Shown here: one piece after another, positions 1 to 64,000 of the stretch
Layout: every line of letters starts with the position of its first letter
How positions within the stretch are numbered: the stretch's first letter is position 1
From: Prochlorococcus marinus XMU1410
Lineage (GTDB): Bacteria; Cyanobacteriota; Cyanobacteriia; PCC-6307; Cyanobiaceae
DNA: 64,000 bases
Reading direction: 5' to 3'
Assembly (NCBI RefSeq): GCF_017696085.1
Contig: NZ_JAAORH010000003.1
Coordinates: 248,001 to 312,000 of the forward strand
Notes under the pieces: generated by a model
Database searches by the model: none
What the model was told of the DNA's origin: nothing
Seen by the model: the letters and a program-made list of their open reading frames with translations, nothing else
Program-made: the position numbers and the translations under genes

Positions 1-644
1 TACTTCCAACATTTTGCATATTTATTTTTTGCCTAATTTTTAAAGGTGATCAAAATCAAGCAATTTCAATTCACCAATCTTGGTTAAATAAATCATTTTT
101 ATTCCCTTTTGAAACCTTTAATTATGAAATTCCTTTGGGGGCTATTGATGCAATGAGTTGGGATTTTATAAAAGTGTTAAAAATCCTTTTAGAAGCTTTA
201 ACTGATTTTAAAGGTATTTTATGGGTTCCTTTAGCTTGGATAACAACTACTATTCTTTTAGCTAGTTTTTTCTTAGGAGATAATTCAGGAAAAGATATAA
301 AAATAAAGAGTTTTATTATGTATTTTCAATTCTTTCCTTTTGCTATCTTGTGCTTTTCTGGTTGGGATTATGGAAGATGGATATTTATTTGGGTGTTAAG
401 TTCAATATTAATATATTGCACTTTTGGTGAAGAATTAAAATCATATAAACCTATCCAACAAAATTTAAGCAGATATGATTTTATTGAAGAATATTTTTTG
501 AAAATCGAAATTCATAAAAGACCAAAAATTTTACTTGCGATTTTTGCATATCCCCATTGTTGTTGGAGCCTTTTTTACCTTCCTAGTTTGTTAATCGTTC
601 CTGGTTATTCAGTATTAAAATTTTTCAAATCTATTTTTAAATAA
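1..644 (+). CDS. membrane protein, 5' end outside window
   Basis: The reading frame is open from base 3 to the TAA at 642-644, so the gene begins upstream of the window; an internal TTG at 135 is not needed as a start. The visible part is hydrophobic with several probable transmembrane segments (around bases 205-280, 310-430 and 535-640) and short charged loops. I do not recognise a family. The gene stops 5 bp before the permease gene at 650, on the same strand, so the two are probably co-transcribed. Confidence 0.75.
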   Translation, partial: LPTFCIFIFCLIFKGDQNQAISIHQSWLNKSFLFPFETFNYEIPLGAIDAMSWDFIKVLKILLEALTDFKGILWVPLAWITTTILLASFFLGDNSGKDIKIKSFIMYFQFFPFAILCFSGWDYGRWIFIWVLSSILIYCTFGEELKSYKPIQQNLSRYDFIEEYFLKIEIHKRPKILLAIFAYPHCCWSLFYLPSLLIVPGYSVLKFFKSIFK

Positions 645-649
645 ATTTT

Positions 650-1831
650 ATGTTTGGTTATATTTTTAAAAATTTTAATTCTGTAAAAAGAGTTATTCCT
701 CTTATAGATAAGTGGTTAATAGCTCAATTAGTACCCCCTTTAATCTTCTCTATTTCAGCTTTCACAGTAGTTTCCTTATCTGTTGGAGTCATGTTTGATT
801 TGATAAGAAAAATTGTTGAATTTGGATTGCCATTTGGATTAGCTTTAAAGATTTTATTTTTAAAATTACCAGGATTTTTGGTTCTATCGTTCCCTATGTC
901 AGTTTTGTTATCGACTCTTCTAACTTATGGTAAATTGTCATCCAATTCTGAGCTATTAGCTTTACGGAGTATAGGAATTAAAACATCACGATTTATTGTT
1001 CCTGCATTAATTGTTTCAATATTTATGACTGGTATAACTTTCTTTTTTAATAATAGTCTAGTTCCTTATTCCAATAAGCTTGCCGAAATTTCAATGCGAG
1101 ATGGTTTAGGAAAATCAACAATAATTGAAAGTGGTAATGATATTTTTTTCCCTGGTTATGGCTCACTTATTGATCCTAAAACAAATAAGCCAAGCGAGAG
1201 AAATACTTACTTAACACAAATTTTCTTCTCAAGAGTTGTTGAAAATAAAATTATGAAGAATGTAACTTTATTAGATTTTTCCAGAATTGGCAATAAGCAA
1301 GTTCTCTCTGCAAAAAGTGCCTCTTTTGATAAAGAAAATTTAAGATGGATTTTTAAAAATGGTAAGATTATCTATTTTTCCTCTGATGCCCAAACAAGTA
1401 TAGTAAATTTCGATACCTATTTTTATCCATTAGGAGACGGACCTCTTAAGGTTTCAGAAATTCAAAAAGATGCAAATGATATGACTGTTTCAGAGGCAAT
1501 AGCTGCTAAAAATATATATGAGAGTGCGGGTAATATTAAAGAAGCCAGAAAAATGAAAGTTAGAATCCAAGAAAAATTTACTTTGCCCTTCGCCTGCTTA
1601 GTATTTGGATTGATAGGAAGCAGTTTAGGATCCAAATCTAATTTAAGATCTTCGAGAAGCCAAGGATTTGGATTGAGTGTAATTCTTATTTTAATTTATT
1701 ATGTAATATCGTTTTTATTCAGTTCGCTTGGGGTAAAAGGTGTGTTATCTCCAATTATCGCTGCTTGGCTACCAGTAATGATATCTCTGGGAGCTGGAAT
1801 TTATTTATTAAGAAAATCAAGCTCTTTTTGA
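650..1831 (+). CDS. LptF/LptG (YjgP/YjgQ) family permease
   Basis: A 393-aa membrane protein with the family layout: a short N-terminal cytoplasmic part, three transmembrane helices (about residues 25-135), a large soluble middle domain (about 140-300) and three C-terminal helices (about 305-390). In other bacteria LptF/LptG are the membrane subunits of the ABC machine that extracts lipopolysaccharide from the inner membrane; cyanobacteria often have one such gene. N-terminal sequence such as IDKWLIAQLVPP and the segment GKLSSNSELLALRSIGI are typical. No ATPase gene is adjacent. The start could also lie at a later codon near residue 17. Confidence 0.85.
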   Translation: MFGYIFKNFNSVKRVIPLIDKWLIAQLVPPLIFSISAFTVVSLSVGVMFDLIRKIVEFGLPFGLALKILFLKLPGFLVLSFPMSVLLSTLLTYGKLSSNSELLALRSIGIKTSRFIVPALIVSIFMTGITFFFNNSLVPYSNKLAEISMRDGLGKSTIIESGNDIFFPGYGSLIDPKTNKPSERNTYLTQIFFSRVVENKIMKNVTLLDFSRIGNKQVLSAKSASFDKENLRWIFKNGKIIYFSSDAQTSIVNFDTYFYPLGDGPLKVSEIQKDANDMTVSEAIAAKNIYESAGNIKEARKMKVRIQEKFTLPFACLVFGLIGSSLGSKSNLRSSRSQGFGLSVILILIYYVISFLFSSLGVKGVLSPIIAAWLPVMISLGAGIYLLRKSSSF

Positions 1832-1907
1832 TCATTATTTTGAGAAAATCCTATAACTATTTAATTAAAAAAAATTATTGTGATAGATATTTAACTTAAA
1901 ACATTTT

Positions 1908-2465
1908 TTAATGCACATCTATTCTTTTATAACCATACCAATCTGGTGAATTTGTTTCTTCATCACAATTATTCCCTATTGTTAACTCTATTTCCCAGTT
2001 ATCTATATTTGTGATAACTTCACAATCATCTACTTCACTAATTATTCTTAATGATAAAAGATTATCTTTATGGATTTTTCTATAACCTAATAACCATTTA
2101 GATTTTGCTAATTTCTTTGCCTCTAAAGAATCTTCTGCAACAACAAGACCAAATTCATGTCTCTCTTGCATAGAGCCACTTTCGTAACCTCCAAGATTTA
2201 CAAACCATAATTGTTTTTTATTTTTATTCAAATTATATTTATTGTTTTTTTTCTTTTCAGAATATATTAAATTTATCTTATATCCATCAATCGATCTAAT
2301 TTTTTTATAGCTATCAATATGCAAACCTTTTGGAGAACCAAACCAATTCTTTCTTAACGCATCAAATGTATCCTCAATTTCAGATCCAACAACCCATCTA
2401 ACATCATGTAATTCAATATTAGCTTTATTTGCTCTACCTCCAAGGACAACCAAATAAAGAAACAT
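1908..2465 (-). CDS. DUF1543 family protein
   Basis: About 185 aa starting MFLYLVVLGG; an upstream ATG at 2483 adds six residues and is less likely. The N-terminal half has the features I associate with DUF1543: LGGRANKANIELHDVRWVV, then a segment with WFGSPKGLHIDSY, and a later repeat-like half with FVNLGGYESGSMQERHEFGLVVA. The two halves each contain LGG followed by an E-H-D/E-F/V segment, suggesting an internal duplication. Function is unknown; predicted soluble. It stands alone between the permease and a small membrane protein. Confidence 0.75.
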   Translation of the reverse strand: MFLYLVVLGGRANKANIELHDVRWVVGSEIEDTFDALRKNWFGSPKGLHIDSYKKIRSIDGYKINLIYSEKKKNNKYNLNKNKKQLWFVNLGGYESGSMQERHEFGLVVAEDSLEAKKLAKSKWLLGYRKIHKDNLLSLRIISEVDDCEVITNIDNWEIELTIGNNCDEETNSPDWYGYKRIDVH

Positions 2466-2571
2466 ATTTTCTAATTTTTTCACAAATAAGAAATAAACTT
2501 TATTACTTAGACATTAATTTATATTATCAAAATTAACCTTGCAGATAATTTTCAATAATTTAAAGATTAAC

Positions 2572-2715
2572 TTAATTGAACCAACCTTTTTTCTTTGCTT
2601 TAATTTTCGGTGCAGTCTGAATCTTAGGCTCTTCGTCTACTCTACCTTTAATAATCATTAAGGGAACTATTGCCCATAAAGCTAAAAATAATATCCAGAA
2701 TAGATAAATGTTCAT
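2572..2715 (-). CDS. small single-pass membrane protein
   Basis: A 47-aa protein starting MNIYLFWILFLALWAI; the frame can be extended 13 codons upstream to 2754, but the shorter start gives a clean one-helix protein. One transmembrane segment (residues 3-22) is followed by a charged tail with AKKKGW near the end. Function unknown. It is on the same strand as the DUF1543 gene but about 110 bp before it. Confidence 0.55.
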   Translation of the reverse strand: MNIYLFWILFLALWAIVPLMIIKGRVDEEPKIQTAPKIKAKKKGWFN

Positions 2716-2754
2716 ACTATTAAAAATCAATAAAATCATAATAAAATTAATCAA

Positions 2755-3059
2755 ATATGATTCGTGAGTTTCTTTTTAAAGTTCTAATTTAGATGTATAA
2801 TCAAATATTTTTTTTTAAGGAAAGCTAAATAAAATAACTAACAAATTTTACATTAATAATAATGATACCTTTAGGGTTAAAAATAATGTAAATGAGAAAA
2901 TTTCATTAATTAATACAAAATATTTGCACTCAACAAAACCACTGCTTTGCTTCCGGATATACGAAGTGTACGTTCATAATGAAACGATAAAATTTTTTCG
3001 TGAATCTTTTTAAATCAAACTTTTGAGTATTTAAAATAAAATTAATAATTAATAGATTA
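2755..3059. other. gene-free AT-rich stretch
   Basis: I see no convincing coding region here. A GC-richer patch at about 2940-2985 (ccactgctttgcttccggat and following bases) stands out from the AT-rich surroundings but has no clear ORF or hairpin. Confidence 0.4.
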
Positions 3060-3215
3060 ATGAAAAAATGTGATTTATGTCATAAGCCAGAAAAAATTCA
3101 TTACAGAATAAAATCAATAATTCATGAAGATTGGATTTTTTGTTGTAAAAAATGCTGGAATATAATTTCTAAACATAATAATTATTCCTACGGTGGCACA
3201 AGAAAGTCAAAATAA
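3060..3215 (+). CDS. 51-aa zinc-ribbon-like small protein
   Basis: ATG at 3060 to TAA at 3213-3215. The peptide begins MKKCDLCHKPEKIHYRIKS and has two cysteine pairs, CxxC at residues 4-7 and CCKKC at 28-32, which is the spacing expected for a small zinc ribbon. The C-terminus is YSYGGTRKSK. The cysteine pattern and even codon composition make it a likely real gene despite its size. The role is unknown; such ribbons often bind nucleic acid or act as adaptors. Confidence 0.7.
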   Translation: MKKCDLCHKPEKIHYRIKSIIHEDWIFCCKKCWNIISKHNNYSYGGTRKSK

Positions 3216-3548
3216 TAAATTTACCTGCGAACTAATATGCAAAAACAATCAAATAATTATAGGATAAGAAATCCATAAAATTACTTCAAAAAAACTTGAT
3301 AACCAATGTTGATTTATAAATATAACTTAGGAAATTTACCAACAAAAATAACTTTCTTTTTTTTTCTTTGATTTATCTTTTTAATGAACTTTTTTAATTG
3401 AGTCTTATCTTATTTTGCTAACCCAAACTTTGTAGTTTATAACTAATGATTTAATAATGATTTAAAAAAACTAAACTAATGTAAAAATTAAAAAATGAAT
3501 CAACCTTAATAAATAAATTGATTTTGTTAGAAAAAAGATTTTAATTTT
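3216..3548. other. gene-free stretch
   Basis: No ORF, hairpin or repeat is supported. It is strongly AT-rich and separates the zinc-ribbon gene from a convergent hypothetical gene. Confidence 0.4.
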
Positions 3549-4025
3549 CTAAAAAAAATCATTAATTTCTTTTTTTATAGATTTATATTCTAAATTAATT
3601 CCTTTAATAAATTCATCTACTTCTTTTTTAGTATTCTTATATTCATTTATTTTTTGTTTGGTTTTCTCATAGAAAAATGATTCAAATTTTCCTGGACTTA
3701 CCTCCTCTATCCAATATCCTGCTAAACAATAAATTTTGTTTGGAACAAAAGTAATAATAAATAATTTTTTGGAATTTTTATATTGATCAATTATCTTATT
3801 AGCGAAGGTGCCTTTAGTTTTTTTAGTCCCAAATAGAGCAATATCTTTTGCTAAAGGCCTAAAATTCTTTGATAGATTCTTATTTTTTTCTAGTGTATTT
3901 CTAGAAATTATTTTTTCTAAAGAATAACAATAATCTAAAAGATTAGTATTTTCTTTTTTTGAAGGATATATAGTTATGAGGGAACTTAAAAGTAAAAATG
4001 AAGTTAAAAGAAATTTTTTAAACAT
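3549..4025 (-). CDS. secreted or lipid-free periplasmic hypothetical protein
   Basis: 158 aa. Residues 1-20 (MFKKFLLTSFLLLSSLITIY) form a hydrophobic signal peptide or anchor without a lipobox cysteine. The rest is lysine-rich and soluble, with a central segment KKLFIITFVPNKIYCLAGYW and a predicted helical, possibly coiled C-terminus (KQKINEYKNTKKEVDEFIKG). No family recognised. Probably exported. Confidence 0.6.
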   Translation of the reverse strand: MFKKFLLTSFLLLSSLITIYPSKKENTNLLDYCYSLEKIISRNTLEKNKNLSKNFRPLAKDIALFGTKKTKGTFANKIIDQYKNSKKLFIITFVPNKIYCLAGYWIEEVSPGKFESFFYEKTKQKINEYKNTKKEVDEFIKGINLEYKSIKKEINDFF

Positions 4026-4220
4026 TTATTTTAATCAAATTTATTTTTTCATAAATATAAAAAGAAAATTCATAAATTACTATTAATTACCTTAAAAAGA
4101 TTCACATTCATTAAAAAGATTTCTATTAATTTAGCTAAACCTCTTTGAAAAACTTTAAAAGTATTTCGGACTAATTAAGTATTTATCAAACGCATAAAAT
4201 TTTTTTCTTATAATAAAATT

Positions 4221-4601
4221 ATGAAAATTCATTTTTTAAAAAATAAAAGTATCAAATCTTTTTTAGATTTTTTTTCAAGAGTATCAATTTCAGCAATATT
4301 TATCTCAGCCATACCAGGCAAAATAAATGATTTTGAAAGAACAGTTGAATATATTTCTTCAAAAGGTATTCCTGAACCAATTTCATCTATTCTTCTAGTG
4401 GGAGCAATTATATGTCTTATCTTGGGTTCTGGATTTTTTATATTTGGAGAAAATCAAAAAATCGGTTCAGTCTTTTTATTACTATTTATTATTCCAACAA
4501 CAATAATTTTTCATCTATTCCCTTTTCATCAAAGAGCAGTATTTATGAATCTCGCATTGATAGGTGGATTAATTATTACTGCAATAAGGGAACCAAAATA
4601 A
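4221..4601 (+). CDS. DoxX family membrane protein
   Basis: 126 aa with four predicted membrane helices. The N-terminal segment FSRVSISAIFISAIPGKINDF and the central GAIICLILGSGFFIFGENQKIGS match the DoxX layout (first helix, proline/glycine-rich turn, then a second helix ending in a charged turn), with a histidine-containing loop HLFPFHQ. DoxX-like proteins are small redox-associated membrane proteins whose exact role varies. It stands alone. Confidence 0.75.
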   Translation: MKIHFLKNKSIKSFLDFFSRVSISAIFISAIPGKINDFERTVEYISSKGIPEPISSILLVGAIICLILGSGFFIFGENQKIGSVFLLLFIIPTTIIFHLFPFHQRAVFMNLALIGGLIITAIREPK

Positions 4602-4632
4602 ATTACTTGATAAAAGAAACCTAAATATTTTT

Positions 4633-4827
4633 TTAATTTTTCTCTCTTAATTCTGGGAAGCAATTTGCAATATGAATTAATTCATAAACCTCTTTGCTAT
4701 CGTATTTTTTATTCGGAATTCCACTTCCCACCTCTATGCCTCTCTCTTTCATCTTCTTTAATATCAGTTCTTGTCTTTGCATACTTGACATAGACTTAAA
4801 TCTTTTAGTTCGTTCTTCTTTATTCAC
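4633..4827 (-). CDS. small conserved-looking basic protein
   Basis: 64 aa starting MNKEERTKRFKSMSSMQRQE. It is highly charged and probably helical, with a C-terminal YELIHIANCFPEL. No family recognised. Coding is supported by its amino acid composition and lack of an alternative ORF. Confidence 0.5.
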   Translation of the reverse strand: MNKEERTKRFKSMSSMQRQELILKKMKERGIEVGSGIPNKKYDSKEVYELIHIANCFPELREKN

Positions 4828-5082
4828 TAGATTTTAATTTAATTAAACTTTATTGTTAAGGTTATATCAATTAGCGATTCATTAAATAAGTAAGAAAGCC
4901 AGTAAATGTAAGTAATTTAAATCCAATAAAGAAAGGCAAATATTTTTTGACCTTTTTGCCAACGGGCAATAATTTGTTTAATGAATTGATCATGATTTAT
5001 ATAAAAAATATATTTCTTTAGAACATGCTAACGAATTTTTTTTAGAATTATCCTATTTCGGTTTGTAAATTTTAAACGGTAG

Positions 5083-5115
5083 TTCTAAACTTAAAGGGTT
5101 ACGTCCCTTCTTTTT
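5083..5115 (+). promoter_or_regulatory. promoter-hairpin cassette, copy T1
   Basis: TAAACT (5086-5091) resembles a -10 box and is followed by AAGGG/CCCTT (5094-5098 with 5105-5109), a T-run and the ATG at 5116. It matches the core of seven other copies in the window (13513, 14935 and 21111 among them) but lacks the upstream TTGACAGTCGATC part. Confidence 0.5.
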
Positions 5116-5502
5116 ATGAATGATAAAGAAACAATAATTTCATTATTAAATGAGTTTGCTAATCCAAAAAAAATGGCCTCATTTTTTGTTAACAACGCGA
5201 CTTCAGATTTTTTATTCATAAGACCGAGTGGTAATCCTATAGATGCAAAAAATTTCCAACAAATGATTACTGATGAAATTGTTCAAGAAAAGGCGGAAAT
5301 AACTAAAATTCACCGATTCGAATTTTTAAGCGAGACTATAGTAATGTGCATTTTTACACTAGGTTCAAAATTTACTTATAAAGGGACACCTAATAATGAC
5401 TTACCAACAGTTACGTCAATTTTTAAAAAAGTAAATAATGTTTGGAAAATTCACTGGATGCAAAGATCTACAGGAAATTCGGATTTATCTTTATGGGATT
5501 AG
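5116..5502 (+). CDS. NTF2/SnoaL-like fold protein
   Basis: 128 aa. It has the pattern of a nuclear transport factor 2-like domain: an N-terminal helix (ETIISLLNEFANPKKMASFF), a middle segment with phosphate-pocket-type residues and strands, and the C-terminal VNNVWKIHWMQRSTG, typical of DUF4440/SnoaL proteins. No catalytic role can be assigned. Its ATG directly follows the T-run of a hairpin cassette. The gene end overlaps the start of a 29-aa membrane peptide. Confidence 0.65.
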   Translation: MNDKETIISLLNEFANPKKMASFFVNNATSDFLFIRPSGNPIDAKNFQQMITDEIVQEKAEITKIHRFEFLSETIVMCIFTLGSKFTYKGTPNNDLPTVTSIFKKVNNVWKIHWMQRSTGNSDLSLWD

Positions 5503-5582
5503 CAAAGTTATTAGCTCTTTTAATGGTGCTAATACTTGTAGGTAGTTCTTTTATTGGTTTAATTTTGTATTTTATAAAATAA
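5493..5582 (+). CDS. 29-aa membrane microprotein
   Basis: ATG at 5493 lies inside the end of the NTF2-like gene (10-bp overlap, different frame), which suggests translational coupling. The peptide MGLAKLLALLMVLILVGSSF and following residues is a single hydrophobic helix ending in YFIK. Function unknown. Confidence 0.5.
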   Translation: MGLAKLLALLMVLILVGSSFIGLILYFIK

Positions 5583-5662
5583 ATAAATCAAATAAAGAAT
5601 ACCCAGTAACTATTTCTTTTTTTAGAAAACAATTGTTTCTTTTATGCTAAGTAATTTGATTT

Positions 5663-5737
5663 TCAGGTAAAAATAAAAACTTTAGAGAGACTAACGCCTA
5701 TATCTAAAGCCAATAAAGCAAATAGTAACTTACTCAT
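5663..5737 (-). CDS. 24-aa hydrophobic microprotein
   Basis: MSKLLFALLALDIGVSLSKV and four further residues, one hydrophobic helix. Its ATG overlaps the TGA of the 18-codon ORF upstream (ATGA arrangement). Coding is plausible but unproven. Confidence 0.3.
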   Translation of the reverse strand: MSKLLFALLALDIGVSLSKVFIFT

Positions 5738-5790
5738 TTTTTAGAACTCTCAACTATTTTTTTGTAAAGTTCCTCAGAAATAGGTTGCAT
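5734..5790 (-). CDS. 18-aa peptide ORF
   Basis: MQPISEELYKKIVESSKK, charged and helical, overlapping the next ORF by 4 bp. Very short; supported mainly by the coupled arrangement. Confidence 0.3.
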   Translation of the reverse strand: MQPISEELYKKIVESSKK

Positions 5791-5939
5791 AACCTTTTAA
5801 AAATCTAATTAGAAATTAATTGTTTTAAAATTAATCTCTCGTTACTAAATATACGAATATATGAATTTTTAAATAGGCAAAAAATATATTCACTATAAGT
5901 TCTTCTTATAAAGTATTAATAAATACTTAATCTAAAAAG

Positions 5940-6182
5940 GTCAATAAATGTTCAAACTTTTTTAAAAAAGAAATTTGAAATCTTATTTCAAGTAAATAGA
6001 TCCTCTATAAGTAAGCTTTATAATCTTTTCTTCGTGTTTTCTACAATATACGAATGACTTTCCATTGAAATACATGTTTACCATGATGCAGCTCCTGAAC
6101 CTGCTCAAGTCCCCGTCCTATGGCTTGAGTCGTACTGCGGTCTATCAGATGGTAGATCGGACGATTTTGTAGTATTCACTAC
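5940..6182 (-). ncRNA. duplicated structured RNA with a 33-codon ORF, copy 1
   Basis: This RNA locus is repeated at 26040-26265. A consensus promoter precedes both. The leader (about 6085-6182) can form TGTAGT/ACTACA and CTCAAG/CTTGAG stems; in the second copy the outer pair of the latter changes from C-G to A-T on both sides, a compensatory change. The transcript then carries the 33-aa ORF and ends near a long AT palindrome (5950-5978). From memory, the cyanobacterial RNA Yfr6 is of similar size with a 33-codon ORF, so this may be a Yfr6 member; not verified. Confidence 0.65.
5983..6084 (-). CDS. 33-aa peptide of the duplicated RNA, copy 1
   Basis: The peptide begins MVNMYFNGKSFVYCRKHEEK and ends TYRGSIYLK. 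AGGAG lies 7 nt before the ATG. The second copy encodes the same length with changes concentrated in residues 15-21 and 30-33, and codon changes that keep the reading frame, so translation is well supported. No membrane helix; basic. Function unknown. Confidence 0.7.
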   Translation of the reverse strand: MVNMYFNGKSFVYCRKHEEKIIKLTYRGSIYLK

Positions 6183-6188
6183 AATCTA

Positions 6189-6217
6189 TTTATAAAGTAT
6201 TTATACTTAGATGTCAA
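6189..6217 (-). promoter_or_regulatory. sigma70-type promoter of RNA copy 1
   Basis: On the minus strand TTGACA (6217-6212), a 17-nt spacer and TATAAA (6194-6189). The same boxes with the same spacing occur at copy 2. Confidence 0.65.
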
Positions 6218-6220
6218 CAA

Positions 6221-6367
6221 TTAATAGAAACTAAACTTAAATTTAAAAGTAGATTCGGCTCTCATAAACTCTCGAACAAGAATATAGAACATATAACTAC
6301 GAGTAATTCCCATAAAAACTGAAACAAATGCTAGAACTACACAAATAGGGCAATGTGGTAATCCCAT
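6221..6367 (-). CDS. 48-aa membrane microprotein with CPxC
   Basis: Starts MGLPHCPICVVLAFVSVFMG. One membrane helix follows a CPxC motif at residues 6-9, reminiscent of a redox or metal site. Its ATG overlaps the stop of the upstream 38-aa ORF (TAATG), so the two are probably translated together. No family recognised. Confidence 0.45.
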   Translation of the reverse strand: MGLPHCPICVVLAFVSVFMGITRSYMFYILVREFMRAESTFKFKFSFY

Positions 6368-6483
6368 TATTTATTTTCCAATATAAATTTCAATTCAGTC
6401 TCTGCATTAAGAATATCGATTCTTCTCTTGAGCAGTTTAAAAAATTTAATTATTTTTTTCAAAATTAAACCTTCTTGAAGCAT
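6367..6483 (-). CDS. 38-aa basic peptide
   Basis: Starts MLQEGLILKKIIKFFKLLKR; an amphipathic, lysine-rich helix. Coupled by a one-base overlap to the downstream membrane microprotein. Coding is plausible, function unknown. Confidence 0.4.
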   Translation of the reverse strand: MLQEGLILKKIIKFFKLLKRRIDILNAETELKFILENK

Positions 6484-6657
6484 CAATAATAATATTATTT
6501 TAGAGTGAATATATCAATGAGCAAAAATACTGAAGCAATTGATATAACAAAAGTTTCGTAACAATTTTATACAATAAACAACACCAACATATGCTCAGAT
6601 ACTCTTAATCAATTAGCTTATTCAGAGTCAAATATAAAAATTGGTGATCTAGTTACC

Positions 6658-6686
6658 TTGCAGTGCTATTTTTCTTTTGCTAAAAA
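6658..6686 (+). promoter_or_regulatory. predicted promoter of hairpin small RNA, copy 1
   Basis: TTGCAG (6658-6663), 17-nt spacer, TAAAAA (6681-6686). The same boxes with 17-nt spacing are found in copy 2 (25406-25434), although the spacer sequence has diverged. Confidence 0.5.
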
Positions 6687-6688
6687 CA

Positions 6689-6760
6689 TAGAGCGGACTA
6701 AAGTCCAATACTCCACGAGGATTTAGTCCGCTGCCTAAAGCCTGAGAGTGCAAATTTTTC
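6689..6760 (+). ncRNA. predicted antisense-loop small RNA, copy 1
   Basis: Begins with an 11-bp perfect stem, AGCGGACTAAA (6692-6702) with TTTAGTCCGCT (6722-6732). The loop side holds CTCCACGAGGATTTAGT (6711-6727), which is exactly complementary to 6866-6882, the start region of the downstream 39-aa ORF. In copy 2 one stem base changes A to G, preserving pairing as G-U only if the plus strand is the RNA. The 3' end is uncertain; a T-run at about 6754-6758 is a candidate. Confidence 0.55.
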
Positions 6761-6798
6761 TTGATTAATATGCAAGTATCCTTTATGAGGTAAATATC

Positions 6799-6829
6799 TT
6801 GATTGCGTAATAAATTTATTTTGTATATT
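6799..6829 (+). promoter_or_regulatory. predicted promoter of the 39-aa ORF, copy 1
   Basis: TTGATT (6799-6804), 19-nt spacer, TATATT (6824-6829). Identical boxes and spacing precede copy 2 (25538-25568), separating the small RNA from the ORF transcript. Confidence 0.45.
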
Positions 6830-6876
6830 GCTATTACAAAAATGATGAGTTTATTTAAATAAGTTACTAAATCCTC

Positions 6877-6996
6877 GTGGAGAAAGCTTTAGTAAATTTC
6901 TTTTATTGGTCACTGATAAGATCAGCCGAATCTCATTATGGAGAATCATTTGTATCTGTAGAAGTTCCATCTAATTCAATCAAAAGTTTTTCTTGA
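6877..6996 (+). CDS. 39-aa peptide, putative target of adjacent small RNA, copy 1
   Basis: GTG start at 6877 inside CCTCGTGGAG. The peptide begins MEKALVNFFYWSLIRSAESH and ends with PSNSIKSFS. Copy 2 (25616-25735) is the same length and closely similar, and a third relative lies at 11880. The N-terminal 20 residues could form a hydrophobic or amphipathic helix. The start codon lies in the segment complementary to the small RNA loop. Function is unknown; a small toxin-like peptide is one possibility. Confidence 0.6.
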   Translation: MEKALVNFFYWSLIRSAESHYGESFVSVEVPSNSIKSFS

Positions 6997-7141
6997 TTTT
7001 AGAAAGTTTTTAATACTTAAATTCATAGCTTTCTGAACATTGAATAACTAATTTGAGTTAAGTTGGTTAATTGTCTCTATTGCAATTAAAGATAAGGTTG
7101 TTAATCTTGCACTTAAAGAAGAAACTTAATTTCTTAAACTG

Positions 7142-7351
7142 ATGCAATTTGATCATTTAAATTTCAATGAAGATGATGGCCTCATGTCCATAGAAGATTT
7201 AAGGGCTTTACGTCTTCGAAAAAAGAAAATTGAAAGTGATAAGAAAGCTAGAAAGTATATCCTGGATATAAATCAAAGATATAGAAAAATGAGTACCCGC
7301 AAAAGTAATAACTTTTTAAGGAATATGAATCCTTTTAAAAAGGCCGCATAA
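7142..7351 (+). CDS. small basic hypothetical protein
   Basis: 69 aa, starting MQFDHLNFNEDDGLMSIEDL. The acidic N-terminus is followed by a strongly basic middle (LRLRKKKIESDKKARK) and a basic C-terminus. Probably soluble and possibly nucleic-acid binding, judged only by charge. A strong hairpin terminator lies about 90 bp downstream. Confidence 0.55.
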   Translation: MQFDHLNFNEDDGLMSIEDLRALRLRKKKIESDKKARKYILDINQRYRKMSTRKSNNFLRNMNPFKKAA

Positions 7352-7440
7352 ATTATTAATCTTGATTTTGTTAATTTGTTTAACTTTGCAAATTTCAGAG
7401 TAAGATTTAAATGGTGTTTCTTTGGAAGAGTTTCACCAAG

Positions 7441-7465
7441 AGGGGCCAATTTTTGGCCCCTTCTT
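7441..7465 (+). terminator. Rho-independent-like hairpin
   Basis: AGGGGCCAA (7441-7449) pairs with TTGGCCCCT (7453-7461), followed by TCTTT. The GC-rich 9-bp stem is unusual in this AT-rich sequence. It probably ends the 7142 transcript. The rest of 7352-7665 has no supported gene. Confidence 0.6.
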
Positions 7466-7677
7466 TGCGGAGATATTTTTTAATTGAAACTCGTTATAAA
7501 ATTAAAGTAATACTTTCGTAGAAGGCGAAAGTGAGGTAAATCTTTTGTTTAAAGTTTTTTATTACCACTTAATAAAAACTCTTTATCTTCAACTAAATCC
7601 TCTTATTAAAAAAACAAAAGTTTTAGCTTATGGATCATTTCCCATAATTTATTGAATTTTTTCATTTGCGATTTTTA

Positions 7678-7881
7678 ATGGCTTCACCTACAAGTTGGGA
7701 ATTCTACAAAGAAGTTGAAACTAAAATTCTATGGATCAATATTTGTACCCAAAATTTAGAAGGAGTAAATATTTCGATCAATAAATGGTGGAAGACAAGA
7801 TATCCAGAATACAAAATCAGAATAGTTTCTAAAAAAGAATTTGAGCTAGTAAAAATGCAAGCTGAGAAAAAGGATAAATAA
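7678..7881 (+). CDS. hypothetical protein
   Basis: 67 aa from MASPTSWEFYKEVETKILW; the frame also opens four codons earlier at a TTG (7666). Contains INKWWKTRYPEYKIRI and a lysine-rich C-terminus. No family recognised. Confidence 0.5.
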   Translation: MASPTSWEFYKEVETKILWINICTQNLEGVNISINKWWKTRYPEYKIRIVSKKEFELVKMQAEKKDK

Positions 7882-7957
7882 AATTATTCTTTGGTAAAAA
7901 TTGATGCTGAATATTTAATTTTTGCAGCTACTATAAGATCAATAAATTAAAGAATAA

Positions 7958-8113
7958 ATGAATTCTGCATTTGCAAAAGTCTCAAATTTGAAAGTTAACA
8001 GGGCTTCTAAACTAGCTATTACTCTCGCATCATCAACTTTCTTTTTGTATGCCTTGGGTCAAGCACCAATTTTTAAAAATATTCTTGCAGGTGTCTTCTC
8101 TTGCTCTGGCTAA
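7958..8113 (+). CDS. 51-aa hydrophobic microprotein
   Basis: Starts MNSAFAKVSNLKVNRASKLA, then a hydrophobic stretch with ITLASSTFFLYALG and a C-terminal FSCSG. One membrane helix is likely. Function unknown. Confidence 0.45.
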   Translation: MNSAFAKVSNLKVNRASKLAITLASSTFFLYALGQAPIFKNILAGVFSCSG

Positions 8114-8159
8114 ATAAAATACTGTTTTTTAGAGAAGCTAAAAAGCTAAAATAGACTGT

Positions 8160-8205
8160 GATTGACAGTCGATATAAACTTAGAGGGATAAACCCCTCTT
8201 TTTTA
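8160..8205 (+). promoter_or_regulatory. promoter-hairpin cassette, copy T2
   Basis: Contains TTGACAGTCGAT, TAAACT (8175-8180), AGAGGG (8082+100, i.e. 8182-8187) pairing with CCCTCT (8194-8199), a T-run and then ATG at 8206. It heads the four-gene microprotein operon. Confidence 0.55.
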
Positions 8206-8265
8206 ATGTTTAATAGATTTATTGCTGAAAAGATAATGACTCTTCTTATTTCTCTTTTCAGCTGA
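8206..8265 (+). CDS. 19-aa leader-like peptide of microprotein operon
   Basis: MFNRFIAEKIMTLLISLFS. The ATG directly follows the hairpin cassette and the TGA overlaps the next ATG (TGATG at 8263-8267). It may be a translated leader that couples to the following gene. Confidence 0.4.
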   Translation: MFNRFIAEKIMTLLISLFS

Positions 8266-8381
8266 TGAATATTTCCCCGCACCTATTAATTGATGCTGTG
8301 ATATTAAGCGCTGCCCTTACGATAACTTTGGTATTAAGAGCAAAAGGTAATGCTGCCAGAAAAGAAAAAGAAAATAAATGA
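8265..8381 (+). CDS. 38-aa membrane microprotein
   Basis: MNISPHLLIDAVILSAALTI then a basic tail NAARKEKENK. One transmembrane helix with the basic end probably cytoplasmic. Start overlaps the upstream stop and its own stop overlaps the next start by four bases. Confidence 0.5.
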   Translation: MNISPHLLIDAVILSAALTITLVLRAKGNAARKEKENK

Positions 8382-8518
8382 TTACTAAAAAAGAAGAAAA
8401 AGAATTTAAAAAACCTAAATTATATAGATTTTGGAACTTTCTTATTTATGGAAGTTCCATAGCTATTGGAGTTTTCTTAGTTTATTTATATTCTGCTTAT
8501 ATCTTTATAAATAAATGA
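8378..8518 (+). CDS. 46-aa membrane microprotein
   Basis: A charged N-terminus (MITKKEEKEFKKPKLYRFWN) precedes one hydrophobic helix (about residues 21-44). ATGA overlaps on both sides (8378-8381 and 8515-8518). Confidence 0.5.
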   Translation: MITKKEEKEFKKPKLYRFWNFLIYGSSIAIGVFLVYLYSAYIFINK

Positions 8519-8610
8519 CTTACATATACGGCATAGCGATTACTTATGGGGTTGTGAGTCTTTTATTGCTTGGTGGGTTTGCATACTTTACTTTTAAAAT
8601 GAGACGCTAA
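8515..8610 (+). CDS. 31-aa membrane microprotein
   Basis: MTYIYGIAITYGVVSLLLLG then GFAYFTFKMRR; a single helix with a basic end. The last of four overlapping tiny genes. The size and topology recall small subunits of membrane complexes, but no family is recognised. Confidence 0.5.
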   Translation: MTYIYGIAITYGVVSLLLLGGFAYFTFKMRR

Positions 8611-8884
8611 TTTTTATATCTTCTTCAATAAAGATTTATTAGATAAATTTTTTGATTTTTGTAGAGAATATCAACAAGAAATTCCTCCTTAAAAGATGGT
8701 TGAGATTTTAAGAAAATATTCAGATAGATTAGATGAATGATAGATACTAGCAGACCAAAGAAAGTATTAAGAAAATAAAATTTCTAGCAAAATTTATACA
8801 AATTTTTTTAAAGTTGGAATAAATTTTTTGAAGATATTTTCCTTGCAACTATACATAATTTGAGATTTTTTTTTGATCCTTAAT

Positions 8885-8916
8885 CCGTACAATTTTGTTC
8901 CTCTAACCGCACACAT
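8885..8916 (+). promoter_or_regulatory. shared promoter element S1
   Basis: CCGTAC (8885-8890), then GTTCCTCTAACCG and CACACAT. Nearly the same string occurs at 22614-22645 and, inverted, at 26559-26584, each 60-75 bp before a small-protein gene. A TA-rich -10-like segment follows directly. The regulator is unknown. Confidence 0.5.
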
Positions 8917-8977
8917 AAAACTTGAAATTTACTATTCAAGTGAATTACAACATAGTTTTAGTCAAGGGGTAAGTCTT

Positions 8978-9130
8978 ATGGCACTAAATGACACATTTAC
9001 TATCCAAGAAATTAATTTGGATAAAAAAGACCTTTCATTTGATAATAAGCTCAAAAAAATTGAAGCTTATTGGAATAATGAATGTACAGAACATCCGAGT
9101 AACAACCATTGCAAGATTTTTTGTGATTAA
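8978..9130 (+). CDS. Cys-tail small protein, family member 1
   Basis: 50 aa from MALNDTFTIQEINLDKKDLS; AAGGGG lies upstream at a workable distance, so this start is preferred over the in-frame codon at 8873. The C-terminus, ECTEHPSNNHCKIFCD, has the pattern E-C-x-x-x-P-x-N-x-x-C-x-x-x-C, shared with the genes at 9334 and 26319. Three cysteines in a short tail suggest metal or redox chemistry. Function unknown. Confidence 0.6.
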   Translation: MALNDTFTIQEINLDKKDLSFDNKLKKIEAYWNNECTEHPSNNHCKIFCD

Positions 9131-9216
9131 AAACTTTAACTTTTAGGTATTCTTACGCTTGATTTTTACATAATACCCGTACTAAAGAATAATCAGATAG
9201 AAAGGAGGCCAAGCAA

Positions 9217-9318
9217 ATGACTAATTTAGGTATAGAAATTTTATTTTGGACAATTTTAATTTCTTATCTGGGATTAAGGTTTTCTCAAACTTGGAATGGA
9301 TTCAAAAAACAGTATTAA
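9217..9318 (+). CDS. 33-aa membrane microprotein
   Basis: AAAGGAGG is a strong ribosome binding site 8 nt before the ATG. The peptide MTNLGIEILFWTILISYLGL then RFSQTWNGFKKQY has one helix and a basic end. Its N-terminus resembles the protein at 12055-12213 (MTNLAIELL), so both may belong to one family. Confidence 0.6.
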   Translation: MTNLGIEILFWTILISYLGLRFSQTWNGFKKQY

Positions 9319-9333
9319 TTAGGAGAATAGAAA

Positions 9334-9480
9334 ATGAAACTACAAACTCAGTTCACGGTTCCAAACAAAAAATTAAAAGATCTTGATTATGTTAAAAAAG
9401 TAGATTTTTTAGAAGAAATTTTAAATAAAGAATGTATAGATTATCCAAATCAAGAAGATTGCCTGGTTTGTTGCAATTAA
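9334..9480 (+). CDS. Cys-tail small protein, family member 2
   Basis: 48 aa, starting MKLQTQFTVPNKKLKDLDYV and ending ECIDYPNQEDCLVCCN. AGGAG precedes the ATG. It is 15 bp after the 33-aa membrane gene, so both form one operon. It shares the cysteine tail of members 1 and 3, and its start MKLxxQFTxP matches member 3 at 26319. Confidence 0.6.
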   Translation: MKLQTQFTVPNKKLKDLDYVKKVDFLEEILNKECIDYPNQEDCLVCCN

Positions 9481-9559
9481 AAATCAAAAAATAGCTGTTT
9501 TTTAAAAGTAAATAAATTTTTATTAGTATTTATAAATTTTCTAAAAGGGAGTTAGCACT

Positions 9560-10078
9560 ATGGAATTAAGATTCTTCCCAATAAATATTTTTAGAGAGAC
9601 TCCAAAAGTCGCCTTCTTCGATGCAGGCATAGATAGTTCTAATGGTTCTGATGTTGTGATCCATTATGGGGAAGCTATATCTCCTCCAGATGATTTAAAA
9701 GATGAGCAATATTACGTTCACAATCATCAAATTGACCACAATTTAGTTATCACTGGAGAAAGGACATTTGTTTTAATAAATCCTTCCTGGGATGAACCTC
9801 ATCATGTGATTTATTTAAATAGATCTATGGGAGCATTAGAAATTCCTATAGGAACTTATCACAGATCTATCTCAGGGAAAGAAGGTAGTATTGTTTTAAA
9901 CCAACCCAAAAGGGATAAATTGTTTGATCCTTCTAAAGAATTTACCCCAAAAAAATTAGACAAAATTAATTTAATTAAGGCAAGAAAAAGTCCGCCTGTT
10001 TATTGGATTTACGAAAATAACAAAATCAAAAGAGTCTTTTTTAATCCTCTAGAAAGAAAAGTTAAAACTATTGTTTGA
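9560..10078 (+). CDS. cupin-like protein
   Basis: 172 aa. GGGAG precedes the ATG. The middle part YVHNHQIDHNLVITGERTFV, followed by ALEIPIGTYHRSISGKEGSI, fits a cupin beta barrel with a histidine-containing metal-site motif, though I cannot confirm all ligands. The C-terminus is basic. It ends one base before the LOG-family gene, so the pair is probably one operon. Substrate unknown. Confidence 0.6.
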   Translation: MELRFFPINIFRETPKVAFFDAGIDSSNGSDVVIHYGEAISPPDDLKDEQYYVHNHQIDHNLVITGERTFVLINPSWDEPHHVIYLNRSMGALEIPIGTYHRSISGKEGSIVLNQPKRDKLFDPSKEFTPKKLDKINLIKARKSPPVYWIYENNKIKRVFFNPLERKVKTIV

Positions 10079-10079
10079 A

Positions 10080-10940
10080 ATGAAAAAACATATGTCCCCT
10101 AAAAATAATTTAAAAAACCTGAATTTAATTATTAATTCTGATACTTATAAATTAGCTCATGAAGACATTGGTCTACTTAGCCGAAATGAAATGCGTGGAG
10201 TTAGAATGCTTCTCGAAATTACTAAACCAGATTTAATCCTTGAAGAAAATAAAATTCTTTCAACCATAATTATTTTTGGAGGCTCAAGCATTGCAGAAAA
10301 ATCAAATACAAAAAAAAGAATTGAAAATATAGAAAAGTTAATTAAAAAAAATCATAAATCGATACTTCTAAAACGAAATTTAAATAGATTAGAAAATTTG
10401 CATCTAATGAGTCATTACTATCAATCAGCAAGGGAGTTTTCTAAACTTGCTTCAATTAGTAATCAAAATAAAGACTGTAATTCTAACGTTATTGTGACAG
10501 GTGGGGGGGGCGGAATTATGGAAGCTGCTAATAGAGGTGCATTTGAAGCAAATTGTAAATCTATAGGTTTAAATATTAGTATTCCTAATGAGCAAATCCC
10601 TAATTCTTTTATAACACCAGGTCTTTGCTTTAAGTTTAATTATTTTGCATTAAGAAAGATCCATTTTGTCATGCGATCAGTAGCTGCTGTATTTTTTCCG
10701 GGAGGTTTTGGAACACTAGATGAATTATTTGAACTATTGACACTTTGTCAAACAGGAATGAAAAAGAAAATCCCAATCATACTTTTTGGTAGAGAGTATT
10801 GGGATAAGATAATTAACTTTGAATATTTAGCTGATCTTGGATTGATTGAAGATGAACATCTAAATCTTTTCGAATATGCAGATACCGCATCAGAAGCGTG
10901 GGAAATTATCAAATCATCAAAAATCTCAGATTCAAATTAA
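10080..10940 (+). CDS. LOG family nucleotide phosphoribohydrolase
   Basis: 286 aa from MKKHMSPKNNL; a TTG three codons earlier overlaps the upstream gene and is less likely. The Rossmann-like fold carries both signature segments: GGGGGIMEAANRGAF (about residues 140-155) and PGGFGTLDELFELLTLCQT (about 205-225). LOG proteins cleave nucleoside monophosphates such as cytokinin riboside 5'-phosphates to base and ribose phosphate. Some were formerly called lysine decarboxylases. Here it follows a cupin gene. Confidence 0.9.
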   Translation: MKKHMSPKNNLKNLNLIINSDTYKLAHEDIGLLSRNEMRGVRMLLEITKPDLILEENKILSTIIIFGGSSIAEKSNTKKRIENIEKLIKKNHKSILLKRNLNRLENLHLMSHYYQSAREFSKLASISNQNKDCNSNVIVTGGGGGIMEAANRGAFEANCKSIGLNISIPNEQIPNSFITPGLCFKFNYFALRKIHFVMRSVAAVFFPGGFGTLDELFELLTLCQTGMKKKIPIILFGREYWDKIINFEYLADLGLIEDEHLNLFEYADTASEAWEIIKSSKISDSN

Positions 10941-10961
10941 GCTAATTTTTTAAAAAAACTT

Positions 10962-11279
10962 TTAATTACTTAATTTATAATTTGTTTTAACAGTTTTTAT
11001 TATTGAATCTTGTGGTTCTTCACTTGGGAAACAGTTAATAATCCTATATTTGCCTCCTTTTTTATCAGTCTCAACAACTGTAAATTCAACGTATTTACCA
11101 ATTCCATCTCTTAAATCCTTAACTTCAGTATTTATTATCTCTTCTTTATCATTTTCGATGATACGAGATTTACCTCCGCAACTTAACAGAGCGTTCCCCT
11201 CAGTGAGAAAAAAATCTTTGTCATTACTGCAAGAAGATAGGAAAGATAAAGAGACTATTATTAGAATAAAATTTTTCAT
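10962..11279 (-). CDS. lipoprotein
   Basis: 105 aa from MKNFILIIVSLSFLSSCSND; LSSC is a lipobox, so the mature protein probably starts at that cysteine and is membrane-anchored. Two more cysteines (LLSCGG and RIINCFP) might form a disulphide. No family recognised. An ATG two codons upstream is also possible. Confidence 0.65.
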   Translation of the reverse strand: MKNFILIIVSLSFLSSCSNDKDFFLTEGNALLSCGGKSRIIENDKEEIINTEVKDLRDGIGKYVEFTVVETDKKGGKYRIINCFPSEEPQDSIIKTVKTNYKLSN

Positions 11280-11540
11280 AATCAACTTTTTTAGCTAACT
11301 ACATTTTCAATAAATCCTATTAAATATAGTAGTCACAAATTTAAAATACTTTTTAAACTTATTTCAATATTGTCAATAAAAAATGAACCATAAACTTGCC
11401 TTAAAATATTCTCATTTAAACATTGTTAAATAACTATTCGCAAAAATAAAATAAATAACTCTATTGAAAAGACAGCTGACTTAAATACAAAAGTATTTAA
11501 AATATTTAATAACTTAATAAATGATAGAAGAGTTTATTAG

Positions 11541-11657
11541 TTAAAAAGTATTAGATATTTTATTTTTCATATTTTCAATTTTATTGATTAATTCATCTAA
11601 CCATTCAGTATTATTTTGCTCTTGTCTTTTATGGCTTTGACTTTTTTGAGTACTCAT
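11541..11657 (-). CDS. WLDxLIN family microprotein 1
   Basis: 38 aa, starting MSTQKSQSHKRQEQNNTEWL and ending MKNKISNTF. It shares N-T-x-W-L-D-x-L-I-N-x-[IL]-x-x-M/K with genes at 12458-12565 and 22717-22854. Soluble, charged, probably helical. The competing plus-strand ORF at 11616 has poorer composition. Confidence 0.5.
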   Translation of the reverse strand: MSTQKSQSHKRQEQNNTEWLDELINKIENMKNKISNTF

Positions 11658-11879
11658 AAATTTCTTACTTTTATAGTTAATTTAATATATCTTCAGAAAT
11701 TAAAGGAATCAATAAGCAATATTACCAAATCGATTGATAAGACAAGCTTTAGTAGCATTTCATACAAAGCTAACCATAATAGATTAACTAAAAAAATCCA
11801 AATCTCTTCTATTAAGTATTTTCTACGATGTTTTTATTTGAAATTCTGATTTGAATTAGGAAAGGGTATAGATGTTCCT

Positions 11880-11987
11880 ATGGAAAAATCATTTCTAAAT
11901 TTCATTTACTGGATCTTAGTAAAGTCAGCTGAAAGTTACTATGGAGATTCATTAAAAACAGAAGTCCCATATACTCCTTATTTTTAG
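11880..11987 (+). CDS. 35-aa relative of the small-RNA-linked peptide
   Basis: MEKSFLNFIYWILVKSAESY then YGDSLKTEVPYTPYF. It aligns without gaps over about 30 residues with the peptides at 6877 and 25616 (MEK-x-x-x-N-F-x-Y-W, K/R-S-A, Y-G-[ED]-S, E-V-P). Unlike them it has an ATG start, an upstream AGGAAAGGG and no hairpin RNA nearby. Confidence 0.55.
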   Translation: MEKSFLNFIYWILVKSAESYYGDSLKTEVPYTPYF

Positions 11988-12054
11988 TTTTGATGGACGT
12001 TAGCTTTTAATAATAAATCTCTAGTTTGAGATTTATTATTTTGGAATTAATTTA

Positions 12055-12213
12055 TCAAAAAATACAATATGGGTTACCTATAGATTCACTACAAAATAAT
12101 CTCTTACGTTGAATTTCTTTCAATGATTGTGAGTAAAGTTTAGCGGTAAGGATCGTTCCAAAATTAACTAAAACTATAATTAGAAGAAGTAGCTCAATTG
12201 CAAGGTTGGTCAT
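12055..12213 (-). CDS. 52-aa membrane microprotein
   Basis: AAGGAGG is a strong binding site before the ATG. Starts MTNLAIELLLLIIVLVNFGT, one helix, then a charged region and a C-terminus with two cysteines (FCSESIGNPYCIF). The N-terminus resembles the 33-aa protein at 9217, and the tail loosely recalls the Cys-tail family. Confidence 0.55.
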   Translation of the reverse strand: MTNLAIELLLLIIVLVNFGTILTAKLYSQSLKEIQRKRLFCSESIGNPYCIF

Positions 12214-12290
12214 AAGATTACCCTCCTTAAATTTATATAAAAACCTTATAACGGCAGAATAGGTATTGAATAGAGTTTAAATTCATATTT

Positions 12291-12455
12291 TTAGCCATCG
12301 AGATTTTTTGGTATTGGACTAGGTTCATAATTTTCGATGCATTCTTCTAAAAACTGTTCAGAATTACTCTTAATTTCGCAACTATGAAGACAATCATAGA
12401 AGGCATACTTGGGATCTAATTCATTTTTGAATTGTTTATTTCTAAATGTATTCAT
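12291..12455 (-). CDS. 54-aa Cys-containing small protein
   Basis: Starts MNTFRNKQFKNELDPKYAFY and has CLHSC at residues 22-26 plus EECIENYEPSPIP. GGGAG lies before the ATG, two bases after the stop of the upstream gene. Part of a minus-strand microprotein operon (12565 to 12055). Distantly similar to the Cys-tail family. Confidence 0.5.
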   Translation of the reverse strand: MNTFRNKQFKNELDPKYAFYDCLHSCEIKSNSEQFLEECIENYEPSPIPKNLDG

Positions 12456-12457
12456 GA

Positions 12458-12565
12458 TCAAACTCCCTTTGATTTTTTTTCAAGTTGATTAATTAATTTA
12501 TCCAACCAAAGAGTGTTATTGATCTTTTTTGTGTTTTTAAAGTATTTTGATTTGTAAGTACTCAT
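12458..12565 (-). CDS. WLDxLIN family microprotein 2
   Basis: 35 aa: MSTYKSKYFKNTKKINNTLW then LDKLINQLEKKSKGV. It shares the start MST-x-KS and the NTxWLDxLIN core with the gene at 11541. First gene of a three-gene microprotein operon. Confidence 0.55.
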   Translation of the reverse strand: MSTYKSKYFKNTKKINNTLWLDKLINQLEKKSKGV

Positions 12566-12755
12566 GAAGTGAAACCTCCAATCAGTGGATCTAATTTAAA
12601 GGTGATGATTCAAATTTCCTAGAGCAAAAATACTGATTATGAATTTAGTGAAATATTTTAAAAACGATTAATTTATTGTTTGTATTTTAGGTATTAAAAC
12701 TTTTGATTCTTGTATATTATTAATATTAAATAACTTCTAAAAAAGGGAGTTAATT

Positions 12756-12926
12756 ATGACTTACTTAAATCTAATTAAAAATAAAATTCAACATGCATTT
12801 GGTGTTTTGTTTGATACGTTATCAATTGAGATAAAACTAACTGATGCTCAAATGGAATGTATACAATTCGGTATTTGTGATTATGCTCCAAAACAAGTTG
12901 AGAAGGTTCCCTTTTTTCATTATTAA
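12756..12926 (+). CDS. 56-aa small protein
   Basis: Starts MTYLNLIKNKIQHAFGVLFD and has MECIQFGICDYAPKQ near the C-terminus. GGGAG precedes the ATG at normal spacing. The C-x5-C pair recalls the Cys-tail proteins. Function unknown. Confidence 0.5.
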   Translation: MTYLNLIKNKIQHAFGVLFDTLSIEIKLTDAQMECIQFGICDYAPKQVEKVPFFHY

Positions 12927-12952
12927 TTTCAATTCATTTTAAAGGAAAGCAT

Positions 12953-13261
12953 TTAGCTCCTCCTCACCCAATCAGGAGATCCACTAAACCAATCAGCAAG
13001 ATCATCATTTTTGGGATCGAAATGATTTTCAGTTTCTAAACCATCAAGGCCAAGATTCTGGATAAGTCCATTTATTCCATCTGATTTTTGCTTACCATAT
13101 CTCCTTAAGCTATTAGCTTTCTTAAGCCATGTCCATATAGTTGAATTATGTTTTGCAAACTTTTCTACATAAATTCTTTCTTCCAATGCGACAGCTTCAT
13201 CTAGTGAAATCCTTTTTACGATATCCTTAATTTTTAAACGAGTCTTGTTGGTTAGGAACAT
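12953..13261 (-). CDS. hypothetical protein, 102 aa
   Basis: Starts MFLTNKTRLKIKDIVKRISL; the first half is helical and basic, the second acidic, ending DWFSGSPDWVRRS. Soluble. The regular composition suggests a real gene, probably conserved in picocyanobacteria, but I recognise no domain. Confidence 0.6.
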   Translation of the reverse strand: MFLTNKTRLKIKDIVKRISLDEAVALEERIYVEKFAKHNSTIWTWLKKANSLRRYGKQKSDGINGLIQNLGLDGLETENHFDPKNDDLADWFSGSPDWVRRS

Positions 13262-13577
13262 ATTTATAAAAGAAGTTAATGATTTATAAAAGTTTTTTTT
13301 ATGAATGTCTTGTCAATCTTTATTTCAAGAAAAAGGATTTTTTAGAGGCTTTTCAAGGGCAAATATATTTGTTTAATAACAGGTATCTTTAATTGGTAAA
13401 AAAGACTACTTAATTTGATTTATATAACTTATATAAAACGATTTCAATATAAGTTTCTCTTCATAATTTAAGATTTAATTTATAAAATTGAATAAAGAAA
13501 ATTTACATTAGCAATCGATCTAAACTAAGAGGAAAATAACCCTCTTTTTCTGGCAAAAACTTTTTATGTAATCACAA
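13262..13577. other. intergenic region with cassette T3
   Basis: No ORF is supported. It contains cassette T3 (13513-13550): ATCGATC, TAAACT (13521-13526), AGAGG/CCTCT (13528-13532 with 13541-13545) and a T-run. The next ATG is at 13578, 28 bp further on, a larger gap than in the other copies. Confidence 0.5.
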
Positions 13578-14294
13578 ATGAAAGGTCAATGGACAAACGT
13601 TTATAGTGGTGATTTACCTCTTAGATCTTGGTGGGTAGATACAGATAGTGAGTGTGAATATATATCTATAGTTTTACCAGAGGTGTTTGGGATAAATCGC
13701 TGGATAAGGAGTTTTTCTGAAAAATTAGCCAAACAAAATGTACCTGTATTAGCCTTACCTCTTTACGGTAGAACAGCTCCAAAATTAGATTTAGCATACA
13801 GCGCAGAAGACTTAAAATTAGGCAGGCATCATAAAAATTTAACCACTTCAAAAAATATTATTAAAGATATTTCTGCAGCTCTGAATTGGGTTAAAGAAAA
13901 ATATCCAAAAAAGAAAATCTCAATAGTTGGATTTTGTTTTGGGGGTCATGCAGCAGTTATAGCTTCTTCTTTAAAAGGAATAGATAGTACATTTTGTTTT
14001 TATGGGGCAGGGGTAACTGCGCCAAGAAAGGATACTAATTTTGCACCTATTGATTTACTAGAAAAAGTTTCTGGAAAATTAAACTTCATATGTGGTTCTT
14101 CAGATGATTTAATTCCTGTACAAGATAGATTAGAAATTAAAAAAAGATTTAAAAAACTAGATCCGTTAGAAGAAAGATTTATTTATGTCGAAATTAAAGG
14201 AGCTGATCATGGCTTTATGTGCGAGGGAAGAGAATCCTTCCATAAGGATGCATCATTAATTGGTTGGAATTTATTGATGAAAGAATTAAATTAA
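13578..14294 (+). CDS. dienelactone hydrolase family protein
   Basis: 238 aa alpha/beta hydrolase. GFCFGGHAA (about residues 117-125) holds the nucleophilic cysteine in the G-x-C-x-G elbow typical of dienelactone hydrolases rather than a serine. The acid Asp is probably in SSDDLIPV and the catalytic His is in GADHGFMCEGRESFH near the C-terminus. The family opens lactone rings or similar esters; the substrate here is unknown. Stand-alone gene behind cassette T3. Confidence 0.88.
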   Translation: MKGQWTNVYSGDLPLRSWWVDTDSECEYISIVLPEVFGINRWIRSFSEKLAKQNVPVLALPLYGRTAPKLDLAYSAEDLKLGRHHKNLTTSKNIIKDISAALNWVKEKYPKKKISIVGFCFGGHAAVIASSLKGIDSTFCFYGAGVTAPRKDTNFAPIDLLEKVSGKLNFICGSSDDLIPVQDRLEIKKRFKKLDPLEERFIYVEIKGADHGFMCEGRESFHKDASLIGWNLLMKELN

Positions 14295-14480
14295 TAAAAT
14301 TCTTGAGAATAGATTATTGTAAGCTTCTGCACTAATAATTTATAAAAATTCAATCCCTCTATGGAAAACTTTTTAAAAAATCGTTTTAGATTAAATAACT
14401 TGAAAAGTCAAATGAAATACTGCCAAAAATGAAAAAAATAAATACTATAAGCCTAAATAATTTTCTAGAAATTCAACCCA

Positions 14481-14909
14481 ATGATTAAGAATTTATTCAT
14501 AGCATTTGTTTTTGCATTAATGCTCATCAACCCAAGCATTTCTATAGCTGCTAAATCTCCTGTAGATGTACAAGAAGTCTTTGTAGGATCTGAGACTATG
14601 GATGGAGACGCTCTGAAATACCCAAAAGGAAAAGCAGAAATAAGATTACAAAGAGTCGAGTTGGCTGAAGGAGGAATAGTTCCACTCCACTCTCATCCAA
14701 TTCCATTATTAGGCAATGTTGAGCAAGGTACGATAGTTGTCAAAAGACAAGGGATGGAAGATCTTACCTATACAGCAGGGGATACTTTTATAGTTGGTCC
14801 AAAGACACCAAAACATACAATGGGCAATGCAAAAACTGATAACGCAATAGTTTGGTTCGCAGCAATAGGAGCAAAAGATGTTCCAATTTTAATTCCCGCT
14901 GAAGGATAA
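14481..14909 (+). CDS. exported cupin-domain protein
   Basis: 142 aa. Residues 1-24 form a signal peptide ending at SIAA. The mature part has a small cupin barrel: VPLHSHPIPLLGNVEQGTIV carries two metal-ligand histidines and the downstream glutamate, and FIVGPKTPKHTMGN gives the second motif with another histidine. Probably periplasmic; ligand or reaction unknown. The gene is followed by cassette T4. Confidence 0.8.
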   Translation: MIKNLFIAFVFALMLINPSISIAAKSPVDVQEVFVGSETMDGDALKYPKGKAEIRLQRVELAEGGIVPLHSHPIPLLGNVEQGTIVVKRQGMEDLTYTAGDTFIVGPKTPKHTMGNAKTDNAIVWFAAIGAKDVPILIPAEG

Positions 14910-14934
14910 ATTTTATCCTTAAATCAATTTTTTT

Positions 14935-14980
14935 GATCGATATTCAAACTAAAATGAGGAGCAGTTAGCTCCTTTTTTTT
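14935..14980 (+). promoter_or_regulatory. promoter-hairpin cassette, copy T4
   Basis: GATCGATATTCAAACT, then GGAGC/GCTCC (14958-14962 with 14968-14972), a run of eight T and the ATG at 14981. Confidence 0.5.
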
Positions 14981-15289
14981 ATGACTGCTCAAAATTTTAT
15001 GAATGTTGTTCGATTTAAATTAAAGTCAGATTGTATAGATCAGTATTTTGAAGTAATAGATAAAACAAGTTTTGAGGGGATGACTCAAAGATATATCGCA
15101 AAAACTGGAGATTATGATTACTGTTTTGTTGGGATCTGGAAAAATGCAGAAGCTATTGCAGCCCAAAGACCAGCTATGATTGCTCATCTTGATGAGGTTA
15201 GAGGATTTATGGAAGAGTTATCTCCTGAACTTGGAGTTACCGATCCCGTTTCAGGAAATATTGTTTCTAAAGTTGGTTATCATGATTGA
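14981..15289 (+). CDS. dimeric alpha-beta barrel (ABM-like) protein
   Basis: 102 aa. The start MTAQNFMNVVRFKLKSDCID and the GDYDYCFVGIWKNAEA segment fit a ferredoxin-like ABM/EthD-type barrel, in which small proteins dimerise to bind or oxidise hydrophobic or haem-like ligands. No catalytic residues can be named. The stop codon lies inside cassette T5, which precedes the next gene. Confidence 0.6.
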   Translation: MTAQNFMNVVRFKLKSDCIDQYFEVIDKTSFEGMTQRYIAKTGDYDYCFVGIWKNAEAIAAQRPAMIAHLDEVRGFMEELSPELGVTDPVSGNIVSKVGYHD

Positions 15290-15332
15290 CAGTCGATCTA
15301 AACTAAGGGGGAATTAGCTCCTTTTTTGTAGT
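15285..15332 (+). promoter_or_regulatory. promoter-hairpin cassette, copy T5
   Basis: TGATTGACAGTCGATC, TAAACT (15299-15304), an AAGGGG/CTCCTT stem with one G-U pair, a T-run and ATG at 15333. Its first three bases are the stop codon of the upstream gene. Confidence 0.5.
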
Positions 15333-15728
15333 ATGCAGTTAAAAAATATTTTAAAAACTACTGGGAGTCTTCATATCCTATTGGGATTATTAATTATTTT
15401 CCTACTTATTTTTTCTGTGGAAACTATCGCAGGCAACGCTTCAAGAGAAACATTGCTTCTTGTAAGAGGGACTGCAGATGTTGTAGCAGCTAGTAATTTA
15501 GGGATAGGTTTCCTATTGATTATTTGCAGCTCTATCAAAGATCAGAAATCTTTAAAAAAAGTTTTATCAGGTGAACTAGCTTTAATGGCTTGTTTATTAG
15601 TAGTAGCCTTATTCAATACTTTTAATGCTGGAACAATTGTTGATGGAGGACCTCCACCTCCTTTTTGGGTTGTTTTAATAGTGAATCCTATATTATGTAC
15701 TTATGGATTAGTTAAAAGGAAAAACTGA
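15333..15728 (+). CDS. four-helix membrane protein
   Basis: 131 aa with four predicted helices and a proline-rich loop (GGPPPPFWVV) before the last. No family recognised. Its end abuts the first fragment of the repeated EVE-gene start, so it marks the left edge of the segmented island. Confidence 0.6.
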   Translation: MQLKNILKTTGSLHILLGLLIIFLLIFSVETIAGNASRETLLLVRGTADVVAASNLGIGFLLIICSSIKDQKSLKKVLSGELALMACLLVVALFNTFNAGTIVDGGPPPPFWVVLIVNPILCTYGLVKRKN

Positions 15729-15780
15729 CTGATATGAATGACGTTAATTACTGCCTAATGAACAATGTGCCAGTATTTAT
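15729..15780 (+). repeat. EVE-gene start fragment, site A
   Basis: ACTGATATGAATGACGTTAA and the following bases to TGAACAATGTGCCAG match the first codons of the gene at 30189 (ATG at 15735). It differs from site B by a few bases and lacks the upstream 11-bp repeats because the 15333 gene lies there. The frame runs on to a stop at about 15870 with no similarity. Confidence 0.6.
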
Positions 15781-15837
15781 AGCAGGGGCTTTCAAAAATC
15801 AAATATATTACGTCCACACCTCGTCCATACTTTTCAC

Positions 15838-15881
15838 CATTGACAATCGATCTACAATAAGGGGTAATTAGCTCCTTTTTT
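15838..15881 (+). promoter_or_regulatory. promoter-hairpin cassette, copy T6 (orphan)
   Basis: ATTGACAATCGATC, TACAAT, AAGGGG/CTCCTT and a T-run, but no plus-strand gene follows; it abuts the 3' end of the DsrE gene. Confidence 0.5.
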
Positions 15882-16257
15882 AATAGCAAAGTACGCTATC
15901 CGCTTTAATTGATTCTTCAACTAGAACATCTGGCATAACAAACTCTGCAGTGTATCCATCGAGAAGCTTCTCATCGTAACCCCTAGATTTAGCAGACATT
16001 CCTGAGACATATATAGTAATTTTTGAATTCTTTAAATTTTGAAGATGTTCGTATAAATCTCCAGTACCTTGACCAACTATTTCACCAGCTTTTTTGCAAT
16101 TTAATATTTGTACTCCGTCTCCTGCTAGAAAAAGTGTTACTTTATGATCGTTTTTTTCTGCAGTAAGGGCAACCAATAAACCTAAAGTTATTTTATTTTT
16201 GGATTCTAAACCGCTGTAAATATGTACTAACACTTTATTATCGGTAATGATAGACAT
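15880..16257 (-). CDS. DsrE/DsrF-like family protein
   Basis: 125 aa. The N-terminus KVLVHIYSGLESKNKITLGLL and the segment HKVTLFLAGDGVQIL have the beta-alpha pattern of DsrE-like proteins, and the C-terminal IYVSGMSAKSRGY fits the position of the family's conserved cysteine loop but without a cysteine there. DsrE homologues act in sulfur relay or bind small ligands. Soluble; stand-alone. Confidence 0.75.
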   Translation of the reverse strand: MSIITDNKVLVHIYSGLESKNKITLGLLVALTAEKNDHKVTLFLAGDGVQILNCKKAGEIVGQGTGDLYEHLQNLKNSKITIYVSGMSAKSRGYDEKLLDGYTAEFVMPDVLVEESIKADSVLCY

Positions 16258-16555
16258 TTAATTCTCCCTAAATTTTGTTTTTATATCTTAAATAAAATCT
16301 ATTTTCATTAGCTGTTTTTTTATGAAATGCTTACTACTTGAACCTCTTGCTTATTGGCAGATGACTATTAAGTATTAAAAATAGCTCCTAAATATAGAAG
16401 TCTTCTTCCAACCTTTTTCCATAAATAATTGCGAATACTAGATTTATACACCTCGATTTTTTGCCAATTTTCTTGCTTTTTCCTTATTTTTTCGTAAGTA
16501 TGCCTATATAGGCTCTAATTTGCTCTAAAAAACTGTCACATGGGGGTTTACGATT
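16258..16555. other. upstream region of 16556 gene
   Basis: No gene is supported over about 300 bp. GGGGGTTTACG just before the ATG at 16556 could include the ribosome binding site. Confidence 0.35.
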
Positions 16556-16825
16556 ATGGAAATTCCAGACGAAATGTTGAAAGAAATTAGAGAAAGTGGA
16601 TACGATCAAGAGCTTGTATATTACAACATAAGAGAACTATTAAACAGCGATAAACAAATTAATGAGAATAACAATCTAGAGCTTATAGACAATTACTTAT
16701 TAGACAAAGATCTACAAGAACCCGCTGCTGAGATACAGATGGCAGCAGAGCTTATAGACAATTTCTTATTAGATAAAAGATTTATGAGAGAGCTTGAAGA
16801 TGATAAAGACTATGATGCTGCTTAA
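16556..16825 (+). CDS. small acidic protein with an internal repeat
   Basis: 89 aa. The motif ELIDN-[YF]-LLDK occurs twice (about residues 43-52 and 66-75), with 23 residues between starts, so a helical unit has been duplicated. Very acidic and soluble. Function unknown. Confidence 0.55.
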   Translation: MEIPDEMLKEIRESGYDQELVYYNIRELLNSDKQINENNNLELIDNYLLDKDLQEPAAEIQMAAELIDNFLLDKRFMRELEDDKDYDAA

Positions 16826-16896
16826 TTAGATAAAGTACCTATTTTTTCCTATTTATTTAAAGGTTATTCTTTTGAGCAAATAACAGGATTAAAACA

Positions 16897-17019
16897 ATGA
16901 TGAAACTTGCAATCATTTTTTTACCAATTTTATTTGCAGTTATTTGGGCTGCTTTTATAGGTTTAAGAATAAATAAAGTAGAAACTAGAGATGGAAAAAG
17001 AAAATTAATTAATTACTAA
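16897..17019 (+). CDS. 40-aa membrane microprotein
   Basis: AGGA precedes ATGATG. MMKLAIIFLPILFAVIWAAF is one helix followed by a basic tail RDGKRKLINY. The helix resembles small photosystem subunits such as PsbY in style (P-I-L-x-A-x-x-W-A) but the match is too short to name it. Cassette T7 follows. Confidence 0.5.
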   Translation: MMKLAIIFLPILFAVIWAAFIGLRINKVETRDGKRKLINY

Positions 17020-17020
17020 T

Positions 17021-17065
17021 TGATTGACAGTCGATCTAACATAGAGGGATAAAACCCTCTTTTTT
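17021..17065 (+). promoter_or_regulatory. promoter-hairpin cassette, copy T7
   Basis: TGATTGACAGTCGATC, TAACAT, AGAGGG/CCCTCT, six T and the ATG at 17066 with no bases between. Confidence 0.55.
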
Positions 17066-17326
17066 ATGAATACCTTAATAGTTTCTACTTTTAATTGTTC
17101 TTTTGAAGATTTTGATAAATTTGTAGCCGATTTCCATGAAAAGGAGGGACATCGATATGTTGAAGAATATGAACTCATCAAGGTAAATGAACATAAAAGT
17201 CACTTGATACTTAAAGTCAAAGATTTAGAAGGATTTGCTGCTGCTACAAGTACTCCAGAGATGAAAGATTGGGATAAAAAAAATGGCTATAAAGATATTT
17301 GCTATTCACTAACTCCAGTTGAATAA
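17066..17326 (+). CDS. hypothetical protein, 86 aa
   Basis: Starts MNTLIVSTFNCSFEDFDKFV; alternating strand-helix pattern with LILKVKDLEGFAAATSTPEM suggests a small ferredoxin-like fold, similar to DUF3764-type cyanobacterial proteins, without certainty. Its TAA overlaps the next gene's ATG (TAATG). Confidence 0.6.
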   Translation: MNTLIVSTFNCSFEDFDKFVADFHEKEGHRYVEEYELIKVNEHKSHLILKVKDLEGFAAATSTPEMKDWDKKNGYKDICYSLTPVE

Positions 17327-17517
17327 TGAGTTCTAAATGGGATGACACTTCTTGGCAGAAAGACTTCTTGAACATGAAGTCACACTCACCCTCAGATGCA
17401 AAACTCCTAATGGGAGGTGTTAAAGGATTTAAAGATGCTTGGCGTTTAGGTGTACTACACGTTGAATACGAAAAGCTGAAGAGCAAGCAAATGCAACAAG
17501 ATCAACAGCAACAATAG
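17326..17517 (+). CDS. small hypothetical protein
   Basis: 63 aa, starting MSSKWDDTSWQKDFLNMKSH and ending in a glutamine-rich tail. Translationally coupled to the upstream gene. A hairpin CCTCT/AGAGG lies right after the stop. Confidence 0.55.
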   Translation: MSSKWDDTSWQKDFLNMKSHSPSDAKLLMGGVKGFKDAWRLGVLHVEYEKLKSKQMQQDQQQQ

Positions 17518-17518
17518 C

Positions 17519-17535
17519 CTCTATAAAAAGAGGTA
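17519..17535 (+). terminator. short hairpin after 17517
   Basis: CCTCTATAAAAAGAGG forms a 5-bp stem; the T-run after it is weak. Confidence 0.35.
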
Positions 17536-17745
17536 AAGAGTCTACTTTTTACTTTTTTAAAAAAGACCCTTTGTTTTTAAGAGACCTATATCTTTATGTA
17601 AATCTACGATTATTCGGTAATGATAATCATCTTAAAAGCACACTAATCAATCCCTATGAGGACTTATGGAAATAATGATAAGTTTCATACCTTTGAGAAT
17701 TTTCAGACTATACAATAGGATAAATAACTATTATCAAGACTTTTG

Positions 17746-19365
17746 ATGTCAATAGATATCAAAGAAAATAAATCATCTTCAAAAAGTCGATATCGTCCAG
17801 AGATTGATGGTCTAAGAGCATTTGCCGTAGTCGCTGTCATTATAAATCACTTCAACAAAGTTATCTTGCCAGGTGGATACCTTGGAGTAGATATCTTTTT
17901 TGTTATCTCAGGATTTGTAATAACATCATCTCTATATCAAAGACCGAGTAAAAACTTCAAGGATTTCATCAGTGGATTTTATGAACGCAGAATCAAGAGA
18001 TTAGTACCAGCACTATCAGTTTTTGTTCTGATAATGAGTATTGCGATTTGCTTATTCAATCCAAATCCAAGTTTGTTTCTGAGAACTGGTATTACATCTT
18101 TATTTGGGTTATCAAATATATACCTCTTCAAAAAGTCAACAGATTATTTTGCTCAATCAACAGAACTCAATGTATTTACTCACACTTGGTCTCTTGGAGT
18201 GGAAGAGCAGTTCTATATCCTGTTCCCATTTCTAATTTGGTTCTCTGGATTTGGAAGGCAGACAAAAAATGGTGTTCGCAATTTATTTCTCATAATTGGA
18301 ACACTAGCGATTACATCTTTGATTGGATTTATCTATCTCTATCCAATCAATCAACCAGCAGCATATTTCCTTATGCCAACAAGGTTTTGGGAAATGGCAT
18401 CGGGATGTTTGCTATTTATTGGATTACAGAAGTGGAAATCAATTAAACAGTTTTTAGAAAAATTCCCACCACTTTTTGTGATGATATTGATTATCGGGAT
18501 AATGTATTTACCGACAGCATTAGCAACAACATCCACAGTTTTAGTAGTGGTTCTTTCTTTGGTTCTCATCGCTTGTTTGAAAAAAGGAACAGCATCATAT
18601 GCATTTTTCACTAATTCTAAAGTCGTCTATATAGGTCTCATTTCTTATTCTTTATACCTATGGCATTGGGGTGTTCTTGCGATTAGTCGTTGGACTATTG
18701 GAGTTCATTGGTGGTCAGTACCCTTCCAAGTGGCACTAATGCTTGGTCTTGCAATTTGTTCTTATAGATATATCGAAACACAACTTCGCAAAGGTAATTG
18801 GTTTGGGAAAAGATGGAAGAACCTTGCAATTGGAGGAGGAGCAATAATTACACTTTCAGGAGGTCTTAGTGCACTTGATATCCCTCTAAAAGGTCAACTA
18901 TACATTGGCAAAAAGATAAATCATACAATACCAAATTTTCTAAGAGGTGATGAATGTCTTGAAAATATGTCAGAAAGTACTAAATGTTATTTGATTGAAA
19001 ATATTAGCAAACAAACTCTATGGATACTAGGCGATAGTCAGACACAATTTCTTGCTCTAGCAGGAGAAAAAGTGGCAAATTCTCTTGAAATGAATTTGAA
19101 ATTATATTCAATATTATCAACTCCTTTCCCCTCGTTTAATCATTATAGAAAATCTAAAATACTAAAAAATGTGGAAAATCTTGATGATCTTGAATTTTTA
19201 GAAAGAGAACTTTATAAGAAAATAAAAGTTGGCGATATAATTCTACTAACATTGCGAAATCCCTATCATTTCGGTGGAGAGTACTATAAAAGTTCAGATT
19301 CCTTTATCAGAAAAGATGGGACTAGGACTTCACATGAGGATTATTTCAATGCATGGATTTCATAA
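17746..19365 (+). CDS. acyltransferase-3 (OafA-like) protein, truncated by a stop
   Basis: From ATG 17746 (a TTG one codon earlier is less likely) to an in-frame TAA at 19363-19365, about 539 aa. The N-terminus has RYRPEIDGLRAFAVVAVIIN, the acyltransferase-3 signature with its catalytic histidine in the next residues, and about ten membrane helices follow to residue 385. The soluble C-terminal part opens with WILGDSQTQFLALAG, the block I motif of an SGNH domain. OafA-type proteins move acyl groups to cell-surface glycans. The SGNH domain is cut before its C-terminal D-x-x-H. Confidence 0.85.
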   Translation: MSIDIKENKSSSKSRYRPEIDGLRAFAVVAVIINHFNKVILPGGYLGVDIFFVISGFVITSSLYQRPSKNFKDFISGFYERRIKRLVPALSVFVLIMSIAICLFNPNPSLFLRTGITSLFGLSNIYLFKKSTDYFAQSTELNVFTHTWSLGVEEQFYILFPFLIWFSGFGRQTKNGVRNLFLIIGTLAITSLIGFIYLYPINQPAAYFLMPTRFWEMASGCLLFIGLQKWKSIKQFLEKFPPLFVMILIIGIMYLPTALATTSTVLVVVLSLVLIACLKKGTASYAFFTNSKVVYIGLISYSLYLWHWGVLAISRWTIGVHWWSVPFQVALMLGLAICSYRYIETQLRKGNWFGKRWKNLAIGGGAIITLSGGLSALDIPLKGQLYIGKKINHTIPNFLRGDECLENMSESTKCYLIENISKQTLWILGDSQTQFLALAGEKVANSLEMNLKLYSILSTPFPSFNHYRKSKILKNVENLDDLEFLERELYKKIKVGDIILLTLRNPYHFGGEYYKSSDSFIRKDGTRTSHEDYFNAWIS

Positions 19366-19785
19366 GTAGCAAATCTTGCCAGTTTTGCAGAAAAAAAAGG
19401 TGCAAAAGTTATAATTCAAACTCCTACTCCTGAATGGGATCAATGGTATGAGGAAAAGAATAAAATTTGTTCAAGAACAAAAATTCAATGGTTCAATAAA
19501 ATACAAAAAGGCGACTGCCAAATCATTAGTGCATATTTTATTGATAAAAAAAAAGGTGTTTACAAACATCAATTTGAGAAATTGAATAAACTATCCACCT
19601 CTCATCCGAATATATATCTTTTTGATACCTATAAAATTACATGTCCCAAAATAACATGTAATTACTCAATGGACGGTATTGATATTTATGCAGATAGTGC
19701 ACATCTCTCATACAGGTGGGCAAGAGATTTTCTCGCACCTGAAATTTCTAAATTCATTAATGAAATACAAACTATGGATAAGTGA
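19366..19785 (+). pseudogene. remainder of the SGNH domain after the stop
   Basis: The same frame continues without another stop for 139 codons and contains FAEKKGAKVIIQTPTPEWDQ and the expected SGNH block V, DSAHLSYRWA, near the end. Joining both parts gives about 680 residues, a normal length for OafA-SGNH fusions. A single point change would restore the gene, so the inactivation is recent, or the base is a sequencing error. Confidence 0.75.
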
Positions 19786-20061
19786 AATTCCCGAATCTCT
19801 TTGAAAAAACCATAGAACCCTAAAAAAGTAGAACAGGCAGAAATAAAACAAAAGATACTATAAACCTACAAAACTTTGAAAACGCCCTTGAGATAGCAAT
19901 CAAATAAAAAAATTACCCAGTAAAAATAAGCCGTTAATTTCCAAAAAAAATATCATAAATCCCTCTTGGGGTTTACATATACGCATGGCGAGGGAGCTGA
20001 CCCCGTGCCACCCCTCGGAAACTCAGGGAGGGAAATAAAAAACAATTAATACCCAATAAAA
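19786..20061. other. gene-free region with GC-rich patch
   Basis: At 19975-20030 a GC-rich patch (ACATATACGCATGGCGAGGG and on, with CCCCGTGCCACCCCTC) resembles 24355-24395 in its CATATACG and GTGCCACCC parts. It may be a worn relative of the sequence upstream of site C. Confidence 0.4.
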
Positions 20062-20253
20062 ATGGACAGAACACAACAGATAAGAGACGCTCATCCGTGG
20101 CTCAGCTACGACGAAGCAGTCAAGGTTCTTCTCTATCATCATCAGGGTTCGATGTGGGTAGAGAACCTAGAAAGCAACGAGCTTGAGAGGTCGATGGAAG
20201 CGTTTACAAAGCTCGTTAAATCTAAGAGAATGAAAGCCCTAGAAGCCTTTTAG
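20062..20253 (+). CDS. small hypothetical protein
   Basis: 63 aa, starting MDRTQQIRDAHPWLSYDEAV. Codon use is more GC-rich than the surroundings. The segment RSMEAFTKLVKSKRMKALEA is basic and helical. Possibly acquired from a phage or other element; no family recognised. Confidence 0.5.
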   Translation: MDRTQQIRDAHPWLSYDEAVKVLLYHHQGSMWVENLESNELERSMEAFTKLVKSKRMKALEAF

Positions 20254-20267
20254 AGTACGTTCTAGGC

Positions 20268-20381
20268 ATGTATTACAACGGTGTAGATAAGTATGGGAAT
20301 CAGATAGAAGAATCAAGTAGAGAGGAGTCTTTCGAGCGAAGATGGAATAGAGCAAGATCTATCCTTTTAAAGAGCAAATAA
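20268..20381 (+). CDS. 37-aa charged peptide
   Basis: MYYNGVDKYGNQIEESSREE then SFERRWNRARSILLKSK. Same strand as the 20062 gene, 14 bp further. Coding is plausible. Confidence 0.4.
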   Translation: MYYNGVDKYGNQIEESSREESFERRWNRARSILLKSK

Positions 20382-20386
20382 ACTTG

Positions 20387-20434
20387 TTGACTCTTACCCT
20401 TTTCAGTTGCTATAAATATTAGTACACTTGTACT
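20387..20434 (+). promoter_or_regulatory. promoter with LexA (SOS) box
   Basis: TTGACT (20387-20392), 18-nt spacer and TATAAA (20411-20416) form a strong promoter. AGTACACTTGTACT (20421-20434) sits on the expected start of transcription and matches the cyanobacterial SOS-box pattern RGTAC-N3-DGTWC-B. The ATG at 20443 is only about 20 nt from the expected start. Confidence 0.65.
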
Positions 20435-20442
20435 ATATAGCT

Positions 20443-20670
20443 ATGGAGGACTGGCAGGAATGGGATTATCTAGAGGACGAAATATTAGTAAGAAAACGAC
20501 GGAAGATTTGTATTACTTGCAATCACTTCAGGTACAGCACGACAAGTTCTTGTGTCACCATCCTTACTTGTCCGTTTCATCAAAAGCTTATTCCTCAAGG
20601 TGATCATCTAATTAAGGGATGTAGAAACTGGAGAGAGAACAGCAGAATATTTGCTCCAGAAGCAGCTTAA
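20443..20670 (+). CDS. Cys-rich small protein under a LexA box
   Basis: 75 aa from MEDWQEWDYLEDEILVRKRR; an upstream TTG in frame (20428) lies within the operator and is unlikely. CITCNHFRY, then CVTILTCPFHQ and GCRNW place five cysteines and two histidines in a zinc-finger-like pattern. With the SOS box this is a candidate DNA-damage-response protein. Exact role unknown. Confidence 0.65.
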   Translation: MEDWQEWDYLEDEILVRKRRKICITCNHFRYSTTSSCVTILTCPFHQKLIPQGDHLIKGCRNWRENSRIFAPEAA

Positions 20671-21110
20671 GCATTAAGTACGTAATTCTTAAGAGAGAGT
20701 ATGAAACCTAGTAATAGCCTTAATTTATAACCACTATGTGAACAGATAATTAATTATGTGTGAACACTAAGGTAAAGAATCAAGATATAACTAGGATTTT
20801 TTAGCTCAAAATAAATAAAGAAAAAAGATCTGTATCCAGCGATCTGTTTCTATGTTTTTTATACGGTAAATTAGATTAAATAAATCGATGATTTGAACGG
20901 CTGCAGAGAAGATCCAATACTCACTCTGTTCACACATTGTTCACACATTATAACTTTCTTATAACTGACTGATATGACTGAAGTTAATTACTGGCTAATG
21001 AACCATGTACCAGCTTGATATAACTAGGTTTTTTGAAATATATAAAGTTTTATTCTAGCAAAACTAGTAAATATAAAACATCCATTGAGGTAAAGATTTA
21101 GGATAATTTG
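20671..21110. other. intergenic region with inverted and direct repeats
   Basis: About 440 bp without a functional gene. TGTGAACA occurs at about 20740 and 20766, GATATAACTAGG(A)TTTTTT occurs at about 20786 and 21017, and site B lies at 20928-21017. Confidence 0.45.
20928..21017 (+). repeat. EVE-gene start fragment, site B
   Basis: Two perfect 11-bp repeats GTTCACACATT (20928-20938 and 20939-20949), a 24-bp gap, then ATG at 20974 with a fragment reading MTEVNYWLMNHVPA and a stop. The gap and repeats match site E, where the intact gene starts. Confidence 0.65.
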
Positions 21111-21159
21111 TGATTGACAGTCGATCTAAACTTAGAGGGATAAAACCCTCTTTTTTTTG
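21111..21159 (+). promoter_or_regulatory. promoter-hairpin cassette, copy T8
   Basis: TGATTGACAGTCGATC, TAAACT (21127-21132), AGAGGG/CCCTCT, eight T, then ATG at 21160. The most complete copy. Confidence 0.55.
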
Positions 21160-21333
21160 ATGAGAAACAAATTTAAAAGATCAGCTTTTTTTGATATGTC
21201 TGATGACCTTTTCTATCGAATATCATTAATAGGATTTTTAGTTGTTTTTAGCTCAATGGTATTTTTCCTAACGAAATATAGAGAAAAAAAAGTTAATAAT
21301 ATAAGCCAGATTTCCATGACTGAACAAATTTAA
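21160..21333 (+). CDS. 57-aa membrane protein
   Basis: Starts MRNKFKRSAFFDMSDDLFYR; one helix (about residues 21-40) then a basic stretch YREKKVNN. Starts right after cassette T8. Unknown function. Confidence 0.5.
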   Translation: MRNKFKRSAFFDMSDDLFYRISLIGFLVVFSSMVFFLTKYREKKVNNISQISMTEQI

Positions 21334-21347
21334 TTTTTAAAGCAGTA

Positions 21348-21704
21348 ATGCAAAGATTTATAATTTCACCGTTATTTGCTTTATCTAGGTTTTTTATAAA
21401 TATTTACGGAATATTTTTGAAGTTTTTTCTTCAATTAAATGGTGGTTATTGGTCAAGAATTGGTTTAGCCGAAAATATTACAGAGGAAAGAATTTAAAAA
21501 AGAAGATTTTATATCCTGCCTTTTTATATTCTTCTAGCTTTATTGTTTGGATTACTATCTGCTCTATATTGGTATTTTGTTATTCTTCATGTGCCACTTT
21601 CAATAGAAAAATATTTAAGTCCATTTAATAACAATATTGCTTTAATAATTGCTTTTGCTACTTTCTTTGGTTGGCTTTATATTCTTTGTAAAACAAACAA
21701 ATAA
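21348..21704 (+). pseudogene. membrane protein interrupted by an in-frame TAA
   Basis: ATG at 21348 opens a frame with a TAA at 21495-21497, after which the frame stays open and hydrophobic until the TAA at 21702-21704. Before the stop it reads MQRFIISPLFALSRFFINIY and on to ENITEERI; after it KRRFYILPFYILLALLFGLL and further helices. Together 118 residues with about three helices. Either a broken gene or two adjacent peptides. Confidence 0.5.
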
Positions 21705-21739
21705 AATGCTTACTGAGAGATGATGTGGTCCGCGGATTA

Positions 21740-22119
21740 AAGATTTAATTAATCATGATTAAATCATTCTTAAGGATTCATGCAAAATATTTATGACCGA
21801 TTAATTTGAATTTACGACAGTTCTGGTGATCGACTCGACCAAGGTTGACCAACTAGATCTTCACTAATCCATGGTCTGCAACACCAAGGTAAATTAACTT
21901 ATCTAACCTTTACGGTAAGAAAGTTAAGTGATCAGAAATTAATCTTTCGGGATTAATTCTGAACTATCTTAAAAATAAAGTCGTTTGTAAAGCATGAAGA
22001 AGTGAGTAATCACTTTTACATTCAAAACTAATTTCTAAGAAAATTCTTAATCTGATTATTAAATAGATCTCCTTTCTGTCGTCACCATTTAAAAAAGACC
22101 TGTAAAAGGGTCTTTTTTT
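21740..22119 (+). ncRNA. candidate structured RNA with terminator
   Basis: No ORF fits, but several stems do: GATTTAAT/ATTAAATC (21742-21765), TTAACTT/AAGTTAA (about 21896-21926), a 12-bp stem with one bulge closed by UUUCG (21933-21961), AGTGA/TCACT (22001-22014) and a final terminator (22091-22119). The middle (21815-21890) is GC-richer than the surroundings. I could not match it to tmRNA, RNase P, SRP or 6S RNA. Confidence 0.5.
22091..22119 (+). terminator. Rho-independent terminator
   Basis: AAAAAAGACC, TGTAAAA loop, GGGTCTTTTTTT; a strong stem with T-run on the plus strand. Confidence 0.65.
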
Positions 22120-22170
22120 ATGTCTTAAATTTTATTTATTTACTGTTAATCCACAAATAATTAAATATTT

Positions 22171-22302
22171 TTATCTCGCTCTTTCGCGATCAGTTAATGC
22201 TTTTTCAAAAGTAAAAAAGAAAGTACAAATGCTATTCAATGCAACCAACAAAAGAACTACTGATCTTCCATGTTGATTTAATTGAAGTGATCTTTGAGTC
22301 AT
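22171..22302 (-). CDS. 43-aa membrane microprotein
   Basis: MTQRSLQLNQHGRSVVLLLV, one helix, then FEKALTDRERAR. Five bases downstream of the 22307 gene on the same strand, so probably one operon. Confidence 0.5.
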   Translation of the reverse strand: MTQRSLQLNQHGRSVVLLLVALNSICTFFFTFEKALTDRERAR

Positions 22303-22306
22303 ACTT

Positions 22307-22489
22307 TTAATAATCTTCATTGTAATCGGATGGACTACCAGTTAAAGAACAAACAACTGATTCCTCTTTTTTCATTTCTTTTATTTCCATTATTGGTCTG
22401 CCCATTTTCTTAAGAACATCTATATCTTCTTTAGTCTGACAGCGTGCAATTATATTTCCTTTTTGATCAAAGCAACTGTAGTAAGTCAT
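22307..22489 (-). CDS. small hypothetical protein
   Basis: 60 aa, starting MTYYSCFDQKGNIIARCQTK; a short beta-hairpin-like start followed by a charged helix (EDIDVLKKMGRPIMEIKEMK). The mRNA probably begins with the hairpin at 22514-22559. Confidence 0.55.
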   Translation of the reverse strand: MTYYSCFDQKGNIIARCQTKEDIDVLKKMGRPIMEIKEMKKEESVVCSLTGSPSDYNEDY

Positions 22490-22513
22490 TTTATTAAATG
22501 CAATTTAAAGTTC

Positions 22514-22559
22514 ATGGTTGATTTCAGTTGCAGCAACGCAACCGACTCATAACAACCAT
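22514..22559 (-). ncRNA. nested 5' hairpin, copy X
   Basis: On the minus strand ATGGTTG pairs with CAACCAT and an inner CGGTTGC pairs with GCAACTG (one G-U). The inverted copy at 26638-26683 keeps both stems with different bases. Here it forms the likely 5' end of the 22489 transcript. Confidence 0.5.
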
Positions 22560-22613
22560 ATTTCTAATTTAGGTCAGCCATAGATTTAAATGGCTAAAAA
22601 AACATACCTCTTT

Positions 22614-22645
22614 CCGTACCTAAATGTTCCTCAAACCGCACACAT
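22614..22645 (+). promoter_or_regulatory. shared promoter element S2
   Basis: CCGTACCTAAATGTTCCTC then AAACCGCACACAT, followed by TTAGAT as a possible -10 box. Lies 70 bp before the gene at 22717. Confidence 0.5.
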
Positions 22646-22716
22646 TAGATACGCAGTGTTTTAGTCAAATCAATTAGAACAAAGAGGTAGTTAAACGAAT
22701 ATACAAAGGAGAATTT

Positions 22717-22854
22717 ATGAGTGGAGATTTTGAGACTCTTGAAATTAATCAACCAAAAATTAAATATTTAAAACCAGAAGATAATACAAAATGGTTAGAC
22801 AAATTAATTAATAATATTAAGGACATGAAGAGGAAGATATCAAAAGATTCTTAG
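22717..22854 (+). CDS. WLDxLIN family microprotein 3
   Basis: 45 aa: MSGDFETLEINQPKIKYLKP, then NTKWLDKLINNIKDMKRKIS. AAAGGAG precedes the ATG. Longest member of the family. Confidence 0.55.
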   Translation: MSGDFETLEINQPKIKYLKPEDNTKWLDKLINNIKDMKRKISKDS

Positions 22855-22988
22855 AAATTTAAGAAAGAAACTTTTTTATTTGACCTTTAGTTTGAATGAA
22901 AAGAAATTCAAAAAAGAATTTAAATTTTGTATTTAAGGTAACCGCTTTTTTGTGAGCATTATTCAGAATAAGAGTCCGACTATTTTTT

Positions 22989-23132
22989 ATGCAAAAAAAT
23001 TTAGATGAAAATTCTTATGAAAAAAGAATTGAAAATATAGAAAAAGGAAAATCTTATTTAAAAAATAATGGATTTTTCAAATCAAAATCTAATCTTTTCG
23101 AAGACATACAAAGATTTATCTATAAAAGGTAA
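22989..23132 (+). CDS. 47-aa charged peptide
   Basis: MQKNLDENSYEKRIENIEKG and a C-terminal FEDIQRFIYKR; soluble and helical. Function unknown. Confidence 0.4.
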   Translation: MQKNLDENSYEKRIENIEKGKSYLKNNGFFKSKSNLFEDIQRFIYKR

Positions 23133-23250
23133 TTTAAAAAATATTTTTTACTTTTGATTAATTAAATCTCTCCATAAGCAAGCCATCACATAAAAGAAAG
23201 AAAGACTTGAAAAGGTAAAGAGAAAAAAAGAATGGGTCAATTTTCTATAA

Positions 23251-23355
23251 CTAAATTAGACCAAATAATCCTGCAGTAAAACCAACAGCCGAAAAGAATG
23301 TGAACTCAATCAAATCTCTTGGGGCAGAGTTCATAAATAAACCAATTTGAGTCAT
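23251..23355 (-). CDS. 34-aa hydrophobic microprotein
   Basis: MTQIGLFMNSAPRDLIEFTF then FSAVGFTAGLFGLI, one helix. Five bases after the 23360 gene on the same strand. Confidence 0.5.
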   Translation of the reverse strand: MTQIGLFMNSAPRDLIEFTFFSAVGFTAGLFGLI

Positions 23356-23359
23356 GATT

Positions 23360-23554
23360 TTATGACTTGAGAGAATCTTTTAAATCAAACTTTTCAGCTT
23401 TTTCAATTTGACACTCAGTATCATCTTCAGCACATTTGATTTCAGCTTTTTTGTTCATGTGGCTACTACAACCGCCTGCTATAACTGGTAAACCGGTCGT
23501 AGCCGTAAAACCAGTTAAACATGCAAAAGCTATATAAGGAAAAAGTCTTTTCAT
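23360..23554 (-). CDS. small exported Cys-containing protein
   Basis: 64 aa. The first 26 residues are a signal peptide (MKRLFPYIAFACLTGFTATT and on). AGGCSS at residues 26-31 could be a lipobox-like site, and CAEDDTEC gives two more cysteines. Probably periplasmic or lipid-anchored. Confidence 0.6.
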   Translation of the reverse strand: MKRLFPYIAFACLTGFTATTGLPVIAGGCSSHMNKKAEIKCAEDDTECQIEKAEKFDLKDSLKS

Positions 23555-23755
23555 TTAATTGTTACTTTATGTAAATTTATTATGTTACATAAAAAGCTCA
23601 AGTGTGAGTAGCTGATAATTCGCGTGCACCCTATACCAATCATCTAAAGTGATTTAGCAAACCTATGAGTTTTATATTTATCTGAGTATTTTTACTTATA
23701 TGTTGAGTTGAAGACTTTAAATAATTAATGTTTGTTTTGGGTTTATATATAAGTC

Positions 23756-23911
23756 ATGGATAAAGAACATTTAATTGATTTAATATCTAGCAGCATTATT
23801 TCTGAGATTAAAGATCTCGAAATTAATGAGGAACAATTGATTGCAAATAATTATTTAAATAATCTGAATTTAAATCAGCTTAGAATAATTTCTAAAGAAT
23901 TTATTTTGTAA
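23756..23911 (+). CDS. 51-aa acidic peptide
   Basis: MDKEHLIDLISSSIISEIKD and a leucine/asparagine-rich second half (NNYLNNLNLNQLRIISKEF). Soluble, helical. Confidence 0.45.
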   Translation: MDKEHLIDLISSSIISEIKDLEINEEQLIANNYLNNLNLNQLRIISKEFIL

Positions 23912-23993
23912 TTTTTATTGAATATTTATTTAAATAAATGAGATTTTCTTTACTATCATTTGAATTTTAATAAGTTAATACCTTTTAATTAAT

Positions 23994-24179
23994 ATGAATG
24001 ATTCAGAAGAATTTAAACCTAGCCTTAAACAAATAAATGAGGATATCAGACCTACATGGGAAGATATCAAAAAACAATCAGAAGTTTTAGTTAACAAACT
24101 TGGTTGCCCTAGATCATTTGTAGGAGGGATGCTTCATGCAATAGCAAGCGACTTCTCTGATATGAAAACTTGGGAATAA
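23994..24179 (+). CDS. small hypothetical protein
   Basis: 61 aa, starting MNDSEEFKPSLKQINEDIRP and including GCPRSFVGGMLHAIASDF. The next ATG follows its TAA with no gap. Confidence 0.5.
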   Translation: MNDSEEFKPSLKQINEDIRPTWEDIKKQSEVLVNKLGCPRSFVGGMLHAIASDFSDMKTWE

Positions 24180-24329
24180 ATGAAAAACTTATTACTTACA
24201 CCACTTTTCAAACTATTCAAAAAAAGCACTTTTCTCTTATCACTAAATCAAAACTCGTGCCCTGTTTTAGATGCTGAAGACATAAAAAAGCAAGAACAGA
24301 AAGAAGCTATTGAAAGGTTGTACCCGTAA
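24180..24329 (+). CDS. 49-aa peptide
   Basis: MKNLLLTPLFKLFKKSTFLL then a soluble acidic-basic tail (DAEDIKKQEQKEAIERLYP). Directly abuts the 23994 gene; probably one operon. Confidence 0.45.
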   Translation: MKNLLLTPLFKLFKKSTFLLSLNQNSCPVLDAEDIKKQEQKEAIERLYP

Positions 24330-24399
24330 ACTTTTAACAGAAATGTATCAGATCATATATACGATGCAGCACGGTCCTATGCACCCCCATGCCACCCAT

Positions 24400-24530
24400 T
24401 ACTTTCCTAAATTGTGACTTTGATGGATAATAAACATATAAAAAAAATCTGATTCTAGCAAAATTCTAGCAGATAAATTCCTTCAATTCCCTTGATATGA
24501 CTGAAAAAATTTTTGGCTAATGAAAAGTGA
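24400..24530 (+). repeat. EVE-gene start fragment, site C
   Basis: The upstream part, ACTTTCCTAAATTG to TTTGATGGATAATAAA, matches sites D and E. Two 11-bp repeats TTCTAGCAAAA/TTCTAGCAGAT (24453-24474) precede ATG 24497, whose frame is broken by a one-base deletion compared with the intact gene, giving a stop after seven codons. Confidence 0.65.
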
Positions 24531-24774
24531 GCGCGTCTAGCTATTACTGGGATTTCAGGGAATCGTAATTTTTTACTCAAACTTTACTCAAACTTTTAAA
24601 GACTAAAAAACTAACCGATATTGAGTTCGGTTCGAAGTAAGAAAACCCTGAAACTATTAATCTCTTTTGATGAATAGTCTTCAAATGACAAAGACACAAA
24701 GCACAAAAACTACATTAAGTAGCAAGCTAAGTGTCTTGGAATTAATCTGCATTAATTAAAAAGGTTTTTGTACT

Positions 24775-24865
24775 CGTGTGTAGGAGTGCGGGGTTAACCT
24801 TGAAACCGCTAGGCTCAAGTCCTTACGAAAAGGACAAGTCCTTAGACCACTTATACCGATAAAAT
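24775..24865. other. tRNA-like structured patch
   Basis: GC-richer than its surroundings. It contains GTCCTT/AAGGAC around ACGAA, a CTTGAAA string like a serine tRNA anticodon loop, and, on the minus strand, AGTGGTCTAAGGAC like a D-arm. The ends do not pair as an acceptor stem, so it is not a functional tRNA; it could be a worn tRNA relic. Confidence 0.3.
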
Positions 24866-24947
24866 ATATTCATAACAAGTTTAGGTAACTTGATTCACTA
24901 GCCAAAAACTAATGAAAAGGAAGGTAAATTATTTAATAAATTTCTGC

Positions 24948-25256
24948 TTATAATTCTGGCTTCTCTTCTTCAAATGGCTTCTCTTCTTCAACTGGCTTCT
25001 CTTCTTCAAATGGCTTCTCTTCTTCAACTGGCTTCTCTTCTTCAACTGGCTTCTCTTCTTCAACTGGCTTCTCTTCTTCAACTGGTTTCTCTTCTTCAAC
25101 TGGCTTCTCTTCTTCAACTGGTTTCTCTTCTTCAACTGGCATCTCTTCTTCAACTGGTTTCTCTTCTTCTTCAGAAAATCTTCTTTTTAAAAATTCAGAA
25201 ATTTTTTGGAAAAGATCCTTTAGGAATTCAAAAATTTTATACAGAATGTTTTTCAT
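24948..25256 (-). CDS. membrane-surface protein with 12 VEEEKP repeats
   Basis: 102 aa. Residues 1-27 (MKNILYKIFEFLKDLFQKIS and on) form an amphipathic helix likely to bind a membrane. Residues 29-100 are twelve six-residue units, mostly VEEEKP with variants EEEEKP, VEEEMP and FEEEKP, encoded by 18-bp tandem repeats at 24957-25172. Such arrays change length by slippage. Function unknown; the tail is an extended acidic rod. Confidence 0.65.
   Translation of the reverse strand: MKNILYKIFEFLKDLFQKISEFLKRRFSEEEEKPVEEEMPVEEEKPVEEEKPVEEEKPVEEEKPVEEEKPVEEEKPVEEEKPFEEEKPVEEEKPFEEEKPEL
24957..25172 (-). repeat. 18-bp tandem repeat array
   Basis: Twelve in-frame copies of an 18-bp unit; differences lie mainly in V/F and one K/M codon. 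Confidence 0.85.
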
Positions 25257-25405
25257 AAATAAAATTCCCTATTAGTTTTACGAGATAAAACTTAAACAAA
25301 ATTAAACACATATTTCTTTTCAAAGCATTCCGAAAAAATACTTAATTCTTTTTTTAGAAAAAAATATTTTTGAAATTATCTTGGATGTCACATCTAAGAG
25401 CTGAA

Positions 25406-25434
25406 TTGCAGTTCAATTTTTGATTTGCTAAAAA
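25406..25434 (+). promoter_or_regulatory. predicted promoter of hairpin small RNA, copy 2
   Basis: TTGCAG (25406-25411), 17-nt spacer, TAAAAA (25429-25434), as in copy 1. Confidence 0.5.
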
Positions 25435-25436
25435 GA

Positions 25437-25500
25437 TAGAGCGGGCTAAAGTCCAATGCTCCACGAGGATTTAGTCCGCTGCCGAAAGGTGAACCTATCC
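25437..25500 (+). ncRNA. predicted antisense-loop small RNA, copy 2
   Basis: AGCGGGCTAAA (25440-25450) pairs with TTTAGTCCGCT (25470-25480), with one G-U pair where copy 1 has A-U. CTCCACGAGGATTTAGT (25459-25475) is exactly complementary to 25605-25621. The region 3' of the hairpin has diverged from copy 1. Confidence 0.55.
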
Positions 25501-25537
25501 TAATTAAAGTAACTTTCTGCTAGTTTTGATAAATATA

Positions 25538-25568
25538 TTGATTACTTGATAAATATTTTTTGTATATT
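25538..25568 (+). promoter_or_regulatory. predicted promoter of the 39-aa ORF, copy 2
   Basis: TTGATT (25538-25543), 19-nt spacer, TATATT (25563-25568), as in copy 1. Confidence 0.45.
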
Positions 25569-25615
25569 GCAATTACAAAACCAATAAGGTTATCTAGATT
25601 AGTTACTAAATCCTC

Positions 25616-25735
25616 GTGGAGAAAGCTTTAGTTAACTTCTTTTACTGGTTACTAATAAAATCAGCTATATCACATTATGGTGAGTCATTGGTTCCAGTAG
25701 AAGTTCCATCTAATTCAACCAAACCTTTTTCTTAA
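25616..25735 (+). CDS. 39-aa peptide, putative target of adjacent small RNA, copy 2
   Basis: GTG start. MEKALVNFFYWLLIKSAISH and a tail ending STKPFS. It differs from copy 1 at about nine positions, with many silent codon changes (for example in N-F-F-Y), which supports selection on the peptide. The start region keeps full complementarity to its local small RNA. Confidence 0.6.
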   Translation: MEKALVNFFYWLLIKSAISHYGESLVPVEVPSNSTKPFS

Positions 25736-25790
25736 TTTCTAATGGCAGGTATTAAATACTTTAATCAAAAGCTTAGTTAAACTACCTTTT

Positions 25791-25928
25791 TTATTTTAAA
25801 ACTAGAATTAATACTCCAAAAATTAAAGTAGAGGCAACAAATCCAACACCAACTAATCCAGCAATTATTCCAGTATTAAGATAGACCTTTACTTTTGCTA
25901 ATTCCTTCCCTTCTCCAATAGTCCTCAT
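25791..25928 (-). CDS. 45-aa membrane microprotein
   Basis: MRTIGEGKELAKVKVYLNTG then IIAGLVGVGFVASTLIFGVL, one helix. Overlaps the 25876 ORF in another frame by 53 bp; with helix and length it is the better supported of the two. Confidence 0.5.
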   Translation of the reverse strand: MRTIGEGKELAKVKVYLNTGIIAGLVGVGFVASTLIFGVLILVLK

Positions 25929-26007
25929 ATTTTAAATTTCTTTTTTGATAATCTAATGCGTTCATGTTCTTATCGAGTATGGCAAAAGGAGAATTAGTAA
26001 ATTTCAT
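25876..26007 (-). CDS. 43-aa small protein, possible Cys-tail relative
   Basis: MKFTNSPFAILDKNMNALDY and then LKYEDYWRREG, which resembles FEDYWKREC of the gene at 26319 up to the point where the cysteine tail should begin. GAGGTG lies before the ATG. The tail is replaced by unrelated sequence, suggesting a frameshifted family member. Confidence 0.4.
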   Translation of the reverse strand: MKFTNSPFAILDKNMNALDYQKRNLKYEDYWRREGISKSKGLS

Positions 26008-26039
26008 GGCATAACACCTCTAAAAAAAATAGTTTATTG

Positions 26040-26265
26040 AATATTTAATAGATATGAGATTTTATTTATCTCAAGTAACTAGATCCTCTATAAGTAAGCT
26101 TTATTGTTTTCTCTTCTTGGCTCTTGCAATATACGAAAGATTTGCCGTTAAAATACATGTTTACCATTATGCAGCTCCTGGTCTTGATCAAGTCCCCGTC
26201 CTATGGCTTGATTCGTACTGCGGTCTATCTAATAGTAGATCGGACGATTTGGTAGCATTTACTAC
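26040..26265 (-). ncRNA. duplicated structured RNA with a 33-codon ORF, copy 2
   Basis: Matches copy 1 (5940-6182) along its length, including a leader stem ATCAAG/CTTGAT where copy 1 has CTCAAG/CTTGAG, and an identical loop core CCATAGGACGGGGA. The plus-strand ORF that also covers this stretch is interrupted in copy 1 and is not supported. Confidence 0.65.
26066..26167 (-). CDS. 33-aa peptide of the duplicated RNA, copy 2
   Basis: Begins MVNMYFNGKSFVYCKSQEEK and ends TYRGSSYLR; AGGAG lies 7 nt before the ATG. The first 14 residues are identical to copy 1. Confidence 0.7.
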   Translation of the reverse strand: MVNMYFNGKSFVYCKSQEEKTIKLTYRGSSYLR

Positions 26266-26271
26266 ACTTTA

Positions 26272-26300
26272 TTTATAGAGTATTTATACTCAGTTGTCAA
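26272..26300 (-). promoter_or_regulatory. sigma70-type promoter of RNA copy 2
   Basis: TTGACA (26300-26295), 17-nt spacer, TATAAA (26277-26272) on the minus strand. Confidence 0.65.
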
Positions 26301-26318
26301 CCCTTAAGATTAAAATTT

Positions 26319-26501
26319 TCAGTCGCAATAGACTAAACAATGCTGATTAGTTGGATGTTCTCTACATTCCCTCTTCCAATAGTCTTCAAATAAATGGTTA
26401 TCTCTATCAAGATTTCTTGTTATTTCTTCCGTTCTGTTTCCAGCATAATTAAATGCTTTTAGGTATCTTGGAAGGATTGTGAATTGATTGAATAGTTTCA
26501 T
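26319..26501 (-). CDS. Cys-tail small protein, family member 3
   Basis: 60 aa from MKLFNQFTILPRYLKAFNYA; AGGAGG lies before the ATG. The tail RECREHPTNQHCLVYCD is the clearest form of the family motif. Promoter element S3 lies about 58 bp upstream. Confidence 0.65.
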   Translation of the reverse strand: MKLFNQFTILPRYLKAFNYAGNRTEEITRNLDRDNHLFEDYWKRECREHPTNQHCLVYCD

Positions 26502-26558
26502 TTAGACCTCCTAGATCTATACTTATATTGTCCTCCTATAGCCTTGAAATTTATAGGT

Positions 26559-26584
26559 CGGTTTGAGGAACTATTAGGTACGGG
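26559..26584 (-). promoter_or_regulatory. shared promoter element S3
   Basis: On the minus strand CCCGTACCTAATAGTTCCTC then AAACCG, followed by CTATAAAT as a possible -10 box. Confidence 0.5.
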
Positions 26585-26637
26585 AAGAGGTATATATTTT
26601 GAATCAAAAAATACTAAAGCAGTCCTAAAATTAATAC

Positions 26638-26683
26638 ATGGTTGTCATGAGGCAGTTGCAGGGATACAACTGAAGCCAACCAT
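26638..26683 (+). ncRNA. nested 5' hairpin, copy Y
   Basis: ATGGTTG (26638-26644) pairs with CAACCAT (26677-26683); the inner CAGTTG pairs with CAACTG. About 150 bp around it is an inverted copy of 22510-22650. Confidence 0.45.
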
Positions 26684-26952
26684 AAATTATTAGAGATCAA
26701 TTCAAGATTTAAAACACACTCATTATTTAAAAAGAAATCTTCTCCACTTTAGATAAAACTAAAATAAATCAGGATTTGAAAACAATGTAATCATAGATAC
26801 CAACAGGTATTTAGCTAATTGATTATATATTTAACACACGAGTTAACCCGTTCCAATTTGTTGACTCTGAGGTTTTACCGTTGATTCCTTATCTTCTGAA
26901 AGTTGTTCCTTGCAGCTTTAGATTAAAAAACGGTCTTTATTTAATCTAAACC

Positions 26953-27090
26953 ATGCAAAAGAAAATCGTAAAAAAATATGCTGAATTAATGCATCAGGCG
27001 CAACAAGCTACTGGAAGAAAAGAAGCAGTTGGACTAATACATAAAGCAGCAAAGTTAAAAACTAAATTTGATAATTACGAGATGATGTGA
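26953..27090 (+). CDS. 45-aa basic helical peptide
   Basis: MQKKIVKKYAELMHQAQQAT, then GRKEAVGLIHKAAKLKTKF. Highly basic with regular spacing of alanine and leucine; soluble. Possibly nucleic-acid binding by charge only. Confidence 0.5.
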   Translation: MQKKIVKKYAELMHQAQQATGRKEAVGLIHKAAKLKTKFDNYEMM

Positions 27091-27120
27091 TCATCTACAA
27101 AGCAATTTTCCCAAATAAGA

Positions 27121-27384
27121 ATGTCATTCTTAAATAAATTCTCGATTAAAGATATCATTCTCTCAAGCAAAGAGGCATATCAAAAGGAACTCAAGAACAA
27201 CGGTGTGGGTTCACAAATAGGAAGGTCATTATTTAATAAATTTTCAATTAAAGATATCATTCTCTCAAGCAAAGAGGCATATCAAAAAGAACTCAAGAAC
27301 AACGGTGTGGGTTCACAAATAGGTAAGTCATTATTTAATAAATTCTCGATTAAAGATTTTTCCTTCAATATTTCCAACAGATAA
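27121..27384 (+). CDS. protein of tandem 34-residue repeats
   Basis: 87 aa made of two almost identical 34-residue units and the start of a third. Each unit reads [LF]-[LF]-N-K-F-S-I-K-D-I-I-L-S-S-K-E-A-Y-Q-K, then ELKNNGVGSQIG. The 102-bp DNA repeats are nearly identical, so the duplication is recent. The original gene was probably a single unit plus a tail. Function unknown. Confidence 0.6.
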   Translation: MSFLNKFSIKDIILSSKEAYQKELKNNGVGSQIGRSLFNKFSIKDIILSSKEAYQKELKNNGVGSQIGKSLFNKFSIKDFSFNISNR

Positions 27385-27436
27385 GCGTAATTTATAAAGG
27401 GGTACCGTCATGATATATAGAGGAAAGGGGTACACT

Positions 27437-27600
27437 TTCCCAAATAGTAAATTTGATGGATAATAAATTTATAGTTATTTATTGCGAAGATCAATCTATA
27501 AATTGTCACTTTGACTAGCAAGTGACTAGCAGATAACTTACTTACTTTTTCCTCCAAATCAATTGATATGACTCAAGAAAATTTCTGGCTAATGAAGTGG
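27437..27600 (+). repeat. EVE-gene start fragment, site D
   Basis: ACTTTCCCAAATAG...TTTGATGGATAATAAA, then 11-bp repeats TGACTAGCAAG/TGACTAGCAGA (27512-27533), a 34-bp gap and ATG 27568 reading MTQENFWLMKWVLDAKN and a stop. Confidence 0.65.
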
Positions 27601-27617
27601 GTACTTGATGCTAAAAA

Positions 27618-28337
27618 CTAAAGCCTTCCAAATCCCTTAATTCTTTTTTCTGTTTTATATCCTGCTTGTACGAATTGAGTATTATCAGTCCCGACATCAT
27701 AAAGAGTATAATTTTTTCCTGCCCCAATACCAATAACAGCTTTTTGAGGAACTTTCTGCTCTTTCTTACGATTTCCATTTAAATCTTCTACTTCAGAATT
27801 AACAATCCCCTCTGTCAATTCCAAGTGAAACTGTTGTTTACTTCTTGCAGTAAATAATCTGTTTACCTGAAGACGTGTAAGTCTATCAAGGAGTGTCAGT
27901 GGCGGCGTATCTAGTGTTAAATTTTCGCCAACATCTTTTGAGCTTCCGTGAATCAAACCACAATCAAGTTCAACAAATCCAAATTGAAGTGCTGCTATCC
28001 AATCAAGAAATGATTTGTCTACAGCATTCGTAAGAGACTTAACTACTTCTTCACCCTTATTTATTCTCAAAGCTTCAGCTCTTTGATCACCACGGTAACC
28101 ACTTTCCAAGAGGATTTGTTCTTCCCACCAACCATATATGCACCATGGTTGTAAATCATTACTTTTTGGATTAATTAACCTATGGAGAAGCCTATTACAG
28201 TTTTTTTCAGGACCTATCATATCCCCCAAAACAAAAAGAGTTATATTACCAGGAGTTTTTTTTAAGTCTTTTTGAATAAGTTCATAAGTATCTAGATCCC
28301 CTTTAAGACCACTTACGAGTGCCCAGCGTTCTATCAT
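27618..28337 (-). CDS. degenerate calcineurin-like phosphoesterase homologue
   Basis: 239 aa. FVLGDMIGPEKNC aligns with the GD motif of metallophosphoesterases and IYGWWEEQ with the G-N-H-D/E motif, but the asparagine and histidine are replaced, and the final G-H-x-H is missing; LIHGSSKDV keeps a single GHG-like histidine. It may have lost catalysis. Its ATG overlaps the stop of the upstream phosphoesterase (4 bp), so both are co-translated. Confidence 0.65.
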   Translation of the reverse strand: MIERWALVSGLKGDLDTYELIQKDLKKTPGNITLFVLGDMIGPEKNCNRLLHRLINPKSNDLQPWCIYGWWEEQILLESGYRGDQRAEALRINKGEEVVKSLTNAVDKSFLDWIAALQFGFVELDCGLIHGSSKDVGENLTLDTPPLTLLDRLTRLQVNRLFTARSKQQFHLELTEGIVNSEVEDLNGNRKKEQKVPQKAVIGIGAGKNYTLYDVGTDNTQFVQAGYKTEKRIKGFGRL

Positions 28338-29149
28338 CTTTCACAAACATGAGATGCATCTTCAGCTTGTTCTGCAAATTCGAATCCATTTTTTAAACGC
28401 CATGCAAAAATCGGAGGAAGACCGGCATCTATTATTGCTTTACAAGTAAGTTCAATATCATATTCCACTTCTCTAATTTTTACTTCATTAGTGACATCGT
28501 TATAAACAACATAAGTAGCTTTAGTTCCTCCATGTCTTGGCTCTCCAACTGAACCTGCATTTACTATTCTTCGCATCGGCAATTGAATTTCTTTTTCTTG
28601 AGTATCTTTGGGAACAGCATTTTTGATCTTTACAGCAATTGAACCATCTGCTAATTCGCGAATATAAGGTTGGTGAGTATGACCACAAAATAGAATCTCT
28701 GCTCTGGCATTTTCAACTCTCTCAAGAGCTGCGAATGCATCCATATCGGGTAGAAGATATTCATGTTGACTATTAGGACTACCATGAACAAAAAGACACT
28801 TATCTTTACGTATTGAGTAGGGTAGATTAGCTAGATAATCCTTATTTTCTGTAGTTAATTTATCTGTAGTCCATTGATGAGCAAAATGACCTCTTTTTTC
28901 AGCAAGCTGAGAAGGATAACTACAATCGCAAGCATCTAATCCATCAACAACGTCTTCGTCCCAACATCCCTGACAAGTAGGAATTTCTTTATCTCTTATT
29001 AACTCAATAACCTCATTAGGTTGAGGACCATAACCCACTAGATCTCCAAGACAGGTAATATTTGTAATTCCTTGGAGTTCAATATCTTTTAAGACAGCCT
29101 CTACTGCAGGTAGATTTGCATGTAAACATGAGATGACAGCTTGATTCAT
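28334..29149 (-). CDS. metallophosphoesterase family protein
   Basis: 271 aa. CLGDLVGYGPQPNEVI holds the GD motif, FCGHTHQPYI the C-terminal G-H-x-H and NAGSVGEPRHGG the end block typical of YfcE-like phosphoesterases. The first motif reads SCLHANLPA, so the usual D-x-H aspartate is cysteine-shifted, and G-N-H-D is GCWDED. Metal use may therefore be unusual. Second gene of a three-gene operon beginning with the CobW-like GTPase. Confidence 0.8.
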   Translation of the reverse strand: MNQAVISCLHANLPAVEAVLKDIELQGITNITCLGDLVGYGPQPNEVIELIRDKEIPTCQGCWDEDVVDGLDACDCSYPSQLAEKRGHFAHQWTTDKLTTENKDYLANLPYSIRKDKCLFVHGSPNSQHEYLLPDMDAFAALERVENARAEILFCGHTHQPYIRELADGSIAVKIKNAVPKDTQEKEIQLPMRRIVNAGSVGEPRHGGTKATYVVYNDVTNEVKIREVEYDIELTCKAIIDAGLPPIFAWRLKNGFEFAEQAEDASHVCER

Positions 29150-29156
29150 TTTTAAG

Positions 29157-29939
29157 TTAACGGCGAGCAGTTTGTAATTGTGAATTTCTAAGTGAAGTTT
29201 GATGATGATCTAGTACAGCATCATTAAGAAGGCAATTATGAATCGTTGCTTTTATTGACTCGAAGTTTAAATTTTTCCCTTGTATAACAATTTCAGAACA
29301 TCTTTCTGGTCTTCCATTAAGAGGGGCAACTTGGTTTAATGTTTGATATTGAGATCCTTGCTGACTGACTATCCAATTAAACAAGATGTAACGCCCATCA
29401 GGTAAGTTCATTAATGCTTTTGCTCTATATACATCCCCATAAGCACCATTAACTAATTCAAACCAAAAAGTATTCAAGCTTGCAGGATCCCAAATATGCT
29501 TTTGAAGATCAAGGCTTATTGATTCAATTTCTCTAAAATCTAAAGTATCTTTAATTGATAATTCTGGATCTCTACCAAAATGAAGATATCTATTTGGCTG
29601 GAGATTATATTTTTCAAGTTCATTAATAATTCTCAGATCAACTCCATTAATACCCTGAGATTTAGGTGTAAAAAATTGTGGAAATTCAATAATAATTAAA
29701 ATGTTTTCTTTATCTTTCTCTGATATTGAGTTTGAAATAGATAAGTCTAATAAGTTAGGAATTTGATCTTTCAAAAAAGCAAAATCAATTTTTGAATTTA
29801 TTGCTTGCTCTAAATTAATTTCGGAATATCCTCCTAGACGTAAGTAACCACAATTACCAGAATAATTCTTAAAAGTATTTAGTATCCAATTTGTCTTACC
29901 GCATCCTGGCGAACCTGATATTAAACAGACTTGACTCAT
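29157..29939 (-). CDS. CobW/COG0523-like GTP-binding protein
   Basis: 260 aa. GSPGCGKTNWIL at residues 9-20 is the P-loop. The C-terminal part, from about residue 160 (FWFELVNGAYGDVYRAKALM), is typical of the CobW C-terminal domain. The usual zinc-binding C-x-C-C motif after the P-loop is absent. COG0523 proteins deliver metals, often zinc, to client enzymes; here the probable clients are the two adjacent phosphoesterases. A Zur-like dyad lies upstream. Confidence 0.8.
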   Translation of the reverse strand: MSQVCLISGSPGCGKTNWILNTFKNYSGNCGYLRLGGYSEINLEQAINSKIDFAFLKDQIPNLLDLSISNSISEKDKENILIIIEFPQFFTPKSQGINGVDLRIINELEKYNLQPNRYLHFGRDPELSIKDTLDFREIESISLDLQKHIWDPASLNTFWFELVNGAYGDVYRAKALMNLPDGRYILFNWIVSQQGSQYQTLNQVAPLNGRPERCSEIVIQGKNLNFESIKATIHNCLLNDAVLDHHQTSLRNSQLQTARR

Positions 29940-29977
29940 AAAAAAATACTACCTAATGTATAAAATTTACACCAATA

Positions 29978-29998
29978 TGAAAATGAAAATCATTTCTG
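29978..29998 (-). promoter_or_regulatory. Zur/Fur-like operator
   Basis: TGAAAATGAAAATCATTTCTG contains the dyad AATGA-AAA-TCATT with partly matching flanks, as in Zur boxes. It lies about 40 bp upstream of the CobW-like gene. Confidence 0.45.
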
Positions 29999-30081
29999 TT
30001 TTCGATTTTAAATATTTATTTTTTGATTTAAGTGATAAAAACATTAATATTTAGAGAATTAATTACTCCATACCAACCATC

Positions 30082-30230
30082 ACTTTCCTAAATAGATAAT
30101 TTGATGGATAATTAACCTAGATTTGAACGTTTTTAATATTCTGTTCACACACCATTCACACATTGTAATTTTCTTCTAAATTATTGATATGACTGAAATA
30201 AACTACTGGCTAATGAAGAGTGAGCCAGAT
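30082..30230 (+). repeat. EVE-gene start, intact site E
   Basis: Reference copy of the repeated segment: ACTTTCCTAAATAG...TTTGATGGATAATTAA, 11-bp repeats GTTCACACACC/ATTCACACATT (30143-30164), 24-bp gap, ATG at 30189 of the full gene. Confidence 0.65.
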
Positions 30231-30647
30231 GCTTACAGCATAGATACTTTAAAAAATGACGGTGTAACTTTATGGGACGGAATAAGAAATTATCAGGCTA
30301 GAAATTTTATGAGAAAAATGAATAAAGGAGATATAGTTTTTTTCTATCATTCGAATTGTAAACCCCCAGGTATTGTGGGACTTATGGAGGTAATAGATCT
30401 AAATATTATTGATCCAACTCAATTTGATCAAGATTCAAAATACTTTGATCCAAAATCGAAACCTGATAATCCGAGGTGGGATTGTGTAAAAGTAGAATAT
30501 AAATTTAAATCAGATAAGATTTTAAGTTTACCTGAATTAAAGATTTTATTTAATGAGGACGAGTTATTAGTCGTAAAAAAAGGAAATAGGTTATCTATAT
30601 TACCTGTCAGAAATGATATTGCAAAAATACTACTAAAAAAAATATAA
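30189..30647 (+). CDS. EVE-domain (PUA-like) protein
   Basis: 152 aa. YWLMKSEPDAYSIDTL, then WDGIRNYQARNFMRKMNKGD and IVFFYHSNCKPPGIVGLMEV are the ordered motifs of the EVE domain (thymocyte nuclear protein 1 type), a PUA-like fold that binds modified bases in DNA or RNA. Ends LSILPVRNDIAKILLKKI as usual. Full length. Its first codons recur four times in the preceding 15 kb. Confidence 0.92.
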   Translation: MTEINYWLMKSEPDAYSIDTLKNDGVTLWDGIRNYQARNFMRKMNKGDIVFFYHSNCKPPGIVGLMEVIDLNIIDPTQFDQDSKYFDPKSKPDNPRWDCVKVEYKFKSDKILSLPELKILFNEDELLVVKKGNRLSILPVRNDIAKILLKKI

Positions 30648-30652
30648 AAATT

Positions 30653-30979
30653 TTAATCCTCAAAATTGATTGAAAACATATTACCAATATAGAGTCTCGT
30701 TAAATCTCTATTTTGAAATCCTTTTTGCATCAAAAATCCTGCAATAGCGGCTTGTAATATCCTGTATTGATCCCAGTTAGGATGGTCCTCAACGAATTCT
30801 TTCATAGCCTTTTGAAGATTTTCTTGAAGTTCACATTTGAAACTTATTACTTCATCATTATGATTTAATACTTTTGAATTTTCGTCGTAATTTAACTCTT
30901 GCATATTGAAAAAACTTTGTTGGAATTTAAACTTACAAGATGTAGTTTTCTCCAAAATCACTAAATCGTCAACAAGCAT
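30653..30979 (-). CDS. DUF2811-like cyanobacterial protein
   Basis: 108 aa; the conserved part runs from about residue 45 (SFKCELQENLQKAMKEFVED) through HPNWDQYRILQAAIAGFLMQ to TRLYIGNMF. That pattern is what I associate with DUF2811. An internal ATG at residue 26 could be the true start. Function unknown. Confidence 0.7.
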   Translation of the reverse strand: MLVDDLVILEKTTSCKFKFQQSFFNMQELNYDENSKVLNHNDEVISFKCELQENLQKAMKEFVEDHPNWDQYRILQAAIAGFLMQKGFQNRDLTRLYIGNMFSINFED

Positions 30980-31101
30980 TATTAAGATACAGTCTCAGGT
31001 AATAGAATAATGAGAATTCAGTCATAAATTGGGGAGTCATGGAAATCAATTTAGTAAATTTAAATAATACTTAAATATAAAGATTTATATAAAATTAGAA
31101 G

Positions 31102-31165
31102 TTTTCCACATGTTTTAGATTATCAGATATTTTTTTTTTAAATACTGTGGAAAAGTTGTGAAAAA
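31102..31165. promoter_or_regulatory. cluster of DnaA-box-like sequences
   Basis: TTTTCCACA (31102-31110), its inverse TGTGGAAAA (31146-31154) and TGTGAAAAA (31157-31165, one mismatch). TTTTCCACA is the DnaA box described for cyanobacterial origins. The stretch between is T-rich. No gene in 30980-31217. Confidence 0.4.
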
Positions 31166-31217
31166 TTTTTTTTGAAAAGGGGAAATATTTTCTAAAATTT
31201 CCAATTTTATTTATCTT

Positions 31218-31589
31218 TTAATCCATTGATTCCCACATGTTTTTTATTTCATAAAATAAATTTTGTGCTATTGGTATCGGCCAATACATTTCGAAGGATC
31301 TAGTTTGGTCTTGGCTTTCAAAAACAAACCTTAAACTCCATTCATTCTTTTTTCCCTCTAACTGAATATACCAAGGAAGTTTTTCTAATTCTAAAGTAAT
31401 AGACTCTTCATCCATTAGTTGATCACTGGTAAATAATAATTGTTCATTAATTTTTAGGAGTAGAAGGTAAAGTGAATAGAATTCACTTTTTTGTAACTCG
31501 ATTGACCAATTATCAACACCAATCAAAAAGCAAAATTTGCCTTTTTTTAAATCTCTAAGTAATCTCCATCTTCTTTGGTCTTTTACCAA
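31218..31589 (-). CDS. DUF1818 family protein
   Basis: 123 aa. Pattern GWRLLRD-like start (RRWRLLRDLKKGKFCFLIGV), NWSIELQKSEFYSL and a C-terminal WSLRFVFESQDQTRSFEMYW, as in cyanobacterial DUF1818 proteins. Soluble, function unknown. Two bases downstream of rpoZ, same strand. Confidence 0.8.
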   Translation of the reverse strand: MVKDQRRWRLLRDLKKGKFCFLIGVDNWSIELQKSEFYSLYLLLLKINEQLLFTSDQLMDEESITLELEKLPWYIQLEGKKNEWSLRFVFESQDQTRSFEMYWPIPIAQNLFYEIKNMWESMD

Positions 31590-31591
31590 AA

Positions 31592-31828
31592 TTAGCCTGG
31601 AAGTAAATCTGGTTGATCTTGCTCATCGCTTAGTTCAATAATTGACCTTTGAACAGGTTTAATAGTTGACTCCTCCAATAAGCCATCAAAATCATCAAAA
31701 CGTCTTTGTTTAGCTCTGAAAGCAATTTTTACTGTAGTTAAGTATCTATTAGTTGATTTTCTTATTAAGCTCTCACCTCTCTTTGCAAGATCATTAGAAT
31801 CAATTCCTGCATTATTTGATATGTTCAT
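31592..31828 (-). CDS. rpoZ: RNA polymerase omega subunit
   Basis: 78 aa, the short cyanobacterial form. [30 protein letters not shown] is the conserved omega core that clamps the C-terminus of beta' and helps assemble RNA polymerase (key part [17 protein letters not shown]). C-terminus acidic. It leads a two-gene operon with the DUF1818 gene. Confidence 0.93.
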
Positions 31829-31926
31829 TTAAAAAAAATTTTTACTATAAAATGTATTTTACAGTTTATTCGACCGTTTCAAAACATAAATTACAAAAAG
31901 AACTTAATTGACTCTAATTATTGCAT

Positions 31927-33495
31927 ATGGAAGAAAATCTATCTGGAACACTTGCTATTGATTTGGGGAACACTAATACTGTAGTAGCTTTCCAAGATCA
32001 AAAAAATATAAACTCCGTTTTAGTGGAAATACCCAACATTACATCATCTCCGGGCGTTATTCCTACAGCAGTTTGGTTCGAGGAACCTTCAAAGATTCCT
32101 AAAATTGGTATGAGTGCTTTAAAGATGAGGGATAATTTAAATTCTGATTTGTTTTTTCATTCGAATTTTAAAAGATTAATTGGAAATTCTATCGAAAAAA
32201 TTAACCAAAAAAGTATTTTAGAACCTACTGAGTGTGGCGAAAAATTCTTTCAAATTTTGTGGGCTAGCATTCCTCAAAAATATGAGATCAAAAGGCTTGT
32301 TTTAACTGCTCCAATAGATACATATAAGGGTTACAGAGAATGGTTAGTTAACCTTTGCAAGGACATATCCGTAGATGAAATAGCTTTAGTTGATGAGCCT
32401 ACTGCTGCAAGTTTAGGGATAAATGTACCATTTGGCTCAAAAATTTTGACATTAGATATTGGAGGAAGCACAGTCGATATGAATATAGTCAAAATAGAAG
32501 GAGGAGAAGGAAAATCTGCTCCAGTAGCTGAACTATTAAAATTTAGAGGTAATGATGTAAGCTCAATTTCAAAACAAAAAATAAGATGTGCTGAAATAAT
32601 TGGGAAAACAGGATCAAAAATTGGTGGGAAAGATATTGATCAATGGATAGTTGATTATTTTATTCCAGGTAATAATTATGTTACTAATCTTCTAAAGGCA
32701 GAAGAAATAAAATGTAAACTCAGTTCATCTTCAATCAAATATGAAAATAAATATCCAATAAACTTATTTACTGAACAAAATCAAGAAAAAAAATTTTACC
32801 TAAGTAAAGAAATATTTGAGAAAATACTTATTGAAAATAATCTTCTTAATCACCTTAACTCTTTACTCAAAGATTTATTAAATCAAGCAAGAGGACAATA
32901 TTGCTCAGTTGAAGACTTAAATGCGATTATTCTCGTTGGTGGAGGAACCCAAATACCATTAATTAAGGAATGGATAACCGAAAAAATTTCAGAAATTCAA
33001 ATAAAGTCGCCCCCTCCTATCGAATCAATAGCTTTGGGTGCCTTAGCAATGACCCCTGGGGTAAAAATTAAAGACATATTAAATAAAGGATTATCTATAA
33101 GATTATTTAATAAAAGAGAACAAAAACACTTTTGGCATCCCATTTTTTGCAAAGGTCAAACATGGCCAACAGAAAACCCATTTAAACTAATCCTTCAAGC
33201 TAGTAAAAATAATCAGAAAATATTCGAAATAGTTATTGGTGAGACACAAAAAGAAAGAGCATATGATGTTATTTTCGAAAATGGATTACCAAAGCTATCA
33301 GAGGTTCAAAATGAAGAAGAAATTATAAAATGGGACAAAAAACCACTCAAAATAGTATTAGAAAATAACTCTAATATTGGAGAAGACAACTTAAAACTTT
33401 TTTTTAAAATCACGAAAAGTGCTGATTTATTAGTTAAATGTTTTAACATTAAGGACGAATTTTTAGGAGAATATAATTTAGGAAATATCTTCTGA
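31927..33495 (+). CDS. Hsp70 (DnaK-like) family ATPase
   Basis: 522 aa from ATG 31927; a TTG two codons earlier is unlikely. The actin-like ATPase motifs are all present: AIDLGNTNTVVAF (phosphate 1), VDEPTAASLGI, LTLDIGGSTVDMNIV (phosphate 2) and ILVGGGTQIPLI (adenosine). The C-terminal part (from about residue 375) is a short divergent substrate domain with no EEVD-type tail. A DnaK relative typical of cyanobacteria beside the main DnaKs. Ends overlapping the convergent pyrR by 18 bp. Confidence 0.85.
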   Translation: MEENLSGTLAIDLGNTNTVVAFQDQKNINSVLVEIPNITSSPGVIPTAVWFEEPSKIPKIGMSALKMRDNLNSDLFFHSNFKRLIGNSIEKINQKSILEPTECGEKFFQILWASIPQKYEIKRLVLTAPIDTYKGYREWLVNLCKDISVDEIALVDEPTAASLGINVPFGSKILTLDIGGSTVDMNIVKIEGGEGKSAPVAELLKFRGNDVSSISKQKIRCAEIIGKTGSKIGGKDIDQWIVDYFIPGNNYVTNLLKAEEIKCKLSSSSIKYENKYPINLFTEQNQEKKFYLSKEIFEKILIENNLLNHLNSLLKDLLNQARGQYCSVEDLNAIILVGGGTQIPLIKEWITEKISEIQIKSPPPIESIALGALAMTPGVKIKDILNKGLSIRLFNKREQKHFWHPIFCKGQTWPTENPFKLILQASKNNQKIFEIVIGETQKERAYDVIFENGLPKLSEVQNEEEIIKWDKKPLKIVLENNSNIGEDNLKLFFKITKSADLLVKCFNIKDEFLGEYNLGNIF

Positions 33496-34038
33496 AAGCA
33501 AGCTTTCAAGAAAAACTCCCTCTTCATTATCTATATTATTTAAACGTAAACTAACGCTTTCAATTTTACTAGTTGGTACTTTTTTACCACAAAAATCTGG
33601 TTGGATAGGTAATTCTCTATGACCTCTATCTACCATTACTAATAACATCACTCTTTGAGGTCTCCCCCATGAATATAAAGCATCTATTGCAGCTCTAGTT
33701 GTTCTACCTGTGTAAATCACATCATCTATTAAAAGAATTTCTTGTTTCTCAATAGGAGTTGGAATATCTGCAGCTTGTATTAAGCGAGTTCCAACTCTAT
33801 TTTGGTCATCTCTATAAAAAGTTGGATCAATTGATCCTTTTCTAACTCTTAATCCTGTCCTAGCAAATAATTCCCTTTCCAGCACTTCGGTTAGCTCAAT
33901 TCCTCTTGTCGGGATACCAACCAATAGAAGATTATCCAGTTTTTTTACTTTTTCGATAATTTCGGAAGTTAAACGCGAAATAGTTTTCCTAAGCTCAACT
34001 TCCGTAAGTATTACGATCTTTTTTGTTTGCTTGGACAT
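33478..34038 (-). CDS. pyrR: PyrR-type uracil phosphoribosyltransferase
   Basis: 186 aa. ILLIDDVIYTGRTTRAAID is the PRPP-binding loop with DD; VGIPTRGIELTE and VMVDRGHRELPIQPDF are further PyrR hallmarks. In other bacteria PyrR makes UMP from uracil and PRPP and attenuates pyr operons. No pyr operon is near, so in this organism the enzyme role is the safer inference. Confidence 0.93.
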   Translation of the reverse strand: MSKQTKKIVILTEVELRKTISRLTSEIIEKVKKLDNLLLVGIPTRGIELTEVLERELFARTGLRVRKGSIDPTFYRDDQNRVGTRLIQAADIPTPIEKQEILLIDDVIYTGRTTRAAIDALYSWGRPQRVMLLVMVDRGHRELPIQPDFCGKKVPTSKIESVSLRLNNIDNEEGVFLESLLSEDIS

Positions 34039-34174
34039 AATTTATCAATAAATAATATTCCTCTAATATTTCCATAAATTAGCAAAAGCTAACTATGTTA
34101 AATATAAATTGTTAAAGCGTAACTTTTAAAGCTAGATTTAAGGTTGGATCAGTAAAAATGAATTTGATCTGAAT

Positions 34175-35797
34175 ATGTCAAATATTAGCAGCAAAAATAT
34201 AAAGAGATTAAGTGTTCCCCAGAGCCCTGTAGTACTTGCGATATTAGATGGATGGGGATATCGACAAGAAAAATCAGATAATGCAATTAAAAATGCCAAT
34301 ACACCAATCATGGACTCATTGTGGCATGCTTATCCTCACACCCTAATAAGTGCTAATGGATCTGATGTGGGCCTCCCAGATGGTCAAATGGGCAATTCAG
34401 AAGTAGGTCACCTTACAATTGGTTCTGGAAGAATAATTCAACAAGAACTTGTAAGGATTTCAAATATTGTAAAAAATAATCAATTAGGCTTAGTAAGTGA
34501 GTTAAAAGAGATGGCTGCTTCATTAAAGAAAAATAATTCTACTTTGCATATCACGGGATTATGTTCAGATGGAGGAGTTCATAGCCATATTGATCATTTG
34601 TTAGGTTTAATACAATGGGCTTCTGAAAATGAAATCAAAAAAGTTGCAATTCATATTATTACCGATGGAAGAGATACTCCTGCAAAAAGTGCCTCTAAAT
34701 ATCTCAATCAAATAGAATCATGTATAAAAAAATTTAAGACAGGCGAAATAGCTTCCATATGTGGTAGATACTGGATAATGGACAGAAATCTTTTATGGGA
34801 TAGAACAGAAAAAGCATATTCGAATTTGACTGATCCAGATATTCAAATAACAAAGATTTCTCCTCAGGATTACATAGAAAAAAGTTATAACAAAAACATA
34901 ACCGATGAATTTATAGAGCCCATAAGAACATCTAAAAACTATCTTAAAGATGGGGATAGTTTGATTTGCTTTAATTTTCGTCCAGACAGAGCAAGACAAA
35001 TAGTCAAATCCCTCTCTGTAAGGGAATTCTCAGACTTTGAAAGAAAAAATTATCCAAATCTAGACTTGATCACTTTTACTCAATATGATCCGAGTTTTTC
35101 CGTTAAAGTTGCATTTCCTCCTGAATCACTCAATAACTTTATAGGCCAAATAGTGTCAGAAAACGGACTTAAACAATACAGAACCGCGGAAACTGAAAAA
35201 TATCCTCACGTAACATACTTTTTCAATGGAGGAGTCGAAATTCCTTTACCTGGAGAAAAGAGACATTTAATTCCATCTCCAAGAGTCGCAACTTATGATA
35301 TGGAACCAGAAATGTCTGCAGAGGAATTAACTATTAGTTGCTCTAAAGCAATTAAAAGTGGGAATTATGCTTTTGTTGTAATTAATTTTGCCAATCCTGA
35401 TATGGTTGGTCATACAGGCAACATGGATGCAACAATTAAAGCTATTGAAAAAGTAGATAAATGTGTAGGTCAAATAGTTAATGCTACTGGAGAAATGGGT
35501 GGAAGCATTCTTATTACGGCCGATCATGGTAACGCTGAGTTAATGAAAGGACCTGAAGGAGAACCATGGACAGCACACACAATAAATAAAGTTCCATTAA
35601 TTTTGATTGAAGGTGAAAAAAGAAAAATACCAAATATGGGAAATGAAATTAATTTAAGAGAAAATGCCGGCTTAGCAGATATTGCTCCCACTTTATTGCA
35701 ATTATTAAATCTCCCGATCCCAAAAGAAATGACAGGCAAATCTCTAATTCATGAAATTGAATTAAAAGGTTATAATAAAGTCGTTCAACACGTTTAA
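34175..35797 (+). CDS. gpmI: 2,3-bisphosphoglycerate-independent phosphoglycerate mutase
   Basis: 540 aa, full length. [11 protein letters not shown] and [20 protein letters not shown] (with the catalytic serine of NSEVGH), [28 protein letters not shown] and [11 protein letters not shown] are the metal and substrate motifs of the alkaline-phosphatase-like fold. It interconverts 3- and 2-phosphoglycerate in glycolysis. Followed after 24 bp by secG, same strand. Confidence 0.97.
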
Positions 35798-35821
35798 AGC
35801 TAATAAAAGTTTTTTTAAGCA

Positions 35822-36049
35822 ATGATTCAAATAATTAGTTGGATTTGGGTAATTTCCGGGGTTCTTCTTATTCTTTTAGTTTTACTACATAGTCCCAAAG
35901 GTGATGGAATGGGAGGAATAGCTGCTAGTGGAAGCTCTATGTTCAATAGCGCAAGTAGTGCAGAAGCCTCTCTAAACAAAATAACTTGGACTTTTTTAGT
36001 GATATTTTTGGCTCTAGCAATTATTCTTAGCGCTGGTTGGATTTTATAA
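35822..36049 (+). CDS. secG: protein translocase subunit SecG
   Basis: 75 aa with two membrane helices (about 5-22 and 51-72) joined by a glycine/serine loop (SPKGDGMGGIAASGSSMFNS), the usual SecG form. Peripheral partner of SecYE for protein export. Co-oriented with gpmI. Confidence 0.92.
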   Translation: MIQIISWIWVISGVLLILLVLLHSPKGDGMGGIAASGSSMFNSASSAEASLNKITWTFLVIFLALAIILSAGWIL

Positions 36050-36059
36050 AAGTTGATTA

Positions 36060-36092
36060 AAAAAGGGACCATTTGGAATAGTCCCTTTAAAA
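36060..36092. terminator. bidirectional terminator between secG and groEL
   Basis: AAAGGGAC and GTCCCTTT flank an 11-nt loop; A- and T-runs on both sides let it act for both converging genes. Confidence 0.75.
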
Positions 36093-36118
36093 AAATTAAA
36101 TAAAAAAGTATTGTTTAG

Positions 36119-37783
<1,665 letters not shown>

Positions 37784-37807
37784 TTAATAATTTTTGAAAC
37801 AATAATT

Positions 37808-38119
37808 TTAGCTTACTACAGCTAAAATATCTTTCTCGGAGAGCAAGACATATTCATCTCCTCCCAATTTAATGTCTGTACCAGCATATTTGCTGTACAA
37901 GACTTTGTCGCCAATACTCACTTCTGGAGTTTGTCGAGAACCATCGTCATTAAGTTTGCCAGGGCCCACCTGAGCAACTTCCCCAACCTGTGGTTTTTCC
38001 TTTGCTGAATCAGGCAAAAGAATGCCCCCAGCAGTTTTTTCCTCTGATGCGGAAACTTTTATAAATATTCTATCTCCCAGTGGTTTTACTGTAGAGACTG
38101 TAAGTGAAACAGCTGCCAT
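37808..38119 (-). CDS. groES: co-chaperonin GroES
   Basis: 103 aa. Mobile-loop region [20 protein letters not shown] and the roof segment are typical. Caps GroEL. I see no CIRCE repeat (TTAGCACTC...GAGTGCTAA) in 38120-38338. Confidence 0.96.
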
Positions 38120-38335
38120 GGATTAATGGAGGATCATGATTGAAACGCTTTGCGTCATAAAAATGGAAGGAGTAAATCTCATTCCGTATCTTCAACAACA
38201 TAATCTGCAAAGTGGCAATTAAACCATACTTAAACTGTGCGGGTGGCCGAACCCATTTAACGAATCTACCCATAAGGTGGTAGTATTTTCGGATTATAAG
38301 TTGTCTAAAATCAGCTTTTCATCACCAATCAATAA

Positions 38336-39799
<1,464 letters not shown>

Positions 39800-39843
39800 A
39801 TATTCGAATATAAATATATTTAACCTTCAATAATTAAAAATTA

Positions 39844-40248
39844 ATGGCAATTTCTCTAAAAGTTTTAGCTCCTAATAAAAATGTTTATCAAGGCGAAGCT
39901 GAAGAAGTAATCCTTCCGAGTACTACTGGTCAACTTGGTATATTACCAGGACACATCTCTTTAGTTACTGCTATAGATATTGGCGTTTTAAGGCTCAGAA
40001 TGAATTCCCAGTGGAAATCAATAGCACTAATGGGAGGCTTCGCTGAAATCGAATCAGATGAAGTCATAGTTTTAGTAAATAATGCTGAAATTGGTTCTGA
40101 AATTAATGTTCAAAATGCTGAACAAGATCTTAAAGAAGCAAAATTAGCAATTAGCAAGTTTTCTGAAAATGAAAAAAATCCAGAGAAAATTAAAGCTTTA
40201 AAAGAGGTTTCAAAGGCTGAGGCTAGGATTCAAGCTGCAAAGAACTAA
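39844..40248 (+). CDS. atpC: ATP synthase F1 epsilon subunit
   Basis: 134 aa (atpE in cyanobacterial naming). N-terminal beta sandwich with [16 protein letters not shown] and a C-terminal helical hairpin. Part of the central stalk and an inhibitor of ATP hydrolysis. 44 bp after the beta gene. Confidence 0.96.
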
Positions 40249-40251
40249 TAA

Positions 40252-40725
40252 TTAAGCGGTTCCACAAAAAGTTACTTCTGGAAACTTTAATTTGGCTTCT
40301 TCTAATTTTTTTGTTTTCCCCTCTTCTTGCCAATAATTTATTACTTCAGTAGCTTTATTCAATATCTCTACTCTTTCGTTATCTGTAATCCAACTTTTAT
40401 TCTCTAGTTCACTTTTTAATTTTTCCCAAGCATCATCTCTTGGCCAAAAATAATAAGCGGTAAGAGGGCTTGGGCCTCCACCTACTATTTGATCCACTGC
40501 TAAAGCCACATTATCAGGTAACCATAATACTTTAATTATGAACCTCCCTTCGTCTGGTTTAGGAGTATATCCAGTAGGTACTCCATCTTCATCAATTACG
40601 GCAGCTGCTAATACGGCGGTGGCACCCATCATTCCTGAATTAGGAGAAGAATTTTTAGAAGTTGGGGCATCACTGTTTTTTCCCTTTTTTTCTTTATTTT
40701 GATTTAACTTATCTGATGAAGTCAT
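40252..40725 (-). CDS. PSRP-3/Ycf65 family ribosomal protein (cS23)
   Basis: 157 aa. After a low-complexity N-terminus, the core reads [40 protein letters not shown] and [15 protein letters not shown], as in Ycf65. This small-subunit ribosomal protein is found in cyanobacteria and plastids. The Ser/Lys-rich first 35 residues are probably disordered. Confidence 0.88.
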
Positions 40726-40831
40726 TCACTTATTTATGTTTAATAAATAATTTATCAGTTTATGGTGCCATTTTGATTGATTTATTCAAAATTTCTTGAT
40801 TTTAGTTATTGATACCTTCTTAATAGGATTT

Positions 40832-40984
40832 TTATCTATCCTGAGATACTTCATAAAAGTTATATATTGTAGCTTCTAATGAATCCCAAAGATCTTTAGG
40901 GATATCGTTTTCTTCTGCAAACATACCAAGCTGACTAGCTAAGCCCCTCGCTTGAGAGAGTTTCGAATCATATGAGTCTGACAT
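40832..40984 (-). CDS. 50-aa conserved-looking small protein
   Basis: MSDSYDSKLSQARGLASQLG, then FAEENDIPKDLWDSLEATIY; regular, acidic, helical. Encoded 58 bp upstream of pepP's 3' end region on the same strand. Function unknown. Confidence 0.6.
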   Translation of the reverse strand: MSDSYDSKLSQARGLASQLGMFAEENDIPKDLWDSLEATIYNFYEVSQDR

Positions 40985-41042
40985 GTTAATTTTAGAATTT
41001 TAAACTTTATAAAAATAAATCTATTGATTAAATAAGTCAAAT

Positions 41043-42368
41043 TTAAAATTCTAAATCAGAAATTTCTTTTAATGCAGCAGAACTTAGAACTTCTGGGCTT
41101 GCATCATTGACCAGAACATCATCTTCTATTCTAATACCAATACCTTTCCATTTCTCGTCAATGAGAGGTTGCCCCTCAGGGACTGGTATCCTATCACTTA
41201 TATAAATCCCAGGTTCTACCGTAAGAATCATTCCATTCTGTAATGGCACTTCATAATCTCCCATTCTGTATGCTCCAACATCATGAACGTCTAAGCCAAG
41301 CCAATGCCCAGTTCTATGCATATAAAGATGTTTATAAGATTGATTCTCTATTATTTCCTCAGTACTACCCACCAATAAACCAATTTCCTTCAATCCCTCT
41401 ATCAGAATTTTTAAGGCAACACTATGCACTTTACTAGAATTCGATCCAGTTACAGCACTTTTAATTGCATTTTTCTGGGCACTTAATACAATTTCGTAGA
41501 TAATTTTTTGTTCTTTAGAAAATTTTCCACCTATAGGAATAGTTCTTGTTATGTCTCCATTGTAATAATCAATTAGTGAGCAACCAGCATCTACCAATAA
41601 CAAATCTTCCTTATTCAAGGGTGAGTTATTTGAAGTGTAATGCAAAATACATGCATTATCTCCTGAAGCAACAATAGAGTTATAAGCAGGTCCCCTAGCA
41701 CCTTTTTCCAAAAAGAATCCTTCTAGAAGACCCTGAATTTGTCTTTCATTTTTCTTGGATGCGATAGATTCTCTAACTAGTTCATGAGCTTCTGCTGAAA
41801 TTTGTGTAGCCTCTCTCATTCTCTTAATTTCAAATTCACTTTTAATTAATCTCATCTCATTTAAATAAATTTCTGGGGATTTTATAGAATTTGCACCAAT
41901 CCCTAACCTTGAGCGGTTTTCAAGTTGTTGTGAAAATATCTCTAGTACTATTTTCTCAATTAACGGATGCTTACCAATTGAAAAAACAAGTTCATCAGAA
42001 CCATTTATGTAAGCTGGGAGTAAATCTCTTACTTCGTTTATTGAGTGAGCCTTATCAGCATTAAACTCTTTTTCAGCGCCTTCTAAACCCCATCTAAATC
42101 CATGCCAGACTTCGCTTATAACATCTTTAGGAGCAACAAACATAATAAATCTCTCTCCCTTTGGCTTATGTGATAAGAAAAGAGCGATTGCATCTGGCTC
42201 ATCGAAACCAGTCAAATACCAAAAATTACTATCCTGTCTAAAAGGATATTCACAATCAGCATGATGCTTCACAAGATTAGCCCCCGGGATAATAGCAGCT
42301 TTTCCATCTAATTTATCTAGGAAAATTTCTCTTCTTTCTTCAAAAACTTTATTGTCGGGTTTAGACAT
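41043..42368 (-). CDS. pepP: Xaa-Pro aminopeptidase (M24B)
   Basis: 441 aa. N-terminal creatinase-like domain with DSNFWYLTGFDEPDA; the catalytic domain has the two-metal site: DAGCSLIDYYNGDITRTIPI (two Asp), HRTGHWLGLDVHDVGA (His), LTVEPGIYI (Glu) and GIRIEDDVLV (Glu). Removes N-terminal residues before proline. Confidence 0.95.
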   Translation of the reverse strand: MSKPDNKVFEERREIFLDKLDGKAAIIPGANLVKHHADCEYPFRQDSNFWYLTGFDEPDAIALFLSHKPKGERFIMFVAPKDVISEVWHGFRWGLEGAEKEFNADKAHSINEVRDLLPAYINGSDELVFSIGKHPLIEKIVLEIFSQQLENRSRLGIGANSIKSPEIYLNEMRLIKSEFEIKRMREATQISAEAHELVRESIASKKNERQIQGLLEGFFLEKGARGPAYNSIVASGDNACILHYTSNNSPLNKEDLLLVDAGCSLIDYYNGDITRTIPIGGKFSKEQKIIYEIVLSAQKNAIKSAVTGSNSSKVHSVALKILIEGLKEIGLLVGSTEEIIENQSYKHLYMHRTGHWLGLDVHDVGAYRMGDYEVPLQNGMILTVEPGIYISDRIPVPEGQPLIDEKWKGIGIRIEDDVLVNDASPEVLSSAALKEISDLEF

Positions 42369-42442
42369 AAATTGTGTATTGGCGTGTTTTAAAAAAAAAT
42401 GGAAGAATGAATTAAAACAGATTTAGTACCTAATCTACTTTA

Positions 42443-43426
42443 ATGGAACCAAGTGTTTACGGTTTATTTTTACTTATAATAATTATTTTAATTGGATCAG
42501 CATGTTGTTCGGGAGTAGAAGCAGCTTTTTTAGCCGTAAATTCAATTAGAATTTTAGAAATTGCCTCTAGACAAAAGCCAAAAAGTTCTGCAAATCAACT
42601 TCTAAAACTCAGGAAACATCTTGGAAGGACGCTAACTGTAATTACTATTACAAATAATGGGTTTAATATAATTGGCAGTCTTATTTTAGGAGTATACGGT
42701 GCATTGGTAATTAATAGCAGTTTTGGTTTAACCCTTTTTTCAATAGCTTTTTACATACTAGTTGTTTTAGTAGGAGAAGTACTACCAAAAGCTCTTGGCA
42801 CAAGATTTTCAATTCAAATAGCACTATTATCTGTTCCTATCTTGCGAATATTAAATACTTTAATGAGGCCATTCTTAATATTAATTGAACAGATATTTCC
42901 GGTTATTACAGCAGAAAACGAAATTTCAACTGATGAAGAAGAAATTAGACAAATGGCAAAAATTGGAAGTCAAAAAGGTTTTATAGAGGCTGATGAGGCA
43001 GCAATGATATTTAAGGTTTTTCAATTAAATGACTTAAAAGCAAAAGACTTAATGACCCCTAGGGTATCAGCGCCTTGTCTTGATGGGTCTTCAAATATTG
43101 ATGAAATTTCAAAACTTATAATGTCTGAGAGCTCTCCATGGTGGGTTGTTTTAGGAGATAAAGTTGACAAAATACAAGGGGTAGTTAAGCGTGAAAAAAT
43201 GTTGGAAGAGTTAATTAATGGGCAAAATAAAAAATTATTATCAGAAATTTGCGAACCTGTGGACTACATTCCCGAAATGATTAAAGCAGATCAATTATTA
43301 ACTAAATTTGACAAGGATCATAAAGGAGTGAAAGTAGTAGTAGATGAATTCGGGGGATTCGTGGGAATTATTGGTGCAGAAGCTGTGTTATCTGTATTAG
43401 CTGGTTGGTGGAAGAATAAATTATGA
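42443..43426 (+). CDS. CNNM/CorC (DUF21-CBS) transporter
   Basis: 327 aa. DUF21 membrane domain with four helices (GSACCSGVEAAFLAVNSIRI and GEVLPKALGTRFSIQ are typical) followed by two CBS domains (about 195-320). Lacks the C-terminal CorC domain, so shorter than HlyC-CorC relatives. Family members handle Mg2+ and other divalent ions. Its stop overlaps the next start (ATGA). Confidence 0.9.
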   Translation: MEPSVYGLFLLIIIILIGSACCSGVEAAFLAVNSIRILEIASRQKPKSSANQLLKLRKHLGRTLTVITITNNGFNIIGSLILGVYGALVINSSFGLTLFSIAFYILVVLVGEVLPKALGTRFSIQIALLSVPILRILNTLMRPFLILIEQIFPVITAENEISTDEEEIRQMAKIGSQKGFIEADEAAMIFKVFQLNDLKAKDLMTPRVSAPCLDGSSNIDEISKLIMSESSPWWVVLGDKVDKIQGVVKREKMLEELINGQNKKLLSEICEPVDYIPEMIKADQLLTKFDKDHKGVKVVVDEFGGFVGIIGAEAVLSVLAGWWKNKL

Positions 43427-44664
43427 AACAATTTAAAATTAAAGAAAATTATTTACTTTTAAAAAAATGGTGGGAGACTATTGATCTTACCAATTATGAA
43501 AAAAGTTTTTTTAATAGAGAAATAATTTCTTTTAATCAACAACTTTTAAGGCTCAAAGAAAAAAAAATAAGAATTGGCGCATATGGTAAATCAGGTGTAG
43601 GAAAATCCTCTGTTTTAAATTCTTTATTAAAAAAAGACATATTCAAAACAGATATTATTAATGGGACCACAAAAGAAATACAATCAGAAATTTGTAATCT
43701 TAAAGATCAAACACTCAATAGTTTAGAGTTGCTAGATTCTCCAGGATTTGATTTCTGCAATATTAAATCTCCAGATAAAGTTTACTCTTACATAAATCAT
43801 TCAGATCTTATTCTTTTTATAGTTTCGGGAGATTTAAATAGAAATGAGTTAAACGAAATCAACTCTTTTATAAAAGATGGGAAAAAAATTATTTTAACTT
43901 TAAACAAAATCGATCTATTTAATAAAAATGAATTAAAAGAAATAATTGAAAATATAAAGTTTAAGCTTCCAAAAGATTTAAATATTCCAATAATTATTAA
44001 TAATGGAAACAATCTTAAAAATTACATAGCAAAATTAATCAATCAATATGGTGAGATACTATTAACACTAAATTCTATTCAATTAGCTGACAAATTTTTT
44101 CTACGACTAAAAGAACAAAGATTGAAAAGAAGGCAGAAATTAGCTCAATCAACTATCGGTAAATTTTCGACTATGAAGGCATCCGCTGTAGCTCTTAATC
44201 CTTTTATTTTTTTTGATGTTGCTGGTAGTTTCGCACTAGATACTGCATTGATTAACGAATTAAGTAAGATTTATGGCTTAAAGTTGAAAGGTGAATCTAC
44301 AAGAAAAATATTTAAAAATATATCCATTAATAATTTATGTTTGGGAGTCACTCAAGTCGGCGTCAATACCTCTTTCAACCTAATTAAGAAAGTAATTCTA
44401 TTAACAGCACCTTTTACTAACGGGCTTTCATTATTACCCTATGGACCCATAGCAATTATTCAAGCAGCAATCGCGGTGCATTCAACAAAAATACTTGGGA
44501 AATTAGCAGCAAAAGAGATATTTATAAGAAGCAAAGCTTCTTTTATAGAGCCTGCTATTATGATCCAAAATATGAATTTTAATGACTCAGAGATTTTTAA
44601 CCATATAAATATTTATTTTTCAAATAGAAATTTTAATAATAATTTTGTTAGTATTCTGCCTTGA
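43423..44664 (+). CDS. membrane-associated GTPase
   Basis: 413 aa. G1 GKSGVGKSSVLNSLL, G3 DSPGFD and G4 TLNKIDL are clear, placing it among TrmE-Era-YihA-like GTPases. From about residue 245 a helical region with hydrophobic stretches (ASAVALNPFIFFDVAGSFAL and TNGLSLLPYGPIAIIQAAIA) fits a DUF697-like membrane domain. Overlaps the transporter gene by 4 bp. Confidence 0.85.
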   Translation: MKQFKIKENYLLLKKWWETIDLTNYEKSFFNREIISFNQQLLRLKEKKIRIGAYGKSGVGKSSVLNSLLKKDIFKTDIINGTTKEIQSEICNLKDQTLNSLELLDSPGFDFCNIKSPDKVYSYINHSDLILFIVSGDLNRNELNEINSFIKDGKKIILTLNKIDLFNKNELKEIIENIKFKLPKDLNIPIIINNGNNLKNYIAKLINQYGEILLTLNSIQLADKFFLRLKEQRLKRRQKLAQSTIGKFSTMKASAVALNPFIFFDVAGSFALDTALINELSKIYGLKLKGESTRKIFKNISINNLCLGVTQVGVNTSFNLIKKVILLTAPFTNGLSLLPYGPIAIIQAAIAVHSTKILGKLAAKEIFIRSKASFIEPAIMIQNMNFNDSEIFNHINIYFSNRNFNNNFVSILP

Positions 44665-44671
44665 AACTTAA

Positions 44672-45241
44672 ATGGAAAAAAGCATTGCATTATTTGGTAC
44701 CAGTGCAGATCCACCTACAATTGGGCATGAGAAAATATTAGAAGAATTATCCAAAATATATGCTCATACAATTTGTTATGTAAGTAACAATCCGAAAAAA
44801 AAGCATAAAGAGGATATCGCAATCCGTAGCCAATTATTAAAAACTCTTATTGAAGATTTAGATGATTATAAAATATTATTTAATCAAAGTATCACTAGCA
44901 AATGGGCAGTAGAATCGATTAAAAAATGTAAAAAAATTTATGAAATTGATAATTTAGATTTCGTTATTGGGAGTGATTTAATTCAAGATATTTTCTGCTG
45001 GAAAAATTTTGAAAAAATTATTAAAGAGGTAAGTTTTTTTATAATTTTAAGAGAGGGTTATCCTGTTGAATCAAATACTCTTAAGATGTTAGAAACTTAT
45101 AATGTGAAATTTAAGATTTCATCCATAAAAATCCCAAACATTTCAAGTTCTAAGTTCAGATTAAATTTTAATTATTCTAATTTACCACCGTCTTTAATAG
45201 ATTTTGTTAAAAAGAATAATTTATATGAATCCACAAATTAG
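44672..45241 (+). CDS. nadD: nicotinate-nucleotide adenylyltransferase
   Basis: 189 aa. FGTSADPPTIGHEKIL matches the nucleotidyltransferase G-x-F-D-P-x-H-x-G-H motif, with the first histidine replaced by threonine (PPTIGH); ISSSKFRLNF is the second signature. Converts NaMN to NaAD. Seven bases after the GTPase gene and next to nadE. Confidence 0.9.
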   Translation: MEKSIALFGTSADPPTIGHEKILEELSKIYAHTICYVSNNPKKKHKEDIAIRSQLLKTLIEDLDDYKILFNQSITSKWAVESIKKCKKIYEIDNLDFVIGSDLIQDIFCWKNFEKIIKEVSFFIILREGYPVESNTLKMLETYNVKFKISSIKIPNISSSKFRLNFNYSNLPPSLIDFVKKNNLYESTN

Positions 45242-45245
45242 TTGA

Positions 45246-46943
45246 ATGAAGTTTTTACTTGCTCAAATTAATCCGGTTGTTGGAGATTTAGAGGGTAATG
45301 CAACAAAAATTCTTAATGCTGCTTCGAAAGCTAGCTCAAATTCTGCTGATTTAGTTCTTACTCCAGAATTATCATTATGGGGATATCCAGCAAATGACTT
45401 ACTTCTAAAAAATAATTTAATCAGAAATCAATATCAAATTCTTGACCAATTAGCTTTAGTTATTAAAAAAAAATATGGAAACTTGAGTATCACAGTTGGG
45501 ATAGCTGAGATAATAAATGATTCTTTTTTCCCTAATCTTTATAATTCTATTGCATTGCTAGAGCGCGGTGAGTGGAAAATAATTGCTCGAAAAATTATTC
45601 TTCCCACATATGAAGTATTTGATGAAAAAAGATACTTTAGATCAGAGGAAAAAGTTTCCATATTAACAAAAGAAATACATAATAAAACTTGGCGAATTGG
45701 CTTTACTATATGTGAGGATTTATGGGTCAACAAAAATATAGAAGGTAGAGGAATTCATAAAGAAAATCCTATTTCTGATTTAAAGAAAAAAAAAGTTGAT
45801 ATCTTAGTGAATCTATCGGCCTCCCCATATACCTTCAAAAAGTTAGAGCTAAGATCCAAAGTTTCCAGTTTTGCTGCTAAATATCTTCAAGTACCGCTTA
45901 TATATGTAAACCAGATTGGTGCAAATGATAATTTAATTTTTGATGGAAATAGTTTTATTCTTGATAAGAATGGATCTAAAATTAAGCAATTAAAATCTTT
46001 TTCAGAAGACCTCTCAAGTTGGCATATTAAGCAAACAATACCCGAGAAAAAAGAATTTGAACAATCTGAAATATCATCAATTTTTGATGCACTAGTCCTT
46101 GGGGTTAGGGATTATGCTCAAAAATGCGGTTTTAAAACAGCTTTAATTGGACTAAGTGGTGGCATTGATTCAGCACTAGTTTCAGCAATTGCGACAGCTG
46201 CTCTTGGCAGCAATAATATTTATTGCGTCTCAATGCCCTCCAAATGGAGTTCATCCCATTCAAAAAGTGATGCAAAAGATTTAGCAAGGAGATTAAAAAT
46301 AAATTTCAATAGCATCCCAATTGAAAACCTAATGAATTCTTTTGAAGAATCTTTTATAAAAACCATATCTTTAAAGATGGCCGAAATAACAAATCAAAAT
46401 ATTCAATCAAGGATCAGAGGAACTCTTCTGATGGCTTTAGCAAATCAAGAAAAGCATTTATTACTTTCAACAGGAAATAAATCAGAGCTAGCTGTAGGAT
46501 ATTGCACACTTTATGGTGATATGAATGGGGGATTATCGGTAATTGGGGATTTATATAAAACTAATGTTTTTAAATTATGCAATTGGCTTGATAGTGAAGA
46601 ATCAATAAATCATAGAAAGTCATATATGTTAGATACTAATGAAAATATAATTGGAGAAAATATCCGCACGAAAGCTCCAAGTGCCGAATTAGGTCCTGAT
46701 CAATTAGATACTGATTCTCTGCCGCCTTATTCTATTTTAGATAATATTCTTAAAGGAATTATTGAAGAGAAAAAAGATTTTCAACAGCTTGAAGAAGATG
46801 GTTATAAAAAAGATTTAATTTTAAAAATTATCTCACTCATAAAAAAAGCGGAATTCAAAAGAAAGCAGGCTCCTCCAATCCTAAAACTGAGTAGCCAATC
46901 ATTAGGAAGTGACTGGAGAGTTCCCATAGCAATATCTTATTAA
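45246..46943 (+). CDS. nadE: glutamine-dependent NAD+ synthase
   Basis: 565 aa. The N-terminal nitrilase domain has its triad: Glu in LTPELSLWGYP, Lys in RKIILPTYEVFDEKRYF and Cys in TICEDLW. The C-terminal synthase domain has GLSGGIDSALVSAI and STGNKSELAVGYCTLYGDMN. It amidates NaAD to NAD using glutamine. With nadD, the last two steps of NAD synthesis are adjacent. Confidence 0.96.
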   Translation: MKFLLAQINPVVGDLEGNATKILNAASKASSNSADLVLTPELSLWGYPANDLLLKNNLIRNQYQILDQLALVIKKKYGNLSITVGIAEIINDSFFPNLYNSIALLERGEWKIIARKIILPTYEVFDEKRYFRSEEKVSILTKEIHNKTWRIGFTICEDLWVNKNIEGRGIHKENPISDLKKKKVDILVNLSASPYTFKKLELRSKVSSFAAKYLQVPLIYVNQIGANDNLIFDGNSFILDKNGSKIKQLKSFSEDLSSWHIKQTIPEKKEFEQSEISSIFDALVLGVRDYAQKCGFKTALIGLSGGIDSALVSAIATAALGSNNIYCVSMPSKWSSSHSKSDAKDLARRLKINFNSIPIENLMNSFEESFIKTISLKMAEITNQNIQSRIRGTLLMALANQEKHLLLSTGNKSELAVGYCTLYGDMNGGLSVIGDLYKTNVFKLCNWLDSEESINHRKSYMLDTNENIIGENIRTKAPSAELGPDQLDTDSLPPYSILDNILKGIIEEKKDFQQLEEDGYKKDLILKIISLIKKAEFKRKQAPPILKLSSQSLGSDWRVPIAISY

Positions 46944-47998
46944 TCACCATAAAAACACTGTTGGATTTTTTTTAAAGGCCGTTTAACTGAATCAAGATTG
47001 ATACCTTTTTTGATAGCAAGAATTATGCCTGCAGCTTCTAAATAATTATCCACTTCAAAAAGATTAGGATAATCATAAAACTCATTTGTCACTTTTAATG
47101 TATTTTGATTTTTTACAGAGATAATATTTAAACCTTTTTCAATCCCTGCTAGTACTGCTTCTCCACCTAGTGCTCCATTAGGAACAACAATAGATTCAAT
47201 TTGATCAGGGTGTAGTGAGATTGATTCATTTTTAGCAGGCAATTCAACAATGTCAGGTGCATTGCTTAAACCAATCAGTACAGATGGTAAAAAAGTGTAT
47301 CCTATTTCTTCTGCAGCAGCACGAGGATCTAAATTTTCATTCAATTCAATTGGATTTAAAGCAGGTGCGTGAGCACAGGGAACTTTTAAAAATTTGCTTA
47401 TTAAATGACTTATAACTGCTTCGACTCCAGCAATAGGATCAACCCCTTTCCCCTCTCGATAGATATTTGTTTCTAAAGAATCTGGATCATCTGGAAATTT
47501 TGCAACAATTGCTATTGCTGTAACTCCTTTTTCTATTAAACATTTTCCAGCATCAATAAGAGTATCAGGATTTTCAATTGTGCCACCACTGATTTTTGAA
47601 GAATCAGAATCAATAACTATGTTTAATGGCTTTTTTGTAATCACATAAGAATGAACATTAATCCCTAAAGTAGAAACACATGCATCAGCAACTTGTAAAT
47701 GTCTTACTAATATTTCTTTTTCAATGGCTAAATCAAAAATTATCCCAATTTTCTGTTGCTTTACCCTCTTTAAAGCGATTTCTCCTTTAGCAAGACGGTC
47801 TAAACTATAACCCTCAACATAAAAAATATTTTTATCTTTTTCAGAAAGAGTACCTCCATTCATAACATTTGGATGAGTAATTAAACATCCACTTGCGGAT
47901 GCTAATAATTTAGCGGTAGGAAGTGCATCCCCAGCAAAACCTCCTACTTCACAACCAATACCAGTTGGAACAATGAATATTGTTGGTGAATTTTCCAT
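46940..47998 (-). CDS. DUF3326 family protein
   Basis: 352 aa. IFIVPTGIGCEVGGFAGDAL and HPNVMNGGTL are typical of this cyanobacterial and plant family. Rich in glycine-containing loops, soluble; function unknown. It overlaps nadE by 4 bp in convergent orientation. Confidence 0.85.
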   Translation of the reverse strand: MENSPTIFIVPTGIGCEVGGFAGDALPTAKLLASASGCLITHPNVMNGGTLSEKDKNIFYVEGYSLDRLAKGEIALKRVKQQKIGIIFDLAIEKEILVRHLQVADACVSTLGINVHSYVITKKPLNIVIDSDSSKISGGTIENPDTLIDAGKCLIEKGVTAIAIVAKFPDDPDSLETNIYREGKGVDPIAGVEAVISHLISKFLKVPCAHAPALNPIELNENLDPRAAAEEIGYTFLPSVLIGLSNAPDIVELPAKNESISLHPDQIESIVVPNGALGGEAVLAGIEKGLNIISVKNQNTLKVTNEFYDYPNLFEVDNYLEAAGIILAIKKGINLDSVKRPLKKIQQCFYGD

Positions 47999-48025
47999 TA
48001 TTAAAAATATTTCAATTTATATTAT

Positions 48026-48217
48026 TTAATTAGCTATGACAGCTTTAATTTTAAGTTTTTTTGTTCCAAAAGAGTCAATAGAATTTTGAATATCAACAAT
48101 TGACCATCGAATTAAATCTCCTTTTTTTTCTAAATTTGTAATGATGAATTCCCTTAAATTTTTTAATTTTATTGAAACTGGCCAATCTAAATAATAATCA
48201 ACTGAACTTAATTTCAT
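48026..48217 (-). CDS. small conserved hypothetical protein
   Basis: 63 aa, starting MKLSSVDYYLDWPVSIKLKN and ending KKLKIKAVIAN. Overlaps the ferredoxin gene's stop by 4 bp (ATGA), so it is translationally coupled and probably functions with it or its regulation. Confidence 0.65.
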   Translation of the reverse strand: MKLSSVDYYLDWPVSIKLKNLREFIITNLEKKGDLIRWSIVDIQNSIDSFGTKKLKIKAVIAN

Positions 48218-48540
48218 TTTTGATATTTTCCAAATTGATCATTATACAAATCATCTTCGACTTCTTTACCAATAACAATATTCAAATCTGACTTGGGGTA
48301 TGCTACACACAAAAGTGCAAAGCCCTTTTCCCGTAAATCATCATTTAATCCCATAGCATCTTCCTGATCTACGGATCCTTCCAATATCAGGGATGCACAA
48401 TCTGTACAAACTCCTGAACAACAACTACTTGGTAAATCTATTCCATTCATTTTTGCCGCTGAAATAATATCTTGATCCTCAGAACATAAAAAACTAAAAG
48501 TCTTTTGCTCAAATTTAACTTTGATATTGTATTCAGGCAT
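48214..48540 (-). CDS. 2Fe-2S plant-type ferredoxin
   Basis: 108 aa. SSCCSGVCTDCASLILEG gives the C-x4-C-x2-C ligands and LLCVAYPKSDL the fourth, with the usual spacing. Small electron carrier. The acidic C-terminus is longer than in PetF. Downstream of the atp operon by 17 bp, same strand. Confidence 0.92.
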   Translation of the reverse strand: MPEYNIKVKFEQKTFSFLCSEDQDIISAAKMNGIDLPSSCCSGVCTDCASLILEGSVDQEDAMGLNDDLREKGFALLCVAYPKSDLNIVIGKEVEDDLYNDQFGKYQK

Positions 48541-48556
48541 ATCCTAAATCTTATTA

Positions 48557-49507
48557 CTAAACTGCTGAACCTCCTACAACTTCCAATATTTCTTGTGTAA
48601 TAGCTGCTTGTCTAGCTTTGTTATAGGTTAGATTCAAAGAACTTGCTAATTCTTTAGCATTATCACTTGCATTATTCATAGCAGTCATCCTGCAAGCGAG
48701 TTCTGAAGCTGCCGACTCTTGAAGAGCTCTTAATACCTGATTCTGTAAATATAATGGTAATAACGAATCTAAAAGTTGATCAGGACTTTGTTCAAAAACA
48801 ATATCTGATGGCAACTTCTCTGATTCACTTTTTTCAATATTTGATTTTTCAACAAGTAACTTACTATCTTTTGTAGTCAACCTAAAAATTTCATCGTTTT
48901 CCTCAGCAATTCCTTGAGGGTCAAGTGGCAATAGTGTTTGAACGACAGGAGCGCAGCTAACTAAAGTGATGAATTTCGTGTAAATAATTTCCACCCTATC
49001 AGAATTTTCTGAAATAAATTCAGCTAAGACTTCACTAGTTATCCCCTCAGAATCTGTTGCAGTTGGTACCTGTTCCAGCTCTTTAAATGTGCTTTTAATT
49101 GTGTATCTATCTTTCCTATTTTGGAAATAACCTATTGCCTTTTTACCAACTAAGATCAAATTTGGTTCATAACCTTGTTTAATCAGCTCTGCATACCTAA
49201 TTTCCACCTTCTTGATTATGTTGGTATTGTATCCTCCACATAATCCTCTATCAGCAGTTATGCATACTAAAGAAATTGTTTTTACATCTCTTTTTGATAG
49301 GAGAGGAGAATCTACAGCTTCAAACTGAACTCTAGATTGTATATTTTCTAAAACCCGAGCAAGTTTATCTGCAAAAGGCCTACTCTTAAGAACTTGATCT
49401 TGTGCCCTCCTAACTTTTGCAGCTGCGACTAATCTCATAGCTTCTGTTATTTTTCGTGTATTTTTAACAGAAACTATTCGATCTCTAATTTCTTTAAGAT
49501 TTGCCAT
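48557..49507 (-). CDS. atpG: ATP synthase F1 gamma subunit
   Basis: 316 aa (atpC in cyanobacterial naming). MANLKEIRDRIVSVKNTRKI and the C-terminal SSLNLTYNKARQAAITQEIL helices form the rotor shaft. The central insertion around residues 195-230 is as expected for cyanobacterial gamma. Last gene of the large atp operon. Confidence 0.97.
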   Translation of the reverse strand: MANLKEIRDRIVSVKNTRKITEAMRLVAAAKVRRAQDQVLKSRPFADKLARVLENIQSRVQFEAVDSPLLSKRDVKTISLVCITADRGLCGGYNTNIIKKVEIRYAELIKQGYEPNLILVGKKAIGYFQNRKDRYTIKSTFKELEQVPTATDSEGITSEVLAEFISENSDRVEIIYTKFITLVSCAPVVQTLLPLDPQGIAEENDEIFRLTTKDSKLLVEKSNIEKSESEKLPSDIVFEQSPDQLLDSLLPLYLQNQVLRALQESAASELACRMTAMNNASDNAKELASSLNLTYNKARQAAITQEILEVVGGSAV

Positions 49508-49526
49508 GGTATTCCCTTAAATAAAT

Positions 49527-51056
<1,530 letters not shown>

Positions 51057-51074
51057 TTAAGGTTGATTTAAAAG

Positions 51075-51617
51075 TTACTTGGAAAGTGACAAACCAAGTT
51101 TTCTAATTTGTGAAGCAAGGGAAGCATCAATTACTTTTGATCCTACACTGGCGACGAAACCACCAATAAGAGATGGGTCAATTTTAGTTACAAGTTCTAA
51201 TTTTTCAGTTCCTGCTATATTGATGATCTTTTGGGTAATTAAACCTTTCTGTTCATCAGTAAGCTCGACTGCTGAAGTAACAGTTGCCAAAGCAATATTA
51301 CTATTTTCTCGATAAATCTCTAAAAACCTTTCAAGAATAGAAGTAAGAATTCCAATTCTTTGCCTATCGGCCAATAATTTCAAGAAATTCAGTAAAGAAG
51401 AATTTACCTTATTTGAAAAAATTTCAATAATGATTTTCTTCTTAGCATCTGTCTCTAAAACAGGAGAGGAAAGTGCCTTCTCCAATTCAGGGGAATCATT
51501 TAATAATTCTAAAAGTTGTTTAACCTCAGAAACAATCTCTTCAGTTTGCGAATTTTCATTCACAACTTGAAGTAATGCCTCGGCATATGGTGTAGTAACT
51601 GAATTTAAAAGTGGCAT
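51075..51617 (-). CDS. atpH: ATP synthase F1 delta subunit
   Basis: 180 aa (atpD in cyanobacterial naming). N-terminal helical bundle (PYAEALLQVVNENSQ) and C-terminal VTKIDPSLIGGFVASVGSKV, the family signature. Peripheral stalk anchor. Start and stop overlap neighbours by one base. Confidence 0.96.
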   Translation of the reverse strand: MPLLNSVTTPYAEALLQVVNENSQTEEIVSEVKQLLELLNDSPELEKALSSPVLETDAKKKIIIEIFSNKVNSSLLNFLKLLADRQRIGILTSILERFLEIYRENSNIALATVTSAVELTDEQKGLITQKIINIAGTEKLELVTKIDPSLIGGFVASVGSKVIDASLASQIRKLGLSLSK

Positions 51618-52129
51618 TAGTTCACCTCAATATTGTTAATTGATTGAGTGACCAAATTTTCTTGTGTTGTTTTATCAAGTCTATTTGGTAGGGAATCTAA
51701 AGCTTTTTTAATTGCTAATTCAACAGCTTCTTTTCTAAGTTGAGAAATTGCTCTGGATGCTTCAGAGCTCTCATCAGAAATTGCACTTTGTTTAATTCGT
51801 GCCATCTCTTCGATTGCTTTTTTCTCACTTTCCATTCTGATTGACTCAGATCTTTTGAGAGAATCTGCTTTTATTTGTGAAGCTTTTTCTTCTGCTAAAG
51901 ATAAGTCTTTCTTTGCCTTCTCTAAAGCTTGAGTTGCATTAAGAAGTCGATCTTCGGCATCTTTTAATTCAAGAAGAATTCCTTCTCTTCTTTTTTGAAG
52001 CATTTTACCTAGGAAACCAGGCAAAAATTTATAAAGGCCAAAAACCACTACAGCCCAATTAAGGATATTAGTTTCGAATAAATCGAAATTTAATCCAAAA
52101 CCTTCGGTAGCCAAGAGAGTTAAATTCAT
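51617..52129 (-). CDS. atpF: ATP synthase Fo b subunit
   Basis: 170 aa. One N-terminal membrane helix ([20 protein letters not shown]) then a long charged coiled coil to the C-terminus. Peripheral stalk. Overlaps atpF' by 4 bp. Confidence 0.95.
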
Positions 52130-52587
52130 TTTTCTAGAATCAGTCTATTAACAATAAGTTCGCTTAAATCATCAGCCTGTTTAGAAAGTTGATCACGAGC
52201 AGCAGATGTCTGACTTTCAATTTCTAGCCTTGCTTTTTCTTTTGAAGCATTTGCTTCATTGTTGGCAAGTTCTAGTGCTTCTTTATAAAGCTTGTCAGAC
52301 TCATTCTCCGCTTCGACCACAATTCTTTGAGCTTCTGAACGAGCACTTTGAAGCTGAGTCATTAAATCAGCTTCTAATTTTTTAACCTCTGAAAGTTTAT
52401 TTTTAGCCTCAGTAATATTATTACTTACAAACTTTTCTCTTTTTTCAACAACATTGCCAACAGGCTTAAAAAAGAGAGAATTTAATATGTAAGTTAGAGC
52501 AACTACTTGTATCGCCATAAGTGGCAAAGTGGCATTTATATCAAATAATCCACCTTCTGTAGCACCAAAAAAATTAAAGGCCAACAT
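52126..52587 (-). CDS. ATP synthase Fo b' subunit
   Basis: 153 aa (atpG in cyanobacterial naming, atpF2 elsewhere). N-terminal helix [20 protein letters not shown] followed by a coiled coil. Phototrophs use a b-b' heterodimer in the stalk. Overlaps atpF by 4 bp. Confidence 0.95.
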
Positions 52588-52655
52588 ATGATTTAGTTGA
52601 AGTTAAAAAATTAAATTTAAATATTGCTAATAATGGGTAGAAGCAATATTAACTT

Positions 52656-52919
<264 letters not shown>

Positions 52920-52969
52920 TTAATACTTGTGATAAATCTTTTTTGTCATACACGCTTGGACATCCTTTT

Positions 52970-53005
52970 GTTTAAGAATGGGTCTGATATTTTCAGACCT
53001 ACGCG
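52970..53005. promoter_or_regulatory. hairpin between atp a and c genes
   Basis: GGTCTGA...TCAGACC surrounds a short TATTT loop in the 165-bp gap between the a and c genes. A stem here can protect the mRNA for the highly translated c subunit or reduce read-through. Confidence 0.5.
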
Positions 53006-53066
53006 ATTAGATATTTTGCCAGATTACAGACCTTTTGTAAAAGCGTCTGCATGTATTGGAAGAGAG

Positions 53067-53792
53067 TTAATGATGTTCTTCAACAGCTTCTCCAATGTAG
53101 TAAGCCGCTAAAGTTGCGAAAATCAATGCCTGAATTGCACTAGTAAATAATCCTAGAAACATAACAGGTATTGGTAGAATAAGTGGAACTAAGAAGACTA
53201 GAACGCCAACAACAAGTTCATCAGCCAAAATATTTCCAAATAGCCTAAAAGAGAGTGATAAAGGTTTAGTAAAGTCCTCTAAAATTTTGAAAGGAAGCAT
53301 AATCGGAGTTGGGTGAACATAATATTCGAAGTATCTCCAACCTTTATTGCTTAAACCGGCATAGAAATAAGAAATTGAAACTAATAAAGCCAAGGCTATT
53401 GTTGTATTGATATCTGCAGTTGGTGCTCCCAATTCTCCACTTGGTAACTTAATCAATCTCCAAGGAATTAAAGCTCCCCCCCAATTACTAACAAATACAA
53501 ATAAAAACAAAGTACCTATAAATGGCATCCAATCTCTATAAACTTTTTCACCTATTTGAGTCCTCGCAAGATCTCTTATGTAATCCCAGAGAAACTCAAG
53601 CAAGTTTTGGAGCCCTTTAGGATCATTTTCCATTTTTTTAGTTCCCAAAGAAATAAAAACTAATAAAGCCCCTAATAAAATCCAAGATGTCAAAAATACC
53701 TGCCCATGAAGTCTGATATTTCCAATTTGCCAATAAAGATGTTGACCAACTTCTAATGCTGCAAAATTTGTTAGCAAGGAATTAAAGAACAT
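53067..53792 (-). CDS. atpB: ATP synthase Fo a subunit
   Basis: 241 aa (atpI in cyanobacterial naming). [20 protein letters not shown] holds the essential arginine on the channel helix. Forms the proton path with the c ring. 21 bp after the atp1 gene. Confidence 0.96.
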
Positions 53793-53813
53793 TTGATTTG
53801 AATAAAAATTTAC

Positions 53814-54290
53814 TTAAGAACGTGAAAAATAAAAAATGAGTGAAGGTTTATAAATAAAAAAACCTATCATTGCAGGAAAAATATCCAAAGATCCTAGCTT
53901 GCTCGCAAAAATAAAGAGACAAACTGGAACTAATAGTTGCAATTTTGATACACCTGATGATTCGGTACCAAGTTTTCCAATACTTTTAGCAAGTAAACGT
54001 AGGTAAAAAATACCAGCAATTGCACCTATTAAAATACTAAAACCAAAGGTAAATCCGAGAAAAATTCCAGTTATTGATGCTAAAAAAATAGAAACAATAA
54101 AAGTAATCCCAAAAATTGTTAATTGTAATTTTGTGTATTCATCATTTTGAGAAAGAAAATTATCGATTTGATAGGCAATGCCAGTTTTACTTTCTTTAAT
54201 GATCGAATTATCCAGGGGTTGAGAAAATTGAACATTCTCATTAGAAAGATGCTCAAGTTTTTTTCTATTTGAGTCCACTGATGTGAACAT
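53814..54290 (-). CDS. atp1: ATP synthase assembly-associated protein Atp1
   Basis: 158 aa with about four helices after a soluble 60-residue N-terminus. The position as first gene of a cyanobacterial atp operon fits Atp1/AtpI, a protein needed for c-ring assembly or Mg handling. GAGGGG lies 9 nt before the ATG but within a possible stem. Confidence 0.85.
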   Translation of the reverse strand: MFTSVDSNRKKLEHLSNENVQFSQPLDNSIIKESKTGIAYQIDNFLSQNDEYTKLQLTIFGITFIVSIFLASITGIFLGFTFGFSILIGAIAGIFYLRLLAKSIGKLGTESSGVSKLQLLVPVCLFIFASKLGSLDIFPAMIGFFIYKPSLIFYFSRS

Positions 54291-54296
54291 ATTTAG

Positions 54297-54360
54297 AGAC
54301 CCCTCTGAGTGGTTTGAAGTAAGTATATAAACTCAGGGAATCTATCACGGAGAGGGGCCT
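54297..54360 (-). promoter_or_regulatory. leader stem covering the atp1 ribosome binding site
   Basis: On the minus strand AGGCCCCTCT (54360-54351) pairs with AGAGGGGTCT (54306-54297), 10 bp with one G-U, around a 44-nt loop. The 3' arm contains the GAGGGG of the ribosome binding site. Pairing is complete only on the minus strand, the strand of the operon. Confidence 0.5.
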
Positions 54361-54556
54361 TTTTGCTAGTTTTTTTTTGTAAAAAATTAATTCTTAAGAT
54401 TTTTGCATAATTTATAAAACATTTTTTAATTCATTAATCCAAAAAAAATACTGTAAATAGTCATCTTTTTTAATTGCTTTAACACTTTAAAACGTTAATA
54501 AAAGACTTGGCAAAAGCTCAATTAAACGTCTCAATAGTATATGTACAAATAAAAAA

Positions 54557-55783
54557 TTGGAGATAAGTCAAGAACAAATCAAATATAAAAGAATTTCTAA
54601 AAGAAAAAAAACCTTTAATTCTAATTACAAAAAAAATTTAACAGAGTCTATATTTCCCTTACCTTGGACGATATGGCCTTATGAGGCAAAAATCCTCATT
54701 GTCCTAATTGGAATTTGGTCAATATTAGGAATATGCATACTAGGATCATCAAGTTGGTGGGTGGCTAGTAGGGAAATGGGAAATTGGACTTATTTCTTAA
54801 AAAAACAAATTATTTGGACAATTCCAGGCATTAGTCTTTTTTATTTAGTTCTTAATACGAACATTAAAAGTCTTTTAAAGTTTTCAAGAATTATTTTTTA
54901 TATTTTATTTTTTTTAATTTTTCTAACCAATATTACTGGAATTACAGTGAATGGCTCTTCAAGATGGTTAGTAGTAGGGTTTTTACGGCTGCAACCTTCT
55001 GAATTAATAAAACCTTTTCTAATTCTTGAAGCTTCTAACCTTTTTGCTCATTGGAATCTGATAAAGAATGATAAAAAATTAATTTCAATATTATCTTTTG
55101 GTTTATTAATTTTATTAATACTTAAACAACCTAATTTAAGTACTGCATCATTAACTGGAATTCTTTTTTGGGTAATGGGTTTATGTGGAGGCGTAAAACT
55201 TAGCTCTCTTTGCTCATTTGCTTCATTAGGATTCATAACTGGATGCATTAGTATCCTCAATAACGAATATCAAAAACTTAGAGTTACTTCATTTATTAAT
55301 CCTTGGAAAGATCAACAGGAAAGTGGATTTCAATTGGTGCAAAGTTTATTAGCTATAGGTTCGGGTGGTCTATTCGGTCAAGGTTTTGGCTTGTCTATAC
55401 AAAAATTACAGTACCTACCTTTTATGTACACAGATTTTATTTTTGCCATTTTTGCTGAAGAATTTGGTTTGTTAGGGTGTACTTTATTCCTAGGTTTTCT
55501 AGCAGTTTTCTCTTATATCACTTTAAGAATTGCTCTAAAGTGCAGGAACAACTATACAAAATTAGTTTCTATTGGATGTGGTGTATTGTTGATAGGTCAA
55601 TCAATGATGCATATTGCTGTAGCATCTGGCTCTATGCCTACTACTGGCTTACCACTACCTTTCATTAGTTATGGTGGAAATTCATTAATCGCATCATTTT
55701 TTATTGCAGGGATGTTACTGAGATGTTCATTAGAATCTACAGGCTTCATAGGTATGATTAGTACACGAAAGACTCTTAATTAG
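54557..55783 (+). CDS. ftsW: FtsW/RodA family SEDS protein
   Basis: 408 aa from a TTG; the next ATG is 70 residues on, too late. About ten helices from residue 45, with GVTVNGSSRWL-like (TVNGSSRWLVVGFLRLQPSE) and the C-terminal LPFISYGGNSLIASFFIAGM. SEDS glycosyltransferases polymerise peptidoglycan, FtsW at the septum. A division role is inferred from family. Confidence 0.9.
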   Translation: MEISQEQIKYKRISKRKKTFNSNYKKNLTESIFPLPWTIWPYEAKILIVLIGIWSILGICILGSSSWWVASREMGNWTYFLKKQIIWTIPGISLFYLVLNTNIKSLLKFSRIIFYILFFLIFLTNITGITVNGSSRWLVVGFLRLQPSELIKPFLILEASNLFAHWNLIKNDKKLISILSFGLLILLILKQPNLSTASLTGILFWVMGLCGGVKLSSLCSFASLGFITGCISILNNEYQKLRVTSFINPWKDQQESGFQLVQSLLAIGSGGLFGQGFGLSIQKLQYLPFMYTDFIFAIFAEEFGLLGCTLFLGFLAVFSYITLRIALKCRNNYTKLVSIGCGVLLIGQSMMHIAVASGSMPTTGLPLPFISYGGNSLIASFFIAGMLLRCSLESTGFIGMISTRKTLN

Positions 55784-55865
55784 TTAGAATTTATAAGATT
55801 TAAGTCAAGCTATCGAATCATTTAATTTAGTTATTTCAGAATTATCTCAAAAGGGTAATCTGCTT

Positions 55866-56522
55866 ATGCAGAATGGCCTTAATAATCCTGGACCATTTAC
55901 TATATTTTTGGTTTTCAGCGCAGGACTTTTAACAAGTCTTGGCCCATGCTCATTATCATTACTACCAATCACTATTGCTTATATAGGAGGAACAGAGAAA
56001 AATAAATTTAAACTTATTAGTTTTTCAGGAGGAGTCGTTTTTTCACTCGTTGCGCTTGGAGCTGCCAGTGGATTCTTAGGTAGGATATATGGGCAAATCC
56101 CATCTTTTTACACTTCGATCGTTGCCTTGATAGCAATAATAATGGGTTTAAATTTACTAGGTATTATAAAGTTTCAGTTCCCTAACGGACCTGATATGAA
56201 AATAATTGAAGATAAAATACCAACTTTTATAGCACCTTTTGCAATAGGAACTACTTTTGGACTGGCTTCTTCACCTTGCATTACTCCAGTTTTAGCAACT
56301 CTTCTAGCTTGGGTATCGCAAGCTAAAAATCCAACAATATCTATTATTTTTTTATTTTTCTTTGGTATAGGCCAAGTAACCCCATTAATCGTTGCAGGAG
56401 CTACTGCAGAAAACTTAAAACAATTTTTAGCGCTTAGAAAATTTAGTCAAATAATTCCGACTTTAAGTGGGATATTTTTAGTTTCCCTAGGGTTATTAAA
56501 TTTATTATCAAATTGGATTTAA
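55866..56522 (+). CDS. ccdA: cytochrome c biogenesis protein CcdA
   Basis: 218 aa with six helices. SLGPCSLSLLPITIAYIGG and LASSPCITPVLATLL contain the two redox cysteines in matching halves. Moves reducing power across the membrane for apocytochrome c and plastocyanin-side proteins. The next gene starts at its stop. Confidence 0.93.
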   Translation: MQNGLNNPGPFTIFLVFSAGLLTSLGPCSLSLLPITIAYIGGTEKNKFKLISFSGGVVFSLVALGAASGFLGRIYGQIPSFYTSIVALIAIIMGLNLLGIIKFQFPNGPDMKIIEDKIPTFIAPFAIGTTFGLASSPCITPVLATLLAWVSQAKNPTISIIFLFFFGIGQVTPLIVAGATAENLKQFLALRKFSQIIPTLSGIFLVSLGLLNLLSNWI

Positions 56523-57809
56523 ATGATTATTTTTAAGAATCTAATATTAAAAATATCTAGTTTAAGATTCGCCATATCACTGATAATCTTCATAGCTATT
56601 ACAAGCGGCATAGGGACTTTTATACCTCAAGGTAGTAGTAACAAATTTTATATTGATAATTTCGATAGTGCTCCCATTTTTGGATTTTTAGATGGAGGAA
56701 AAGTCTTAAAACTTCAATTGGATCACATATATACAAGCTTTTGGTTTTTATTTGCATTAATTCTTCTTTGCATTTCTCTAGCAGCTTGTAGTTTCAGGAG
56801 GCAAATCCCTTCATTAAAAGCTTCATTAAGATGGATTGAATACAACAACGAAAAAAAATTTAGCAAACTGCAACTAACTTCAACTCATCCAATCAATCAA
56901 GATGGAGAACATATATCAAAAGTAGATTTATTACTTAAAAAAAGAGGATGGAAAACATACAAATTTAAAAGTCATATTTCTGCAAGAAGGGGTTTAATTG
57001 GAAAAATCGGTCCTTTAGTTGTACATATCGGATTAATAGTCTTACTTATAGGTTCAGCATATGGAAGTTTTACAAGTCAATCAAAAGAACAATATTTACT
57101 GCCTGGAGAAACTTTGGATCTTGTTAATGAGAGCACAAACTCAAAAGCCAATGTAGAATTAGTCGATTTTTCAATAGAACGAGAAAGTGATGGTGTACCC
57201 AAACAGTTTATTTCAAAATTAAATTTTTCTTCTGAAGATCTAAATTTGAATGAAATAAAAACAACCAAAGTTAATCACCCAATCAGATTTAAAGGATTAA
57301 CTATTTATCAAGCAGATTGGGCAATATCAAATGTTGTTTTAGAAATAGATAATATCCTTTATCAATTACAACTAAAGGAGATTCCCGAAATCGGTAATCA
57401 AGTTTGGGGAGTTTTAATTGAATTGGGATCGGAGACTAAAAAAAATTTCCTTTTGACAATAGACAATGAAAATGGTCCACTTAAAATTTCGAATATAGAA
57501 AATTTTTCCGGGAATAATCTCTATATCAATGACAATCCTTTAGAAGTTAATTCTTCAAATGTATCTCTGAAAAAAATAATCCCCAGCAGTGGTTTAATAA
57601 TTAAAAATGACCCTTCTATACCATTTATTTACTTTTCTTTTATTTTAATAATTTTTGGAACAATAATAAGTCTTATACCAACTAACCAATTATGGATTCT
57701 GGTAAATAAAGAATCACAAAAGTTATCTATTGGAGGCCTCAGCAACAAAAATCTTGTTGGTTTTAAAAAAGAATTTTTTAAATTATCAGAAGAAATAAAA
57801 AAATTTTAA
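56523..57809 (+). CDS. ccsB: cytochrome c biogenesis protein CcsB (ResB)
   Basis: 428 aa. Three N-terminal helices, with [12 protein letters not shown] between the first two and the third at [20 protein letters not shown] (containing VVHIG, a heme-ligand histidine candidate), then a large lumenal domain and a last helix at about 365-385. System II cytochrome c synthase with CcsA, which is not in the window. Adjacent to ccdA. Confidence 0.92.
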
Positions 57810-58216
57810 TTTCTTTTCTGCCCACTAAAAATATCTAACTGCATAGAAACATTCCCTCTGGGGTTAAATGCAGCATTTAAATGTATCCAGTGTGGTGAAC
57901 CTTCATTCACTAAATCATCCATAATTCTATTCACAACTTCCTCATGTGATATTTTTATATCTCTAAAATTATTAATATAAAGCTTTAAAGACTTCAACTC
58001 ATAGACTCTCAAATTAGGTTGATAAATAATATTTAGCTTTGCAAAATCTGGATAACCAGAAAAGGGGCACTTACATGTAAATTCAGGTAACTGAATAGAA
58101 ATTTCATAAATTCTTTTCTTGTTTGGATTATCGAAACAAATTATTTTTGATTCTTCAATAATTCTTTCACCATATAGCGGTCTTTGAGTCGAATCTTCTA
58201 ATTTAGCTGTACTCAT
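57806..58216 (-). CDS. queF: NADPH-dependent preQ1 reductase QueF
   Basis: 136 aa. Catalytic cysteine in [18 protein letters not shown] (third cysteine context CPFSG) and [16 protein letters not shown] are signatures of the unimodular QueF. Reduces the nitrile preQ0 to preQ1 for queuosine. Overlaps ccsB end by 4 bp, convergent. Confidence 0.94.
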
Positions 58217-58340
58217 TTTTAGTAGAACTTTTTTAATAAACCTATATAAAAACTATATATAAAGATCAAAAAACGCAAAAGTATCAACAAATCTAAGTAT
58301 TACAATTGACTAAGTCAAAAGCTCTTAAATCTTATTTTTG

Positions 58341-58354
58341 TATCATCCATAACA
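58341..58354 (+). promoter_or_regulatory. possible NtcA site upstream of 58406-glnB
   Basis: GTATCATCCATAAC is GTA-N8-AAC, one base from the NtcA consensus GTA-N8-TAC, about 55 bp before the 58406 gene, with TA-rich sequence downstream. Weak evidence. Confidence 0.3.
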
Positions 58355-58405
58355 TTCATAGTGTCTGTTAAAAGTGTTATATGTGTTTAGTTTAATGCAA
58401 AATTA

Positions 58406-58651
58406 ATGGACATTTGTTTAATAACTATCGATAACAACTTAAATAAATCTCTTCAACCAAAAAGCGCATTTGGAATGTTATGGCTTCAAACACACTTTGA
58501 GAATGACCAGTGGGAAGCGTTGTCCAATAGTACAGTAATAATTTCTGAAGAAAATTCCCAATTATTAATTGAGGACGCCACGAATGCAGGTCTTAATATC
58601 AAATGTTTTTCTGATATTTCAATGTTGGATGTTTTCCCAAAAAACAATTAA
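58406..58651 (+). CDS. conserved hypothetical protein upstream of glnB
   Basis: 81 aa, starting MDICLITIDNNLNKSLQPKS and containing AFGMLWLQTHFENDQWEALS. Soluble. It is 24 bp upstream of glnB and probably shares its promoter, which suggests a nitrogen-related role. Confidence 0.65.
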   Translation: MDICLITIDNNLNKSLQPKSAFGMLWLQTHFENDQWEALSNSTVIISEENSQLLIEDATNAGLNIKCFSDISMLDVFPKNN

Positions 58652-59015
<364 letters not shown>

Positions 59016-59033
<18 letters not shown>

Positions 59034-59828
59034 TAAATTTTGTATATATTCACTATTAATCCTTTTATTTGATTGACTCCCTAAGGTCATCCAAGCTAGA
59101 TATTCATGATTTCCAGCAGGACCTACTAGTGGAGAAGCTATCAAATTCTTTATATTCCATTTGAAATTCTTAGCAGCATAAATAACAGACTCTATAGCCT
59201 CAGTATGGAATTTTGGATTGCGAACAACACCACCTTTACTGACTTTATCCTTACCCACCTCAAATTGGGGTTTAATTAAAAATATTCCCTCAATACAATC
59301 ACCATCTAATAAATTACCAATAGATTTAAAAACTAACTTTAATGAAATAAAAGACAAATCAGCAACCACAAAATTTGGTAATTCATTACTTCTAGATAAA
59401 AGATCATTAGGTTTTAAATTTCGAATATTAGTTCGTTCAAAAAGTATGACTTTTGGGTTATTTCTAATCTTCCATGCAGTCTGTCCATAACCAACATCTA
59501 TCCCATAAACTAACTTTGCTCCTTGTTGCAATAAGCAATCAGTAAATCCTCCAGTAGAGATTCCTGCGTCAATACATATTTTATCTTTTACTTTAATTTC
59601 AAGTTTTTTAAATGCCTCCAATAATTTTTCGCCGCCCCTTGATACAAACATAGGTTCGTAATCAATAAAAAATTCAGTTCCAATGAATACTTGTTGTCCA
59701 GGTTTATCCCACACTCTTCCATTGATATCTCTAACCTTGCCCGCAAGAATTAAACCTTGAGCTTTTTGACGAGTTTCACATAAACCATTATTTAGAAGAT
59801 AAAGGTCTAATCTACTTTTTTTAATCAT
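59016..59828 (-). CDS. tlyA: TlyA family rRNA 2'-O-methyltransferase
   Basis: 270 aa. N-terminal S4 RNA-binding domain (RLDLYLLNNGLCETRQKAQG) and FtsJ-like fold with DAGISTGGFTDCLLQQGA, the SAM site, and the catalytic Asp-Lys segment FLIKPQFEVGK. TlyA methylates cytidines in 16S and 23S rRNA elsewhere; target here inferred. Confidence 0.9.
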
Positions 59829-60110
59829 CTATTAATCAATAAAAAAAGACTGAATAATGAACTTCTACAAGATTAAGATCCAAATTCTTTAATACCTTCC
59901 AATTTTAAATTAGAACTAAAAAATTACCCATTATTAACAAAAGGAATTAATGCAAACATTTTTGTATTTAAGCTTTATTTACAAGCCAGAAAAATGTTAC
60001 ATAAGAAAATAATAATCAGGCAAATATGTTCAATGGCAAGTACATCTTTAAGGTATAGAGCAATAATTCGATTTTGGTTATAAAGTTTAAATTGATAATT
60101 AATAAAAATT

Positions 60111-61406
60111 GTGATCGAGCGTTACACATTACCCGAAATGGGGAAAATCTGGACTGATAGCGCAAAATTCCAGAGTTGGCTTAAGGTTGAAATAGCTGCA
60201 TGTGAAGCAAATTTTTCCTTGGGAAAAATTCCTGAGAATGCCATGAAAGAGATACGTTTAAATGCAAAGTTTGATGAATCTAGAATTACAGAAATTGAGA
60301 AAGAAGTTAAACATGATGTCATAGCATTTCTTACAAGCGTTAATGAATTTGTAGGAGATTCTGGAAGATATATACATGTTGGTATGACCAGTAGTGATGT
60401 ACTTGATACTGGCTTATCTCTTCAGTTAAAAGATTCTTGCGAATTGTTATTAGAAGAAATTGAGAAACTAGAAAATGAAGTCAGATTATTAGCAAGGAAG
60501 CATAAAAATACCTTAATGATTGGCAGATCTCATGCAATTCATGGGGAGCCAATTTCCTTCGGTTTTAAACTTGCTGGATGGTTAGCAGAAATAATAAGGA
60601 ACAAAAAAAGATTGTTAACACTGAAAGAATCTGTAGCTATTGGACAAATAAGTGGTGCAATGGGAACTTACGCTAATACGAATCCCAAAGTAGAACAAAT
60701 AACTTGTGATTTACTCGGATTAAAGCCAGATACAGCAAGTACGCAGGTTATATCGAGAGACAGGCATGCGGAATATGTTCAAACTATTGCACTAGTTGGC
60801 GCTTCTCTAGATAGATTCGCAACTGAAATAAGAAATTTACAAAGAACTGATGTTTTAGAAGTTGAGGAGGGCTTTACAAAAGGGCAAAAAGGAAGTTCTG
60901 CCATGCCTCATAAAAGAAATCCTATTCGAAGTGAAAGAGTAAGCGGTTTAGCAAGAATTTTGAGGAGTTACGTCTTAACAGCACTGGAAAATGTTCCACT
61001 TTGGCACGAAAGAGATATAAGCCATAGTTCAAATGAACGTATCATGTTACCTGACGTATCAATCTGTTTGCATTTTATGCTCAGGGAAATGAAAGATATA
61101 GTAAGCAATTTGGAAGTTTATCCAAAAAATATGCTCAAAAATTTAAATATATATGGTGGTGTAATCTTTAGTCAGAAAGTTTTACTTTTGCTTGTAGAAA
61201 AAGGGTTCTCTAGAGAAAAAGCTTATAGCTTAGTACAAAAAAATGCGCACCAGGCCTGGAATACTCAGAATGGGAATTTCAAACACAATATAGAGAGAGA
61301 TAATGAAATAATGGATTTTATTGATCAAAGTGACTTAGAAGAATGTTTTAATCCTTCATTTCATCTCAATAATTTAAGTGTAATATGGGAGAAGTTAGGT
61401 ATCTAG
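60111..61406 (+). CDS. purB: adenylosuccinate lyase
   Basis: 431 aa from a GTG; protein starts MIERYTLPEMGKIW. GQKGSSAMPHKRNPIRSE is the superfamily signature with the catalytic serine. Cleaves SAICAR and adenylosuccinate in purine synthesis. The upstream 282 bp have no gene. Confidence 0.96.
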   Translation: MIERYTLPEMGKIWTDSAKFQSWLKVEIAACEANFSLGKIPENAMKEIRLNAKFDESRITEIEKEVKHDVIAFLTSVNEFVGDSGRYIHVGMTSSDVLDTGLSLQLKDSCELLLEEIEKLENEVRLLARKHKNTLMIGRSHAIHGEPISFGFKLAGWLAEIIRNKKRLLTLKESVAIGQISGAMGTYANTNPKVEQITCDLLGLKPDTASTQVISRDRHAEYVQTIALVGASLDRFATEIRNLQRTDVLEVEEGFTKGQKGSSAMPHKRNPIRSERVSGLARILRSYVLTALENVPLWHERDISHSSNERIMLPDVSICLHFMLREMKDIVSNLEVYPKNMLKNLNIYGGVIFSQKVLLLLVEKGFSREKAYSLVQKNAHQAWNTQNGNFKHNIERDNEIMDFIDQSDLEECFNPSFHLNNLSVIWEKLGI

Positions 61407-61411
61407 GATTA

Positions 61412-61447
61412 CTGAAAACCTTATCTAAGTAAAACCAGTGTTTTCAG
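61412..61447 (+). terminator. hairpin between purB and fumC
   Basis: CTGAAAAC (61412-61419) pairs with GTTTTCAG (61440-61447) around a 20-nt loop, in a 48-bp gap. No strong T-run; may reduce read-through only. Confidence 0.4.
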
Positions 61448-61454
61448 AGGAATA

Positions 61455-62840
61455 ATGACAAAAAACTTTAGGATTGAAAAAGATAGTATGGGAACAATAG
61501 AGGTTCCCATTGAAGCTTTGTGGGGAGCTCAAACACAAAGATCGATAAAAAATTTTTCTATTGGAGAAGAATTAATTCCAATTGAATTAATTTATTCACT
61601 CACCCTCATAAAAAAAGCTGCTTCAATCGCGAATTTCAATTTAGGGTTAATAGATAAAAGAAAAAAAGATTTGATTGTAGAGGCATGTACAGAAATACTT
61701 GAGGGGCTTCATGATTCACAGTTTCCCTTAAAGGTTTGGCAAACAGGAAGTGGCACGCAAACAAATATGAATGTTAATGAGGTAATTTCAAATATTGCAG
61801 CATTAAAAACAAATTCAGATCTTGGTAGTCATCAACCAATTCATCCTAATGATGATGTAAATAAATCTCAGTCAACTAATGATACTTTTCCTGCTGCTAT
61901 TCAAATATCAGTTGTTAATGAAATAATCAAAAATTTAGTTCCAACGATACGAGAACTTACTAAGATCCTTGATAAAAAAAGTGAACAATGGAAAGACCTC
62001 ATAAAGATAGGAAGAACCCATTTTCAAGATGCAGTGCCTCTTACTTTTGGGCAAGAAATATCAGGATGGTCAGAGCAACTTAAAGATGCTGAGAATGCAA
62101 TTATTATAAGTCTGAATGAATTGTATTTTTTGCCTTTAGGAGGAACTGCAGTTGGAACAGGGATTAATTGTCCAAAAGGATTTTGTGAAGAGTCTATAAA
62201 ATCAATTTCCGATGATACTAATCTAATGTTCTATAAATCAAAAAATAATTTTTCTATCATGGCCTCGCATGATCGTCTAGCTCAAGTAATGAGTCAGATA
62301 AAAATATTAGCAGGTGCATTATTTAAAATTTCAAATGATATAAAAATTCTATCTTCTGGTCCAAGATCAGGAATATACGAACTAATTATTCCTCAAAATG
62401 AACCTGGAAGTTCTATCATGCCGGGTAAAGTGAATCCAACTCAATGCGAAGCCTTATCAATGGTTTGCACTCAGATAATGGGTCTTGAATATGCAGTCTC
62501 AATGGCAAATTCTAGCGGCACTTTACAGATGAATGAATATAAGCCTCTTATTGGATTTAATATTCTCACAAGTTTAAAATTACTTAAAAATGTAATAGTA
62601 AACTTCAGAATAAATTTAGTTGATGGGATGGAACCTAATCAAAAGAAAATGAAGTTAAATTTAGAAAATTCACTAATGTTGATTACAGCCATAGTGCCAA
62701 AAGTTGGTTATGAAAAAGCAGCTAAAATTGCAAACCTTGCCTTCAAAGAATCATTAAATTTAAAAGAGGCAACACTTAAATTAGGTTATTTAAACGAAGA
62801 TGAATTTGATGAAGCAATGAATATCAATTCAATGATTTGA
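61455..62840 (+). CDS. fumC: class II fumarate hydratase
   Basis: 461 aa. GSGTQTNMNVNEVI, HPNDDVNKSQSTNDTFPAAI and GSSIMPGKVNPTQCEALSMV are the three superfamily motifs. Interconverts fumarate and malate. It recycles the fumarate produced by the purB product, encoded next door. Confidence 0.97.
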   Translation: MTKNFRIEKDSMGTIEVPIEALWGAQTQRSIKNFSIGEELIPIELIYSLTLIKKAASIANFNLGLIDKRKKDLIVEACTEILEGLHDSQFPLKVWQTGSGTQTNMNVNEVISNIAALKTNSDLGSHQPIHPNDDVNKSQSTNDTFPAAIQISVVNEIIKNLVPTIRELTKILDKKSEQWKDLIKIGRTHFQDAVPLTFGQEISGWSEQLKDAENAIIISLNELYFLPLGGTAVGTGINCPKGFCEESIKSISDDTNLMFYKSKNNFSIMASHDRLAQVMSQIKILAGALFKISNDIKILSSGPRSGIYELIIPQNEPGSSIMPGKVNPTQCEALSMVCTQIMGLEYAVSMANSSGTLQMNEYKPLIGFNILTSLKLLKNVIVNFRINLVDGMEPNQKKMKLNLENSLMLITAIVPKVGYEKAAKIANLAFKESLNLKEATLKLGYLNEDEFDEAMNINSMI

Positions 62841-62850
62841 TTAAAAAAAT

Positions 62851-64000
62851 TTAAGAATTATTGTCAATTCTTTTTGTTGCAGGATTAATATCTTCAGAGA
62901 CTTTTATAAGATCATTAGATTCAGAAACAGGAAAACGATTAATAGCTTTTAATGCTTGCTTTGCTTTGCTTTTTAATTTATTACTAACACCAATACAGTA
63001 TTGCACTTGAGAAAGGACATCAATTGATCTTCTAATAATCCTCACTACATCACCTTCGTCTAATGAAGTATTAAAAACCAAATCTTTCCATTTTTTTCCT
63101 CTTGCCCATTCAGAAATAATTCCAGTCAACTCTGTTTCTAAATAGATAGGAATTTCAATATGAAACTTATTTTGTTGAAAAGAGACTAATTTTCTTAAAC
63201 CATCTAATTCATTAAAAACATCTATTACTTTTAAAGAAGGCTTGAAATTACACCAAAGATTAGGCCTCCTTACATCAACACATATAGCTTGAATAATTGC
63301 AGCTAAATCAGGCGGATCTAAATCGTCTAAATAACCACTAACTAAAACAAGACCGATCCATAATTCATTTTCACTTCTTATTGCACCCACTGTTTGTCCA
63401 ACTTCTGTCAATTCCAAATCATTTAAACAACCAAAATGATTCAAAATTTGTATTAAATCGGTAAAAGTTCTCCAGTTATGATTTTCTTTATCCTCAAGAA
63501 GTTTTTTTCTAATATTTATTTCTTGTTCAATATCAATAATTCTTTTTCTATATTTCTTTAATTTCTTGGAATCTCCAAATCTGTGTGCAGGATGGTAAGT
63601 AACTGTTTCTTCTAAACTATTAATTTGTTGCTGTTGTGCCAAAACTTCCGTTGTCAAATCATATTGTGGAGTTTGTAAATCATTTTTTTTAGAAACTTCA
63701 AAAATTCGATCCGCATAACACTGCGACATATCATCTCCCCTAAATACCTCTCCAGAAAAATACATATTTGGAACTTCAAGTCCTAAGACATCAATTGCAT
63801 CCAAATCATTAAAAATACTCACTATGTATGAGGGTTTTATAAGAATAAATAAATTATCAATTGTCAAACACAATAAACTCTTAATTTTTTGGGATTCATA
63901 TATTTTCTTACAAATTAATCCTGGAACAATTTTTCTTTTCATTTGAGGAGCTTTGATTGAAATTAAGCTTCCATCCTCAATATATGGGAGTGCATTAGTT
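62851..64000 (-). CDS. Ski2-type DEAD/DEAH helicase, C-terminal part
   Basis: The frame is open to the window edge; an internal ATG at 63942 is not the start. The visible 380 or so residues have the C-terminal DSHCT region: LELTEVGQTVGAIRSENELW, LVLVSGYLDDLDPPDLAAII and WARGKKWKDLVFNTSLDEGD, followed by VRIIRRSIDVLSQVQ. It is the tail of an Mtr4/Ski2/Dob10-like RNA helicase conserved in cyanobacteria. The ATPase motifs lie outside the window. Confidence 0.88.
   Translation of the reverse strand, partial: TNALPYIEDGSLISIKAPQMKRKIVPGLICKKIYESQKIKSLLCLTIDNLFILIKPSYIVSIFNDLDAIDVLGLEVPNMYFSGEVFRGDDMSQCYADRIFEVSKKNDLQTPQYDLTTEVLAQQQQINSLEETVTYHPAHRFGDSKKLKKYRKRIIDIEQEINIRKKLLEDKENHNWRTFTDLIQILNHFGCLNDLELTEVGQTVGAIRSENELWIGLVLVSGYLDDLDPPDLAAIIQAICVDVRRPNLWCNFKPSLKVIDVFNELDGLRKLVSFQQNKFHIEIPIYLETELTGIISEWARGKKWKDLVFNTSLDEGDVVRIIRRSIDVLSQVQYCIGVSNKLKSKAKQALKAINRFPVSESNDLIKVSEDINPATKRIDNNS

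Follow-up and report, generated by a model that had tools for sequence, protein, structure and literature searches.

The window analyzed here, a 64,000-nt stretch of Prochlorococcus DNA, carries an acyltransferase gene whose reading frame is interrupted by one stop codon (Table 1). An ATG at 17746 opens an ORF on the plus strand (17746-19365) that runs for 539 codons to a TAA at 19363-19365. Behind this stop, the same frame stays open for 139 codons, from 19366 to a TGA at 19783-19785. The piece before the stop matched the AT3 profile PF01757 (Acyl_transf_3) over profile positions 2-323 of 326 (E 8.5e-25), scoring 87.9 bits against a gathering cutoff of 31. The tail behind the stop matched PF19040, the profile for SGNH domains fused to AT3 (positions 135-240 of 248, E 1.7e-8), with 34.9 bits against a cutoff of 27, and the pre-stop piece alone gave no PF19040 match at E 0.1. 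The GDS motif of block I lies 5' of the TAA and the DSAH motif of block V (DxxH) lies 3' of it, both coded in one frame. These results bear out the sequence-only reading, which had proposed an O-acyltransferase of the AT3-SGNH kind, a single TAA between blocks I and V, and 139 open codons downstream. The single uninterrupted ORF of an AT3-SGNH acyltransferase is missing here, owing to that TAA. From its domain matches, the gene thus appears to be a broken member of the fused AT3-SGNH acyltransferase family, and we did not file it as a working one; the architecture looks ordinary, with the copy broken by one codon. An RIKR motif, taken from PMC9558356, was found in FYERRIKRLVPAL.

Table 1. Coordinates in the window of the interrupted gene and the stretches around it
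Feature	Position	Strand	Description
Truncated ORF	17746..19365	+	AT3 domain (about residues 1-385), linker, and first SGNH part with GDS block
In-frame TAA	19363..19365	+	Sense codon at this column in 7/7 same-head relatives
Rest of SGNH domain	19366..19785	+	139 open codons plus TGA; block V (DSAH) and 4/6 invariant cysteines
Junction zone (124 bases)	18820..18943	+	DNA similarity to 19/19 other-head loci ends; continues to 5/6 same-head loci
Upstream stretch	17570..17745		Directly before AT3 in some relatives: 77% to L050, 84% over 111 bases to L054
Downstream stretch	19812..19926		All or part 78-91% like DNA behind other-head genes (types 3, 4, and 6) and one same-head gene
Strain-variable segment, ~3.6 kb	17538..21110		Missing in 3/6 relatives with flanks compared; borders vary by relative

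We considered whether 17538-17674 could be the truncated C terminus of another upstream gene and rejected this. Similar DNA immediately precedes AT3 in two relatives (L050 and L054), where the frame contains stops, so this stretch is more likely the leader of the gene itself. A promoter scan gave 9 candidates versus 12.1 in shuffled sequence, i.e., no excess, and the terminator-like sites, 3 versus 1.6 in shuffled sequence, all lie on the minus strand. No tRNA genes were found in the 64,000-nt window. Elsewhere in the window, there are two Glutamine-II riboswitch aptamers on the minus strand (26187-26249 and 6104-6166; 59 and 58.4 bits). There is also an 18-nt repeat array at 24902-25205, which codes for EEEKPV units in the minus-strand ORF 24948-25256, and a set of 102-nt-spaced repeats at 27108-27384 that code for a 34-residue unit in ORF 27121-27384.

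The layout of the gene resembles that of OafA and OafB, the O-antigen acetyltransferases of Salmonella, in which AT3 is followed by a periplasmic SGNH domain with the Ser in block I and the Asp and His in block V, and in which the head likewise contains cysteine pairs (PMC7448272). Unlike in OafA and OafB, the head in the window is cut by the stop before the Asp and His. The closest layouts are those of AT3-SGNH genes of picocyanobacteria, mostly Prochlorococcus (e.g., L049, L050, and L051), which have the same order of domains and are 76-84% identical in AT3 and 45-60% in the head; unlike the window gene, these relatives have an open frame. We also modeled the fold of the read-through head from an input of 7 sequences (mean pLDDT 68.7, pTM 0.76). 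The model had nine PDB matches at E <= 0.001, with PatB peptidoglycan O-acetyltransferases on top and sugar acetylesterases, including rhamnogalacturonan acetylesterase, among them; TM-scores of the nine best matches were 0.32-0.45 on the query. PatB, an SGNH protein, was 13-16% identical to the head. It is a separate protein working with the MBOAT protein PatA (PMC12148441), whereas the head in the window is fused to AT3. When solved chains were searched by sequence, the AT3 part had no match up to E 1 and the head had none better than E 0.28.

In order to place the stop in the history of the gene, we compared it with relatives carrying the same type of head: six with open frames (L049, L050, L051, L032, L034, and L052, the last with one undetermined AT3 residue) and a frame-broken copy from genome G033 (L035). 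All six open-frame relatives aligned through the stop without a frame shift, and all seven, the G033 copy included, have a sense codon at the stop column. Behind the stop, the window gene changes 2 of 40 otherwise invariant columns, none of them radically, compared with 0-6 of 38-44 for the other seven rows; two inserted columns in this stretch are unique to it. In the AT3 part it changes 5 of 205 invariant columns (6-16 of 206-216 in the other rows). For the SGNH part before the stop, its count of 5 changed columns of 31 is the highest among the eight rows (0-4 of 26-30 in the others). The residue right after GDS, a His in six same-head relatives, is altered in the window; a Gln after GDS also occurs in one other protein of a 49-protein set described below. 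By these counts, the post-stop stretch appears free of visible decay. Since it is constrained like that of the relatives and all seven of them have a sense codon, the stop is either recent or a base error. The alignment therefore supports the reading of the nonsense change as a recent loss, or else a base error, as had been proposed from the window's sequence along with the conserved character of the tail.

We then searched 266 genomes of the genus, one per species. The head of the window gene was matched in 18 of them, seven strongly (E 1.7e-99 or better), with its own genome included in both counts. Among the matches that cover the stop site, a stop was reported only in the window's own. At this gene, however, the head matches include no close sister, with a best AT3 identity of 84%. 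Stops inside an AT3 match were found in four other genomes (G033, G077, G212, and G068), with a further fragment in G181. The G033 copy is split by a frame shift near query residues 169-174, where its identity to the window drops from 86 to 60%, as though a recombination joint in this same-head gene (L079, 10001-12027) had slipped out of frame. The G068 copy is only about 30% identical to the window. As this copy is distant and many of the genomes are fragmented, the disrupted matches are a list and not a rate. Broken AT3 copies nevertheless appear not to be unique to the window.

Aligned heads share an invariant Ser52, Asp271, and His274 and six invariant cysteines (25, 35, 196, 212, 254, and 259). 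The stop falls at position 161 of this alignment. Of these residues, the truncated product retains the Ser and two cysteines; the Asp, the His, and the other four cysteines are lost. In Salmonella OafA, substitutions in the triad reduced the signal to 0.36% (S412A), 10% (D587A), and 0.87% (H590A) (PMC7448272). Because the truncated head is without the catalytic Asp and His that OafA requires, the allele is most likely null, a loss of function that we infer by analogy with the Salmonella enzyme.

Two other accounts of the stop were weighed against a recent null allele. If the TAA is a base error of the assembly, the gene is intact, and a lone in-frame stop in an unshifted frame, followed by a stretch as constrained as in the relatives, is what such an error would leave. 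We consider this unlikely. The genome (1.63 Mb) is assembled in 4 contigs at 99.99% completeness, and by eye, housekeeping ORFs in the window's right half look full length. The head is also altered immediately after GDS and has the highest pre-stop count of changed invariant columns. In addition, the internal stops in the AT3 matches of the four other genomes mean that broken copies are not unheard of. It is also conceivable that the locus still yields a working protein, with the shortened product acting as an AT3-only transferase, the stop being read through, or the tail being translated alone. The entire AT3 domain precedes the stop and AT3-only transferases are on record (PMC9558356), so a shortened protein need not be dead. 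However, the SGNH head of fused enzymes is thought to make the final transfer (PMC9558356, PMC7448272) and its triad is required, while what remains here is roughly half of the head, including two of the six invariant cysteines. As for a separately translated tail, the first in-frame start of a usual type behind the stop is a TTG at 19582, which leaves only 67 codons. We regard continued function in any of these forms as very improbable.

While comparing the gene with its relatives, we found that the two halves of the protein behave differently. In a first alignment with 46 relatives (the first 46 of 97 proteins), 23 had an AT3 identity to the window above 0.72 (rounded, 0.72-0.84). Six of these 23 carry the head type of the window, with an SGNH identity of 0.45-0.60 and an AT3 identity of 0.76-0.84, and the other 17 carry other heads, with an SGNH identity of 0.15-0.24. 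Within this group, mean pairwise identity is 0.92 at residues 301-325, declines via 0.72 and 0.55 to 0.35 at residues 376-400, and stays at 0.19-0.35 from there on. We saw the same step at the DNA level across 25 loci (19 other-head and 6 same-head), some of which are duplicates of each other across two collections. Similarity to every other-head locus ends within the junction zone, while in five of the same-head loci it reaches 19760-19926; in the sixth, L052, it stops at 18901, with a later short match. Behind the gene, similarity returns in several other-head loci (e.g., 91% over 115 bases in L059 and 85% in L055). Part of 19812-19926 also occurs upstream of some AT3-SGNH genes. As a small gene, this stretch was rejected, since no common frame was evident by eye.

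For head and tree counts, the protein set was thinned from 90 to 48 by removing near duplicates. ORFs cut by an end of the retrieved sequence, shorter than 570 codons, missing the AT3 start, or below 45% AT3 identity were left out, and the broken G033 copy with them. Clustered at 40% identity over 150 residues, 49 proteins fell into 21 head types. We focused on a core of 27 closely related AT3-SGNH proteins with an AT3 identity to the window of 0.715 or more, which have 8 head types. Their 351 pairs comprise 64 of the same type, with a head identity of about 0.45 or more, and 287 of different types, with at most 0.26. Head identity in the core is bimodal, with no pair between 0.30 and 0.40; this gap belongs to the pairs themselves, although 40% was also the threshold that defined the types. 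Mean AT3 identity was 0.754 for same-head and different-head pairs alike, and 939 of 2,000 label permutations reached a difference this high. In an earlier set of 24 proteins, AT3 and head identity were weakly and positively correlated (Spearman 0.13, 276 pairs). Given the equal AT3 means in the two classes, the AT3 body appears to say little about which head is attached to it.

One contig holds two such heads next to each other. L056 (Prochlorococcus sp. AG-418-M08) has two tandem AT3-SGNH genes at 9852-13443 with 230 bases between them. The copies match over 1,265 columns, all differences lie within 9856-9882, and 9883-11112 (1,230 bases) is identical, a span made up of 118 leader bases and 370 codons from the start of the gene. 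Beyond this shared AT3 body the heads differ, with 20% identity. It looks as if the AT3 body had recently been duplicated or gene-converted, leaving it joined to two heads. By its name, L056 is apparently one amplified single cell, so that a chimera of amplification or assembly is possible.

These patterns could arise with no exchange at all if the SGNH half simply evolved much faster than AT3. Same-head relatives are indeed also lower in SGNH (0.45-0.60) than in AT3 (0.76-0.84), and trees of the AT3 part leave room for this account. A single origin on the AT3 tree was not rejected for T1 (p 0.165) or T3 (p 0.766), and T4 formed one clade on a starred branch in the tree of the core of 27, with none of 500 shuffles as low. 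For T0, a single origin was rejected with the second L056 copy (p 1.7e-42) and was not rejected without it (p 0.238). The tree of all 49 proteins has some clustering by head type (17 changes versus a shuffled mean of 21.0, 0 of 200 as low), and the core of 27 showed none overall (12 changes versus 13.1, 55 of 200 as low). The AT3 tree is poorly resolved, which makes its evidence weaker than the pair statistics. Thus, we do not take the tree tests as proof of exchange; beyond the L056 tandem pair, the trees leave exchange unsettled. What speaks against a fast-evolving head is the bimodal head identity with its empty middle, in classes unlinked to AT3 identity. Similarity also ends within the same 124 bases in all 19 other-head loci and resumes behind the gene in some, and a tandem pair shares an identical AT3 body. 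We therefore think faster evolution of the head alone to be quite unlikely and favor heads that can be exchanged. For head exchange in AT3-SGNH proteins or AT3 cassettes of Prochlorococcus, we found nothing in the titles and abstract openings of the papers listed by our literature searches. Modular head exchange would be the part for which we found no earlier description, whereas the broken member itself belongs to a known family.

The gene lies in a segment that varies between strains. We compared the flanks in six relatives, using 14000-24000 of the window as the query, and three relatives lack the segment. In L159 (genome G164), the match to 17023-17539 is followed by 21088-24000 with a 9-base overlap; in L154 (G099), the matches to 14000-17537 and 21111-24000 are separated by 541 bases; and in L158 (G068), a single base separates 15839-17317 from 20974-23644. 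A piece of ~3.6 kb with the AT3-SGNH gene and small ORFs is thus strain variable. Counting the window's own, 53 of the 266 genus genomes have an AT3 relative (E <= 0.001); among the 87 genomes with completeness of 90% or more and contamination of 5% or less, the count is 25. Among the best 80 of 318 matches in a protein search, the closest relatives on named contigs are mostly from Prochlorococcus single-cell genomes. Two relatives lie on contigs binned elsewhere: L052 as Rhodopirellula (75% AT3), which may be a binning error, and L061 as Cyanobium (79% AT3), which may be a gene transfer.

A 51-nt element occurs in six copies (67-100% alike) between small genes at 13499-21155 of the window. 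Judged by eye, it resembles an intrinsic terminator whose lead is conserved. The variable segment is bordered by copies at 17015 and 21105, and L154 has its right junction at 21111; these elements could therefore act as recombination sites. A 48-bp island repeat is known from strain MED4.

Phage origin of the gene was considered, and we do not favor it. A blastn search of 50,697 phage records found nothing at E 1e-5, and AT3 genes in IMG/VR are only distant (six loci at 28-37% identity). One IMG/VR contig, L128, has two AT3-type genes side by side (5308-8296; 32-34% to the window). Selection of gene loss by phage, which the sequence-only reading had also raised, would be plausible by analogy with other bacteria only, namely, Sf6 O-acetylation in Shigella (PMC9558356). 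That exchange of heads serves escape from phage would be a guess.

Taken together, we think it probable that the gene encodes an AT3-SGNH O-acyltransferase, that the allele in the window is a recent nonsense null, and that it belongs to a cassette family with a conserved AT3 body and exchangeable heads. In this model, an acyl group would cross the inner membrane by way of the AT3 part, and the SGNH head in the periplasm would place it on a surface or envelope sugar, presumably the acceptor. A recent nonsense substitution would then cut the head before the catalytic Asp and His, with a presumed effect on the cell surface. The cassettes would sit in variable regions of Prochlorococcus genomes, and homologous recombination within the AT3 body and downstream of the gene is probably the route by which their SGNH heads are exchanged. 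Acceptor specificity of OafA and OafB is constrained by the region adjoining the head (PMC7448272), so an exchanged head could alter which sugar is acylated. A fuller version, which we advance tentatively, has the AT3 part as a chassis whose heads are swapped by homologous recombination, both at the AT3/SGNH junction and downstream of the gene. The acylated sugar, and perhaps phage receptors with it, would change while the membrane part is kept; tandem copies would be steps of exchange and nonsense alleles an off state.

Taken alone, the stop would be an unremarkable loss. What surrounds it suggests simple means by which very abundant photosynthetic cells could vary their surface chemistry, with one conserved transporter part and many exchangeable transferase heads. 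Such a natural panel of heads on one body may also offer a test of what sets acceptor specificity in AT3-SGNH enzymes.
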